DNA from: Isoetes taiwanensis
Lineage: Eukaryota > Streptophyta > Lycopodiopsida > Isoetales > Isoetaceae
DNA length: 64,000 nucleotides
Assembly: GCA_021234155.1 (NCBI GenBank)
Contig: JAJEKV010000025.1
Span: 16,485,094-16,549,093 of the forward strand
Reading direction: 5' to 3'
The position numbers and the translations under genes are program-made. The notes under the pieces are model-generated. The model made no database searches. It was not told the origin of the DNA and worked only from the letters and a program-made list of their open reading frames with translations. Positions 1 through 64,000 of the stretch are shown in pieces; position 1 is the first letter of the stretch, and each line of letters opens with the position of its first letter.

Positions 1-1860
1 TACAGGAGTTTACTGAATTTATGAATGAACATATCTGAATTTATGAATTTACAGGAGTTTACTGCATGTATGTGATGAATTTTAAATTTGCTAGCAAATA
101 ACCTATTCAAAGATCAAATTGAATAGAAACAAGCAATGATTCTAGCAAATTTCTCCCCTTTGATATATCTCCACAACAACGACCATTGTCTTTCAAACCT
201 TTAAAAGATTAGCTACAGTAAAATCACTGTAGCATTGGTATTGACCAAGCTACTGTAGCTTGGTTGACTGCATCCGACAGCCCAAGCATTAGGTCGGAAA
301 TCCCTCCGGCACCTGCATTCAACTATATTCTTGCAGATTCAAACAATCAATACTTCTTCTTTCTGTTAAAGCCTTGGATCCGGCCGCCTAGGCGGACCGA
401 TCGAGCCATGCTTATCCTGAATAACTGAAAGGGGAAAGTTTGAACTAAGTTTCCCCCTTAGGCACACAATAGGTGTCCGTTTACCATTAACTAAAAAACT
501 TCTTCATCGAATCCATGGTCTAATGGTTCAAAGGGCACCTTAGAAATAAATACCTAGGCAAAGCAAATCCTTACCTTAGAAATAAATAAGAAATCGACAT
601 AAAATAAATCAGAGAAAGAAACTTTGGTTCCCGGATGAGATAGGTATTTTGGAGCATTTAGCAGCGATGGACAGTAGATGGGTCTAACCATTCGATGTAG
701 CCTAGTCTAAGCATTCAGTCACGAGTGAACTCCTAGCCTAGCCATTCGATAATGCCTAATGCCTAACCATCCGATGCCTAACCATTCAATATCTTTTATT
801 TTTTTATTTATATAGGCTATGGTCATCCATGAAATATTTTATTTCATTTAAGATATTTTATTTAAGATATAGGCTATGGTCATCCATTGAAACTCCGCAT
901 AACTCCGGATTAGGACAACGTTAACGTTGAGATAGGAACCGACAAGCAATGTGCTGTTAGTAATCATACGACAGCAACAAACAATGTCTCGTGAATGGGT
1001 AGGGCCTAAAGGGCAGTGCCACTATTCTGTGTTAGTCTCAGGGTCAAAGGGCCTCAAATGTTCAATGTCTACGTCACCAGTGTCCAATTTTACATTCATG
1101 CCTCATACGGGAGTAGAAATATTATTACGTCCGTGAATATAAAGGGTAAGTACAATAGTCTTTACATTTTTTACTCTTGTCATGATTCTTCTATGTGTGT
1201 TTTCATCTTTCCAATGCCTATATCTCATAGCAAGTTATGTTCTTTAACATATGCCGAAACCAATATTTTTACAATCATGTTATCTCATACATGCCTACTT
1301 GTCATCAACATTTTTTTCCATGTCACGTTTGTCATGTTATCTCGAACATGTAACCATGAGGGAATACGTGATATATATAATGCCTCATGAGGGGAATTAG
1401 GTTTTTCTTGGACCATTCGACTAATCCAGATTGGGTTGTAACTGGTCAAGCATACGTTCCTACCCTTTACTTTAGAAGAGGAGTATCATAGGAAATTTGG
1501 AGACCTTATCAAAACTATCAAAAGTAGAGCATATCACATGTGAAGTGCTCAATGCTGTGATATTTGGTTTCCTTTGGTGCGCTTTTGAAATATAACATGC
1601 ATTTCTGGAGTTGTGACAAAATATAACCCCTGAAGCAAATAAAATCGCCCAATAAGATTAGGATAAATTCTCTTCGAAAAAAAATCGCCCACATATTAAT
1701 TAAAAAAAATCTAGAAATACCAAATAATCGCCCATGGATAATAACATAAAAAATATTGAGTGTCCTTAATTTTTACTCTGTATATTTATCGACCTTAGAT
1801 CTGGCATATTTCTAGGAATATCCAGGTTGATCTAGATGATCACACTACTCCAACAATGGA
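1..1860. other. Intergenic, no gene seen
   Basis: I find no supportable coding region here; the short open frames have no recognisable motifs. A 19-bp word (ataggctatggtcatccat) occurs at 812-830 and again at 869-887, separated by AT-rich sequence. Degenerate copies of 'taaccattcgatg' are scattered over about 680-800. The rest is ordinary AT-rich plant intergenic sequence. Confidence 0.6.
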
Positions 1861-2022
1861 TACACACAAGTATTTATTGATCCACTATGTTTCTATCCAA
1901 CAACGGATTTATTGAAAAGAACCGTCTACAGGAAAGGTACCGAATTGAGTTACAGTTGAACGAGCAGAGGGCATTTAACTTATTACAGTCATTGCAAAGT
2001 GGAGCACTAGCTAAGAAATTTG

Positions 2023-3026
2023 TTATCTGCCTGAACCTAATCGTGGAGAAGGAGGAAATTGAGGTTGATAGGTGGCGCTGACACTGGTTGATTGGCTGTA
2101 GTTTCCTCCAAATGGAAAATTTACAAATGCCATGCCTGGACGTTTGGAGGCAAAACATTCCTTTAGAGTTGTTACTTGTGTAGCCGACATGGCTTGAATG
2201 GGTATTCTTCCCTGCAGCATGTGTAGAATAGAGGACATTGGAGGATGTTCATTATTTTGCAGAAGGCAAACAAAAGCAACCCTAATCACCCTTTTGGCTT
2301 CAGTTGCATTAGCACGTCGAGAACCTATAAGAATTTGCTCATTAGGAGTGGTATGAACAACTAAAGCTTTTTCCTCCAGGGGAACAACCTCATGCTTCAC
2401 TTTTCGAACATGATCTTTTAATGATAAACATGCACTTTCAAAAACCAAATCTTCTTTATTAAGAAAGACGGTGACTATAGTGTCAAAATCATGAGGCATC
2501 GTGCCTAACAACATGACAGGTAATTGCTCTTTCTCCGCCGGTGCCCCAGCCGCTGACAATTGTTCTACCAATGCTTTGAATTTATCGATATGATCATCAA
2601 TAGAATCTGTAACCATGTACTTTAAATTGCTCTTTTTATTACGGAGATGCAACACTTCTTGTTTTGTCCGCTTCAAATAAATTTTGTCCAAATACTCCCA
2701 TACTTCAATGGCATGCTCATATACTTCGGCATCGACAAGAATGGAATCTTTAAGGGCATAAAGCATCATGCCTCGAGCAACCTGATCTTTATCATCCCAA
2801 TCTTCTACTTCTTTACGCCATGCATCATACTGAGGCCCTTGTGTCAAAAGAACCCCAGGCATACTTTCAGGTTGCAGAGGATGCACCACTGCTCCTAACA
2901 CAACATCAATAACTTTGTCATTTCAAAGTACAATTTTCATCTTTGTTTTCCATGCAGGATAACCTGCCCCATCAAACACATAGAGCGTCCTTGTTCCAGT
3001 CGCTCCACGTATGGAAACCGTTGCTT
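2023..3026 (-). pseudogene. Ty1/copia-type gag (UBN2-like), decayed
   Basis: This encodes the capsid (gag) part of a Ty1/copia retrotransposon polyprotein, which packages element RNA. Reading leftwards from about 3026, the frame shows the N-terminal FDG-x-GYPAW-x-TKMK motif. An in-frame TGA follows at 2923-2925. The same frame is then open to 2023, with W-x-YLD-x-IY, SIDDHIDKF and LGTMPHDFD-like stretches typical of the copia gag/UBN2 helical region. No zinc knuckle, protease, integrase or RT follows, so only about 290 codons of gag survive. A degenerate initiator Met-tRNA primer site lies just upstream at 3027-3038. The family call is from motif recognition; the element is certainly inactive. 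Confidence 0.75.
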
Positions 3027-3192
3027 GCTTTGATACTATATTAAACAAGTGAATAACAAGTAAATAACAAGAGGAGTTGCATACACAAGATGATTCAATT
3101 AATGCTTTTCATGTAATACATATATCTTGCCTAAAAGGCAAAGCATCTAATAATAGAAAGATAGATATGCTAATAATAAAGTATATCTAGAT
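3027..3192 (-). mobile_element. Degenerate PBS and partial 5' LTR of copia remnant
   Basis: On the minus strand the bases next to the gag reading frame resemble TGGTATCAGAGC, the usual plant initiator Met-tRNA primer site, with a few mismatches (plus strand gctttgatacta at 3027-3038). The AT-rich stretch above it, ending 'ttaaacaagtgaataacaag' in plus orientation, has the look of a copia LTR end. The distal LTR end is not recognisable and runs into the ankyrin-PGG copy at 3193. Confidence 0.4.
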
Positions 3193-3649
3193 AATAATTG
3201 TGAAGCCTAGAATGCCTCGAACAAGATGTTCATTGATTGCTAGATGTTCCTTACTCCTTGATTGCTTGAGAGCAAAGAATTGGCAGGGAATCAGATCTTG
3301 CTTGACTATTGTGCAGGGACCATGAAAAGTTGAAATTGTGACGCATAATGAATAGTCGGAAGAAGAACCATCCACATGAAAGGAGGCAAGTGATTCCCCC
3401 TATCAAGGTTGTGACTATCATGTTTATGCGTTGCTTGAGTTCAGAAGGTAAAATTGTAAATCCAGCTGCTGCAAATGTGCCTAAAACGAAAAAGATTGAG
3501 ATTGCAAACAAAAAAGCAGTGTGGAAGTAAGCTGCGTTTAATGATCGAAACGACTTCAGGAATTGGTAGGACAGTTTCAGTCCCTACAAGCACAATTGCA
3601 ATTGAGAAGAAGAAAGAACGGTTATTGAAGCTCCAAAAGATACGTACTC
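3193..3649 (-). pseudogene. Truncated copy of ankyrin-PGG gene 3' end
   Basis: This segment is a diverged direct copy of 10829-11285, the 3' end of the ankyrin-PGG gene. On the minus strand it encodes the last PGG-domain membrane segments (LFAISIFFVLG, AAAGFTILPS, TTLIGGITCLLSCGW) followed by the same C-terminal and 3' flanking sequence. It lacks all ankyrin repeats and the first half of the PGG domain. The copy stops abruptly at 3643-3649, where it joins a gypsy reverse transcriptase. Relative to the 11-kb copy it has small indels near 3335 and 3570. It has no start codon and is not expected to make a protein. Confidence 0.8.
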
Positions 3650-4655
3650 ATCAAGGTCATTATGAGTTCCTTGTTATGCCGTTTGGTCTCACCAATGCAT
3701 CGGCTACGTTCATGAGGTTAATGAACCGAGTATTTGCTGATTATTTGGATAAATCAGTTGAAGTATTTCTAGATGACATACTTGTTTACTCAAACTCATT
3801 GAAAGAACACTTTCAACATCTAGAGCAAGTGCTTAAAGTGTTAGGATCCAATAAGTTGTATGCTAAAATCTCTAAATGTGATTTCCTCAAGCAAAGGATT
3901 GCTTATCTGGGTCACATCTTGTCAGGGGAGGGAGTGTCTCCGGACCCTAGCAAGGTACGAGCGGTACAGGAGTGGACTTAACCTGAGAACATTCATGAGT
4001 TGAGAAGCTTTCTCGGGTTGGCTACTTATTATAGGAAATTTGTGCCCAAGTTTTCTAAGATGGTAGCCCCGCTCACTGATCTTTTGAGAAAAGATCAAGA
4101 GTATGTGTGGGGTCGAGCTTAGCAAGAGGCCTTTGAAAGAATTAAAAGCCTTTTAGTGAGTAGTCCAGTACTGAAGGTACCCGACCTCAATGAGTCATTT
4201 GAAGTATATACGGATGCTTGTGGGCAAGCTCTAGGACTGTGCTTATGCAACAAGGTCGTGTTATTGCATATGAAAGTCGTAAGCTTAATCAAGCGGAATG
4301 AAATTATGCAATGTATGAGCAGGAACTATTGGCTATCGTTTATGCATTAAAGACGTGGCGGCACTACTTGAGATATGGTACCAATAAAGAGCCACGCAAG
4401 TTTGTGGTTTATACTGACCATAAGCCTTTAAGGTTTTTGTAAAGCCAAGCGGAGATTAGTCCTAGGCAATCTAGGTGGCTTGACTTTTTGCATGAGTTTC
4501 ATTTTAGAGCATACTCCTGGAAAGAACAATCCGGTGGCGGATGCCTTATCCAGGATTAAACATTTAAATACTTTAATGGTAGGGGAGAGTGATCTCTTCC
4601 AAAGGATTAAAAACGCATATCAAGAAGATGAGAAACAGCCCGCGGTAACCAAATC
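3650..4655 (+). pseudogene. Ty3/gypsy reverse transcriptase-RNase H, 5'-truncated
   Basis: This is the second half of a gypsy pol, beginning inside the RT. Visible in order are HYEFLVMPFGLTNA, the catalytic FLDDILVYS, LGHILSGEGV, then LRSFLGLATYYRKFV and the RNase H start (VYTDACGQALG). The catalytic DD is intact. In-frame stops lie near 3980 and 4120, frameshifts occur after about 4240, and a further stop is near 4440. RNase H motifs continue in other frames (YEQELLAIVYALKTWRHYL, then HTPGKNNPVADALSRI). The upstream RT, protease and gag are absent. The right end runs into an insertion at about 4656. The chromovirus lineage is inferred from the downstream chromodomain. Confidence 0.88.
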
Positions 4656-5735
4656 TGGGGATTGGTGGACTGAGCAAGATCGCATCGATCCGAGACATCG
4701 GATCGCCATTCTAGAATGGGACGAGCATGCATGTCTTGCATGCATGCGGGCGGCGCATGCCCGTTTTGGTTGGGAGTTCGCTATTTCAGGCGCGTTTCTG
4801 CATCCACGTCTCATCGGCGCTTCCTTTTCTCTCAGCAGTACCTTATTCTCTTTGAATTGTTTCCAGGCAGGGGAGGGGCTTCTTCCTGCCTGGTTTAGAC
4901 AATTTGGCGTTTCTTTCATGCTATCCTTTTCCGGTCTTTGGCCTTCGTCCTGTGACCTTCGTCCTCGATCCTAGTTTGTAAGGAAGTTCTCTGGTAGTCG
5001 GGCGGTTTGTTGGTTTCTTGCGAGTCCCATTCTAGAATCGCATCGATCCGAGACATCGGATCACCATTCTAGAATGGGACGAGCATGCATGTCTTGCATG
5101 CATGCGGGCGGCGCATGCCCGTTTTGGTTGGGAGTTCGCTATTTCAGGCGCGTTTCTGCATCCACGTCTCATCGGCGCTTCATTTTCTCTCAGCAGTACC
5201 TTATTCTCTTTGAACCCTCCCTCCCCCCCTTCTTTGTTTATTGTATTGTGCTCAATTTTCTGTTTATCATGTTTTTCCACCCGCTGGGTGATGCTTTTTT
5301 CCACCCGCTGGGTGATGCTATTCTCTGGTATGTTTGTGTTGTCTCGTTTGTTGTGTTGGTGATGTGCAGGTACAGGTTGGCGAGCGGCATCTGTTTCGAC
5401 TTCTCCATGCGGGGGTTTTTGGGAGCGTTTTATATGCCTTACGTTTGTCTAAGCCCCTTGCCGAAGGCTTATCACTAGGGTTTTTCCTTGAAAACCCGAA
5501 AGGGCGGGGTTTTTTAATCCCGGTGATAAGCTTTCGGCAGGTACATCAGCCACTCATCTATTAGCATTGTATTTTTTGGGGTCCAAGTGATATAATTGGA
5601 TTTTCCCTTTATTTTTCGTGGGTAGTTCGCATGTGTGCGGCTACCCACTGTCCACCATTGTAGAAAATCTGCTGAGATGAATGAGAAGCCTATCTATCGG
5701 GCGGTTTGTTGGTTTCTTGCGAGTCCCATTCTAGA
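4656..5735. mobile_element. Insertion in gypsy pol, two partial copies of one unit
   Basis: Sequence foreign to pol separates RNase H from integrase. A block of about 177 bp (4681-4857) is repeated almost exactly at 5039-5215. A second block, cgggcggtttgttggtttct and what follows up to the palindrome ATTCTAGAAT, occurs at about 5000-5036 and 5698-5737. The arrangement is two nested or tandem copies of one unit, the first about 310 bp and the second about 650 bp. The second holds a 21-bp tandem pair (about 5277-5318, with core CACCCGCTGGGTG) and a large hairpin at about 5459-5542 with 17-bp arms (tgccgaaggcttatcac and its near complement). I do not recognise the element class. Confidence 0.55.
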
Positions 5736-7065
5736 ATGGGTCGTACTTTTATAAATCAAGGATTTATGTTCCATTGCATGATAATCTTCGAATTTTGATA
5801 TTGCATGACCATCATGAAACCCCGCAAGCTGGGCATGGGGGTGAGTGGAAGACCTATGAGTTGGTCAAACGCCATTACTATTGGCCAGACATGAAGGAAC
5901 AAGTCCGAGACTTGGTTTCGCATTGTCTGACGTATCAAGCTGTTAAAGTTGACCATGGTCGTACCCCGGGACTATTGCAACCTATACCTATACCTTTGCA
6001 AAGATGGGAGTGTATAAGTATGGACTTCATAGTCTCTTTGCCTAGAACTGTTAGGCAGAGCACTCAAGTGTGGGTGATTGTTGATTGTCTGACTAAGTAC
6101 GCCAAATTGTGGCCTTAAAAGACAATGCTACTGGTCCAGATGTAGCAACTGCATATATGAGATATGTTTTTCCACTTTTTGGTTTGCCTTTGTCTATCAT
6201 AAGTGATCGGGACACCAAATTCACAGGTCATTTTTGGAAGGACCTTATGAAAGGTCTTAAGGTACGATTGAGAATGAGTAGTGGTAACCATCTACAAACG
6301 GATGGCCAAACTGAGAGAATCAACATGATCCTGGAGGATATGTTGAGAAGTTTTGTCCATGAACGTCAAACTCGTTGGGAGGGGTATTTGCCTTACCTAG
6401 AGTTTGCGTATAACAACAGCCATCATACATGAATTAAGATGACTCCCTTTGTTGCTATGATGGGGCGAAATCCTAGAACTTATGCTGGTATACACAAGTA
6501 TCTAAAAACGGATGCCACCGTGAATACGTTGGATGATATGAATGTGATTCTGCTTCAGTGTCGGCAAAATTTGCGAAGGGTGCAAGATCGCACTCAAGTG
6601 TATGCTAATAAGCGTAGACGTGATGTTACCTATGAGGAAGTTGACTATGTGTTCTTAAGGATTGTGTATCCCTCGTCATTATGAATCAACACCCTTAAAC
6701 CACTGGTTAAAGGGCGTGTGCCTAAGTTAACCCCAAGATATGCTGGCCCTTTTAAGATTGTTAAAAGGTAAGGAACCACAGCATATGAGTTGGCATTACC
6801 TCAAGATATTGGGATCCATCCTGTATTTCACGTAAGCCAGCTTAAGCGAGCTATACTAGATACGGACAATGTTGTCAGTCCTGAGAGTATACCGCTGGTG
6901 TTGAGCTCCGCTGTAACACCCGGACGGATTCTAGATACTCGTGTTCGGCAGTTGCGCAATAGAGATATTCGTGAATATCTGGTCTTGTGGCAAGGCCAGT
7001 CTCCGGCGGATGCCACTTGGGAGACGGATGAGTTTGTGCCATGTTTTCCTCATTTGAAACTCTAG
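5736..7065 (+). pseudogene. Gypsy integrase with chromodomain, decayed
   Basis: This is the C-terminal half of a gypsy pol. It begins with the integrase zinc-binding region (H-x-DNLRILILHDHHE, GHGG, YYWPDM, HCLTYQ); the second cysteine of the usual C-x2-C pair is tyrosine. The catalytic core follows with MDFIVSLP, VIVDCLTKYAK, then a stop at 6116 and a shifted frame with SDRDTKF, TDGQTERIN and YLEFAYNNS. A stop at 6430-6432 and more frame breaks come next. YELALPQDIGIHPVFHVSQL and a chromodomain-like tail (YLVLWQGQSPADATWE) end at 7065. The tail places it among the chromoviruses (Tekay/Del-like). It is inactive. Confidence 0.88.
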
Positions 7066-7102
7066 ACCTTGGGGATAAGGTCCTAAGGGGAGGGGAGGAA
7101 AT

Positions 7103-7800
7103 TGTTACGGACCAAGGGCAAGTCGTGCTTGCAGACCTTGGGACCGGGAGTCTGCGTTGGGAATGCCACGGGGTGGCCTGGGAACGTCTCAAGCAGTTAT
7201 ACTGCCTAGGGGCGGTGTGGGGTTTATTTTCTAATTGGCCAAAGTTTCGTATGCTTAAATTCTAAAGTTCTTATGGAAAAACCATCTAACCTTTAGGAAT
7301 GGGGGAGAGGTGGCAATGACCCATTGGATGGGTCAATTAAAAGGCTTCCACGAAGAACTCTGATCGCGGCTGCTATATGCAGCCGGATCAGTTCAAAATA
7401 GCCCGGATCAGGGCTAATCTTGGTCGGATTGAGCTGCAGAAAAGGCCCACGGTCCTTTTGCGAGCTAGATTAAGCCTTAGTGGCCTTATAAAGGGGTTTG
7501 GGAGCTTTCTGGAAAGACACAAATCTTCCCTTGGAGCGAGCAGTTGGAGCATTCTGTTCTTCTAAACAGCCTGATCTTTACTACTGGTGGTTTTGACCCA
7601 TTACGAATTGATTGGGAATCAATTCAGCTTGCTCTAAGCTACTTCAATTTTTGGTGTTGGCTTAGAGGGACGCTTCATTCTGGAGCATTCTTAATTGCTC
7701 TTTAAGCAATATTGCTACTGCAGTATCAAGTTCTTGTGTTAGAACTTCTGAACCTGGGCCTCAGACTGATCCTGGGGATCAGTAAGTATTATGGAGGGCA
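7103..7800 (+). mobile_element. Probable 3' LTR of the gypsy element (right end uncertain)
   Basis: A polypurine tract (aaggggaggggaggaaat, about 7085-7102) is followed at once by TGTTACGG, the expected TG start of an LTR after a gypsy PPT. A TATA-like box (cttataaagg) lies near 7484, inside a stretch with promoter-like layout. No second LTR copy is in the window because the element is 5'-truncated, so the end is a guess based on where LTR-like sequence fades. Confidence 0.55.
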
Positions 7801-9376
7801 TTTCAAGATGAAATTTTTCAGAATGCCTAATTTTTTGTTCCATGGCTTCTTAAAAGGAACAACATTATTTGCACTATGCCCTACATGACAGTAAAGAGTA
7901 TTCAAACTGCATTGCAACAAGGTGCTTTGTTGGTGTTATTCTGAATTGAAAGGATAGATGCATATATACATTGGGTATATGTATGAAATGAAAGTTCCAT
8001 GTCGCCTATATGTGGTTAACAACATTTTAGAATATTTTACCCATGTATATAATTCCTTATGCAATTTTACTATGAGAAACTGTTGAGCACTCTAGATATG
8101 AGGGATGCTCACGACATGGTCCATGATTCAAAAAACTAGTTTAAGTTTTGTCATGATTTGCCCTACGAGACGCTGGAATTTCTTACGTGGGCAGTGACTT
8201 TCATTGGACATGGTAATATTTTGTCAAATGTTTCCCCTATAGTGCGACAAACATGGCTAAGCCTTTTAACAAAATGGTGAATTAATATTCTTTTGCAATC
8301 AGCTGCCTGCCGCCTAGCCAAGTACTTTTGTACGTAGATGCTAGTTAAAGTAGTGGATCCTTGTCAACTATGTAGTACTTTAAGAACTATCTTTTATGTT
8401 GGTGGCTTATTCATATTAGCATCTTTGCATGCATGGCTTTTGAGCTTCCTTTAGGATGTGCACAAGCGCAGGTACAGCCACGTATAACATGCAACCCACG
8501 TATACATCTGGCTTTGTACTTGTGCACTTAGTTCAATAGTTTTATTAGTGGTCTTAGATCCTTTCTTCCATAGTTTTACTAGTGGCCTTGCTTTCTTCAA
8601 TAGTTTTACTAGTCGGCTTAGATCCTTTCTTCAATAGTTTTACTAGTGGCCTTGCTTTTTGCAACTGAGTAGCACCCAAAGGATTATTTTTCCAAGTAAC
8701 TAGAGCAAGGCTTTAGTTTTATGAGGTGTCATAGAGGTAAAGACTTGGTTTGAAGATGAACATGAATCAAGTTGTATGTTTAAAAGGGTGTCAAGCTTGA
8801 ACGCATAATCAAGTCATATTTAGAAGTGCATATATGTTGAAGGACAGGTGTATGATTTAACGAAGCAAATATATAATGCTCAACCATTGCTAAAATAGCA
8901 GCAAATGTGAAGGGACACTACGCAGTGGCAAATATAGGCTTCTATTAGAATAGAGAAACTTTTATAACAATCTTCTATTTCATGTAGCTTTTGTAAACAG
9001 CAATGGTATTTTTGCTTCCTGTTTATGATGTGCAAAAGCCCAAGCACACCTAGATATGCGTGCAGGTGCTTCTGAATTTGGGGTCTTTCAAATGTTTTCC
9101 TATGAGTGGTCTTGCATTTTAGAACTCAAAAATTAACCATATCACAAAGTGATCGAAGTGCCAACACATTACAAAATGCAAGATATACACTCTAAGGTTG
9201 TAATATCAACTTATATTTCAAGAACCTGCTATGCAATTATCATGGCAGAGACATGGTATAGATATATGTTCTATGGGGCAGCCTCCTCCACACCTCTACA
9301 ACAATAGTATCGTGAATGCTGCCACATCCAGAATGTCACAAGCTTTTCAGAAACGAAGGTGCACGTTACTACCTCT
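7801..9376. other. Intergenic with a short tandem repeat
   Basis: No gene is seen. A degenerate tandem repeat lies at about 8530-8665, with four copies of a unit containing 'caatagttttactagtgg' that alternate between two spacer types (gccttgctt and cttagatcctttc). The rest is unremarkable AT-rich sequence. Confidence 0.55.
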
Positions 9377-10367
9377 TTAGAGTATAATACAGTTCTTTTG
9401 CCTTTTCTTTTTCTTCTTCAATTTGGGTGGTTGGAGAACCACCTTGATAGCTGCGTCAAAAACAGCCTTCACATTCTTCTCAAATCACACAATTATCTAA
9501 TTTTAAGCAATGTACACAGAACAATCAATTGGCATGAGCAAGAATATGTAGAAGAATATCAGCATTCATGCCAATTTAACTTCTAAAACGTTAACTCATG
9601 TGAAAAAAGTCTCGTCAGGGATATACCTGTTGTGTCTTTGAGCTGCATTCAATATAGAATGCTGCGCCAATTTGCTTCTTTAACTCTTCGCCCTAGGGAA
9701 GACACAAGTATATAAAAGCTAGATCTACAAATTCTCACAAAACAGGAGAGCATATAAAAGCATACTACATCTCACTTGAAGAGTTGTTATGGCAGAGGCA
9801 CCAGGATGGGTCTGTAAAAAACTGTTTATCATCTCGTAGATCTGCATAATTTTGGTTTTAATATAAAGATCATCATTGTCACCTCTAGTGATTCATGGGT
9901 TTCTTACCTAATTTTGTACCACTAAAAAAAAGAAAAAACATAGTCTTAGAAGTCAAACTAAAGAAGCAAGTCTTGTCGTCCTTCAAAAAAAAAAACTAAA
10001 GAAGCAAGCAGAACCCTATATAGTATCCTCATTGATGTAATATAAGTTGCATAAGCACCTTTTTTGAGAAGTTCTCATAGCTGGCCTTGCTGATGAGAGA
10101 AAAAGCCAATAGGAAAACATCTGCACCTCTGTAACTGAGAGGCCGCAATCTGTTGGAAAACATCTGCACCTCTGTAACTGAGAGGCCGCAATCTGTTGTA
10201 ATCTTCCTGACCTGCAAATTGAGCATGCCGAAACATAAGTTTAACGTCTCTATAAGCTTATAACATCTTTCAACCCCATTTTACTTTCTTATTAACATGA
10301 AAACGTTTAGAAAACAAATACCTGCCGTATCCCATAATCCAAGGTTCACAGTATTGCCATCCACAAC
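9377..10367 (-). pseudogene. ROP/RAC small GTPase pseudogene (type-I ROP)
   Basis: This locus derives from a plant Rho-type GTPase, a membrane-anchored switch controlling polarity and cytoskeleton. Five exons with good GT-AG borders are visible: 10322-10367 (VDGNTVNLGLWDTAG, G3 motif), 10059-10211 ([18 protein letters not shown] and ASYENFSKK), 9776-9841 (LRDDKQFFTD and PGASAITTLQ), 9627-9692 (GEELKKQIGAAFYIECSSK, G5) and 9377-9475 ([15 protein letters not shown], a polybasic tail and the prenylation box CIIL). A 13-bp remnant of the GTKL exon is at 9908-9920. Lesions are a 43-bp tandem duplication (10112-10154 and 10155-10197) that shifts the frame, loss of the WIPEL-to-VLV segment, one extra C in exon 9776-9841, and no N-terminal exons (P-loop, effector loop). 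It cannot encode a GTPase. Confidence 0.9.
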
Positions 10368-10828
10368 CTGCACGAAGTTTAATCTAATATTGAAGACCAA
10401 AATCAGAGAGCTTACTAAAATAATTACTAAAATAAGACGAATCTGTTTAGAAGCCCCTTGCTATAAACGATCGGAAGCAGCCCGATTTGAGAGTAGGAGC
10501 CGTTGTAGAAGATGTGGACTCTTAAATATGCAATCATTCAAGAACATATGGCACAGCTGGCGCCAGGATGTGGCGTAACTGTCTCCAGGCGAATTCTAAC
10601 AGCAAAAAACTGCCACAAAGATTCGGCAATTCGGCAATGTGGCAAGAAGAGCTCGAGCATGGCTGCCATAGCCCGATCAGATCAAGCTGGAGCGACCGCC
10701 ACATGTTTGAAGGGATTGTCCAAAAGAAAAACGTGGCAACAAAAGAGAAACTAGGATTGCGGCGCAGAACCATGAAAATAGAAAAAAAGAAAAAAGAAAA
10801 ATTTCAAACACAATTACATATGTGTTGA
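10368..10828. other. Intergenic between ROP pseudogene and ankyrin gene
   Basis: No coding homology is seen. I looked here on the minus strand for the missing ROP N-terminal exons (P-loop, FPTDYVPT) and did not find them. Short open frames on both strands look random. Confidence 0.5.
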
Positions 10829-13096
10829 TAATTGTGAGGCCTAGAATGCCTCGAACAAGATGTTCATTGATTGCTAGATGTTCCTTACTCCTTGATTGCT
10901 TGAGAGCAAACAATTGGCAGGGAATCAGATCTTGCTCGACTATTGTGCAAGGATCATGAAAATTTGATAATGAATAGTCGGAAGAAGAACCATCCACATG
11001 AAAGGAGGCAAATGATTCCCCCTATCAAGGTTGTGACTATCACGTTTGTGCGTTGCTTGAGTCCAGAAGGTAAAACTGTAAATCCAGCTGCTGCAAATGC
11101 GCCTAAAACGAAAAAGATTGAGATTGCAAACAAAAAAGCAGTGTGAAATAAGTGGCGTTTAATGATGGAAACGACTTCAGGAATATAAAGCTCAGGTGTT
11201 GGTAGGACAGTACCAGCCCCTATAAGCACGGTTGCAATTGAGAAGAAGAAAGAAAGGCTATTGAAGCTCCAAAAGATACGTACTCCTATGTGTGTACGGT
11301 AATTCTGGCTTATGTTACCAAGTGGTGGTTGTAGCCACCCTGCGAACGTGACACTAGCAATCAATGCTGCACCTACCAAGATCGCATTTGCAGCGTCAAC
11401 ATATACTTGGCGATCTTGATATAATCCTTCTAGCCAAGACCTCATAAGTTTTGTTTCCTGATATTGGCATGATCCCATAATGCATACTGCAATGTTAATT
11501 TTTTTTCATCTTCCACACTCGGTAAGATGTATTCTGAAAACTCTTCTTTCTTACACAAAGTAGACACAACCTGATTTTGCTTTAATATTAATGCCCAATG
11601 CAAAGAAGTCCTCCCCCTTTAATCTCGTCCTTTTGATTCACTGCATCCTTGTTATACATTTGCATCATGAGTGCAATGCTTTCTTCTCCAATGGACAAGG
11701 CTATCCATAGGGAAGGCATATATCTTGGGTGAGGTATTAAAGATAAGTCAACCACATCCATTGTAACTTTAGCATGATTAGCATGGCGCCAATTTTCCAT
11801 CCATTGCGAAGATGACAAACTAGGATCTATAAGTTGTATAAGTGTTTTTGCAAATGGGAGTTGTTGATGAACTAGAGCATGGGTCAAAGGTGTCACCCCT
11901 TCCATATCTTCAAGTTGCAGATCCGCCTTAATCCTTGCAAGAGTTTGTATAATGGTTTGTCCAGTTGGAATGTTTCCTGTCTGAGCAGCCCAATGCAATG
12001 GGGTTCTACCACATCTATCCCTGATGCTCAGCAAACTTGCAATCCTGGCCACAACCCACTCAATGTGTGTTTCTTTTATTCGATGGTCTTCTTTAATCCT
12101 GGCCACAACCCACTCAATGTCTTCTTCTCTTCCATAACCAGCCACGTAATGGAGAAGTTTGCCATTCTTGATCAGGTTTGTTATTTCATTTTTACCACAG
12201 TTGGTACCCAAACTATTTAAACTATCCGAATCAAGGCTCGTACGATCCATATCGTCCAAGATCCTGCAAATGGATTGAACAGTAGGTTCTCGTTTAAATT
12301 CATCTACCAAATCGAGTGGAGATTTTCCTTCAAGATTCAAGGCACATATATCTGCCCCCTTTTTCATAAGAATTCTGATCACTTCAGTGTGCCCATTTTT
12401 TATAGCCAAATGCAAAGGTCCATTACCCGACCCATCAGTAGCTTCAATATATGCCCCTTTCATCAACAACCATTCTACGGCATCCAGGTGGCCATTCCGG
12501 GAAGCATAGTGCAATGCAGTGAGTCCATTCTCGCTTCTTAAATCCACACCACTACTGTTTCTTGCATCATCACCATTATCATCAAAATTCAGATCAACAA
12601 ATAACTTTTCCATCATATCCTTATTCCCATTTCTAGCCGCATAATGAAAAGGTACTGCACCCATTGCATTGCGGACATCCTTACGGGCATGTAAACTTAA
12701 AAGGAAATCCACGGCTTTTGATTGATTATTACCAGCAGCAAGATGCAAAGGGGTCATTTTTTTGAGATTTTGCATGTTCACAACATCCACACCATCTGGT
12801 AAGAGATTCTGCAATTTGATAAGCGTGGATATGCTACCACCGAATGCAGCTTGGTGGAGAGCGGTATTCCCCTCAGGATCCTTCTCCAAAATTTGTTGGG
12901 AAGGAAGGTCAAAACTCAGGAGGTAATCGACAATTTTTTCTTGGTCGAACTGGGCTGCCAGGTGCAATTTAAATTTTCCATCTGCAACCGACCTTACTTC
13001 ACGAGTTGCTGAACTAGGCGGATCCCTTGCTTTGGATAAAGCTTCTAATCCTGCTATATTTATATCGTCTGTATGGCTTATGGTCTCCATAAACAA
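10829..13096 (-). pseudogene. Ankyrin-repeat PGG-domain membrane protein, frameshifted
   Basis: This belongs to the plant ankyrin-PGG (ACD6-like) family of membrane proteins linked to defence and stress. From ATG at 13094-13096 the frame runs 502 codons. Ankyrin motifs sit near residues 43, 76, 114, 147, 190, 224, 257, 362 and 399 (for example GLTALHYASRNGHLDAVEWLL and GRTPLHWAAQTGNI). Coding then continues in another frame (RTSLHWALILKQNQ) after a change in the G-run near 11615. A second one-base shift near 11450 leads into the PGG domain (10954-11478: DAANAILVGAALIASVTFAGW and further hydrophobic segments). Two small exons could in theory avoid the shifts, but no splice signals fit well, so I call it a damaged gene. 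The 3' end was copied to 3193-3649. Confidence 0.8.
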
Positions 13097-13263
13097 TCAC
13101 GAGCTATAAACTTCACGAGATGCTGAACCACTCAGATCAGATAAAGCTTCTAATGCTGCTATAGTGTCTAAAGTGGTAGATTGACTAGAGTGCAAATTTA
13201 AGTTAAGGCAATGACCATAGAAGAAGAATTGAAATACCTGTATGAACCCCAAATTAGGATCGT
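13097..13263 (-). repeat. Diverged duplication of ankyrin gene 5' coding end
   Basis: About 70 bp from 13113 repeat the sequence at 12996-13068 (acttcacgagatgctgaacc; ataaagcttctaatgctgct), which encodes the N terminus of the ankyrin protein. This is a small tandem duplication just upstream of the start codon. No separate gene is seen. Confidence 0.6.
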
Positions 13264-13399
13264 GTGGCCTCACTTGCGCAGAGACTCGATTTAGCAGTCG
13301 GGTTCTGCACTCAGCTCTTCACTTCTTCACGCGGTTTGCTTCAGAGAATATGCCGTTATCTTCCGGTGCTTCGATCGGCTCCCGAAATTAACTCCAGGA

Positions 13400-13690
13400 G
13401 CCAACCGGGTTCACCCAAGCGAACCCCGAAAATTCGCCTAGGCGAACCCGTGGGATTCGCCCAGGCGAACCCGCACTCCTGACGTGGCGTCTGCGTGGCA
13501 ATACCTACCGGGTTCGCCCAAGCGAACCCAAACCCGGGGTTAGCCGTGCGTGCGATGTCAGTGCTGGGCTGCCCTGCCGGGTTCGCCCAAGCGAACCCAC
13601 TGGCAGGGGCCCACAGGCCAGGTCGTGCCGGAAGCGTACGAGCATTTAATACCCCCCTGCCGGGTTCGCCCAAGCGAACCCACCGGCGGG
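13400..13690. repeat. Cluster of 20-bp palindromes GGGTTCGCCCAAGCGAACCC
   Basis: Six copies or variants of a perfect or near-perfect inverted repeat occur at about 13408, 13431, 13452, 13508, 13579 and 13664. The consensus is GGGTTCGC-CCAA-GCGAACCC, with 8-bp arms around 4 bases; two copies have CTAG or CCAG in the middle. The spacers are unrelated GC-rich sequence. The surrounding GC content (13250-13880) is well above the neighbourhood. Open frames through it on both strands encode GFAQANP/RLGEPG strings, which are a by-product of the repeat. Confidence 0.8.
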
Positions 13691-14134
13691 GGGCAACACT
13701 TGGCGTAATAATGAATGTGTTCCGGTGGATTTCTGAAGACCAAGGTTCTGAAACCATTTTTTTACAGGTTCTTCGATCTGCGCTTGATGCGGGCTCTGAT
13801 TTAGGCCTGCCCAACGGAGTTCTGATCAATGGCCGCCCTTCCGGCTCAATCTTTACAGTGGAGCAAGGTACTTAATTAAATATAACATCCAAGAACAGAG
13901 GTTTTAGTCAGTTTTAAGCTCCAAAAAAAAAAGTTCTTAATCTGTACTTTCCAATGCAAGGATCACATATTTAATCAGTCTTTGATACGAAAAAACTGCA
14001 AATCATTCCGGATTTATATTGAAATTCTCTATGGCAGGAAAAACATACCGGATCAAAATTTCCAACGTGGGTGTCTATTTTTCGCTCAGGATTCAAGGGC
14101 ACAAGCTGCTCTTGGTACTGGGCCAACTTGAAAC

Positions 14135-14945
14135 TATGCTCAAGTGGGCTCAAACATGCCACCTAGGCTCCAACATGCTCTCTCTCTCTCCCTCCCTCCC
14201 TCTCTCTATGTCTCCTAAACCTGCGCCTCGCGAGGGTCCAGGAAATATCTTTTGGTTCTGATACCAATGCAACTGAGCACTTTTTTATAAACATCATGCA
14301 CATTCGAAGCCCATGATCTTTTACAGCGCAAAAAGTGAGAACTCACTGGCGTGACCAGCCATGCCATCTTTTAGTGCGTTTTCTTGCACCCAACATGCCT
14401 AGGCTCCAACATGCCAAGGTAGCTCAAGCATGCCACCTAGGCACCAACATGTCACCTAGGCTCAAACATGCCAAGGTGGTTCAAACATGCCACGCGGGCT
14501 CCTACATGCCACCTATAGGCTCCAACATGCCACATGGGCTCCAACATGCGACCTAGGTTCCAACATGCCAACGTGCCTCAAACATGCCACCTAGGCTTCA
14601 ACATGACACCTAGGCTCAAACATGCCAAGGTGGCTCAAACATGCCACGTGGGCTTCATGACACCTAGGCTCCAACATATCAAGGTGGCTGAAACATGCCA
14701 TGTGGGCTCCAACATGCCACCTAGGCTCCAACCTGCCAAGGTGGCTCAAGCATGCCGCCTAGGCACCAACATGCCACCAAGGCTCAAACATGCCAAGGTG
14801 GCTCAAACATGCCATGCGGGCTCCAACATTCCACCTAGGCTGCAACATGCCAAGGTGACTCATACATGCCACGTGGGCTCCCAACATGCCACCTAGGCTC
14901 CAACATGCCAAGATGGCTCATACATGCCACGTGGGCTCCCAACCT
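14135..14945 (+). repeat. Minisatellite array 1, 19-bp unit
   Basis: This is a tandem array of a roughly 19-bp unit with consensus CATGCCACCTAGGCTCCAA. Variable centres alternate among cacctaggct, caaggtggct and cacgtgggct. Three unit types form a higher-order repeat of about 57 bp. Because 57 is a multiple of three, long open frames run through it and encode a 19-residue repeat (HAKVAQTCHLGSNMPPRLQ). A short CT-rich run (ctctctctccctccctcc) lies near its left end at about 14178-14206. I do not regard the frames as genes. Confidence 0.85.
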
Positions 14946-15334
14946 TTCCTCGGTCACTCCGGTTAGTCGGCTCCCCACCCGACCGGTTGGTTTCGTTGGT
15001 CGGTCTGGTTGGTCGGCTAGTCGGTTGGTTCCCTGTGAAGGCACCTCAGTTTTGGTCACCTCCATTTGGTTTCGGCTGGGCACTTAATAGAAAATCCACT
15101 TAAGATCCCAACTTGGGTTGGTCATGACTGGTCGGTTCCCCTTCCCTCGGTCCCTTCGGTTAGTCGGCTCCCCACCCGACTGGTTGGTTCCGTTGGTCGT
15201 TTTGGCTGGCTCCACCAGTTTGGTCACCTCTGGTTTCTTGGCTCGGTCATCCCGGTGACTGACTCAAGTTCCTCCTTGGGTTGTGCCCGACTGGTTGGCT
15301 CCTTCCTTCGGCACGGTTGGTTGGCTCGGGTCTG
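14946..15334 (+). repeat. Spacer with duplicated GGTCGGTT-rich block
   Basis: Between the two minisatellite arrays lies G/T-rich sequence with two copies of a roughly 50-bp block (tcggttagtcggctccccac...) at about 14950-15005 and 15157-15210, plus many short ggttggt words. It looks like an older, more decayed tandem repeat. Confidence 0.6.
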
Positions 15335-15655
15335 TTGGCTCCAACATGCCAAGGTGGCTCAAACATACCACCTAGGCTCCAATATGCCAGCTAGGCTCAA
15401 ACATGCCAAGGTGTATCAAATATGCCACGCAGGCTCCAACATGCCAAGGTGGCTCAAACATGCCATGCAGGCTCCTACATGCCACCTAGGCTCCAACATG
15501 CCAAAGTGGCTCAAACATGCCACGCGGGCTCCTACATGCCACCTAGGGTCCAACATGCCAAGGTGGCTCAAACATGCCACCTAGGCTCAAACATGCCAAG
15601 GTGGCTCAAACATGCCACGCGGGCTCCAACATGCCACCTAGGCTCCAGAGTTGCA
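15335..15655 (+). repeat. Minisatellite array 2, same 19-bp unit
   Basis: This is a second block of the same 19-bp unit as 14135-14945, with the same three-type higher-order order (caaggtggct, cacgcgggct, cacctaggct). It ends near 15650 at 'ggctccagag'. Confidence 0.85.
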
Positions 15656-18600
15656 AGCACCAACATTTGCACTGCTTCAAAATTCCAGCGTGCATATACA
15701 GAATTGTTTCTCCCCCACACGAAGAAGATGACCAGATATGCTTCTTTGTTAGCAATGGTGAACTGCTCTATAGCACCAAGGTGCGGGCATACTTCATCAT
15801 AAAATATAGCCTGGGATTTTTGCAAACTTAAACACAGGAAGAGCGACACATGTCAATCTGAATCTCAAGCACATGGTCATGCATCTGTTATTCAATAAAA
15901 AAAAAACTAAAATTGAATGTACATATTAGGGAATAGCATGCAAAAGCCCCAGTCATGGCGAAAAGCCCCCATCATCTGTTTGTATTTGCAGATGCAGGTC
16001 ACACTTAATGATAACCTTAATCGACAACATTTTGCATGTTTCTAACTTTTGTCCTTCAAAATAGCAAACCACAATGCATCTAAGATACATGAGCTAAGCA
16101 TCGTTGGTGGAAGGCAGCCTCATCGCAATAATAACAAATAATAAAACAGGGGGATTAGGATTCTAAAACTTCCTATACTTGAGAGCAAGTCCATTGCATC
16201 TTCTTAAAGCCATTGCTGCCATCCTGGCCACCTGCAGGAAACCTTTACCAGATCTGCATAATACAAATGTTCAACCTTTATGTAAGGAGTAGGCACTGAA
16301 AACGTTGCAGCTACATTGGAAAACTCTGCTAAGATAAATGCATTGGGAAACTCTGTTTAACGAAACCATTAGAAAACTCTCCCAACCAAATTAAACAGAA
16401 ACTTACTGCAAAAACTCAATGGTGTCACCTTCTGCCTTCCACAGCTCGACATAAAAGAAAATGGCCCAACTTCGAACACCTGAATTCAAATTAAGCATGC
16501 AGTTTTAAGATACCCAATCAAATTTAGCAATTTTTAAGATACCCAATCAGGTTTACATTGACATACAAAATGTAATACCTCTGTACAGATCGAAAGATGG
16601 CACCTCCTGCCAGTTTTTGCCCCTAGCAACCTCATCTAAAAACCATACACATAAGTCAATACGTGTTAATAACCTGAGTCATAAATAAGCCTATTCCTCA
16701 CCTTAGAATTTGCTTTTGAGTACTAAAACCAAGGGATTTGCAGTTTCTTCAATCTTTCATATTATTTCTTTGGCCAATATTTTTCCTATCCAATATTACG
16801 CCATTCATCCAATGAAAAATTGCTAAAGTTCCATCCAATTTGGCCCTTCCTATAGTCCAAAACCATATTCTCTCTCTAAAAAACAAGATAGACAGAGTAA
16901 GTACACCTTTGATATGACATTTCTAAAAAAGGCAAAAAGTTGGTCTAAAAATCTCAAAATCAAGCACCATCGTGTATACATGTCAAAGTTTCCATTATAT
17001 CACCTCTACATCATCACACATCATCAAAAATTGCTAAAGTTTCATCCAATTTGGCCATTTCTAAGATCCAAAACCATCTTCTCTCTCTAAAAAACAAAGG
17101 TAGAAAGAGAAAGCACACACCTTTGACATGACATTTCTAGAAAAGGCAAAAAGTTGGCTTAAAATTTTCAAAATCAAGCACCATTGTGCATACATATCAT
17201 AGTTTCCATTATATCACCTCCACATCATCACACATCATCAACATCACCTGCATGCCACCTGCATATCACCTCCACATCATCAACATGTCATATCCATGTC
17301 ACAAATTTTTTTTTGACTAAGAAGATGGTCCATGTCGTTTGCACTTGGAACATGGTCGAGAAGTTGAAGTTGAAGATGTGAAGCAATAGGAACTGACAGA
17401 ATGGAGTTTGGATTTATCCTCCTCCCAGTGTGGCAATTAGAATTCAAGAGCGCCTTTTGCAATAGCAAGATTGTTTGGGATCGTTCGGGATAGCCGATAG
17501 ATCCAAACTCTGTTATTTCAGTTGCCATAGCTCTACATGCATGTTCAGAAATGGTGCACCTAGTTATCTATAAAAACAACCACGTTTCAGCATCCGAAAC
17601 GTAAACCCTGTGTGTTGCTAGGTTATTGTAGAGTTTACGTTATGGATTGCGAGTTTTGGTCGTTTGCACTTGGGACATGGTCGAGAGGCTGCAGTTGAAG
17701 ATCTGAAGCAATAGGAACTGACAGAATGAGGTTTGGATTTATCCTCCTCCCAGTGTGGCAATTAGAAGTCAAGAGCGCCTTTTGCATATGTATCCCTGTG
17801 CATAAAGCCGTATGTTGCAGCTTAAAACTATTGGTAAATCAATCAAAGGAGATTTAATATTATGATCAGAAATTTGGAATCCACCTGAACTTACCCATAT
17901 CATATCGACCAATACAACAAGAAGTTTTGCGAAATAAGCAATAGCTGTATGGCTTCATCAACTATCCTCAGATCTAAAAGCGCAATTTAATTTTTGCAGT
18001 CTCTCTTAATTTTTTGTTTACCACATCATTTATATGGTCAGAGCAAGAGCACAGATAGCAGCTAATAATATTTCCATTAAATGCTGAGATCCTAGTAGAT
18101 CTACAAGTTCCAATAATTTTGAGATAGATCCATGCTGTAAATGCAATTGTTCTAAATTCCATTTAAAAGCCAAAATCATCACTCAACCTGCACATATCTT
18201 TATCTCTCTACTCAAAGGGCATTCAAAGAAAATTAAGATATAGATTAGTGTAAAGCTTCCAAACCTGGTGAGCTTGATTTTGAGAGCCAATGCCTTGTAT
18301 GCTTTGTGTAGTTGTGCTTGTACTCTTGCCAGGGGCACAAATTTGCTTGTGATCTTGCATACATGGTTGCTTCCTCAACCTGTTTCCTTGTGGCAACATT
18401 GAGATTTCTGGAAAGAATCTTTAGTAAACAACTAGCAGCCAACTAGCAGAGATGAGTCAACAATCCGTGATGGATATTGCCAGCATACTACCCTCACTAT
18501 GGTTTTTTATAAACCCGCATACTGCCCAAGGCTAAGATGCATGCCCAAGACTGCTGCATTTCTCATTATCAGTGCACAACTCTGGAATACTAGAAGCAGA

Positions 18601-19334
18601 CAGTATGGTAATCTGTAGCAAATAGGTGCACAAATATACAGCTATCTGAAGCGCAGGAACCACATCGGAATACCCTAATTAGGGTTCAAGCAATGCTTCC
18701 GGGTCTTATTGTACATTTAATCTGCCCTAATAATGCAAAATCGAAGCTTTACCTTCCATCAACGGTAAAGACCAGCTCCAATTTGATGCCGGCCAGCTGT
18801 ATGGTGGCTGCTGAGCTACACAAAATTGTGTTACAGATGTAGATGTTCAGGGTTACGAAAATCGTGACCATGTATTTCATTGTCCCTGCAGTATTTCTTT
18901 TTTTCCAAAGGCTTTATTTGCATGCACCAAGGATTATCTGTCCAAACAACACACTATGCAACTATGAATCTTTGCCCATATTCCATTCTTCTGAACAACA
19001 TCTAACACATGCCACATGTTAAAGTAGCACACGTCTAAGAATCAAGTTACGTTCCCTAAAATGGATTTGTATACTCCAAATTTGTTGTATCTATTCAAAC
19101 TCGTCCACTCTTGTGAATATTTTTCAAATCCTTTTCCACAATACCATTTTCACCAAGTGAAAAAGAAATTAGCATTCCACATTATCCATAATAAATAAAA
19201 AAAAAAAAAACCCATAACCAGTCACGGTCTTGATATATACGGGTCCAATATGGCAAAATCCCCGGGAAAGAAGTCAATTCCTCTGTAAGGATACTGTAGA
19301 GCCACTGCACCTATGAACATAATCTATAAAGGAG
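15656..19334. other. Intergenic with two local duplications
   Basis: No gene can be supported. A stretch of about 210 bp (about 16818-17027) is tandemly duplicated at about 17028-17236, sharing gctaaagtttcatccaattt and gcaaaaagttgg. A second duplication of about 125 bp relates about 17334-17462 to 17660-17785 (gcaataggaactgacagaat, tttatcctcctcccagtgtg). The minus-strand frame at 15655-15849 is open but has no recognisable motif. Confidence 0.55.
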
Positions 19335-19802
19335 TCAGAAGTTATAGGAGTCTAGGAAATGAAAGTGGTCTCGGATTTTTGGCTGATAGATATGGATTTG
19401 GTTACCTTCCCAATCAATAATTTCCAACAGTCTCACTGCATTACATGTGGCCATCAGGTGGATCATAGTGCCATAACAAGCAGCTCTTCCCCTATGGTAG
19501 CTTTCCCTGTAGAACTCAAATTGTGCATCTGTCATGTTCTGATTGTTATTAATTAGGAACCAGAAGAGTGCATGCATTATATGCATTTCCTTGCAAAATT
19601 CTTCTGCCCAAAGCACTACTGGGACCTCACTTAATCTTTCCATCAATTTCCCCTTAACTGTCCCTGTCCAAAAGCTGTAATCATGGTTGTTCTGAAAGCA
19701 ATGTGTTTGATCACTGACCTGACCTTTGTATAACCTTTCTTCTGCCATATCATATTGAAGATCAAGCTTGTGCTTGCAGTTCCTCAGATAATCTAACATC
19801 AA
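19335..19802 (-). CDS. Hypothetical protein, 155 residues, unrecognised
   Basis: An uninterrupted minus-strand frame runs from ATG at 19800-19802 to a stop at 19335-19337. The predicted product is rich in aromatic residues and histidine (WFLINNNQ, FYRESYHRGRAACYGTMIHL, IIDWEGNQIHIYQP) and looks like real protein rather than random translation. I see no signal peptide or clear membrane segment and do not recognise the family. It sits between repeat-rich DNA and an AT-rich block, and downstream of the multi-exon locus on the same strand, so it could be a single exon or a captured fragment. Confidence 0.4.
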   Translation of the reverse strand: MMLDYLRNCKHKLDLQYDMAEERLYKGQVSDQTHCFQNNHDYSFWTGTVKGKLMERLSEVPVVLWAEEFCKEMHIMHALFWFLINNNQNMTDAQFEFYRESYHRGRAACYGTMIHLMATCNAVRLLEIIDWEGNQIHIYQPKIRDHFHFLDSYNF

Positions 19803-20261
19803 GAATATCAGTGTTAGCAGTATAATAGTAAATAAGCATTATTATTTAATATGTAATATTAAATAAATATTAAATATTAAATAAATATTAACAAAATAAA
19901 CCAAAGAATAAATCGAGCATAAAAATTTAAAAATTAAAAAAATAAAAGAAAAGTACTGATTAAATATTAGTATTCAGTATCATAGTAGATAAGCATTATT
20001 ATTTAATATTTAATATGTAATTAAATATTTAATAAATCAAAGAATCAAAAAGTAGAATCGAGCATAAAATTTTTAAAATAAATAATCATAGGAAGATCAA
20101 TTAATATTAAAAAAATCCCAAATAATAAAAACAAAGCATAAAAAATTTACATTGAATTCAATTAATATATTTCACAATGTAATTTGCACATTACAAAATA
20201 CATTGAGTCAATTCACCACAAACTAAAAGACTTGAAAATTTTACAATAAAAAACGAAGTCT
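19803..20261. other. AT-rich low-complexity spacer
   Basis: Extremely AT-rich sequence with many taaatatt and attaaataaat words, including two similar blocks at about 19808-19880 and 19975-20035 (agataagcattattatttaa). It is consistent with a 3' flank or AT-rich repeat. No gene is seen. Confidence 0.6.
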
Positions 20262-23131
20262 TTAGTTGTTGCTATGCCCACTTCTCAAGCGATCGGGCTC
20301 ATCTTCGTCTTCATCTACCTGCATTATAGTATATCGCAACAATTAGGTCGTTGTAGTCGCAAATAATTATGTAGTGAATGATACATACTTCGCCCCGTTC
20401 ACGCGCAACGGCGTATTGGATGGCCGTACGATTGCCTTTTTTGAAGGCCCTTTCGCGTTCATCTTTACCAACATTTCTCTTGAACAGTGCCCTCTGTTGA
20501 GAATGAGCACCAAAACTAATGTTAGTATTCAATGTGAGAACCTAAATTATAAACCAAATTTATACTTACAAATAGGTTATTAGTACCCTCATAACCGCCA
20601 GACCCAGTCTTATTGGCACTATAGCTGCCACTTGCTTCGTCGTACCTCACCCTCAAAGCTGATGTTGTTCTATCTATCCCTTTCTTTGATAATATGTTGG
20701 CCTTCAAACACTGCAATGCAACACAAGGTCTTAGTCCACGTGGCGTCATCTAATTATACGACTCATGGGAGAGATGATGTACTTCAAATGCATCATCAGT
20801 CCACCCTAGAGGTTTTGTCACTGCGTCTATCGAGACTCCCGCAACTTCTGCCAATTCTATCAGCTGCTTCTTCTGATTACCTCTGCAAAATATAAATCAA
20901 ATATGAGTACAATGAGGTTATCATGAAGAACAAAGGAGCCTAATACCTGGTGGCTTTAACATGTTGAACACAATGTTTTACAATCTCCCTCCATGATATG
21001 TCTCCTGACTTGAGCTCGGGATATTCTTCTTCTATCGCCGTTTTGATCAACTCTTTTTCCGCATCAAAGGCTCCCGAGTTCCAATCACCCTTGTGGACGT
21101 TTTGACAAATGTTATTTGTGACATTATTAACATGAGTCCAAAAAAGCTTGCCATCTTCAGTGGTCTTGCGCGGCGTCTTCGAAAAAGGACTACACTCAAC
21201 ATACGACTAACATATGGATATGTGTTAGTGAACAAAAAAATGGCATAATTCAAGATGAACTCACTTATACTCAAAGACATGTTGACGTGCAGATGGTGCA
21301 TGATCTTTAATAGAGCTTGAAGAGGAAAGATGTCCACGGGAACGTGAACGACGGTCGGTGCTCTTTCGTGCGGGTACTATCTCCTCCTCCTCGGGAACGG
21401 GCCTAAGATATTCCGAAGGAGTGTATGAGCTATGACGAGCAGGTTCATAGTCGGACCTCATCCTACGTCGTTGAATAGCCCTTTCCGCAATCTCCCATTC
21501 TTCGGACGTCATCGTACTTTGCAATTCATTCCACCTATCTTCAGGGCGGGCGCCTCAATGATATCTCGGAGTTCCCTGCTCTTCGTCTTGTTCCTCGACT
21601 GGACAATTTTTTCTTCTTCTAGAAGAAGAAGACCCGCCCACAACCACAACGACGAACACCATGCATATGACAAAAAGGACTATGCCGCATTTACACGCTA
21701 CATTTAAAAACATTTATTAGAACGTTAAAAATAAATGGCTAACTTACATCTTATCCTAGAAAATAATCCATACTAAATCCGCACAATGGTGGAGGTGGCG
21801 GTGGTGGCGAGCTATACCCGAACGACCAACCTCGCCTCTTAAGGGCCTTCGCAGGTTTAGGGTCGTCCATAAGGCTGCCAATCCAGTAAAGAAATAAAGT
21901 TGTCAACCCAAGATATGCCATCGTGCCGTAGCCCATGATTGCTGGATATGTGCAAAAACTTGTAACTTATTTATATGGAGTGTGATGAATAACATATATT
22001 ATTTATAAGTACCGACACTTCAATAAGGGACGATGCTCTTTGGCATAAAAATGAATTGCATTGTCCCAATCACCAATGGCCACCGACACATTTTGGTACT
22101 CATCGTCAAAATGTAGTTTGACTCTCTTGCAATTAAGCTTTGTGTGAGTGAAGTGGCCTTTGTGGATCTCAACGACACCTTCTGCTAGGGCAAGAGCTAT
22201 CTCTGGAACATACTGATATACAAGTCGCATTTTGCTCCTAACTTCAGCGCCTATGTGTTTGTCAGTTTTTCTTGGCACTCTAGCAATTGCATTTGACCAT
22301 CTTCTAAAATGTGACAGGTTATTAGGTAAATAGTCAAACAAGTGTGCAAGTGTCTCTCCATTCATGAATGGTCCCTATGGTATCCCAACTAGAGCTAACA
22401 ACTTCATATGCTAAGTCCAATGGATGTAGCCAAAGCAGGATGCGGGCTCTTGAAGCGTATGTATCTTTGAGGCATCTCATACGTCTCTGCCCTATCTTCG
22501 CCCTTGAAAACTCATCCACTGTATAGCTCATCATCTTGGAAGTGTTGTATTTCGTTGATCTTGATTTGATACGTCCGATGAGTTGGTTTCTCTTCAATAA
22601 GGCGTATCACATCCACGGCCTCTACGGGTATGGGATCAACAAAGATTGATGTGTTCATGTGATTCTCCAAAGAAAAGTGGGGCTTGCTAGGCCCTGCTCC
22701 ACTAGAGCTTCCCCCTGATGCAAAGCATTTTTAATTACCTCCAACTGACGTGCATTGAGATCCGCAATGATGTTCTTGTGATCTGCACGTCGCTTCTTTT
22801 AGGAATTCCATGAAGCTACCCATTCCTTGACACGAGCCTCGGCATTGGGACTTTTAAGCTGCACTGAATGCTTCAAACATGTCTTCAGTTCGTCCATGGG
22901 GTTTCCAATCATTGACTTTACATGTGTGTCAAGGAGAGAAGTCAACATTTCTTCCTGACCTGGCCATTTTTGTGCTAACTCAAATTGGCACTTCCTTTTG
23001 ACATGTCTGACAAAATGGTCGACACATTGACCAGTTTGCATCTCTCGGTCGGGACTTTCGTTAGCACATATCTCATTTATGAGCACGCATCTAATCTAAC
23101 TAAGCATTTGTGTCTTCACACTCGGGGCCAT
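20262..23131 (-). pseudogene. Multi-exon locus of unknown family with kinase-like segment
   Basis: Several exons with good splice sites read leftwards. The likely start is ATG at 23129-23131, followed by an early in-frame TAG, a charged helical region (to 22802), a G-run frameshift near 22710 and a stop near 22510. At 22003-22365 is a kinase-like stretch: LPNNLSHF, ALALAEGVVEIHKGHFTHTKLN and VSVAIGDWDNA, recalling the HRD-to-DFG region with the catalytic aspartates replaced. Later exons are about 21265-21524 (Arg/Ser-rich), 20947-21206 (GKLFWTHVNN, GDISWREIVKHC), about 20752-20882 (QLIELAEVAG), 20570-20710 (TSALRVRYDEASGSYSANKT), 20389-20493 and 20262-20318 (acidic end DEDEDEPDR, stop). The 3' exons are clean and the 5' part is broken. 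I do not know the family. The kinase resemblance is my inference. Confidence 0.5.
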
Positions 23132-23454
23132 ACCTACAAACCAATTTAGATTCATTAATCTTGCTTTGTGACTTTTTTCAAACCTTCATTATGAATCTTT
23201 ACCTACTTTCTTAAGAGTTAGTTTCCCTTTTAATTTTTTTTAAAAAAAACCAATTATTGAAATTTTTTCTTGCTCTTAACCACCCCACATTAGTGTTTCT
23301 TTGACATCCCTAATATTTTTAAAAAACAACATTATTAACTAGAAACCCGAAAATCAATAATGCGATTTTTTCAAAACCCTAACTGACTCAGCCTTTTATT
23401 TTTCCTTTTATTTAAAATTTGAAGAAACAAACAAGATTATAAAAAAGGGAGGTG
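23132..23454. other. AT-rich intergenic sequence
   Basis: Poly(T)/poly(A)-rich sequence without coding signals; it may include the promoter of the minus-strand locus ending at 23131. Confidence 0.4.
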
Positions 23455-23870
23455 CTATGGACTCGGTAGACCCGGTCTTCTCCACTCAAGGTGGAACCAA
23501 CCATGCCCTTGTCCAACCCGTTGGTGAAGGTAATAAATTAAATAGAGAATGGACCCGGTACACCAAGTCCTCTCCACTCAAGGTGGAGCCGACCATGCCC
23601 TTGTCCAATCCTGTAAAGATTCCTATTTATTAACATATTAATAAACAATAAACAAGAGTAGGCAGTGAGCTTGGACCCCGAACACCTAGTCCCCTCCGCT
23701 CAAGGTGGAGCCGACCATGCCCTTGTCCAAGTCTCCCCAATTTTTTCTACACTAAATACATTAATCAATAAAATTACAAGAGTAAACGGTGAGCTTGGAC
23801 CCGGAACACCTAGTCCCCTCCACTCAAGGTGGAGTCGACCATGCCCTTGCCCAAGTCTCCCCAAGTTTTT
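23455..23870 (+). repeat. Four degenerate tandem copies of a roughly 60-bp block
   Basis: Four copies start near 23461, 23552, 23674 and 23795. Each contains ggacccggnacacc, cctctccactcaaggtggag and gaccatgcccttgtccaa, separated by AT-rich spacers of 30-60 bp. The period is 90-120 bp. The function is unknown. Confidence 0.75.
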
Positions 23871-24320
23871 TTTTTAACCTAAATAAAAACATTAAAATTT
23901 TATTCTCCTACTCAAACTCAAATTCTTACCTAGAATGTCTACGAGGTGCGAAAATTGATTTCCAAGAGCAATGCATTTTGTTACGAGTGTACATGCAAAA
24001 AAAAAAAAAAAAGGGCATTCAATAATTAGAAAACTTACATAAATAAAAAAAAAAGAAAAAAAAAGACCATTCACATTAAAAAGGCCATTGACATTAAAAC
24101 CATTTACATTGATCATTAAAAAGAACTATAGACATTGACATGTAAAAAAAAAACAAAAAAAAGGAAGAACAAAAAAAGAAGGGGGCTCGTCTTTCAACGA
24201 CGTCCCCTTCTTGTAATAAAAAATAGAGGAAAAAAAGGGCCTCGTCTTTCAACGACGTCCCTCTTCTTCCATGAAAAAAAAAATAGAAGAAGACGAAGAA
24301 GAAGAAATCGAAGTTAGGTG
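23871..24320. other. A-rich low-complexity DNA with a duplicated 25-bp word
   Basis: Long poly(A) runs (about 23997-24065 and 24146-24180) flank two copies of ctcgtctttcaacgacgtcc (about 24186 and 24242). The last 50 bases are GAA repeats next to the broken end of the gypsy RT at about 24320. Confidence 0.55.
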
Positions 24321-25330
24321 CATGAAGGTTGCCGGGGCATTGGATAAGCCAAAGGGCATTACTATAACTCATAGTGCCCATACCGCGTTCTGAAGGTGGT
24401 TTTATGGATATCTTCTTCCTTGATTCTTATTTGATGGTAGCCCGACCTTAGGTCAATCTTGGAGAAGACTTTTGCTCCCTGGAGCTGATCCATCAAGTCA
24501 TCCGCCCTTGGCAGAGCATACTTATTCTTTATCGTTTGCTTGTTAAGCTGACGATAATCGATGCACATCCTTAGACTTCCGTCCTTCTTCTTGACGAAAA
24601 GGATGGGTGCTCCAAAGGGAGACACGCTTGCTCTTATGAATCCCAGCTCAAGCAGTTCTTGCAACTGCTTCTTGAGCTCTACCAGCTCTGGAGTGCTCAT
24701 CCTATAGGGTGCCTTGCTGGTAGGCTTAGCATCTAGGGCTAATGTGATTTCACACTCTACACCCCTATAAGGTGGTAGCTGACGGATTTCATCCGTGAAT
24801 ACATCATGAAACTCCTTAATGAGCCTTGCTATCGGCCTAGGCAACTGGTTTCCACTTGGCTCACTTCCCTTGGCTTTACTTGGGTCAACTGCCTCTAGCC
24901 TCAAGATGTAATCCACCCTATTTCTTATTATGCTTTTCCTCAACTGCTTCATAGAGATACATTGCATAACTGAAGTTACTTGCTTACCTTTTACTATGAA
25001 TCGATTGTCGTCCGGCGCCGTCATGGAGATTTCGTTGCGGTCACAATCTATCATAGCTTTAGCTGGCCTTAGGAATTCTATTCCTACTATGAGGTCATAT
25101 CTCCCAATTTGTCCATCACTTCGGCACCCATCGGCCACTTACTTCCACTAAGGTCTATGTCAAAGCTGATTATCCTCCCCTTAGTGTGGCGAATGGCGCC
25201 ACTTGCCATGCTAACTGGCCTTGGCGTGGACTTCAAAATCTTGTTCTTCATGAGGGCAGCAAGCCTTGGAGAGGCAAAGTTATGGGAACTACCTGTGTCT
25301 ATCATGACTACGTACGGCTTGCTATCTATG
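24320..25330 (-). pseudogene. Gypsy protease and reverse transcriptase, truncated
   Basis: This is the aspartic protease and the front half of the RT of a chromovirus. The protease shows MIDTGSSHNFAS at the right end and [16 protein letters not shown] near its end. The RT shows [59 protein letters not shown] and [13 protein letters not shown]. The frame changes once between protease and linker (about 25100). A two-base loss breaks the frame just after RYGHYE at about 24362, and homology ends near 24320 after PATFMH, before the catalytic DD box. It is incomplete and inactive. Confidence 0.88.
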
Positions 25331-26440
25331 ATTCCTTCTGCTGAGATTATTGTGGATTGGTTCTTAACATCCCCTGACTCAATAGCTGCGCAAATTTTAC
25401 ACTCACCTTCTATGAAGTCTTGGGCTTCCTGTTGGCTACCTCATTCTTCATCTCCCTCGGCTGGTGATTCCAGTCGGCGAGTTCAGCTAGAGCCGCCTGC
25501 ATGACAAAGGGACAATTGTGTGTTCTATGCCCTGGCTGGAAGCATCGAAAACGCAGTTTCTTCTCTATACATTCCTGCCTTTTCTCCTTTGGGATACTGT
25601 CTAGGAGGAACTTAATTGACTTGCCCGCCGATCCCTCTTGTGGCTTACGGTCTCCAAAGGACCTCCCTTGAGCCTTACCTTGGTACTGGCCCCCTGCTGG
25701 CGTATTGCCTGCCTAGGTTGATACTGCCCTGTTGTCTTCCCTTTGAATGGTAACTGTTTCTGCCCTGGAGTTACTGGTGCCTCCTCCAAACTCAAAGCCT
25801 TATCAGCCTCCCCAACTGTACTTGGGTTGATTGCCCGAACCAACCTCTTGATGTTGCTATTCAGCCCTTCAATGTATCCATCCATTGCTTGTCTTTCCGT
25901 GATCCTAGGAACATTGAGTCTCAGCCTGATGAATTCTTCGATATACTTGGCTACGGACAAGTTGCCCTGATCCAATCTGTAAAATAGATGTATCTGCCTG
26001 CTGGTATGGGATCTTGGCACGTAATGTTTACGGAATGCCCTTTCCACCACATTCTAGCTGGCCCTATTAGGTTTGTTGTTGCCACTTTGCTTATGTCCCT
26101 GTCCTTCATTCCGTAAGAGTTTCCACGAACTCCTCCTGCCTCTTCTTTTCCTCTTCCTTTCCCTGTCGGGCGCCTGATTTTCTTCTCTTTCCGGCTGAGG
26201 TGCTTCGTCAATACCTCCCACAGGTAGTGGAGGTGGTGGCGGCGGTCCGTACTCTTGAGCGTGCATGAGTGGTGTTGCCCACTGGAGTAGTTCCCGCAGC
26301 TGATTCCCCATTTGTGCCAACCTTGCATTCACTGCTTCGACTGTCATGCCTTGTTCGTCATCGTGTTCCCGGCCGAACAAATTCCTAGGTTGCCACTGGT
26401 GCTGCCGGCCTTGGCCTTGAGACCCTGAACCGGTGTTCCT
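25331..26440 (-). pseudogene. Gypsy gag, frameshifted
   Basis: This is the capsid gene of the same chromovirus. The N-terminal part (to about 26054) has a proline run and a basic stretch (RERKRKRRGRR). The capsid motif YGMKDRDISKVATTNLIG-x-ARMWW reads in a second frame near 26060-26150. A third stretch at 25601-26050 has RKHYVPRSHTSRQIHLFYRLDQG and MDGYIEGLN. At least two frameshifts separate these parts. The left end of gag (25331-25600) is degraded; a zinc-knuckle-like segment is only suggested. The sequence just above 26437 on the minus strand (ccaatacttgcag) looks like a splice acceptor. Confidence 0.85.
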
Positions 26441-26645
26441 GGCTGCAAGTATTGGTCATCAATGTTGTTACTTAGGTTATACATTATTCAACCTTATTTA
26501 CAAGTCAATTATTGTTAGGCATAAAAGAAATCATGTCAAAATTCCAACTTATAAGTTAAAGACAAATTATGGCAATTAATATATGGGAGTTATTCATTAC
26601 ATAAGATATATGATAGTACATAGAACTGAAGACATTTTTATACAT
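26441..26645 (-). other. AT-rich gap between unknown ORF and gypsy gag, intron-like
   Basis: About 200 bp of AT-rich sequence lies between two GC-richer coding stretches on the same strand. On the minus strand it ends with ccaatacttgcag, which fits a 3' splice site. No clear donor is evident at the right side, so an intron is a suggestion only. Confidence 0.3.
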
Positions 26646-28151
26646 TTAGAAGATAAGTGAAAGCAGAAAGTGCCCCTTCATTGATTTGAAGAAGTTCTTG
26701 ACGTCCCTAAGTCGAAGGCCTTTGCCGACATTGCGCAAGATATTCCTGGAAGATCCGCCTTCGAGGGCTCGAGTCATTTGAGATGGGGGAAGTGGTGGTG
26801 CTACCGCCGCTACAACCATTAGTGGAGCGTCCCTTAAGTGACCCCTGGCAAAGTCGAGGTTGTAGAGTACCACGGATCTCTTGAAAAGAATAATGTGATC
26901 CGTGTGGCTGCTTAGCTCGGCATGCTGTCCAAACCCAGAAAGCGCTATGAGGAGCGCCAAAGCTTCTTCTCCTCGTGGGTTGAACTCCTTATGAAAAACT
27001 ATCATTTGTCCTTGGCTAAGGACTGACAGATAGTAACGGAGTGCCTTGCCCTTCCCTATGGTCTGGGTGCCCGTGCCCTTCCTTTGAGACGCTCTGCCAT
27101 AGACGTTGAATGCTAGAAGGTCTCTCCACATTGTTGTTGCGCTATCCAGGTTGATGCTGCTGGACCCCTCGCGCCTACTTCTGGATCTGATGGCTCGGCT
27201 GGTGCTTGGCCCTCTCCCAGGTTTCTACAGCCTGGATTGGATCTCCTGAAATTCTTCTTCTGGGATGATTGGCTGCTGCCGACGATACATTTCCCTAATG
27301 TGCTCGTAGGCTGCAACATCCGACATTGTCTCCCCGGCATAGGAATGCCTTTCTGCTACCTCCCTTGGGACTTCTTGATAGGAGTAGTCGACGAAGTCGC
27401 TCTGTTGCTCCTTAGCAATTAGGCCTAGGAGCTCGTCGATTCGAAGCCCCTCTTATAGACAATATGGAAGATTGAGGATGTCGTTGGCGAGGATGTATTC
27501 TTTCCCTTCGATGACTATCGGCAATAGCGCCGTGATGCCGATAGGTGGTTCATTGGCCCGCCTGATGTCGTCATCATGCCTTGCTATCTGCCTCTCCATT
27601 TTGGCTGCTTCCCTTCTCTCCCAATCTGGGTCTTCCTCCCCAGCCTGCTCGTAATCCTGCTCGATCTGCAATGTAGCCGTGCTTGTGCCGTAGTACTCAT
27701 ACTTCGAAGACTCGATTTCCTGTATTTGGGCTTGCCCCTCCTTGTGTTGAGTGGTGCTAAATCCAAAGGTTGGACTGATCGCCTTGTGCTGCATGAATAG
27801 AGCGAGGGCTGCATGTGATGAGATATATCTATGCCTATGGGGCTCTACAGGTCATGCAGTTGGGCATGTCTCTTGTCCTATCCCACAGTTGGTTCTTGCC
27901 CCTGGATCCCCCCCTAAAGCTTGGCTAAGGGAATCTAGGGATACCCACTTCCCTCCCCTAAGCGGCAGACTAACTTCCCAGGGTAAGATCTGCTGGTCAT
28001 ATTGACAGATTATGTCGGTGTAGAAAGGGGTCCTGGTCAAGGTTGCGTGGAGATCAAAGACATGGTCAAATACATGGAAGGCATCTTCAGCAGAAAAATC
28101 ATGGATATGGTTGGCACTGTCGTACCACCGAACAAAGTTGGTAGGCGCCAT
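26646..28151 (-). pseudogene. Retroelement-associated ORF of unknown function, about 500 codons
   Basis: One minus-strand frame runs 501 codons from ATG at 28149-28151 to a stop at 26646, interrupted only by three in-frame stops (27852-27854, 27453-27455, 27225-27227). The product begins MAPTNFVRWYDSANHIHDF. It has an acidic, Glu/Gln-rich central region (EQDYEQAGEEDPDWERREAA), a predicted helical part (EEEFQEIQSRL) and a C-terminal globular-looking part (VLSQGQMIVFHKEFNP; LFKRSVVLYNLDFA). I see no protease, RT, nucleic-acid-binding or zinc motifs. It follows the histone-like ORF on the same strand and lies inside the same LTR element as far as can be judged, so it may be that element's extra or structural protein. 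Confidence 0.6.
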
Positions 28152-29164
28152 TGAGCAGAGATGGGTGTAAAATATGGTTTGGAAGAACTAAGGAGAGCCT
28201 GAGAAATCACCTAAGATGGTGAGAGCAATCTAGGTGAAGGGAAAATGGCAAATGAAGCCCCTTTTTATAGACTAGGGTTGCCTCGGGTTCCGTGCACAAG
28301 GGTTCTTGATCGAAGAGACCTTTGTTCTAAGGCTATAGATCTCCAAACAAGGTACTATGAAGTGCAAATTTAAGCAAAACAAGGCAAGAAAGGCTACATG
28401 GCAGTTTGTTGGGTCAAATTTGGCCAATCCAGGTCAAAATGGGTCAACCCGGGTGGGTTCGCGCAGATGGCCTCTGCGTCCGCGAACGCAGACGCGTTTG
28501 GCGCGGACCCGCCCGGTTTGGGTGATTTCTATGAAAATTGAACTTTTTTAGGGGTTGTAAGATGCTAACATACCTATTTGGATCAATTATAACCTAGCTA
28601 GCAACTTATCTCATGCTAAATGGACATCTAGAAGTTCTATTTCAAGGCAACCGAGTGGGTTCGCGTGGATGGCCTCTGCATTCGCGACGTTTGGCGCGGA
28701 CCCGCCCGGTTTGGCTGATTTTTGCTACTTTTGGGTGTTTTTGGCCAAAATAAAATGCTAGACTAGGTAAGCAAATTCTAAGCATCCTACTATGTTTTTG
28801 CACAAAATTTGGGTCAATTTTGGCCAAGATCCTGGCACCCGGGTGGGTTCGCGCGGATGGCTTCTACGTCCGCGAACGCGGACGCGTTTGGCGTGGACCC
28901 GCCCAGTTTGGCCATTTTTGAGCAAATTTGACTAATTTTTGCGCTAAAACTTATGCTACTTTATCAATTACAAGTATTCTAAGCATAATACAAAAGATTA
29001 TACTACAATCTAACTTATTTTAAGACATTTTCATACCAAAATACAATCAAATTACAGAGAGAAGAAAACGTATATATATATATGCCAAAAAGGTCAATTA
29101 TACAAGGAAAACTTTGATACTTAAGTTAATTACAAAATTAGGGGGGGGAGGGGGGGGGAGGTCT
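28152..29164 (-). repeat. Inter-ORF region with three GC-rich palindromic blocks
   Basis: Between the unknown ORF and the histone-like ORF, a block of about 65-75 bp occurs three times (about 28446-28520, 28650-28714, 28830-28912). Each begins gggtgggttcgcgcngatgg, contains gtccgcgaacgcngacgcg and ends gcggacccgcccggtttgg. Each block has internal complementarity. The spacers are AT-rich. A (TA)n run lies at about 29071-29082 and a G-run near 29141-29160. No coding sequence is seen. Confidence 0.65.
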
Positions 29165-30320
29165 TCAAGGCTTCTCCTTGCGAATCCTCCTCGCAAGGTG
29201 CAGGTCTTTGGGCATGACCGTCATCCGCTTGGCATGGATTGCGCAGAGATTTCCCTCCTCGAAGAGCTGTACAAGCTCCCCCTCTGCCGCCTCCTGTAGG
29301 GCCCGGACTATCAGGGGCGGGGTGTCACCCTATAGTCGGTTCGGAACTCTTGCATTATTTTTCGAAGGAGTCGCTCGAACGGCGCCTTCCGGATCAGGAG
29401 ATTAGTGCACTGCTGGAAGTGCCTATTCTCCCGAAAGACTCGGGCATGCTTCAAATTGGGCCCATGATGGACCCTCTTCGGTGGCTCCGGTCTTGCGGGT
29501 GGCAGCTTTGGCTGATTCTTGGGCCGCCCACCCTTAACGTCCTTCTGTACGTTTTGTTGGCAATACCAATCGTTGTACCTCCTCCAGTGGCGAAGGTACT
29601 CCTGGTATGCCCTTTTTTGACGCTGGAATTCGCGATCCTGCTTCAACGCAAATTCCTGCTCGCCCACCTTTTGCATCTTAACTACCTTGGGTGGCTTATG
29701 CCACTTTGGGTAGGGTGGGCGGGCATTGGGGTCCGAAGGCTCCCCAGCGTCGTGCTCGGGCTCCTCTTCCTGCCCGGCTTCCTCCTCTACTTCCTCTTCT
29801 TCCTCGTCTTCCTCCTCCACTTCCTCGTCGGGAGATCGACGAGGTTCTTCAATCCAGACCGTCCCCCTTGGGCGGTCCTGGTCCCTTTTGGACCTCTTCT
29901 CCCTTCTTCACGCTTCTTTCTCCCTCTCCCTCTTCTTCCTTGCTGCCTTCTCCTCTGGCCACTCTGCCACCTTCTCCTTCCCCTTCTTCTTTTTGGAGGT
30001 GCCAACCTCCTCCTGGCGTGGCTGCTGCTACTGCTGCTCTTGTTGCTGCTGCTGGTGCTGCTCTTGTTCTTGGTCCTCCTCCTGGTCGGACAGAGTACCG
30101 AAGTGGAGGGTCTCGTCGTATGCTGCCTCTCGATAGAGAAGCTACTTTGTGCCTCCTCCTGAGAGGCATGGAACGTCTCATCCGTCGAACTGGACGATTC
30201 TTCCTCCTGCCCCGGCCGAAGGTGCTCGAGGATCTGCTTCCCTGGAGCTCCAGCCGCTGCCGCCATCGAAGGGGTCTGCCTTGGGCTGTATTTCCTCGCG
30301 GTGCACTTGGTCCTCGCCAT
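29165..30320 (-). pseudogene. Histone H3/CENH3-like ORF carried by an LTR retroelement
   Basis: The ORF starts at ATG 30318-30320 with MARTKCTARK, the H3 tail start with K4 and K9 kept. A long insert follows, Ser-, Gln-, Lys/Arg- and Glu-rich and then Pro-rich. The histone fold ends at a TGA at 29165-29167. The fold shows alpha-N (RENRHFQQCTNLLIRKAPFE), alpha-1 ([15 protein letters not shown]), alpha-2 ([20 protein letters not shown]) and alpha-3 ([20 protein letters not shown]). Full length would be about 384 residues, against about 136 for H3. RHFQ-x2-TNLLI, QEAAE and a loop 1 two residues longer than H3 resemble plant CENH3; MPKD is H3-like. Lesions are a frame change near 30130-30160, TAG at 30028-30030, TGA at 29908-29910 and a lost C near 29315. 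It lies about 550 bp downstream of a primer site and LTR. Confidence 0.85.
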
Positions 30321-30870
30321 ATCTTACGGTTAATCAAACTGATGAGCTGATCAAGAGAGAGGAGCGTTTAGGCAAGGTTAGGGGGAAAATGAGGTGGCAA
30401 AAAGATATTTAAACGGGAAGATGCTCTAGGGAATATTCTCCTACCATTAATAGCCCTATTAATTAGCCCTCCTTATTAATTAACCCAGTATACCCATTTA
30501 TTAGTATATGGTTAATGCTGTATTATACTATAATTTCGAATTTTTTCCTAATGGTTTGAAGTGTTAATTATGAATTTGAGCCATTTTTCACCCAGGTCTC
30601 GGATTGGCATGATTCTTCGACCTATTTTGGGTGAAATCTGATGCTGATGCATAATTCTCATTCCAATTTTACTAGAATGTTAATTTGACTCATTCTTTTT
30701 CTCCCATCTAACAACTTAGCCTATTCTTACGGACCCACTACCTAGGAGAAAAAAATTTCTCCTATTTCCGAGGTTCCATGGTGGAAATTTTCATTTCACA
30801 CCCTATTAGGCCTGTTAGACTACTTGTTAGGGACATGGTCAGTGCTAGTTCCTGGTCAACCAAGAACATC
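30321..30870 (-). other. Retroelement leader between PBS and histone-like ORF
   Basis: About 550 bp of untranslated-looking sequence lies between the primer binding site and the ATG of the histone-like ORF. It is AT-rich near 30425-30560 and has no ORF of note. This length is usual for plant LTR-element leaders. Confidence 0.55.
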
Positions 30871-30882
30871 GCTCTGATACCA
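30871..30882 (-). promoter_or_regulatory. Primer binding site for initiator Met-tRNA
   Basis: On the minus strand TGGTATCAGAGC starts one base after the LTR end. This is an exact match to the complement of the 3' end of plant initiator Met-tRNA, where reverse transcription is primed. It fixes the orientation of the element and shows that the histone-like ORF is the first ORF after the 5' LTR. Confidence 0.9.
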
Positions 30883-30883
30883 T

Positions 30884-32275
30884 TGTGACGCTCCCTACAA
30901 AATATACGGCACCCGGCCGTACACCCCGTAGGAAATCCCCCATCCGGTCCTTCGACCGCACGGGCCCTCCGTCTATCCCACACTCTGGGATCACCTTAGT
31001 GCGGGAAGGGGACACGAAGGTGTCTTGCGCGCCCTTCCCCTATGGGCTCCTATCACAGCGGAAGCATAAACAACGTCAGAACTAGCAATAACAATACATC
31101 ACACTACCTCGAAGGGTAGCACATCCACATATCCATAACTACATCAGAGATAAACATATACCGTAAAACATGAGGAGCTCCTACCCAAGGCTCAGACTCT
31201 TGGGGCAAGTAGACTGACGGCTAGGTCTCAAGATAGACCGAGTCATAACAATGGCAGGGCTAGCTATAGACAATGGCTAGGGTTGACCACTCCATCCTCC
31301 CCTCTTGTGCACACTTTGCAGATGGGCTAGATCAGGCTCTGGCATGACTCTAGCCTTCCGGATACGCAATCCCATGGTATCACCCATCGGGACTACTCCA
31401 GGTTGCATCTCCCTGGTCCGTCGAGGTAGGAAGGGTTGCATCTCCCCTTCCAGGGTCTAGAGGTTCCTCGGGCGGCTAGAGAATCGTGGCGACACACGAT
31501 TCATCCCCGACTTACCCCCCAAAACAAGAGTCAGGCCAACACTTGCAACTCTTGAGAGGCAGGGCAACACCATTGCCCCAGGATGTGTCGGACCCATGCC
31601 CGCCCCACACGAAGTGACCGGCCATAAGCCTAGCCCGCTATGGGGTCCCCAGTAAACATCTAACCTAATCATACATATCTAACTTATAGTTAGGGTTCCT
31701 TGATTAAGGTTCAAGATGTTGAATAAAGGTTCCAGGATGGCTCTACTCTAGATACAACATACTGACCCATCTGGAGTGCTAACTTCCAGATGAACTACTA
31801 TGGACGCTACTCCAAATACCTGCTCCCGAAGCACTCCCTCCCATTCCTGGCGTCTCCATGCTCCTCGAAGTGGTCGAAACCGTGCTCACTCCAAGATCGT
31901 GCACACACTCTAGGGGCTGCTGCACTAGGCTATGCCACAGCAAACGGCGCTCGAAACGGGGTTTCGAGTGCGAAGAAGGTTCCCAGGGTGATAGGGCTAG
32001 GAAAAGAGGCCTAGGGTTAGGGTTCAGTTTAATATAGATTAGGGTCCACATGGGATGAGACGTGGCACCAATGGGATATGGCCATGTGGCGGTTGCCCAA
32101 TAGGATAAGGCCATGTGGAACATGGGTCTTATCTTAAGGTTATCTAAGTTACATACATAACTTAGATATGCACCCATGGCACTTCCTAAGGTATACAAGG
32201 CTACAACGTAGACTTGTATAGTGATGGACCCGGAAATATACATATTTATAGCGTATATTTCCCTGGAACGTCACA
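30884..32275 (-). mobile_element. 5' LTR of the histone-carrying retroelement (1392 bp)
   Basis: The plus strand begins TGTGACGCTCCCT and ends GGAACGTCACA, so the LTR has TGTGACG/CGTCACA inverted ends. It belongs to the same family as the solo LTR at 53690-55392, sharing gggccctccgtctat, ccactccatcc, aagtgaccggccataagcct-like and other blocks. In its own sense (minus) a TATA box (TATAAATA) lies about 30 bp from the left LTR end. The primer binding site lies directly beside its inner end. No 3' LTR of this element is visible in the window. Confidence 0.85.
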
Positions 32276-35200
32276 AAAATTGGAGCTGCATAATTTCTTC
32301 TTCTCCTTTAAGTTTTATATCTTCTCTTAAGTTTTCCCTCAAACATCTTTTAAGCTCTTTCCATACTATTTATTGCGAAGAATTAAATTATCCATTTTAA
32401 ATATACAATCCACACAACTTGTATAAATTGGATCATTTAGCTTTATTTTTGGAACAATTTATTTTACCTCTATTGATCAGCATAATTTGTTTTATCTGTA
32501 TTGATCTCTTATATCTGAAAATTTGAAATTTAATTTGGTTTAGAGATTTGTAAATTTTTGTGTAGGCTAAATGACAATATCATGGTTCAAATCCCTGGAT
32601 CCCTTTGGCCTATCTAATATGCATAGACATGAGGATTGACTTTAATTTTGATGATAGGGCTGCTTGACATTGTGATGCTAGATCAGATCTTAAGTCTTAC
32701 AAAAAATCGACTCAATTTTGACTTTAATTTTGACGTAGTTCTGATGCTAACTCTGACTCAATTCTGACTCTAATGTTGACGATAGGGTTGTTTGAAATCC
32801 TGATGCTAGATTTAACTCTAAATCTAACATAGAATTGACTCTATTTTGACCTTAATGTTGAAGCAATTTTGATGCTAGTTTTGACTCTAATTGTGACGCT
32901 AGTTCTGACTCTAATTCTGTATCCAATCTCAACATAAATTTTGACTCTAATCTCGATGCCAATTTATGACATTAATTCTTATGTTTAAACAACAAAACAT
33001 AGAGTTAGCCATAATGTTAATTAATGGTTTTCTCTCATTTTTTTAGTTCACTAAGGTTTTACTCTAAAACTGACTCTAACACCTCCTTTCTATTGTAGTT
33101 ATGAAAGTGACCATGCATCATTGGCAAGATGGTGGGGGAAAGACCCCCTTCAGCCATGTATAGTGGTGAGGGTCCTTTCTGTCCATCTGGTAGTCTTCCT
33201 GCTTGCCTGTCTACCTGCCTCTCTATCTTAGCTACAACTTCAATATGAAGCTCTCTACCCCAGCCATTGTGTTGCATAAACCCTAATCTTCTATTCTAAC
33301 CTATAGATCTAGCACAGAAGCAAGATCGTGCCTTAGAACTTCGCTTCGATAAATGCAACTTTGTTTTTTGAACCTCACAGAGCCATGTGTCTACAAAACA
33401 AAAATTGTTTAAACCTGTAAGAACCAGTTAAATTTGTAGTGATTCAAAATGGTAGACTCGACTACCAGTCTATAGGGGTTGGTGCGCCACGTAGTTGCAC
33501 CAAAAAACATGATGGCGACACGGTCCTTTGTCCTGCATGATTGCAGTGTAGTATAAAGATATTGAAGAGACGATGTTATCGTGGATGCATTTTGTACTGA
33601 AAAAAGATAAAACTTTTTGTTTTGGTGTGTTATGGGATTTGTACTATATTTGATGATTTATATGTTATTTATGAACTTGCCAATGTTTTTTGAATTTTTA
33701 TTTTTTTTCAAACCAAAGAACAACATTTCCCATAACACGCCAAAATAAAAAACAAAAATCATCAGCAAAATCATAGAAAAAGCATGTGAAAAAACGTATA
33801 AAGGGATAAAAGCAGCCCCTTGTTATTATGCCAGATATTCAATGAAGGATAGGAATGCGACAAAAAGAGGCAGAAATTTGACTTTATCTATTTTTTCCCA
33901 AAAATTCGACGAGCACCCAAATTTTCAACGTTCCCTTTTTCTTAGAGTTATCTTTAGGGTTGGTATTAGTAATAGAAGACGGCATTGTGCTGCTGCTCTG
34001 CAAAGATTCTCCTCCCTCTGTTTTCTCTTGTGACACAACATACACCCACCTCTGCCTATTCTTCCATTTATTAAAGTTGGCAACTTGCAGTTGCATCAGG
34101 AGGAGAAAGAATAGCGTTGAACATAGCTTGATCGTTTAAGGGATGATTAAAAAAGCAACACTCTTGTCATTTAGTGAGAGCAGTATCCTTTAACACAAAT
34201 TTTACATGCTGTGGGAAGGCGCCGCTTCTATTTAATGATGGTGTGATGCCTTCTGGCAAAGCAATAGTCATGGTATTTTCAATCTTGTTTTTCATTTTGT
34301 TGTTTCTACAAGCAAGAAGTACCCTTTAAAAGCATTGGACAATGGATGCAACATGCCATGCTTCCTTTGTTTCAAGAAACTATTTCTAGAATGCGCTCTG
34401 CTAATAAGGTGACGACAGAGAATTCCTAGGTTTGTCCTTATCCTCTTATGCAATTTGTATTCAAATTAATAAGTGTTTAGATACATCTTGTTATGTTCTT
34501 TCCAAACTTGATTTGGGATAGATCGAAAGCTTTTATAGATACATTCTATCTTTATTCAAATGTTATGGTTCTAGTCTGCTTGGTATAACAAAATAAAAAC
34601 ACTTGGTTATTCGTTGCCAAAATGAATAAGAACATTGTATTTGCTTTTAGCTGCCTTTGATTGAAGATGTTTCTGCTTTTGCATTTGGTTATGCTCTCAG
34701 AAACATTTGAACTCTGGTTCTAGGTTGAAAAATTAGGGGATCAATTTGAGGAGAACAAAAGTGTGATAGGTATATTAGGTTTCTGGTTGACTTCCTCTCT
34801 TGCCCCTTTCTTAGAGCTTAATATTTATTTGTCTTAGTCCACTGTCATATGATGGATTTTTGAACTTGTTCCAAAATGATTTGAGAACAATAGAGAGGAT
34901 TGTGCTATTAGGGGAGGCAGAATTAGCTGAAGAGCACTAAAAATATTGTGTGTCTTGTCGTCATTAGTGCATATCTACCGTAAATTTGTCATGTCCCTGC
35001 GTGCCAAACTTCTCATGTCCTTGCTTGCCAAGCCGCTCCTTATAAGACTTCACCTTGCATATGCAACATTTGCTTGATCAAATTTATTAGCTTGAGTAAT
35101 GTAGTGAACAAATCTCATGTATACAATACAAGTTGCTCTGCTGAACTATTTTTGTTGTTGAAAATAAACATGTCTTTGGTGTCTTTAATATGTATATTTT

Positions 35201-35300
35201 ACATTGAATATGTATTTCGATTTGTTGATTAGATTTAGATTCTAAATTTATTTGTTGGTTTGTAATTTGCTGGAATTACAAGAAATTGTAGGCTGGAATT
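32276..35300. other. Intergenic; degenerate GAC/TCT repeat at 32630-32975
   Basis: No gene is supported. Between about 32630 and 32975 there are many imperfect copies of 'ttgactctaattttgacgct' with a variable period of about 20-40 bp, a decayed minisatellite. Elsewhere the DNA is AT-rich with no domain-bearing frames. Confidence 0.5.
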
Positions 35301-35329
35301 AGTGATTAATAGGTCGGTCTACAAAGTAG

Positions 35330-35700
35330 AAGAAAAAGGGGATGGGAGAAAACTAAAATAGAAAGAGGTAAAAGGAAAAAGGGAATGTGAAATGGGAAGG
35401 GAAAAAGGGGGAGGAGGAAATAGAAAAAGAAAAAAAGGGAAAAAGCAGAGTGGAAAAATGGAAAAGGAAAACATTAAAAAAGAGGAAAAAGAGGAAGGAG
35501 AATGGGAAAAAGGGAAGCGTAGTGAATGACAAATGGGAAAAGAAAAAAAAAAGGGGAAGAGGGCAAACTGGGAAAATAGATAGATAGTATAAAAAAAGGG
35601 GAAGAGGGCAAACTGGGAAAATAGATAGATAGTATTTTTACGTAGAAAGGGGAGAGGAACAAAAAGGAAGAGGAAAATAGAAAAAAGAATATTGGGTTAG
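35330..35700 (+). repeat. Purine-rich tract with a 45-bp tandem pair
   Basis: This is a nearly pure G/A strand of about 370 bp. Within it a 45-bp unit (aaggggaagagggcaaactg, ggaaaatagatagatagtat) occurs twice at about 35551-35635. Its composition mirrors the pyrimidine tract at 37075-37285. Confidence 0.65.
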
Positions 35701-37074
35701 CATGGGTTGAATTTTTTTTAGGCCGACTTGCTGTCATACATCTGTGCTACAGGCAACCAGATTTTATAGCTTAGAGCCATCGCCCCATGGCTTTGCATCA
35801 ACAAAAGAAAATATTTTTTGCTCCAGCAAGAAACCCAAGAACCGTTCTATCCACAAATAAGTCGTGATGAGGATAGTTGGGAATACTCTGTTTTTAGCAC
35901 TACCCTCCATTTGGACAAATTTAAGGCAAAAAAAGAAGCTATCGCCATAGACAGAAGCCTGATACCCCAGCAGTTTCGACCACTGCAAAGAAGATCAACA
36001 TGTTCATGCTTCTACTGGTAGAAATTCTACAAAATTCTACCATGCACATTTTCAAGTGAGCCAGCGAGCAAAATGAGGATTTCAACCCAAAATTCACGTG
36101 ACTCTGCCAGATCATACAAGAGTCTCTGCATTGCTAAACCCTAAGAGAGAAGAAATTAGTTGAATCAAAGCAAAGAAACGATCCATGTATTGCTTTGAAG
36201 CAACCGACCAAATCAATTGCATTACTTTCTACAGCAAGGTCTTGCACTGCTTCAAAGAAACCGATTGAACAAAAGCAAGGAAGAATTCCACCGATTCTTT
36301 TAAGGAAACATTAATCCTAATAGCAGTGGCTACTTTCTCAAAGAAACTTACCAATCAATCCTGCAAAAGCCTGTTGTCGACTGCAAGAAAGTTGCCAGTG
36401 CTTCAAAAGAAAAATCCAATTTGTTGCATGCCCTGCTCCTCTGCCAATTGAACATCAAACCCGATTTAGATGAGTAAAGGATGCCAAAGATTGTCTAACT
36501 ATCAAGTTTGCAGGTAGCAAAGCACGGCCAGAGCCAGACAACTCGTTACTGGAGGAGCTGTTGAAAAGCTTCCAGAACCTCTGGTTCTAATCAACATGCT
36601 TAAATATCCTGCTGCTGCTTAAATACCATGCCGCTGCCTAAACCCATCACAAATAAGAGCTTTAAATTTGGTCGCTTCCTTGCCCTAACAATACGCATGT
36701 CTAATATCCGGCAAACTAAGGCCCACCTTCGACTTCACAATCGCTGGTCGAAGCTCATAAATGTGTCGCTCCTCACACACATCGATATAGAAATAAATTG
36801 TATCTTCTAGAATCTTCCAGCAGATGTCGACCTTCAGAGAGCTTCCAGAAGAAGCAAAATGACCTTCAGGCGGTTTCTAGAAACGACTCCATCCTTTAGA
36901 ATCTTCTAGTAGCTTCCATTAGGGGCACAATTGAAATATTTTAATGTCTAATTATAGAACATTCTAGAATCTACCCTATTATAATTATATATTAGAGATA
37001 TACTACATTTCTAAAATTACACAATCAAGAGCAAGAAAAAGCAAAGGGAAGTGGGAAATATGATTGAATGCCTT
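35701..37074. other. Intergenic spacer between purine and pyrimidine tracts
   Basis: No gene is seen. A short stretch at about 36805-36920 has repeated cttccag/agaatctt words (agaatcttccagcagatgtc, agagcttccagaagaagc). The rest has no recognisable motif. Confidence 0.45.
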
Positions 37075-37285
37075 TCTCCACCTTTTTTTTTCTTTGCCCC
37101 TTTCCTCTTTTCCCTTTTTCATTTTCCTATGTTTTCCACTTCACTGTTTTTCCTTTTCTATTTTCCCCTTCACTTTTCTCCCATTTGTGTTTGCCCTTTC
37201 TTTTTTCTTTTTTCCCTCCCCCTCCCTTTTTTCCTTTACTAAGTCCCCTTTCTTTTTTCTCTTTTCCCCTTTTTCCATTCCCCGT
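37075..37285 (+). repeat. Pyrimidine-rich tract
   Basis: About 210 bp of nearly pure C/T (ccttttttttctttgcccct, ttttccccttcacttttctc). It is roughly the reverse complement of parts of the purine tract 1.5-2 kb to the left, including a shared agggcaaac/gtttgccct word. Confidence 0.6.
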
Positions 37286-39092
37286 AAGTATATCAGAATC
37301 AGACGAGCAGAGCATATCGGCGAATCTTTGGCAGAAGTTAGAGATGAAGTGTCCATGGTTTTTGCCCCCGAAATGGCGCCAAATTTCTCATCAACAGCCA
37401 GACTTAGCCCTTTCGCTACCCTCTTTACAGACTTAGCCCTTTCGCTACCCTCTTTACATATCTATACAATAATGCTAGGATGAATCTCATATTGTCCAAG
37501 CTTGCATGAAAAGTGGGGGCGCCCCTACCTTGAAAAGTGCTCTCAATATACATGTTGTATTTGATTTGGTTTGTTTTTTCTACTCTTGGGCTTTGGGTTT
37601 CTTTTTGCAAGCTATTGTTGGATCTTACTTTCTTGCATGCCAATATTTCAGATTCTCTCATCTTTTCAGAGTATTGAGTTTGATTTTAAAATAATCACTG
37701 AAGCAATTTTGGATCACCTTTAATGGAATTGCTTATGTCTTGATATATTTTAGGAAATAGTGTTATCTAATTGAAACATTCATCCCTAATAAAAACAACT
37801 TATTGCATCAGTACACATTAACACAACATCAAGTCGTGTTTACCCTAGGTCGTCTTATGACATAAAATAGGGCATAAGATTGCATTTGTTAGATGAATCC
37901 TCAAAGAGCTTTCCAACGAACCCAAACATGCCCAAAACAGCCACCAGACGTAAAAGTTATGACCAAAAGAAAACCGCAGCCAAACCCTAGCACTGCCAAA
38001 AGAGGGGCGGGACTGTCAGGCGAATTCTTTTCACGAAAACAGCACAATCACCATACAAATCATGCATCACGGAAAGATCGTATGACAAGCTTTCCAAGGA
38101 ACCCAAGAACACCAAAATCTGACACCGGAATCCTGAGCTATGAGCAAAAGAGTGGAGCTGAAACCCTCGCCATCGTGCATTGTGAGATATGTCAAAGTTT
38201 AAAAATAGTCCAAATGTTTCTCATTAAGGAACTGGCATGGGCTTGGTTTGCTAGATGAGCGAACTAGTGATAGAGATTAATTGCTATTAGACCATATACT
38301 GGACCTTTCGAGCCATTTGATCATGGAAAAAGAGAGGCAAAGCAATTATGATGCCTATGGCATACATAGAGCAAAAAGTTGGCCTTTTTATTTTTTCTTT
38401 TTATTGATGTTGTTACTTACAAACTTAAGACACCTTTTTTCACTCATTCTACCAAACACATAGGGAGTCGAGAAAGAGAAATGTTCACGGCGGCCAAGAC
38501 TGCCGCGATAAATTTCTTGTATTATTTATAATTCCCAGCTATACCCAACAACGCTGGGCTCCATTTATCATTCCATATATAAAGCAGTATATTTTCTGTT
38601 CTTAGAAAATAAGGAGCTAATTTTTCTGGGCTGAGAGCAGCCCTGACGCTCGACACGTACTATTTTTTGCTCATTTTTAAAACCTTAAAAAAAAATTAGA
38701 ACGTCAGACACGTAAAAGGGGGCAAATTCCCCTGTTCGTCTAAAAGCTCGCTGCAGATTTGCTTTTCGGCCAAGCCACTGCCATGGAAAGCAGAGGATGA
38801 AATTGAGCAGGGATATTAACCCACTCCTCCGACATAGCCTGCGCCATTTGTGCAAACCGGTTAGAATTGTGAATGGAATGGAAAGAGGTTTGAGGTTGCC
38901 TGCGCCATGCCGGAGTAAGGGCGCCATAGCCAAAGCTCGCAATACAGGTGCGCTACCACCGGATCCATGCCAATCCAGGCCGCTGAGGTATTGGGTCCTT
39001 CGGTTTTCGTCTTGGCCCATCTCTTAGCGCTTCCTTAGCCTGTGAGACTCCAGGCCTCCGGCCATTTCCTAGTTTAAATCCCTTAATCTGCC
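37286..39092. other. Intergenic; upstream region of the 39-kb gene
   Basis: No coding region is supported. A 20-bp direct duplication (cagacttagccctttcgcta) lies at about 37399 and 37429. At about 38463-38523 is a GC-rich box (gagaaagagaaatgttcacg ... gccgcgataaatttcttgta) that recurs in similar form at 42307-42354. Confidence 0.45.
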
Positions 39093-40617
39093 ATGCAGAG
39101 CTCCTCTACAATGCCCTCCCCTTTACGGGACATGGCTGCCACAATGCCCTCGCCATCTGTTTCCCCTTCGCGTAGCGCCTTAAATGGTGGGCAGTTTGTA
39201 GAATGGGAAGAGCAGTTCGTTTCCTTGGATCGAGGTAATCGCGTGGTGCATTAATTTCTTAAGGATCGCCTGAGTCGGGCTAGTTTGGCTGTGATTGGAA
39301 CTAAGCGCAGCCTGAGGCATATGGTATATGTGGTTTGTGATGAATTCTTGCCGCTGGCAGGCCTGGAGAAGTCTGTTACCCCTGCTTTTAAGTGGGGGTA
39401 CTTTTTCCCTCTTCTTACCCCTGAGGTGCGAGGCAAATTGATCCATGTAAGAGATCAACATTTAAGGTCTCTGCAGTCAAACTGCAAGGCAAATGAATCC
39501 TCCTGGATCAACCTGGCATGATAGGGCACATGAAAGTCACCATTGTTGTTTGCATTATGAGAATAATCTTACAAAAATTTGTTTTATTGCAAGACATTCT
39601 CTATCTGAAGCGAATGTAAATTTTGAAATAAATGGCAGCATGACAAAGGGCAAAGAAATTATACATGTAGGTTGTCTTTCCCTGTACAAATTCTACTCTT
39701 GTGGTGTGGTATGTTGTATAGATGCGTTGCTGGCCTTGCTTTTTTGACATTTGATCTTATATGTTCTATTTCATCGGTGTTCTATTTCTTTGTAGGAACG
39801 GAAGCAAATAATCCTTTGCTTCCAAGTCTGATAGTCTTTGCTGATAGCTTTTGCTTTTACTGCAGGGTAAAAGGTGTATCAGATTTGCAAAAAGTCTGCC
39901 TATATAATAGGTCATCTCATTTGAAAGATGCATGGCATCAAGTAAAGTTGAATGCAAAGCACAAACAGCATTATAAAAGAACTCCATTTGTTAGAGCAAC
40001 TTGGCTCAGCAGAAGTTTGATGAAGGTAAGAGATAAACGTGCACTGCTGCTTAAACAAAGGCACACAAACACTACACTCAATAACACTAGTTGCTCATAT
40101 ATGGAGACTTCTGATTACTTCCCTGATGCTTCTCCTTTTCATGCATTTATGAGCCAGTTCGTGCCATACCGGAGACTGTTAGAAGATATTCATGTTCATT
40201 GGAAAATCTCAATGTACCATATTCACCATCATATGAACAGCAGGCAAAACAACTGTTTATCTTTGGAAGAAAGAGATTTATAGAGAGGGCCATGAGAGAG
40301 GCCGCTAGAAGGAAACAAGAAAGACTAGGCGTGGCATCGAACCTAAGTGCAAGTCCAATGAAGATAGCTTCAGCTGCTCAGAATGCGCATTTAGAATGTT
40401 CTGAACAGAACAAGAAAACCAGAATCAACTTATATGGGGCAAAAACTAGCGAAATACAAAAGAGACATCGGGAGCAGTTTAAAACTCCCCTGAAGGATAA
40501 GTCTTTTCAAAAGGCAAGAAAGATGGCGTCCCAACTCGCATCAGGTCAGCGAGAACAAGTTTTGAGAGCTAGAAGGGGAATATTGGCTTCAGAAAATAAA
40601 GCTGGCGATTGCCATGT
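39093..40617 (+). pseudogene. Broken plant nuclear-type gene (EWxEQFVS module)
   Basis: From ATG 39093 the frame reads a Ser/Pro-rich start and then FVEWEEQFVSLDRGNRVVH. A TAA at 39252-39254 interrupts before FLKD-x-LSRASLAVIGTKRS and LRHMVYVVCDEFLPLAG. I recall this module (HYxLKD, SLRHMVYVV) from N termini of plant agenet/BAH-domain proteins, where the stop position is normally tyrosine. A GT donor follows AAGTGGG near 39394. Further probable exons are at about 39868-40025 (ends AAG|gtaaga) and about 40154-40617 (basic helical: RFIERAMREAARRKQERLG, QREQVLRARRGILASENKAG). Function is unknown beyond the family memory. With the TAA it is probably a pseudogene unless translation starts downstream. 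Confidence 0.5.
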
Positions 40618-42539
40618 AATTGGATGGATACTCATATCCTTTTTTTGGTATATGATATATGATATCACATTAACACATGTTTTTCTTAATACTTGTGTAG
40701 ATGCGTGGAGGCACATTCCAAAACTCATGAGGGAATGTCATTTACGCCAGTTTTTTTCCGAGGGCTTTTTACTTCATCTTTGTCCATATAACCCAAAAGG
40801 GAATAAACAACATGCTTGGTCAATCCAATCCGCATGAAATACATTTATGTTTTCTGCTGTGTTATTCACAGACAAAGGACCACTGGTCCTCCGCCCTTGA
40901 ATTCAGGGCTGGGAAAAAGTGCACAGCAAGCAGTTTGGAAAACCAACACTGCTTGCTTTTCATTCAGTGTTTGGAACCAAACCAACATTAGCATTTCTTC
41001 TGTCACAGAAGTCTGTCCATCTTATGTACAATTGAACATTTTGTGGATCATTTTTAAATAATGGTAAAGGCATGCGAATAGAAATGCTTTCAACCTTGCC
41101 TATTGTCTAAATTTAAAGCATCCAGTTATGTCTTTGCAGTACGACATTGCTACTCTGTTCCTTCCCTTTTTTAAAAACAACATTAACCCAGTTATCCTTT
41201 TTAATAATCTGTTGCCTGTTCCTTGAAGGGACTGATTGTTACCTAGAGCCAATCTTTACTGCAAGAGCTATGAGCTACCAATTCACTACTTAACTAAGGT
41301 AGTATAATTGTGTATAATTGCTCCAAGTAGTTTGTAAAGGAAGCTTGCTGTAGTAGTTTTAGGACGAACCTCCATGCAATGAGAATGATCTTATAGATTC
41401 CCCTGAAGCCTGTATTTTCTTACATTCATGATAATGAGCTAAATGATGAATGAAGCAAATAATCCTTTGCTTCCAAGTTATTGTCTTTGTGAGACCATAT
41501 TTTTCCTGTTGTACCATTTGCTACGTTGTCTTCTGGAACTAGATCTTTGTATCAAATCCCATTGGTATCTAGATCTTTGTATCAAATCCTATTGGTATCT
41601 ACTATCTGGCAATAGTTCAAACATGATTATGAGGGATTTCCTCATTACCAAACTTTATTGCTATTCACTTTTAAAATATTTGAGGTTGAATGTTGATTGT
41701 TATTGGGTGAGTACATGTTTATTCAGCTTAATGTGTAAATTAGCATTTCCCAAATGAGCAGCCATATTGCATGAAATGACGTGTTAGAAGGGCTCTTTTG
41801 AATAACTAATATCTAGACCTGCAACAATGCCGAACCCATTAATTGTTGAGGGAGAAAGGAGATTGTCAAGAATATAGAATATAGACTATACTCTATTGGG
41901 ACCAGAGAGTCCATCTTTTAGAGACCTAGTTTTTGCATGCCTGGTTAGGGACAAAACTTGAAGCCACGTTTGAATACATATTGACTGAAGTTATTGTCCC
42001 CTACATATTAGTATTTGCTAGGTATTTTTTATGGTAATGGCTGTAATTTCTAAGTGTGCCTCTTTGCCCATCAAGCTGGTTAACTTTTTCACAATCCTCA
42101 AAAAGATGCGTATGTGGCATCTTTTGATTGGACTTGCTGTGATATCTATAAATCACCAAGAATGATTAAAGATGTTCAGCAAATTTGATTGGTGAAAAGA
42201 ACCTAACCATTACTTTTAAGCCATTGCGATTTCAAAGAAAAAATTGTAACTTATTTACCTTGGTAGAATAGCGGGATGTTGCACATTAGGCCATTTGTTA
42301 TGGGTTGGGAAAGAGAAACGTTCGCGGCCGCCGCGATAAGTTTCTTGTAGTATAGTAAAGATAAAATGTTTTTATTGTTGGTTTTAATCTAACGCATGGT
42401 TATAAGGAAACGTCAACAACAGTGAACATTTTTGTGGCCACGTCATCATGTTAGATGGATCAATCCACACCATCTGCTAGACGAACGATTGAGATGGGAT
42501 TTACTTAGTCATCGTTCTTATTTCCAGAAGCTCGAAGCT
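40618..42539. other. Intergenic; promoter region of the COX7c-like gene
   Basis: No gene is seen. A 27-bp word (gaagcaaataatcctttgct and 7 more bases) at 41452-41478 repeats 39801-39827 exactly and contains an 8-bp inverted repeat GAAGCAAA/TTTGCTTC. A near-tandem pair (tagatctttgtatcaaatcc and nearby) lies at 41538-41600. The GC box gagaaacgttcgcggccgcc at about 42310 lies about 230 bp upstream of the COX7c-like ATG. Confidence 0.5.
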
Positions 42540-43021
42540 ATGGCGGCGGCGGCAAGGGCAGCGTCCAGATCTCTGCGCAAGCTTGTTTCGATTCCGGCAG
42601 GTAAGATTTAGCCTTGTTTTTGGCGTATATGACAAATGTAAATTTTATATTGTCAGATCTATCCTCTGATGATAACCTAAGCCTAGTTTCTCGAGCATTG
42701 CTTTACAAGTATTTTTCTTTTGTAAAGACAGAACGTTTTTCCTTTGCACACAGAATGCTTTGCTGCTAGTAGCTCCTTACCAGATTTAGGGTTACAGGTA
42801 AAAAGGCACTGCATACAGGAGGATGCAAACAAATGGGACATGATAGTCATGGTAGTCATGGAGGACATGATTACATGCATGCGGAGAATATGTACAATCT
42901 CACTGCCATGAAAAATCGCCGACTTAAGTTTGGGCTTGCAGTTTCGGGAGTTGTGGTGTTTGGCACTGCCGTGCCCCTTATTGCTGTGGTACACCAACAG
43001 AGAAAGGTTCAGAGTGTTTGA
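42540..43021 (+). CDS. COX7c-like mitochondrial inner-membrane protein, two exons
   Basis: This probably encodes a small cytochrome c oxidase subunit of the COX7c type (complex IV, inner mitochondrial membrane). Exon 1 is 42540-42600 and begins MAAAARAASRSLRKLVSIPA, a classic arginine-rich presequence. The intron 42601-42797 has GTAAGA and ACAG ends. Exon 2 is 42798-43021. The joined product has 94 residues with a His/Gly-rich stretch (GHDSHGSHGGHD), YNLTAMKNRRLKFG and one membrane helix (LAVSGVVVFGTAVPLIAVV) followed by HQQRK. The layout of a basic residue cluster, a helix and a short tail matches COX7c and the plant COX-X3-type proteins as I remember them. An exon-like stretch after tgatgcag at 43395 may be a spliced 3' UTR. 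No lesion is seen. Family confidence is moderate, gene confidence high. Confidence 0.8.
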
Positions 43022-45419
43022 TTTTCCTTTTCTTACATTTGATTTTTAGTGCAAAGAAGCCTCTCTATTGCCTAGTCAGCACCATTTTCAGGGCATGCAA
43101 TGTCAGGCATACTCTTAATACTCTTGTTTCAAATAAAAAATTGACTGTTTTGTTTTCAAGTGATAACTGTCAGCATTGTATCTGACACTTGTTTGCTAAT
43201 TATTCCAATAAGTTTCTGATTGAATGGTTCTATCAGGAAAGATTTTGAGTGCCAAGAAGCGAATTATAATGCTAAGGAAGGAACCAATCACTTACTTTTG
43301 AGGAAGATAGTTTGCTTTACTTAAAAGAGTTGCAGTTTTAAGGTGGCTAGTTATGTTTCTAAGGGGGTTGGGATTTGAGATATTTTTGATGCAGGAGGAC
43401 ATTGAGCCAACTACATATTCTTCATGGATTATTGGTTGCGATCTTGGCCTGCAAATTACTGCAATTACAACCGGTGCAAAAGATTGACCTGACAGTTTCT
43501 AGTCAATTTGCGAGGGTTGGTTTAATTACAAACAATCATGCATGATACATTGATAACTTTGCCAGGCTTGAAAACGGTGTGGCTCTTGAAGACAAGCTTT
43601 AATGGCATCTATTCTAGGTGAAGATGATCTTGTGGCTTATCAGTAAAGCTGAGAAAATTCTTATACAAATAAATCTGAAGAAGAAACAGAATCTTGTCTT
43701 GGGCAGAGCACGAAATAATCCCTTTGCCAAACAAACTTAAGCTTCTCATTTGGGTTAAATTTGTGCAGGCTTACATTGCTCTGGTATTTGAAAAACCAGT
43801 ATGAGGCCAACATATTCTGGAATATTCTAGGGATGGGTATTGACTTTTGTTGTCTATTGTGTTTTGACCTGCATCAAAGGTCAGCATAAAAGACTTGTTC
43901 TTTTGGCGACTGGAATAGCTTTTTTCGTAGATTTCGTGGCCCATGGGAGCATATGACTTGATATAGCCCCGGATATTTTGGTGGGATATGCATGCTTTGT
44001 CCAGTTTGGTAAAACAGAAGGGTTCTTTCCTTTTCAAACGGAATTGAATTGAACAATTTTCAAAGGAATGCTGACAAATGTTTTGATACCTTTGGTCGTA
44101 TGATACAATGGAAAGAAGACTAGATATCATAACTTTACGCAACTCTGATAGAGAAATAGGTACGAAGAAGCCGTATTCTCATAAAATGATCGTGACTTCT
44201 TCAGAAAAGATTGTTAGAATACAATCTGTGAAAAAGGTGAAAAGGTTTTGACTAAGGATAGATGGATAGTAAAAGACTCAAATTGATTTGAAAGCAAGTA
44301 GTGGCTATAGGCCTTGCTCTAAAATTTTATTGATTATTTTAAGAATCTGGTGCAAGTCTACCATGTATTAATCTTTAAATATGTTTTATTCTTCTTCTCA
44401 ATCATCTTTTAACAAAACTCCTTCTCCTTGATGTCAAGATTGACTTGACGACTTAAGGTCCATCCATCCCTTCCCAAAAGGACTTCAACGGTAATGCCTC
44501 AATGGGTTGCCCGTGGAAGACCCATTGCTGCATCTAGTTTAGTTTAATGAAGCTTGTGGTGGCAAGAAATTCAAACCCACAAGACCCATTGCTGCATCTA
44601 GTTTAGTTTAATGAAGCTTGTGGTGGCAAGAAATCCGAACCTACTCATTTGGTGTCGTTTAATGCAATTAGCGTTGGCAAGAATTTTGAACTCCATAACT
44701 TAGAAACAACACCATAATTGGCCCTTAAAGGAAAGATTCGATCAGTCAATCAAAGTCATTTTCATAGACCGATTGGTTCATAGTGCAAGGTGTAAAGAAT
44801 GGTTAAAAGTGAAGCATGTAATGAACTGCTTATAGCCCTAGATCCGACGACCAGATCCGACGACCAGGATTTGATTGGCCTAAATTGGACGACTTAGGTT
44901 TTTATTTGCTTTTCTTTTTTTCCTTACCTCTTGATCTAATTAGGGTCTTCTAGCAGCGGACCATATTTATTGGCGACCTGCTTTGATGTTATGCTTCAGG
45001 GGAGGTTCTGAGGTAGAGTTAACGTGATTCTGCTTTAGCAGCAATATCTTCATACTTGCAAAGATTTTCCAGCACCTTGGCGACCATTTTTTCAGAGAGA
45101 TATATTCTTTGAAGAAACGAAGTTCTTTCTATGGCGATAACAGATCCGCTTTTACCTCAGGCGCTTGGTATTTCCCTCTGAAGATCTTAACTCCCTTATT
45201 CAAGCAACTAAAGCTCAAGTGTCGGTTATGGCAGAATCTATTGAATCGCATAGGTATTGTTTGAAACTGCCTAAACCTTCGTATTTTGGATTAAACTGAG
45301 CTTACAATTTATTTTCTCCAGGTATTCGATGATGGAGCCTGCTACCTTGACACACTAAATAATGAATCCAGAACGGAGACAGAGAACAGGATAGCACACC
45401 ATAATTGCAAAGTCATTAG
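43022..45419. other. 3' flank and intergenic, with a 62-bp tandem duplication
   Basis: 43396-43490 may hold a 3' UTR exon of the COX7c-like gene. A 62-bp unit (agacccattgctgcatctag ... ggcaagaaat) is tandemly duplicated at about 44518-44640. A 13-bp pair (agatccgacgacc) lies near 44840. A stretch at about 45110-45262 looks exon-like (ends catag|gtattg) but I cannot assign it. Confidence 0.4.
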
Positions 45420-46090
45420 GAGTTGTATTTTGAGGATTTGCTTTGGACTCTGCTTCTGCTACTATCCTTGGATTGATTGCTCAGATAAGTTTTTTGATTC
45501 CATCGTTAAGTCCTTCGATGTAACCTTCCACGACATGTCGGTCACTTAGGTTCGGCACATAGAGCCTTAGCCTCGTAAAATCTTCGGTGTATTTCTGCAC
45601 TGACTCATTACCTTGTTCCAACCTATAAAACTGTTGCATCATGTGACACTTATGTTCCCTGGGCACATAATGACGTTCAAATGTCTTCGCAAACTTTTTG
45701 AATTTGCAGCTGTCTCTGCTTAACCCGTATGCTTTGGCATAACCTTTCCACCATATTCTAGCAACTCCCAAGAGGTTTGTTTTGGCCACTCTGCCTTTGT
45801 CCTTATCTCTCATTCCGTAGGCATTGTCATACTCTCTCATTTCATCAAGCCATGCCATGGCTTCCATCCCCGATCTATTGTTGCCCAAAAATTGCCCAAG
45901 TTTCCGAGCCTTCCACACATTGCTTAGGGCTGAGTCCATTTTCTTTTGATAGCCGTCTCCTCTCCCTGGTCTGTCCTTGTTCTAACCTCCCTGGCGGTCG
46001 TGTTGAACTTCCACTTCCTCCTCCGATTCTGAATCAGAGTTAGAGCTCTTCCCCTTATCCTTGGCCTGAGTTGGTGCCTGAGGCAATTGG
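45420..46090 (-). pseudogene. Gypsy gag fragment
   Basis: This is a capsid gene fragment of a chromovirus-type retroelement related to, but distinct from, that at 25.3-26.4 kb. It has an acidic Ser/Glu stretch (SDSESEEEVEV), one in-frame stop near 45984, then AMAWLDEM, YGMRDKDKGRVAKTNLLG, ARIWWKGYA, FERHYVPREHK, FYRLEQGNESVQKYTEDF and VEGYIEGLNDGIKKLI. A further stop lies at 45481-45483, after which homology continues briefly (AINPRIVAEAESK). No protease or pol follows and no LTR is recognisable nearby. Confidence 0.82.
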
Positions 46091-46762
46091 ACGTTAATAA
46101 GTTGACTGATCTTTCAAGGTGCCTATGCATTTTGATTGAGCCATATGATTTGTGGCTAATGGGCCCTGAAGCCATTATTTATAAAAGTGTAGAACTTTTT
46201 TGTCCATCAATAGATCGATGGGCTGGCCACATGATAACCATTCACCAACCCCTTTTTTAGGTAGGCCTATCCAATCCATGAGATGTAACAATACCAACAA
46301 TAGTCAAATATGGCAAGATTATCTCTCACATGGTTGCATATAGATAGACACTAATGCCCTTCAGTGTAAACCACGTCTATCATGTGGGTTGTCTTTAGAA
46401 TTTTGGCAGATTAAAGAGCGAATATGAAAAATGCTACTACCATGAAGAAGCCCTAAGCATCACAGTAAAGTTTCATGAAATGAGAGATATATTGTTTTGC
46501 GTAGTACTCAAAATAATCTAATCTTGCAGCCAAACAAATGTTTACTCTAAAAGAAACAAATACCAAAGGTATTCATCAAAGTCGAATTTAACTGCATCTG
46601 GATCCCGCCATTGTTTCCAACCAAAATGGACAACAAGAGTTTATTAGTGTGTGCACGAAAAGTGTTCTTTGCAGTAAAGTCACTATGTAAAAATACATGC
46701 TATTGTACAAACAGTAGGCATAACCTTAGCCTCAAGAATAACACCTTTCATTTGAGCAACTT
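46091..46762. other. Intergenic spacer
   Basis: No gene is seen. The right part is the 3' flank of the minus-strand CBM48 gene that ends at 46763. Confidence 0.4.
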
Positions 46763-49125
46763 TTATTTGACAAGCAGTAAATTATTGACAGCAATCCCTT
46801 CGCCAGTCGTAGGAAGCTGGGGAGACAGTTGCCATTTTTCATCAACTAAGAATTTGATCTCATACCTGCACCCAAAGTTGTCATGAGGATGAAACAGGAA
46901 AATGATAAATGGTTCTATTTTAATGCTATTCATGTTCTGTATGATAAACAACAACATCCATTTAAGAACATTAAAATTGTCATGAAAGCGCCAGGAGGTA
47001 GCCTAAGAATAATAGAAACTTACTGGTCAGGAGGTAGCCTAAGAATAGTCGAAAATTTCGTAAATGCGCCAGTACTTTCGGGTGCCAACTGTTCTCCTCG
47101 GGTCCATCCATCAAAGGAATCCATGACTAGAACGTGCTAAAATTGTGACAAAAATAAAACCAAGAAAAAGGTGACAATGAAGGTCAAACTTGTCAAATTG
47201 AAAGCAACAGTAGCTTTTAATTAATACTTGATACTGACATAATTTCATATTTTGACAAAGATGCAATTGCAAATGAACATTATAAACACAACTTTAAACA
47301 AAACACCATCCTCTTCCTCGCTAGACAGCTTACAATGTTCCAAATTTCGTTAATCTGCAGGCCTAATAGTTAGCCTTCCATGTAGCAGAAACTTTACAAA
47401 AGGATTTGATGACTTTAAAAAGCTTGATTTAAAATAACAGTTTGGTTTTCAAAGGCTTCAATTAAATCCAAAATTTACTATGCTGTAATTGCACTAAGAA
47501 CCATGACTTCGTGCAGACTATGGCTTTGACCACACTGCATCAACAAATGATTTGAATAAGTTCAGTTCGCATAACAGAATGATGAGATTCGGCATTTGAT
47601 CTTGGACCTCGTCTCGTTCCCATTATAATCTCACGAGCTAACAGGTTTTGTTAGGCCTAGTCATTGGTTTTAAAGTGGCAATATACAACTTAAGGAAACT
47701 GACCTCTGCCATTCCATGCCATTCCACTGGTATCTCCCTTAAATGAATTGCATTCACATCCTCAATTTGCAAGAGCAACTGCTTGTGAATTTCTGCAAAA
47801 GATAAGATTTTCTTATTGTTAAAGTTTCTCGTTGAAAGTGCATATAAAATAAGACATTCATGCAATTTTTAACCTGAGCATAACTCGGCAAAAATATTCT
47901 AAGACATGCTCTTTGTAAGATTTATTTTTGTTCCAAAATCCCAAAGTTATCTAAGTCTGAGCTGGAAGCACTCTGACCTTCAAGCATAAGAGCAAGATGT
48001 GAATGTATGTATTTTTCATTTATCTTCGTTGATCCTAGTTTCACCCCTTCTCTAGCAATTTCTTGTGACAATTGTATTGAATAATTGACAGAAGCATAAG
48101 GACCCCAAGCTGGATAACTGTTAAAGGCAAGATAAAATGTATATGGTGTGCAAAAGGCAGAGACAGTCAAGACTTTATGACTATCCATAGCACCCACAAA
48201 GAATAATTATGAGGACCTCATAAAAGATAGCTTATATAATAAAACATATCAACCAGCACTGATACATTGCTAACTACACAAACTTTCCTACTGCCCCCTT
48301 ATAGATTTCCATAACGCAATTGGTAGAGGTTCTACCCGAAGTTTAAGCTCCATGGCTGCAAGCTCTCTTTTGCACTTTAGGAGACGCTCATTTATTTCAA
48401 GGACCTGGAAGTTCCCGACAATCAACCTATTGAGACAGCATGACTTACTTTTCTATGAAGAATTTGATTATTTAAGTTGGCTTCACTAAGCTTCTTAAGA
48501 AGCTGAGTTCTCATTGAGTCTTTCTTAATGGAATTCCACTGCACAAAATTTAAAAAAGAATGCATGTTACAATTTGGATAGATAAATGATACATATTAAA
48601 TACCTGCTGCCACAAAATATATTTTGAAGGAGGACAATGACTTTCAAAACTAGGAAAACAGTGAAAATCAGCCCCTTTCATATCGAAGTTTAGCATTCAT
48701 GTTATATGCATTAAAGTACTGAACGTGACCATCCTATTTCTTTATTTATGCAACCGTTACAGATCAAGCATCTGACTGTGGGAAGGAAATTATAAACTGC
48801 AAAACAATATACAACCATTGCCTTCATTCTATAAACAGCTTTGCAGCCCATCTATGGATTCTTTGGGATGGCAATTATACAAGTGGATTTTAGCGAATAT
48901 GTCTTAACATACAATAACCTATGAATATTGTAAATGCAAATGACCAACAAGATAAGAGCATGCCATTCCTGATAAACGAAAATTAGATAGTTAAACTGAA
49001 TGTATAGTAGCAGGATGTGACCTCAGACCCATCACTAGAATTGAACGAGACCCCATTTTCATCTTGAATATTTTGTATGTTTAGGACCTCCTCAGACAGT
49101 TTTCTTTGAGCAGCCTAACCTTTGG
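46763..49125 (-). CDS. CBM48 protein, PTST2/PTST3 (FLO6)-like
   Basis: This is probably a plastid PROTEIN TARGETING TO STARCH-type protein: an N-terminal coiled coil and a C-terminal carbohydrate-binding module 48 that delivers glucans or enzymes to starch. Clear exons are 47978-48117 (GPYASVNYSIQLSQEIAREG, INEKYIHSHLALMLE), 47704-47792 (EIHKQLLLQIEDVNAIHLRE), 47024-47136 (HVLVMDSFDGWTRGEQLAPE, TGAFTKFSTILRL) and 46763-46865 (YEIKFLVDEKWQLSPQLPTT, AVNNLLLVK, stop). Phases match across all three joints. The CBM48 hallmarks SFDGW, YEIKFLVD and NNLL are intact. Less certain upstream exons near 48325-48410, 48448-48540 and 49020-49125 read as coiled coil. The start codon and transit peptide were not found. 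It is likely functional, but the 5' end is unresolved. Confidence 0.7.
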
Positions 49126-50487
49126 TAAAAATTGAGCATTCCCTTCTTATTCTTTTCTGCCTTTTATGACAAGATTTCCATGATGGCAACGGAAGTGGTT
49201 CCGATTGAAAATAGAATCTACATTTTGTCTGCGAAATTTGGGGTGCTGGTTCAAAGTGATACTCCTGTAATGTTAAGGAAAAATATTGTCATACACATTG
49301 TTCTTATTTATTTGTAGTAACATCAAATAGTTCAGAGAAATTTAGCACATTGTTACCTTCCGAATTGTGTTGCTACTGAGATAGAATCCAGTATATTCCA
49401 GTGCTAATGTGTAGCAGCATCATTTCACTTAAACTTACAAAACATGATTGTTAACAAGCTTTTGCGAAAGCTTATTCTTGGATACATGCAGGCTGAAGTT
49501 AGGAAAATCATGGCAGACCGAGGGATGAAATTCCCCTCTACTTCGCTTCGCTGCCTCTAGGCGCCACCAAGAAGTTGGAGATCACATCTCCACCTTCCAT
49601 CCAGACTCCCGTAAAATCCATATCGTCTAACTATCCTCAGGTGTCCCTCAAATCCCAAAACTACACAACCGTAGATAAAGAATACGCTACAATATTCTCA
49701 AATCGTGGCCCTCTATCCATTCCTCCCCACGTTCCCCAAGGATTGCCCTACGGGCAACCAAAATACTTCCATCACGTAATTTTTCTCTTGGCGGCACAAA
49801 ATCTTGATGATGATGATGCCAACTATAAACATGATATTGTTGTGTCGATGTATCCTATATCGGGTCCTCCTCTTGACAGTATCATGTTGCTAGAAGAGTG
49901 TTCATGATATTGATTGCTTCACCTAATTACTCCATCATCTAACTACTCCATCATCTATACCTTCTGAGATATTACACTATGGGACGGAGGAAAAAAACAA
50001 GGAGGATGTACACGCATGATCCATAGCTTTGCAATTGTCCTCAGGTTTTATTTAGGCTTATACCCTTTGCTCTGTTCCCTTCCCATAGTCCAATTGGGTT
50101 CCCACGGACGTAAAAATTCTATCTTGTCTTATCTTGTGCTTTGTGTAGATTCCTTGATATTTTGAGCTATCTAGTATCTGTTGTTGGTTATGGGCATAAT
50201 ATCATTTCATTTCGTACTCTAATTAATCTATTGATGTTTTGGTGTATGATTTGGTGCAAGTGCGGGATTGTGGTCCACAGTGAAAGGGCTAGAGAAGAAC
50301 AGGCAAAGCTATGTAAATGTATTATTTCTAAGATTCCGAAGAGTTAATGCCATGGCCTTGATCATATTTACGACAATCCCGATGTAGAGCTAGAGGCCAA
50401 CATGGACAATGGAGTTACAGAGAAGACATGAGAACTAGAAGATAAGTTGGTAGTTAACATCATGTGCTCCAACCTCATGATTTTTTG
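49126..50487. other. Intergenic; possible 5' part of the CBM48 gene
   Basis: A minus-strand stretch at about 49130-49265 ending in an AG acceptor (cattacag) could be another exon of the CBM48 gene, but one TAG separates it from the next. A plus-strand frame at 49575-49907 (110 codons) has no recognisable motif. The rest is without features. Confidence 0.35.
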
Positions 50488-50757
50488 TTTTCTTTGGACT
50501 TGAAATCAATCTATCACCATACTTCTAATTGGTCTCTGCATCATACCTTTTTGGGCTTCAGGTTGGATGGATTTTTTTTCGTCTTTACTATGCTTCCTTT
50601 TGGTCCTTTTTGTGCACCTTATGTTCTTACTAAACTTCGATGACCTCTGATACGTCACTGGCAAGGTTCAGGAATTAGGTGCATTTTTTATTTGGATGAT
50701 TTTCTCTTTAATTCACAAGTCTCTGACCTTCAGTCTACCGTCTTTTTGATTGCATGA
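50488..50757 (+). pseudogene. Reverse transcriptase fragment, DIRS/Ngaro-like
   Basis: One plus-strand frame shows FSLDLKSIYHH (RT palm A-like), then FVFTMLPFGPFCAPYVLTKL, one in-frame TGA (about 50641), PLIRHWQGSGIR and the catalytic box FYLDDFLFNSQVS. The order and spacing and the TKL-x-PLI-x-HW-x2-GIR signature resemble RTs of tyrosine-recombinase (DIRS/Ngaro) elements rather than gypsy, copia or LINE. Only about 90 codons survive. No recombinase or methyltransferase domain was seen nearby. Confidence 0.6.
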
Positions 50758-52731
<1,974 letters not shown>

Positions 52732-53094
52732 TCAACATGCAACACAACTATTTTCTGGGGTTTTGATCTCCATCATAACCCAAAGACCAGAAACCTTCAC
52801 AAAGGTAAACTCGACATGGACCTTTTGCCGGATTGGTGCGTTCATAGCCCACTCGAAAAGCTCGGGCTCCACTCGAATGCCCATCTCCATATACTGCACC
52901 AAAGCTTGTGCAGTTATAAAATTATGAGTTTTCCTGTGATTTAGCACAGTTAACTCATTCTCTTCGACAGTGCATGAAGAATTCACACTGCCCTGAGACA
53001 TGTTTTCTGAGTCTGTAGAAGAGGAGGATGGCGATGGTGAAGGATGGCGCCGGAATCTAAAGCGCTCACGAACTACAACCTTCGGTCTGGCCAT
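52732..53094 (-). CDS. Hypothetical exon, Ser-rich N terminus
   Basis: A minus-strand frame from ATG 53092-53094 begins MARPKVVVRERFRFRRH, followed by a Ser/Pro run and then RKTHNFITAQALVQYMEMGI and FEWAMNAPIRQKVHVEF. A possible donor follows TTTGTGAAG near 52806. The amphipathic, non-repetitive sequence looks like a real first exon. I do not recognise the family, and no certain following exon was found. Confidence 0.4.
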   Translation of the reverse strand: MARPKVVVRERFRFRRHPSPSPSSSSTDSENMSQGSVNSSCTVEENELTVLNHRKTHNFITAQALVQYMEMGIRVEPELFEWAMNAPIRQKVHVEFTFVKVSGLWVMMEIKTPENSCVAC

Positions 53095-53411
53095 CTCTAC
53101 AGGAAACGTAGAATAGGAAAAGAAAAAGCTGGCACACAAATCGATGTCATAATTTATGGGAGTCTGCTGATGGTACAGGAAATAATGGCTTCGAATGACA
53201 TCTAAGGTGTAAGACTACTGCCATGAAATCTAATGGTCTTGAAATCTAATGGTTTTATGCCCAATTCTGCACTCTGACTGGTCCTGAAGTTGCTGGCAAC
53301 TTTCTATGTCAGACTACAAATTTCTGCCATAAACTGTTATAGAATAGAATGCTGCAAATCCAATGGGATTTGCAGGAAAAAGACACTACACAATATCACA
53401 CAATAAAAAAC

Positions 53412-53689
53412 AAGTTGCTGCTTCATGTGTATCCTGGTGCTTGGCCGCTCTTGCGGCAGCAAGCCTTGCATCTGTGCGTGGCTTGGTTGGTGTGGCTGAT
53501 TTGGAAGCGGCGGCGGTTGTGGATCTTTCAGGGGATTCAGGAGCCTGCAGCCTCTCTGATTCCTCGACTCAGGTACAAGCTATTTCAAAGCTTTCTGGTG
53601 TTCCCGGGAGTAGTAGAGCGGAAGTTTGCCATTTGGCGGGACTTCTTGGGTGTTGTAGATGGTGATGGTTGTGACGCTCCCTGAATATA
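53412..53689 (+). pseudogene. LINE ORF2 C-terminal fragment, left of solo LTR
   Basis: The plus-strand frame contains LRQQALHLCVAWLVWLIWKRRRLWIFQ, which recalls the C-terminal zf-RVT region of plant LINE (non-LTR) ORF2 proteins. It is cut at 53689 by a solo LTR and resumes at 55393. The 5' part of the LINE is missing, as is usual for truncated insertions. The left boundary is approximate. Confidence 0.6.
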
Positions 53690-55392
53690 TACGACACCCA
53701 GCCGTATACATACAGGGACTTTCCCCTCCCATGGCAACCAACTTGCCATGAGCAGGGCCCTCCGTCTATTTCGGGCCATCTATGAAATGATGCCCTAAAG
53801 AAGGACACTGAAAAGGTCATTCGCCCACGCCTTCAATGGGACTCCTACGTCGAAGCATGAATACAAGGGTTAGCACACAAAGATAAATCATATATAAATA
53901 ACCACCACGAAGGGTGGTGCATCCATCCAAATACCAACGGCATAGAATATGCATCTAAACCTAAGAAAACACCCAAACCCCGGTTCTACCCCCGCCTCGG
54001 ACTCCGGTGAGGATCGACCGACGGCCCGGGCCTCAAGAGATCAGCGAGGCGAAGTCTTGGCATGGCGTTGGCTGGCATAGAACATTGGCTAGGGTTGTCC
54101 ACTCCATCCGCCCCTCCCCCTGCTCACTTTGCGGATGGGTCAATTCACGCTATGGCTTCGCTATAGCCTTCCCTGAGACGCAGGTTCAAGGTATCACCCT
54201 TTGAGCCTACTCTGTGTTCATGACGCTGGGTCCGATGAGGCAGAGCCGGGGAAGCGTCCCCTTCGAGAATCCACAGTGGTTCCATGGGTGAGCTAGAGAA
54301 TACGTGCGCATCAGCGACCCCGCATCCGTGCAGACTTTACTCACCCTAAATCTACTCAAAGTGCAAGGTGCTCCATACGGATCACACCTCTACACCCAGG
54401 GAGTGTCAGACCCATACCCGGCCCTCTACGTGACCGGCTATCAGGCCTAGCCCACTGTAGGAGTCTCAGGAGCCTTGTATGCTCGTGCAAGACCCCACCC
54501 CTCATGTCACCACTGTGTTCCTTGTCTGGTGCTAAGCCCGACCATAGCATCTAGGACCCGTGGGCTCTTGTGCACAGCCGCAATATTGGGAATTACAGGG
54601 TTTTATCTAGGAACATACTAACGTATATGAGTTCAGAGGTCTCTACCCCGCCCTTATTTCCCCCATTTCCAGAGTGATACCATACAAAGAACTATCAATC
54701 CATCCTTTTTAGGAACCAAACCAGAATCAGAATATAAAGAGAACTTACCTTTACAATCAAGGGTTAGTTCCTACCATTAAAACACAGAGAGAACAGACAG
54801 AACATCACAACAAGTGCCCAACAGGCGCTACCTAGAATTCACAACTAAACTACTACCAACCAGGTGTTTGGCCTGACCCGTTATCGTGGGGTGCTTCCAT
54901 AGTGTTTGTCTGAAGGGGGCGGCAAATGACTAGAGGGGTCAAGTTTAGTGATTTTGGTGAGGTTAGCAACAGTCCTTGGGCGCCAAATGCTCCTTGGGCC
55001 AAAGCATAATCCTTGGGCGCCAAATTTGCTCCTTGGGCCAGAAGAATTCCTTGGGCACTCACCGCTCCCTTAGGCCCTCCTCCTCTCCTCCATCTCCAGC
55101 TGCTCCTAATTCGAATTGGGGCACAAAAGCCCTAATTTGGGTGTCCAAAATGGAAACCATGCCTTGCCCAATCGATTTGGGCCAAGTGGCACCCCCTTGT
55201 TGGTGCTAATTAACTAATTTAGCTTAATTAGGGTAATTAGGCTATATACTTTATAATTATCCACAATGGATTTATTAACATAGCTAAATAAAACCATTGT
55301 GGTCGATGCCCACTTAGCCAATTACCCCCTTATGTCCTAGTGACGTGTCCCGGCGTGCATACGTATACCGTATGAATGCCTGGAACGTCACA
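53690..55392 (-). mobile_element. Solo LTR (1703 bp), same family as 30884-32275
   Basis: The plus strand begins TGTGACGCTCCCTGAA and ends GGAACGTCACA. It is flanked by the 5-bp target duplication ATGGT at 53685-53689 and 55393-55397. It shares many blocks with the 5' LTR of the histone-carrying element, and orientation is assigned by that match. No primer binding site is present beside it, so the internal part has been lost, most likely by LTR-LTR recombination. Internally, two ccttgggc-containing words recur at 54975-55060. Confidence 0.88.
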
Positions 55393-55397
55393 ATGGT

Positions 55398-55556
55398 CGT
55401 TTTGTACAGCAGTAGAGTTGCAGTTTTTCTGTGAGTTTGTTGTGGAGTGTCGAGGTATCGCTGTCTCTTTGGGGCAGTTCTCCTTCCTCCTCACTTGCTT
55501 TGTAACATTACCATTCTTTTAATATACTGATGACATAGTTCTTCAAACAAAAAAAA
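55398..55556 (+). mobile_element. LINE 3' end with poly(A), right of solo LTR
   Basis: This continues the LINE fragment after the ATGGT duplication. It ends with tttaatatactgatgacata, ttcttcaaac and a poly(A) of about 10 bases near 55550, a typical plant LINE 3' terminus. The downstream target-site duplication could not be matched with confidence. Confidence 0.6.
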
Positions 55557-55791
55557 AAGTAAAATGAAATGATGTTAGAGCCACATTATATTCGTCAAAA
55601 AAATGAATGGGTGTTAGTTGAAATTTTATAACTTATCCATTAGGACTTTCATTTACGCATATCTGTTAAGGAAGCATAAGGCATTCTTTGTCATTTATGG
55701 CAAAAAACTATGTACACCTATGTCAAGATAGAAATATTGTAGACCTTGGGTTACCTTCGACAACACAACAAAACAACTTTGCTTAGATCCT

Positions 55792-56230
55792 ATATGTAGC
55801 ACAATAATAGGGGGTTTCAGGGGGATTTGATATGGATGTAAAAATGACAATTCCTGAAACCATAGACCATATATCCCTAAAACAATTGAATGGGTGGTTA
55901 TAAAAAAAACATAGATTCAAGATAAAAAATAATCACATTAGCTCGCTGGGTATATTGGTTAAAGTAGTCTTATTAGGATATTGAGTTATTTTGGTAGAGG
56001 TTCGAGCCCCCGTATTTCATATTCTAAAATCTTAGGCAAAGTCGTATAGAGGTTCGATATTCCCTCAAAACCTTAGGCGAACTTGTATTTCATATTTCAA
56101 AATCATAGGCGTCTCCAATCATAAATGACCATAGGCGAAACGAGAGGTACCCAGAGGCAGCAACATACATTCTGGGCCGTAGGATCGATGGATCCGACGA
56201 TTGTGGTAGTCCAGATGCACCTCGTTTAGA
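55792..56230 (+). repeat. 439-bp tandem unit, copy A, with tRNA-like promoter
   Basis: This is the first of three tandem copies. It contains a tRNA-derived, SINE-like segment from about 55939: box A-like tagctcgctgggtatattgg and box B ggttcgagccc (55999-56009), about 60 bp apart as in a tRNA. A unique 3' part follows (cttaggcaaagtcg, gcgaaacgagaggtac, cacctcgtttaga). It suggests a SINE within a larger duplicated unit. Confidence 0.65.
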
Positions 56231-56526
56231 ATATGTAGCACAATAACAGGGGGTTCCAGGGGTATTTGATATGGATGTAAAAGTGACAATTCCTGAAACC
56301 ATAGACCATATCCTAAAACAATTGAATGGGTTGTTATAAAAAAATATAGATTCAAGATAGAAAATAATCACATTAGCTCATTGAGTATATTGGTTAAAGT
56401 AGTTTTATTAGGACATTGAGTTATTTTGGTAGAGGTTCGAGCCCTCGTATTTCATATTTTTTGTAGAGGTTCGAGCCCTCGTATTTCATATTCTAAAATC
56501 TTAGGATTCAAGATAGAAATTAATTA
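56231..56526 (+). repeat. 439-bp tandem unit, copy B (shortened)
   Basis: This copy starts atatgtagcacaataacagg and repeats copy A through the tRNA-like region. It has a small internal duplication of tagaggttcgagccctcgta near 56424-56485, then jumps to the next copy's beginning at about 56500. Confidence 0.65.
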
Positions 56527-56531
56527 CATAG
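56527..56531. repeat. Left target-site duplication CATAG
   Basis: CATAG here matches CATAG at 59823-59827, flanking the LTR element on both sides. Confidence 0.85.
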
Positions 56532-57343
56532 TGATATGGTTTAAAGATTCTTGAAGATATTACCCACTTTGAAAGACAGTTAAATAGATAGAAATAGAAG
56601 AATCAATTCTTAGAGTCTTATAACAGCTTTGATCAATAACAAAGGTTCTTGGTTTCCACAACCAAGCTACGGAGCATCCAGTTTCCACCCAACTGGATCC
56701 AGGAATTAAGGCAATTTCCAAGGGAATAACAAGCAGATTGACCACAACTTCTTCTCTTACAGTCTGAGATCTTTCGAAGCTCTGATAAGCTTCAAGAGGC
56801 AGCAACAGCTCTGAAATCCGGTCTAATCTCCATGTTCACGCAAATAAATGGCGCTCCTCTTCCGGATGTGACCAGATTGAATTAGCAGAGCTCGGATTTG
56901 AGGCCGTGATTGGGCTGAGAGGGTCGATTTCAGTAGCAGCTACTTCGAACTCCCCTGCAGGTCAGATCTAGGAAGCCACAAACTGAAACTGGGTTGCAGA
57001 TGCCGGATTCAATGGCAGGAGACTCCTCTGCCTCTATTGTGCTGACCGCCCTTTCTAATATCCGATGGCATCTTCCTTTTTCCCTGATTAAGGCATGCTC
57101 ACCCTGTTCTGGTCCGCCAGTTCGTTTCCCCCTTTAATAAAAATAGTTGCATGAGCTATTTCGTTGCTTCCCTTTTACAATACTTTTGGATAAAGTATTC
57201 CCCCTATACGTGGTAAAAATAGTTGAATATAGCCTAATATCTTGCCCCTTTTATTTGTCATTTCTTGTAACGATTAGTATCTCTATGCCCCATTGCCTTA
57301 ATCCCTTGTTTTCGGACCATTCCCCCTAGCATGCTCCATATCA
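56532..57343 (-). mobile_element. 3' LTR of gag-only element (812 bp)
   Basis: The plus strand begins TGATATGG and ends CCATATCA, giving 8-bp inverted ends. It is closely similar over its whole length to 58996-59822. On the minus strand a purine-rich AAGAAGGGATAGAAT tract lies just inside it, fitting a polypurine tract. Confidence 0.9.
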
Positions 57344-57760
57344 ATTCTATCCCTTCTTAAAGAAGATCGTCCGCGATCTTTTAAACGCACTTGAGATGGG
57401 TCCATCCCTTCTCAAGGTGATTGCTCCCGAATCAAATTGCATCGAAGGGTTCCCTAGTCCTGCAAACTTAAGAAACAGTTATGGATATCCGCGTACTTCC
57501 GCAGTACGATATACCCTTGTACCTCCGCGGTACTACTTGATTGTATCTCCAGGATACAGTATCTCCACGATACCCAATCATTATATCTCTGCGATACTGA
57601 TGTTAATTTTTGTCAGGCCTATTGCTACAACTACAATTACCATTCTTCAAAATTTACATCTAATGCACCATGCTTACATAATAGTTTAATTTTCATTCCA
57701 CACAAAAAATCAACACACAAATCAAATCTTACATTAAAGAAATGTAAATGTTTACTATGT
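57344..57760 (-). repeat. Internal 3' region with five 15-bp stem-loops
   Basis: No coding sequence is seen. Five imperfect palindromes of 15 bp, consensus GTAYCTCCRCRRTAC, lie at 57493-57507, 57519-57533, 57543-57557, 57559-57573 and 57583-57597, spaced 2-12 bp apart. Confidence 0.7.
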
Positions 57761-58958
57761 TTACCCCAAAGTTCCCATTTGGAGCCACCTCCGTTCTTTG
57801 GCATTAGCCTTTGCCCGTTCCTCATCTTGAAAGCTTACACCTTTCTTCCGCTCATCAGCAGCTGTAGAGATCTCAGGTATATCCTCCGGTTTGGGACCTT
57901 CAATAGCATGCATTTGTACACCCCTTTGAGGTTTAGGTGTCTCAACCTTTGTGATCCCCCCTTCTCCAAACGGACAATCCCTTAGGTAATGTTTTCCCCC
58001 GCATCTATAACAACCTCCCTTTGGTTCCTTAGTTTCCTTCCACGGTCTACCTTGACTTCCCTCTTCTTGCTTCCTTTCGGAACCATTACCATTGCCGTAT
58101 TTCTCCTCTTCTTGAAGTTTTTGGAAGATTCCTTACTTCCGTTCTTCTCTTTGCTACTCTTGTTACTTCTTGATCTAAAGTGTCTTCATCCCAAAAATCA
58201 AATTTCCTAGATTTTGGATCTATTTTCCGTTCCACTGCAGATGCTAGTTTTATAGCTCCATCTAAATCTTTAGGGTGAAATATTTCCATTTCCACATAGA
58301 TATCGTCCCTACATCCGTTGACATATTTTCTCAGAAGCTCCTTCCCATCCAGATTCCTTATTAGTGCCGCTAAATGAGTGAATTTGGAAGTGTGGGACTG
58401 ACTACTCTCAGTTTCCCCCTGTTTCAGACGATCCCATTCCCTACGTAGCTCACTGTGATAGTTAGAAGGTAAATAATGTGCTTCAAATGCCGTTTTGAAA
58501 CTTTCCCAATTATTGATCCTGGGATCACATTCTCGTCTGCCTTGCCACCATGCTTGGGCTTGATCTTTTAAGTAAGTGTCCATGGCTTGCAGTCTTTCCA
58601 CATCTGTTGCCTGCACACGTTCAAAAAACTTTTCCCACTGGCTAACGAAACTGACAACCTTGACAGGCTTTGTCTTTCCCCCTTTGAAAGACGGCATGTC
58701 TGCTTTCTCTAACCATTTTCTCAGTTTAGGTGGCGGTGGAGGAGTTACTGGAGAAGGACCATTGGGCAAAGGAGGTGGTTGCGAAGGTTGCAGATAAATA
58801 TCTGGAAGGAAGCGATACATAATAGACAGCAATTCCACTTGCCTGTCATACTCTTGCTGACTGCTAGGCATAGGCAATGCTAACTGGGATGCAATGTAGC
58901 TGGCATTAGACAAGGCTTGCTGGTATTGTGCTTCAGTAACATTGAAGCGTTGGGCCAT
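57761..58958 (-). pseudogene. Retrotransposon gag with zinc knuckle, one frameshift
   Basis: This is the capsid protein of the LTR element 56532-59822. From ATG 58956-58958 the frame gives MAQRFNVTEAQYQQ, a proline run, the retrotransposon gag core (AQAWWQGRRE, NWESFKTAFEAHYLP, LRREWDRLKQGE, FTHLAALIRNLDG, LLRKYVNGC) and ends at 58086. A -1 frame change near 58120 links it to a CCHC zinc knuckle (CYRCGGKHYLRDCPF, 57968-58015), and the frame stops at 57761. There is no protease, RT or integrase, so the element depended on other elements for movement. The frameshift could be mutation or a programmed shift. Confidence 0.85.
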
Positions 58959-58976
58959 TGATCAGGTATGAGGATC

Positions 58977-58993
58977 GACTCACTCTGATACCA
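58977..58993 (-). promoter_or_regulatory. Primer binding site (initiator Met-tRNA)
   Basis: On the minus strand TGGTATCAGAGTGAGTC starts two bases inside the LTR at 58996. The first 11 bases match the initiator Met-tRNA primer site. It lies about 20 bases before the gag ATG. Confidence 0.85.
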
Positions 58994-58995
58994 CT

Positions 58996-59822
58996 TAATA
59001 TGGTTTAAAGATTCTTGAAGATATTACCCACTTTGAAAGACAGTTAAATAGATAGAAACAGAGGAATCAATTCTTAGAGTCTTATAACAGCTTTGATCAA
59101 TAACAAAGGTTCTTGGTTTCCACAACCAAGCTATGGAGCATCCAGTTTCCACCCAACCAGATCTAGGGATTAAGGCAATTTCCAAGGGAATAACAAGCAG
59201 ATTGACCACAACTTCTTCTCTTACAGTCGAGAAATTTCGAAAAACAGCAGACACAGCTCTGATAAGCTTCAAGAGGCAGCAACAGCTCTGAAATCCGGTC
59301 TAATCTCCATGTTCACGCAAATAAATGGTGCTCCTCTGCCGGATGTGACCAGATTGAATTAGCAGAGCTCGAATTTGAGGCCGTGATTGGGCTGAGAGGG
59401 TCGGTTTTAGCAGCAGCTACTTCGAACCCCCTTGCAGATCGGATCTAGGAAACCACAAACTGAAACTGGGTTGCAGATGCCGGATTCAATGGCAGGAGAC
59501 TCCTCCGCCTCTATTCTGTGCTGACTGCCCTTTCTAATATCCGATCCGTCTTCCTTTTTCCCTGATTAAGGCATGCTCACCCTGTTCTGGTCCGCTAGTT
59601 CGTTTTCCCTTTTAATAAAAAATAGTTGCATGAGCTATTTCGTTGCTTCCCTTTTACAATACTTTTGGATAAAGTATTCCCCCCATACTTGGTAAAAATA
59701 GTTGAATATAGCCTAATATCTTGCCCCTTTTATTTGTCATTTCTTGTAACCATTAGTATCTTTATGCCCCATTGTCTTAATCCCTTGTTTTCGGACCACT
59801 CCCCCTAGCATGCTCCATATCA
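58996..59822 (-). mobile_element. 5' LTR of gag-only element (827 bp)
   Basis: Partner of 56532-57343. The plus strand starts TAATATGG (one change from TGATATGG) and ends CCATATCA. The element spans 56532-59822 (3291 bp) with CATAG target duplications. Differences between the LTRs include several point changes and small indels (for example an extra aaatttcgaaaaacagcaga-like stretch near 59230), so the insertion is not recent. Confidence 0.9.
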
Positions 59823-60125
59823 CATAGCTCACTGGGTATATTGGTTAAAGTAGTCTTATTAGGATATTGAGTTATTTTGGTAGAGGTTCGAGCCCCCATA
59901 TTTCATATTCTAAAATCTTAGGCAAAGTCGTACAGAGGTTCGATATTCCCCCAAAACCTTAAGCGAACTTGTATTTCATATTTCACAATCATAGGCGCCT
60001 CCAATCATAAATAACCATGAGCGAAACGAGAGGTACCTAGAGGCCCCAGCATACATTTTGGGTCGTAGGATCAACGGATCCGACGATTGTAGTAGTCTAG
60101 GATGCACCTCGTTTAGAATATATAG
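59823..60125 (+). repeat. 439-bp tandem unit, copy C, starting with target duplication
   Basis: This copy begins catagctcactgggtatattgg, i.e. at the tRNA-like box A, and continues through box B (59885-59895) to cacctcgtttagaatata. Together with 56500-56531 it reconstitutes an intact unit start, showing that the LTR element inserted into the box A region of this copy. Confidence 0.7.
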
Positions 60126-63100
60126 TAAAAAAGGAAGAACAACAAGGAGTAATTAACAAGAGATTATTGCTTAAGCGTTTCGTACATCTATTGGTGGCAA
60201 GCCTGAGCAAGTTTCACTAGGCTACTATGCTACAATAAGAGGGGCAATATACCAACTCCACTTTGACTTGTGTTTTCAATCATCGTAAAGATGTAATATC
60301 CTTAAAATCTTTCTGAGATATGTATGTAGAACTTGAATCTAAGTGTGTGAAGGTCTAATATTGGCATTTTTCCATGGCAGATACATAAATTCCACATATG
60401 GATTCTTGTTAGATAATTTATACTGACACGGCAATTGTTAGTACATCAATAATGATTAGGGCCTAATTGAGAAAATCTATAATAGAGCGATGCATAATGG
60501 ATAACAATATGTTGACCAACTGAACGGCTTGCTTGACCAGCTCAAAATTTTTATCTCGTATAGATCATTGAGACTTTAGTGAAGCATCATATTTGATACT
60601 TAAGGTGCATTGATTGCTTGTGCTCTATTGGGTCGAAATAACTTAGTTTAAAACCTTAATAGTGGAGTTCGTAATGTTTAGTGTTTGTTATGAATTGAAA
60701 CCCTATGTCAAAATAGGGGATTAGAAGTTAGATCTAATCCAAAGGTTGCCCTTTGGGCACCCAAAAAGTTCATCATAAACCTAAGTTATACTTTTCTTTC
60801 TTGATGTACTTTAGGAATCTTATATGCTCATATAGACGTGATATCTCTTCCCCTGGGTGGTGCATAAGACAAGAGCATACAACTTACTTTGTGGTAGATC
60901 TAAAGAATTCAAAAATCAAGTCTTCTCCTATGCAGTCTTCATGAACTTGTTTTCCACTCATTTAAATTTTGGATTGCCCCAGTTAAGGGGCAATTTGTTA
61001 GGGAGAGGGCGGGTTTAGATATCTTTTGGGATATTATAGGCATATCTTATGATCTGGCGTCCATTATTACTGGTCATTTTTTTATGGTGAAAAACTTTTT
61101 TGTATTTTCTCATATCAATATACCCTAAGGTTTTTCGTGTTTTGGACATCGATTTCTTTTTTTCTTTTTTTCCTTTTTTTTTTAATACGGTGATTGGAAA
61201 CTCATTTTGCCCTATTTGTTTTCCTTAGAGAAATTGGTTTTTTTTTTTGTTTAGCTTTCGCTCGGGTGTGTGTGAGTGTGTGCGTTTTCTTTCTGATCTC
61301 CACGAGCTTTTTTTAGAATCAATTCTCTCTAGTTTAGGTAAACATATTGTAGAGGTGGTTGTTCATGCACTGATTTGAGGCTATTCTATTGTAACGTCGC
61401 ATCTGCAGAGCTTGGATTATAGAACATCATTGGAAATCTTACGTAGAGAGTCCGATGAATTGGAAAATTCTATTATATTTATGTGTTTGTTGTTCTGTTT
61501 AATTATCCGCTTCTAACCTGGGAAGCCAAAGCTGTATAAGAAATGAAAATGTTAAAGAAGGTCCATGTGGAAAAAGGGCCAAATCTATCACTCTAAAATT
61601 TCTTTCAAAGTCCAAGTTAAAGGTACTTTCACTTTATGGTTTTCCAATTTGCTAGCCACTTAAATCTAGTGGTAGACCACGTTCTTTTCCTTACATGTAA
61701 TTCTGTCGTGATGCACTATGAAGGTATTCTATCATCCTGCATTCTTGTGCTACATCATGCCTCTATAGATTAGGAAGCTAGGATGCTTTGGCTCCTTAAG
61801 GGAACTCTCTATGGTTCCTTTCTATTCCAGTTTTTCATAACTACAAAAATATTTACTTACATGATAGCCACTATATTCCAGAAAAATCCTATAAAACATG
61901 TGTATGAATCTTATTTCTTTTGTAGATAATTCAAATACAGCCCATCTTGAATGCGTAAGCATGGCATAAGCAAGGCAGGCAAACCACATTACTGCGAGCT
62001 TCAAATTTGAAAAACCAAGGCATTCTTTGGGTCCAATTCTAGGAGGGCTTTGCTTTGGCCGCTCTATGGCAAATTCTTCAAGAAGCACAAGGCTCTACTT
62101 GCTTTAAGGTGCCTGCGTCTTGCCTTCTTTTAAGGGCTCATTTTTCGTTGGTTCGCTACTCCACCTTTTTTAAGGGCTTATTTTCAGATTTTGTTTCCTT
62201 TGCTCCTTGCAGCAGCTCTGTATTGGTTAAGAATAAAAGGGCAGATTGAGTTTAAAAAAAAAAACACAGGTAAGTTGCTATATATGCTATTTATGGCAAT
62301 TAGCTCTAACCGTGATGATAAAAAATGTGTTCTCTTCCAAACTTTGCTCTCTTTATCAAGCATCAGGACAGACAATTTTTGGCATCGAATTTCCCTGAAG
62401 CGAATGCTTTGAAGGTAGATCGAGCCATTTTAAGGTTTGAGTTAATCTCATTAGCAACCGTAGATAGGAAATCATTTAAATTCTTTTATTCTGGCTATGG
62501 CCGACTTAATTGAACCATGCCTGAATAAGGAACAAGTAATTTCGGCATTGCAATGCAACATATGCCTAAGATCCTTGCCATGGCAGAATAACAAGGAGAA
62601 TGCTATTAAGTCAAAGTGTTTTGACTGGGTTTCTGCAAAAGTACTATTCTGGAATATGCTAAACTCTTCTGAGATCTTTTTCTGAAACTGTATTCATTAT
62701 TTCCATGTAATCTGAGTAGTAGAAGAGACTCATGCAGTTTGAGAAACTGGCCGAATTCCAGATCTTCTTCCAGATTTCACCATCTGCTATTCAATCAAAC
62801 ATTTTATTGCTTTGGGTGTGGCATTAAAGCCAGTAGCAAATGTCACGACGGAGCAGCAGTATTTGAGCTTTCATGGAAGACAGTAATAAAAGGATTGCTA
62901 GTTGTTATAATTAAATCCATTCCAAGCTCACATCAGTGCAACAAAGTTTTTTATATGTTTTTGTGCTTCCCCATCTTTTCTAATAGTAAATTGATTACTT
63001 GCACTACTATATCATATGTGGTTGATGGTCTTGAACGACACTGAGATGCTCAGGTAGGTGGTGGTGAATTAAGATCTTTAATAATAAGTGGAGGGACCAT

Positions 63101-64000
63101 AAGTAATTAGTTCATTTGGTCCATCATGAGCAAATTTATTCTTCTATCATGTTGCATTGGTATTCAAGCTTACCCACAAGCTTCGTTTCTTTTTTATAGG
63201 TTTTTAGATTGTGAGCCACTAGATGTCGGAGTTGTTGGAGCTACAATTGGAGTCTATCTTGAACATTATGTAAGAGGACATGTTGGAAACTTCTAGTCTG
63301 ATTTGCTTTGCTTCATATTGTAGAATTCATTTTGAATGTAGACAACCTATGTTTTGCTTTGAAAGAGTTTTTCTTAAGAGTTCAAATTGTTCCTATTTCT
63401 TGGGTCCAGTCATTTCTAGTGGGGTTTACGTTGCAGTGACTAGGTGCATATTTTTTTGCGGGCAAGTAAAATTGGTCACCTACCCATCATGCTTTGGGTC
63501 TATTTACTATGTAATGCCCAAGTATCCCTACTACACACCTTCAATTTCTCCGTATCAAACACATGTTCCACCGTTGGGGCTCTGTGTGAACAAACTTGCA
63601 CTAATTAAAACAACACCTTTAGAACTCTTTAGATATAGGCTCATACACGAGTAAGTTTATTGAACAATCCACTTTTTTAAGTAATTAACTATTGCAAGAA
63701 AAGCGACATACTATTTTTTCTAGGAAGCCCATAAAATAGCCATTAGTATGTTGCACATTTGATGATTGCATTAAAACTGCAAAGGAGATGTTATAGGTGT
63801 TTTGTCTCAGTGGGGTTTATGGGTTGTATATTTTAATCTCTATCATATTGCGACCAGATTGAGGGGTAATAGAAAGACAATTCATGAACTATCTATATTC
63901 TATTTGTTGAAGCTGCAACCAGTTGAGGGGTAATAGAAAGGCAACTCATGAACATTATTTATGCTTTTTGTTGAAGTAACATTTTGTTACTAGACCTAAT
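60126..64000. other. Intergenic, no gene supported
   Basis: Open frames of up to 124 codons occur (for example 62739-63044 and 63280-63654), but none shows a recognisable domain. A short exon-like stretch at about 63201-63270 (CEPLDVGVVGATIGVYLEHY then gtaagag) could belong to a gene I cannot identify. A roughly 63-bp tandem duplication (ttgaggggtaatagaaagnc, aattcatgaac) lies at about 63852-63977. Confidence 0.4.

Follow-up and report, generated by a model that had tools for sequence, protein, structure and literature searches.

A Ty3/gypsy chromovirus family of Isoetes taiwanensis with a histone H3-like protein as its first open reading frame

Introduction

LTR elements are able to capture pieces of host genes, as exemplified by Bs1 of maize, a low-copy patchwork of such pieces. 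The element of Isoetes taiwanensis described here resembles Bs1 in that host coding sequence has been captured by an LTR element, but the latter is not known to be a maintained, selected open reading frame (ORF) of a large family. Among the literature searched, the nearest published case is a hAT DNA transposon of Pyrenophora tritici-repentis which, according to the available part of the report, carries a multi-copy H3-like ORF with ESTs and is represented by 26 very similar, recently expanded copies (PMC3538342). Both are mobile elements with a multi-copy H3-like ORF. However, the Pyrenophora element is a fungal DNA transposon, whereas the H3-like ORF studied here (H3L) belongs to an LTR element, in which it is the first ORF behind the primer site; furthermore, the 26 near-alike copies contrast with about a thousand diverged places in the present genome, where selection has acted across a deep divergence.

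Histone genes are also carried by viruses. In the accessible sections of a review, single H3 genes are described in DNA viruses (PMC9145170); these parasite genomes, like the present element, code for H3 without the other histones, the difference being that they are DNA viruses. In the same sections, the text strings "retrotranspos-", "retrovir-" and "plant" gave 0 matches each. In the accessible part of a further study, the histone H4 of a bracovirus is described as joining host nucleosomes and altering expression through its tail (PMC5423620). There, the function of an H4 encoded by a wasp polydnavirus was studied, whereas H3L is derived from H3 and known from sequence.

With those plant Ty3/gypsy chromoviruses that have a type II chromodomain, the element shares LTRs, gag-pol and an integrase chromodomain; a histone ORF is not mentioned for them in the available parts of two papers (PMC3350952, PMC6317226), whereas H3L and a second region precede gag in the present element. 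In these same parts, type II chromodomains are defined by the absence of the first and usually the third aromatic cage residue (PMC3350952), and those of plant chromoviruses have no known partner (PMC3350952, PMC6317226). No retroelement encoding a histone was found in the open literature searched. As far as we have seen, a histone under long selection is new for a retroelement, a transposon with an H3-like gene being already known.

We report here a chromovirus family in which H3L forms the first ORF. Our main reading, to which we give a probability of about 0.75, is that this family carries a captured H3 derivative as first ORF and that this derivative has a selected role in chromatin.

Results

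The analysed DNA, hereafter the window, is a stretch of 64,000 nucleotides. The LTR, the primer site, the 550-nt leader and the MARTKCTARK start described in the original prediction were all confirmed in the window (Table 1). The primer site is taken to be the complement of the 3' end of the initiator Met-tRNA (iMet-type). When up to two mismatches were allowed, 5 matches to it were found in the window for a chance mean of 4.25, which is not above chance. Behind the leader, an H3-type ORF had been announced. The C-terminal part is indeed an H3 fold, both pieces of which were recognized by PF00125 (E 2.6e-07 and 1.1e-14), but two frameshifts, one near 30,135 and the other near 29,318, and two in-frame stops (30028-30030 and 29908-29910) break the ORF itself.

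Table 1. Features of the element copy in the window
Feature	Position	Strand	Remarks
5' LTR	30884..32275	-	1392 nt, TGTGACGTTCC...GGAGCGTCACA, TG...CA; complete copies have LTRs with the same ends
Primer binding site TGGTATCAGAGC	30871..30882	-	single exact match in window
Leader, primer site to H3L ATG	30321..30870	-	550 nt; LTR end to ATG, 563 nt
H3-like ORF (H3L), decayed	29165..30320	-	ATG at 30320, stop 29165-29167
H3L histone fold (about H3 residues 44-135)	29168..29448	-	PF00125, PDB H3 matches; frameshift near 29318
Conserved region between H3L and gag	26649..28187	-	tblastn matches in copies L033, L034
gag	25601..26455	-	PF03732, E 3.2e-09, and PF19259
Aspartic protease region	25090..25440	-	PF13650, 28.2 bits (cut-off 24.3)
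Reverse transcriptase start	24362..25138	-	PF00078, E 3e-12; truncated in window copy

Between H3L and gag, the window contains ORF remnants (27855-28187, 27456-27851 and 26649-27224) for which no Pfam family scored above its own cut-off. The gag region comprises an N-terminal part (26057-26455, matched in L033 and L034) and a capsid part (25601-26050). A partner 3' LTR was sought by BLAST in the window and none was detected; the chromodomain is absent from this copy, the element being truncated within the reverse transcriptase (RT). What the window holds is thus a dead Ty3/gypsy chromovirus, of which a decayed 5' portion is left. Elsewhere in the window, the ORF at 52735-53214, considered as a second H3L behind another LTR, was dropped; the LTR concerned is a solo LTR with the target site duplication (TSD) ACCAT.

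The window by itself could not show whether the H3 ORF is part of the element. With its 3' LTR missing and its ORF broken, it leaves room for a separate H3 pseudogene, or another insertion, lying by chance behind the LTR. The host assembly was consequently the relevant material (1,658,258,908 bases, 1.66 Gb, in 1110 contigs), all copies reported below coming from this one genome. A 169-aa piece of H3L gave at least 150 scored places out of 9213 first-look candidates, all 150 at E<=4.4e-70, such protein match counts being lower bounds; no stop interrupted the matched stretch in 17 of the first 30 match rows. A 24-base motif taken from the non-histone central domain was found, with at most two mismatches, at 474+507 = 981 places, while the reversed control motif was found at 0. 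The family carrying H3L therefore amounts to roughly a thousand places.

The surroundings of H3L were similar from copy to copy. The 3' end of the window's LTR was found, on the same strand, in 43 of 50 H3L loci, that is 41 of 48 distinct places with the window included; it was lacking in L002, L004, L011, L012, L014, L028 and L034. In this count the LTR end could lie anywhere in the locus. Its distance to the ATG, taken only from copies whose start was located, ranged from 556 to 585 nt in open copies that have this start in place. An independent search with the RT of the window gave at least 147 scored places out of 25702 first-look candidates. When the 150 H3L places were compared with this list, RT lay downstream of H3L, on the same strand and no more than 20 kb away, in 25 pairs, and 17 of the 150 H3L places, window included, had it at 4.6-5.6 kb. 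RT was upstream in one case and on the opposite strand in one, for a chance expectation of 0.13. On contigs up to C960 there were 34 RT places, of which at least 14 had one of the 100 exact motif matches listed within 20 kb upstream.

Because selection on H3L was to be avoided, 16 RT places outside the 25 pairs were taken and 2.1 kb were read at the expected H3L site. H3L was encoded, wholly or partly, about 5 kb upstream in 12 of these 16 copies; L056, L057, L058 and L063 had no H3L in the stretch read, and some elements may therefore manage without it. The capture of an H3-family gene by an LTR element, as originally proposed, is thus borne out: the ORF is a stable constituent of these elements, with RT downstream at a fixed spacing, and neither its absence from other copies nor boundaries of its own were encountered as a rule.

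The complete and near-complete copies lead to the same conclusion. The C954 copy measures 13.2 kb. Its two LTRs, 1638 and 1640 nt long, are 96.9% alike in a BLAST comparison (K2P 0.027); the TSD AAACA flanks the copy on both sides, a purine tract precedes the 3' LTR, and H3L lies between the paired LTRs. In its 3' half, RT (PF00078), RNase H (PF17917) and the integrase zinc domain (PF17921) were recognized in more than one frame. Its H3L frame is open (Pfam Histone, 94.3 bits) but, young as the copy is, has lost its start codon. The C1095 copy has an open H3L of 381 aa, the TSD ATGGA and a mutated 3' LTR end; its LTR pair gives a K2P of 0.144 (about 1.1 kb compared), and the stretch that begins with gag and closes with the end of integrase is deleted, leaving a chromodomain scored by Pfam. 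In the C985 copy, K2P is 0.063 across the last 1.03 kb of both LTRs. Three of four 10-kb copies (L031, L032 and L034) are, by eye, interrupted or flanked by other elements. The chromodomain PF00385 scored 42.4 bits in the C954 copy and 29.5 bits in L033 (cut-off 25.1).

From these copies, the order of the element is LTR, iMet-type primer site, leader, H3L, second region, gag-pol with chromodomain, polypurine tract and LTR. Paired TG...CA LTRs with a 5-bp TSD, gag, protease, RT, RNase H and integrase on the element strand, and the chromodomain are those of a chromovirus. A separate insertion behind the window LTR is refuted by the LTR-H3L and H3L-RT spacings, by the paired-LTR copies and by the RT-selected copies: the same order and spacing recur in dozens of places, including between paired LTRs with TSDs, and the chance of such an insertion is negligible.

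Open H3L copies with the start in place encode 369-389 aa. The Histone family PF00125 was recognized in 15 of 15 copies, and the fold aligned without gaps to H3 residues 44-135 in all 22 open copies, with 57-65% identity. Most of the contact residues checked in the fold are nearly invariant. R63, K64, H113, K115, R116, T118, K122, D123 and R129 are invariant (22/22); R69, R83 and C110 are kept in 21 copies, R49 and R72 in 20, and position 52 is occupied by R in 12 copies and by K in the other 10. Other positions have changed: K56 is replaced by Q in 16 copies and by M in 6, position 79 is V in 8, position 87 is L in all 22 and position 90 is R in 21. As a result of L87 and R90, the usual chaperone motif at 87-90 is gone; an alpha-2 chaperone motif of H3 is named in the accessible sections of a review (PMC9145170).

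Tail residues were counted in 18 of the 22 open copies, namely those having their start at the expected position. K4 is present in 18/18 by construction, because T-K at positions 3-4 helped to recognize the start; T6, R8 and K9, mostly free of this circularity, are each present in 17/18, and the exact MARTKQTARK start in 6/18. A wider count gave 39 of 48 places; being more circular than the 18-copy count, it is given no weight. By eye, the first nine residues match H3, and beyond residue 10 the canonical tail (K14, K18, K23, K27, K36) is missing, its place being taken by a long charged linker together with a conserved central domain.

Relatives of these additional parts were sought among proteins. 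The H3L region 195-379 returned 2726 matches, the best 120 of which contained no match to the central domain (residues 186-300, E<=10); the five of these 120 that were examined are tandem or fused canonical H3s. With the central part 184-300 against proteins of about 208-663 aa, 7 candidates were obtained, 0 at E<=10, and with a 15-copy profile without the fold against proteins of about 155-490 aa, 7988 candidates were scored, 0 at E<=0.001. In viral contigs, there was no H3L relative among 48 pattern-matching stretches. None was found beyond the host genome in the protein and viral-contig searches made.

These features bear on whether H3L might act in the particle or on the cDNA, condensing or packaging it, rather than on host chromatin. 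The long charged linker and the preserved DNA-contact residues of the fold would suit such a role, and histones are present in the virion of Medusavirus according to the accessible part of the review (PMC9145170). However, the kept H3 tail start and H3-H3' contacts suggest a nucleosomal, modification-sensitive use, and we consider a role confined to particle or cDNA improbable.

A longer loop 1, together with QEAAE and RHFQ/TNLLI, had led to the proposal that H3L is a CENH3, and a captured CENH3 could steer insertion to centromeres. The resemblance of RHFQ-C-TNLLI and ALQEAAE to Arabidopsis CENH3 is real, and the residues before alpha N are unlike H3. These signs are nevertheless outweighed. 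Loop 1 has the length of H3, without insertion, in the 22 open copies; it appeared longer in the window because the second frameshift (near 29,318) distorts the reading, and this part of the proposal was an artefact. The window fold shares 54-55/99 residues with canonical H3 versus 44/96 with a CENP-A chimera and 43-44/99 with two CENH3s. With a 15-copy profile, the best 60 of 176 PDB matches were all H3-type entries. Finally, in a 29-row tree, whose references were H3 sequences of other species and plant CENH3 sequences, H3L formed one clade (100/100) and the CENH3 rows were grouped apart with moderate support (90/77). The phylogeny, which had been suggested as a check, thus speaks with moderate support against a CENH3 identity, and a captured CENH3 directing insertion is very unlikely.

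Selection on H3L was estimated from 22 open frames among 47 distinct non-window places. This sample is not random, since L036-L051 (16 of the 22) and the 10-kb loci were picked for long open frames; L031 and L032 (the same places as L016 and L029) and L001 (the window) were left out. For H3L as a whole the median pairwise dN/dS was 0.13; by region, it was 0.19 for the tail, 0.18 for the linker, 0.11 for the central domain and 0.055 for the histone fold. A repeat in the true frame gave 0.057 for the fold, 179 of 231 pairs being used after exclusion of those in which dS was saturated or did not exceed 0.05; off-frame controls gave 2.2 and 2.5. Third codon positions accounted for 69.5% of the fold differences. 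The median dS was about 1.0-1.35 among open copies, so that many pairs are near saturation; over the 37 fold pairs with dS below 0.8, dN/dS was 0.092. For nearest non-overlapping pairs, values obtained from 10 of 11 ranged from 0.05 to 0.28 and tended to be higher in the closest pairs, which is expected if copies drift after insertion. As judged from these codon comparisons, with the fold at about 0.06 and off-frame readings above 2, H3L is under purifying selection, strongest in the histone fold.

At a substitution rate of 1.3e-8 per site per year, the age implied by the dS among copies would be of the order of tens of millions of years; for the LTR pair of C954 it would be about one million years. 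Both figures are rough.

It may be objected that an H3 cDNA was transduced once and has spread with the element as a functionless passenger. Capture of host genes by LTR elements has its precedent in Bs1, many copies are broken, including that of the window and most of its nearest relatives (of the 29 non-window loci that scored best, only 4 qualified as open in the ORF test), and even the C954 H3L is without a start. A passenger would drift, however, whereas the fold retains its low dN/dS at a median dS above 1, the contact residues are nearly invariant and the 22 open frames are spread over supported clades. For this reason passive hitchhiking appears highly improbable. The selected chromatin role is preferred because, besides the low dN/dS of its fold, H3L has kept an ungapped H3 fold, the contact residues and the tail start, as would be expected of a selected component of the element.

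Discussion

The results suggest that the element manipulates host chromatin. Because the contact residues are kept, H3L would be able to pair with H4 and to enter nucleosomes as a partial mimic of H3. It would display K4 and K9; the remainder of the canonical tail is lost, as is the 87-90 chaperone motif. Since the K27/K36 region and this motif are missing, H3L may reach chromatin by an unusual route and may be a poor substrate for a full silencing cycle; alternatively, it may compete for readers of K4 and K9. It could shield the element's own chromatin from silencing, or it could tether the integration complex to chromatin.

If a working protein is produced, incorporation into chromatin as an anti-silencing component or decoy is the role that we would tentatively put forward. 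A tether to chromatin or to the target, possibly via the element's chromodomain, is possible with less likelihood. Packaging of the element cDNA is unlikely under the same premise, and some other mechanism is to be regarded as equally unlikely.

A selected H3 derivative as first ORF means that a retrotransposon may act on host chromatin via a stolen core component. The family also constitutes a natural experiment on how much of H3 is enough for a parasite: the fold, the dyad contacts and the tail start. In addition, H3L bears on what the type II chromodomains of plants bind, for which the available parts of the two papers on chromoviruses form the background (PMC3350952, PMC6317226).

By eye, the integrase chromodomain of the element has kept its tryptophan, and the first and third cage positions are not aromatic, so that it looks like type II. 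It is conceivable, although doubtful, that the element encodes both sides of a private chromatin code, made of this type II-like chromodomain and of H3L with its K4/K9 tail start. H3L would then mark or occupy the element's own copies or its target sites, and the chromodomain or the H3K9 machinery of the host would be steered or decoyed.

A deleted copy that keeps the histone ORF

The element copy L033, found elsewhere in the same genome on C1095, carries an internal deletion that extends from the start of gag to the end of integrase. Its LTRs, its target duplication and an open H3L, the histone H3-derived first ORF of this chromovirus family, are all retained. L033 is a non-autonomous derivative in which the histone ORF has been kept.

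The interval between H3L and gag

The interval separating H3L from gag (26649-28187, minus strand) is common to the copies in the window, L033 and L034, a further copy from the same genome, and it is open in part. When this region and its counterparts in L033 and L034 were searched against Pfam, no family scored above the cut-off. The region is possibly a second accessory ORF. A C-rich tract (29140-29162, element strand) immediately follows the H3L stop codon, and imperfect repeats with GCGCGGACCCGCCCGG occupy 28416-28931, in the stretch that separates H3L from the ORF remnants that come next.

A related solo LTR and other features of the window

When the LTR of the H3L element was compared with the solo LTR listed below, 52% of the aligned positions were alike, versus 40-43% for shuffled sequences, and the ends of the two match. 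This resemblance indicates that the two LTRs are related.

Retroelement and gene features in the window
Feature	Position	Strand	Details
Copia-type gag	2026-2922	-	PF14223, E 2.4e-23
Another chromovirus	3460-7062	+ (opposite to H3L element)	RT, integrase-like frames, chromodomain (PF00385, 36.1 bits)
Ankyrin-repeat gene	10957-13096	-	C-terminal part hydrophobic
gag gene, further Ty3 element	45484-45981	-	
Solo LTR	53670-55392	-	5-bp target duplication ACCAT
gag gene, further Ty3 element	58089-58961	-	

The hydrophobic C-terminal part of the ankyrin-repeat gene recurs at 3194-3649, with 89% identity to 10828-11285. Direct repeats of more than 200 nt, 93-97% alike, occur around 55.9-60.1 kb. A large array of 19-bp tandem repeats, arranged in two blocks, occupies 14390-15650, and a long GA repeat is located at about 51440-51700.
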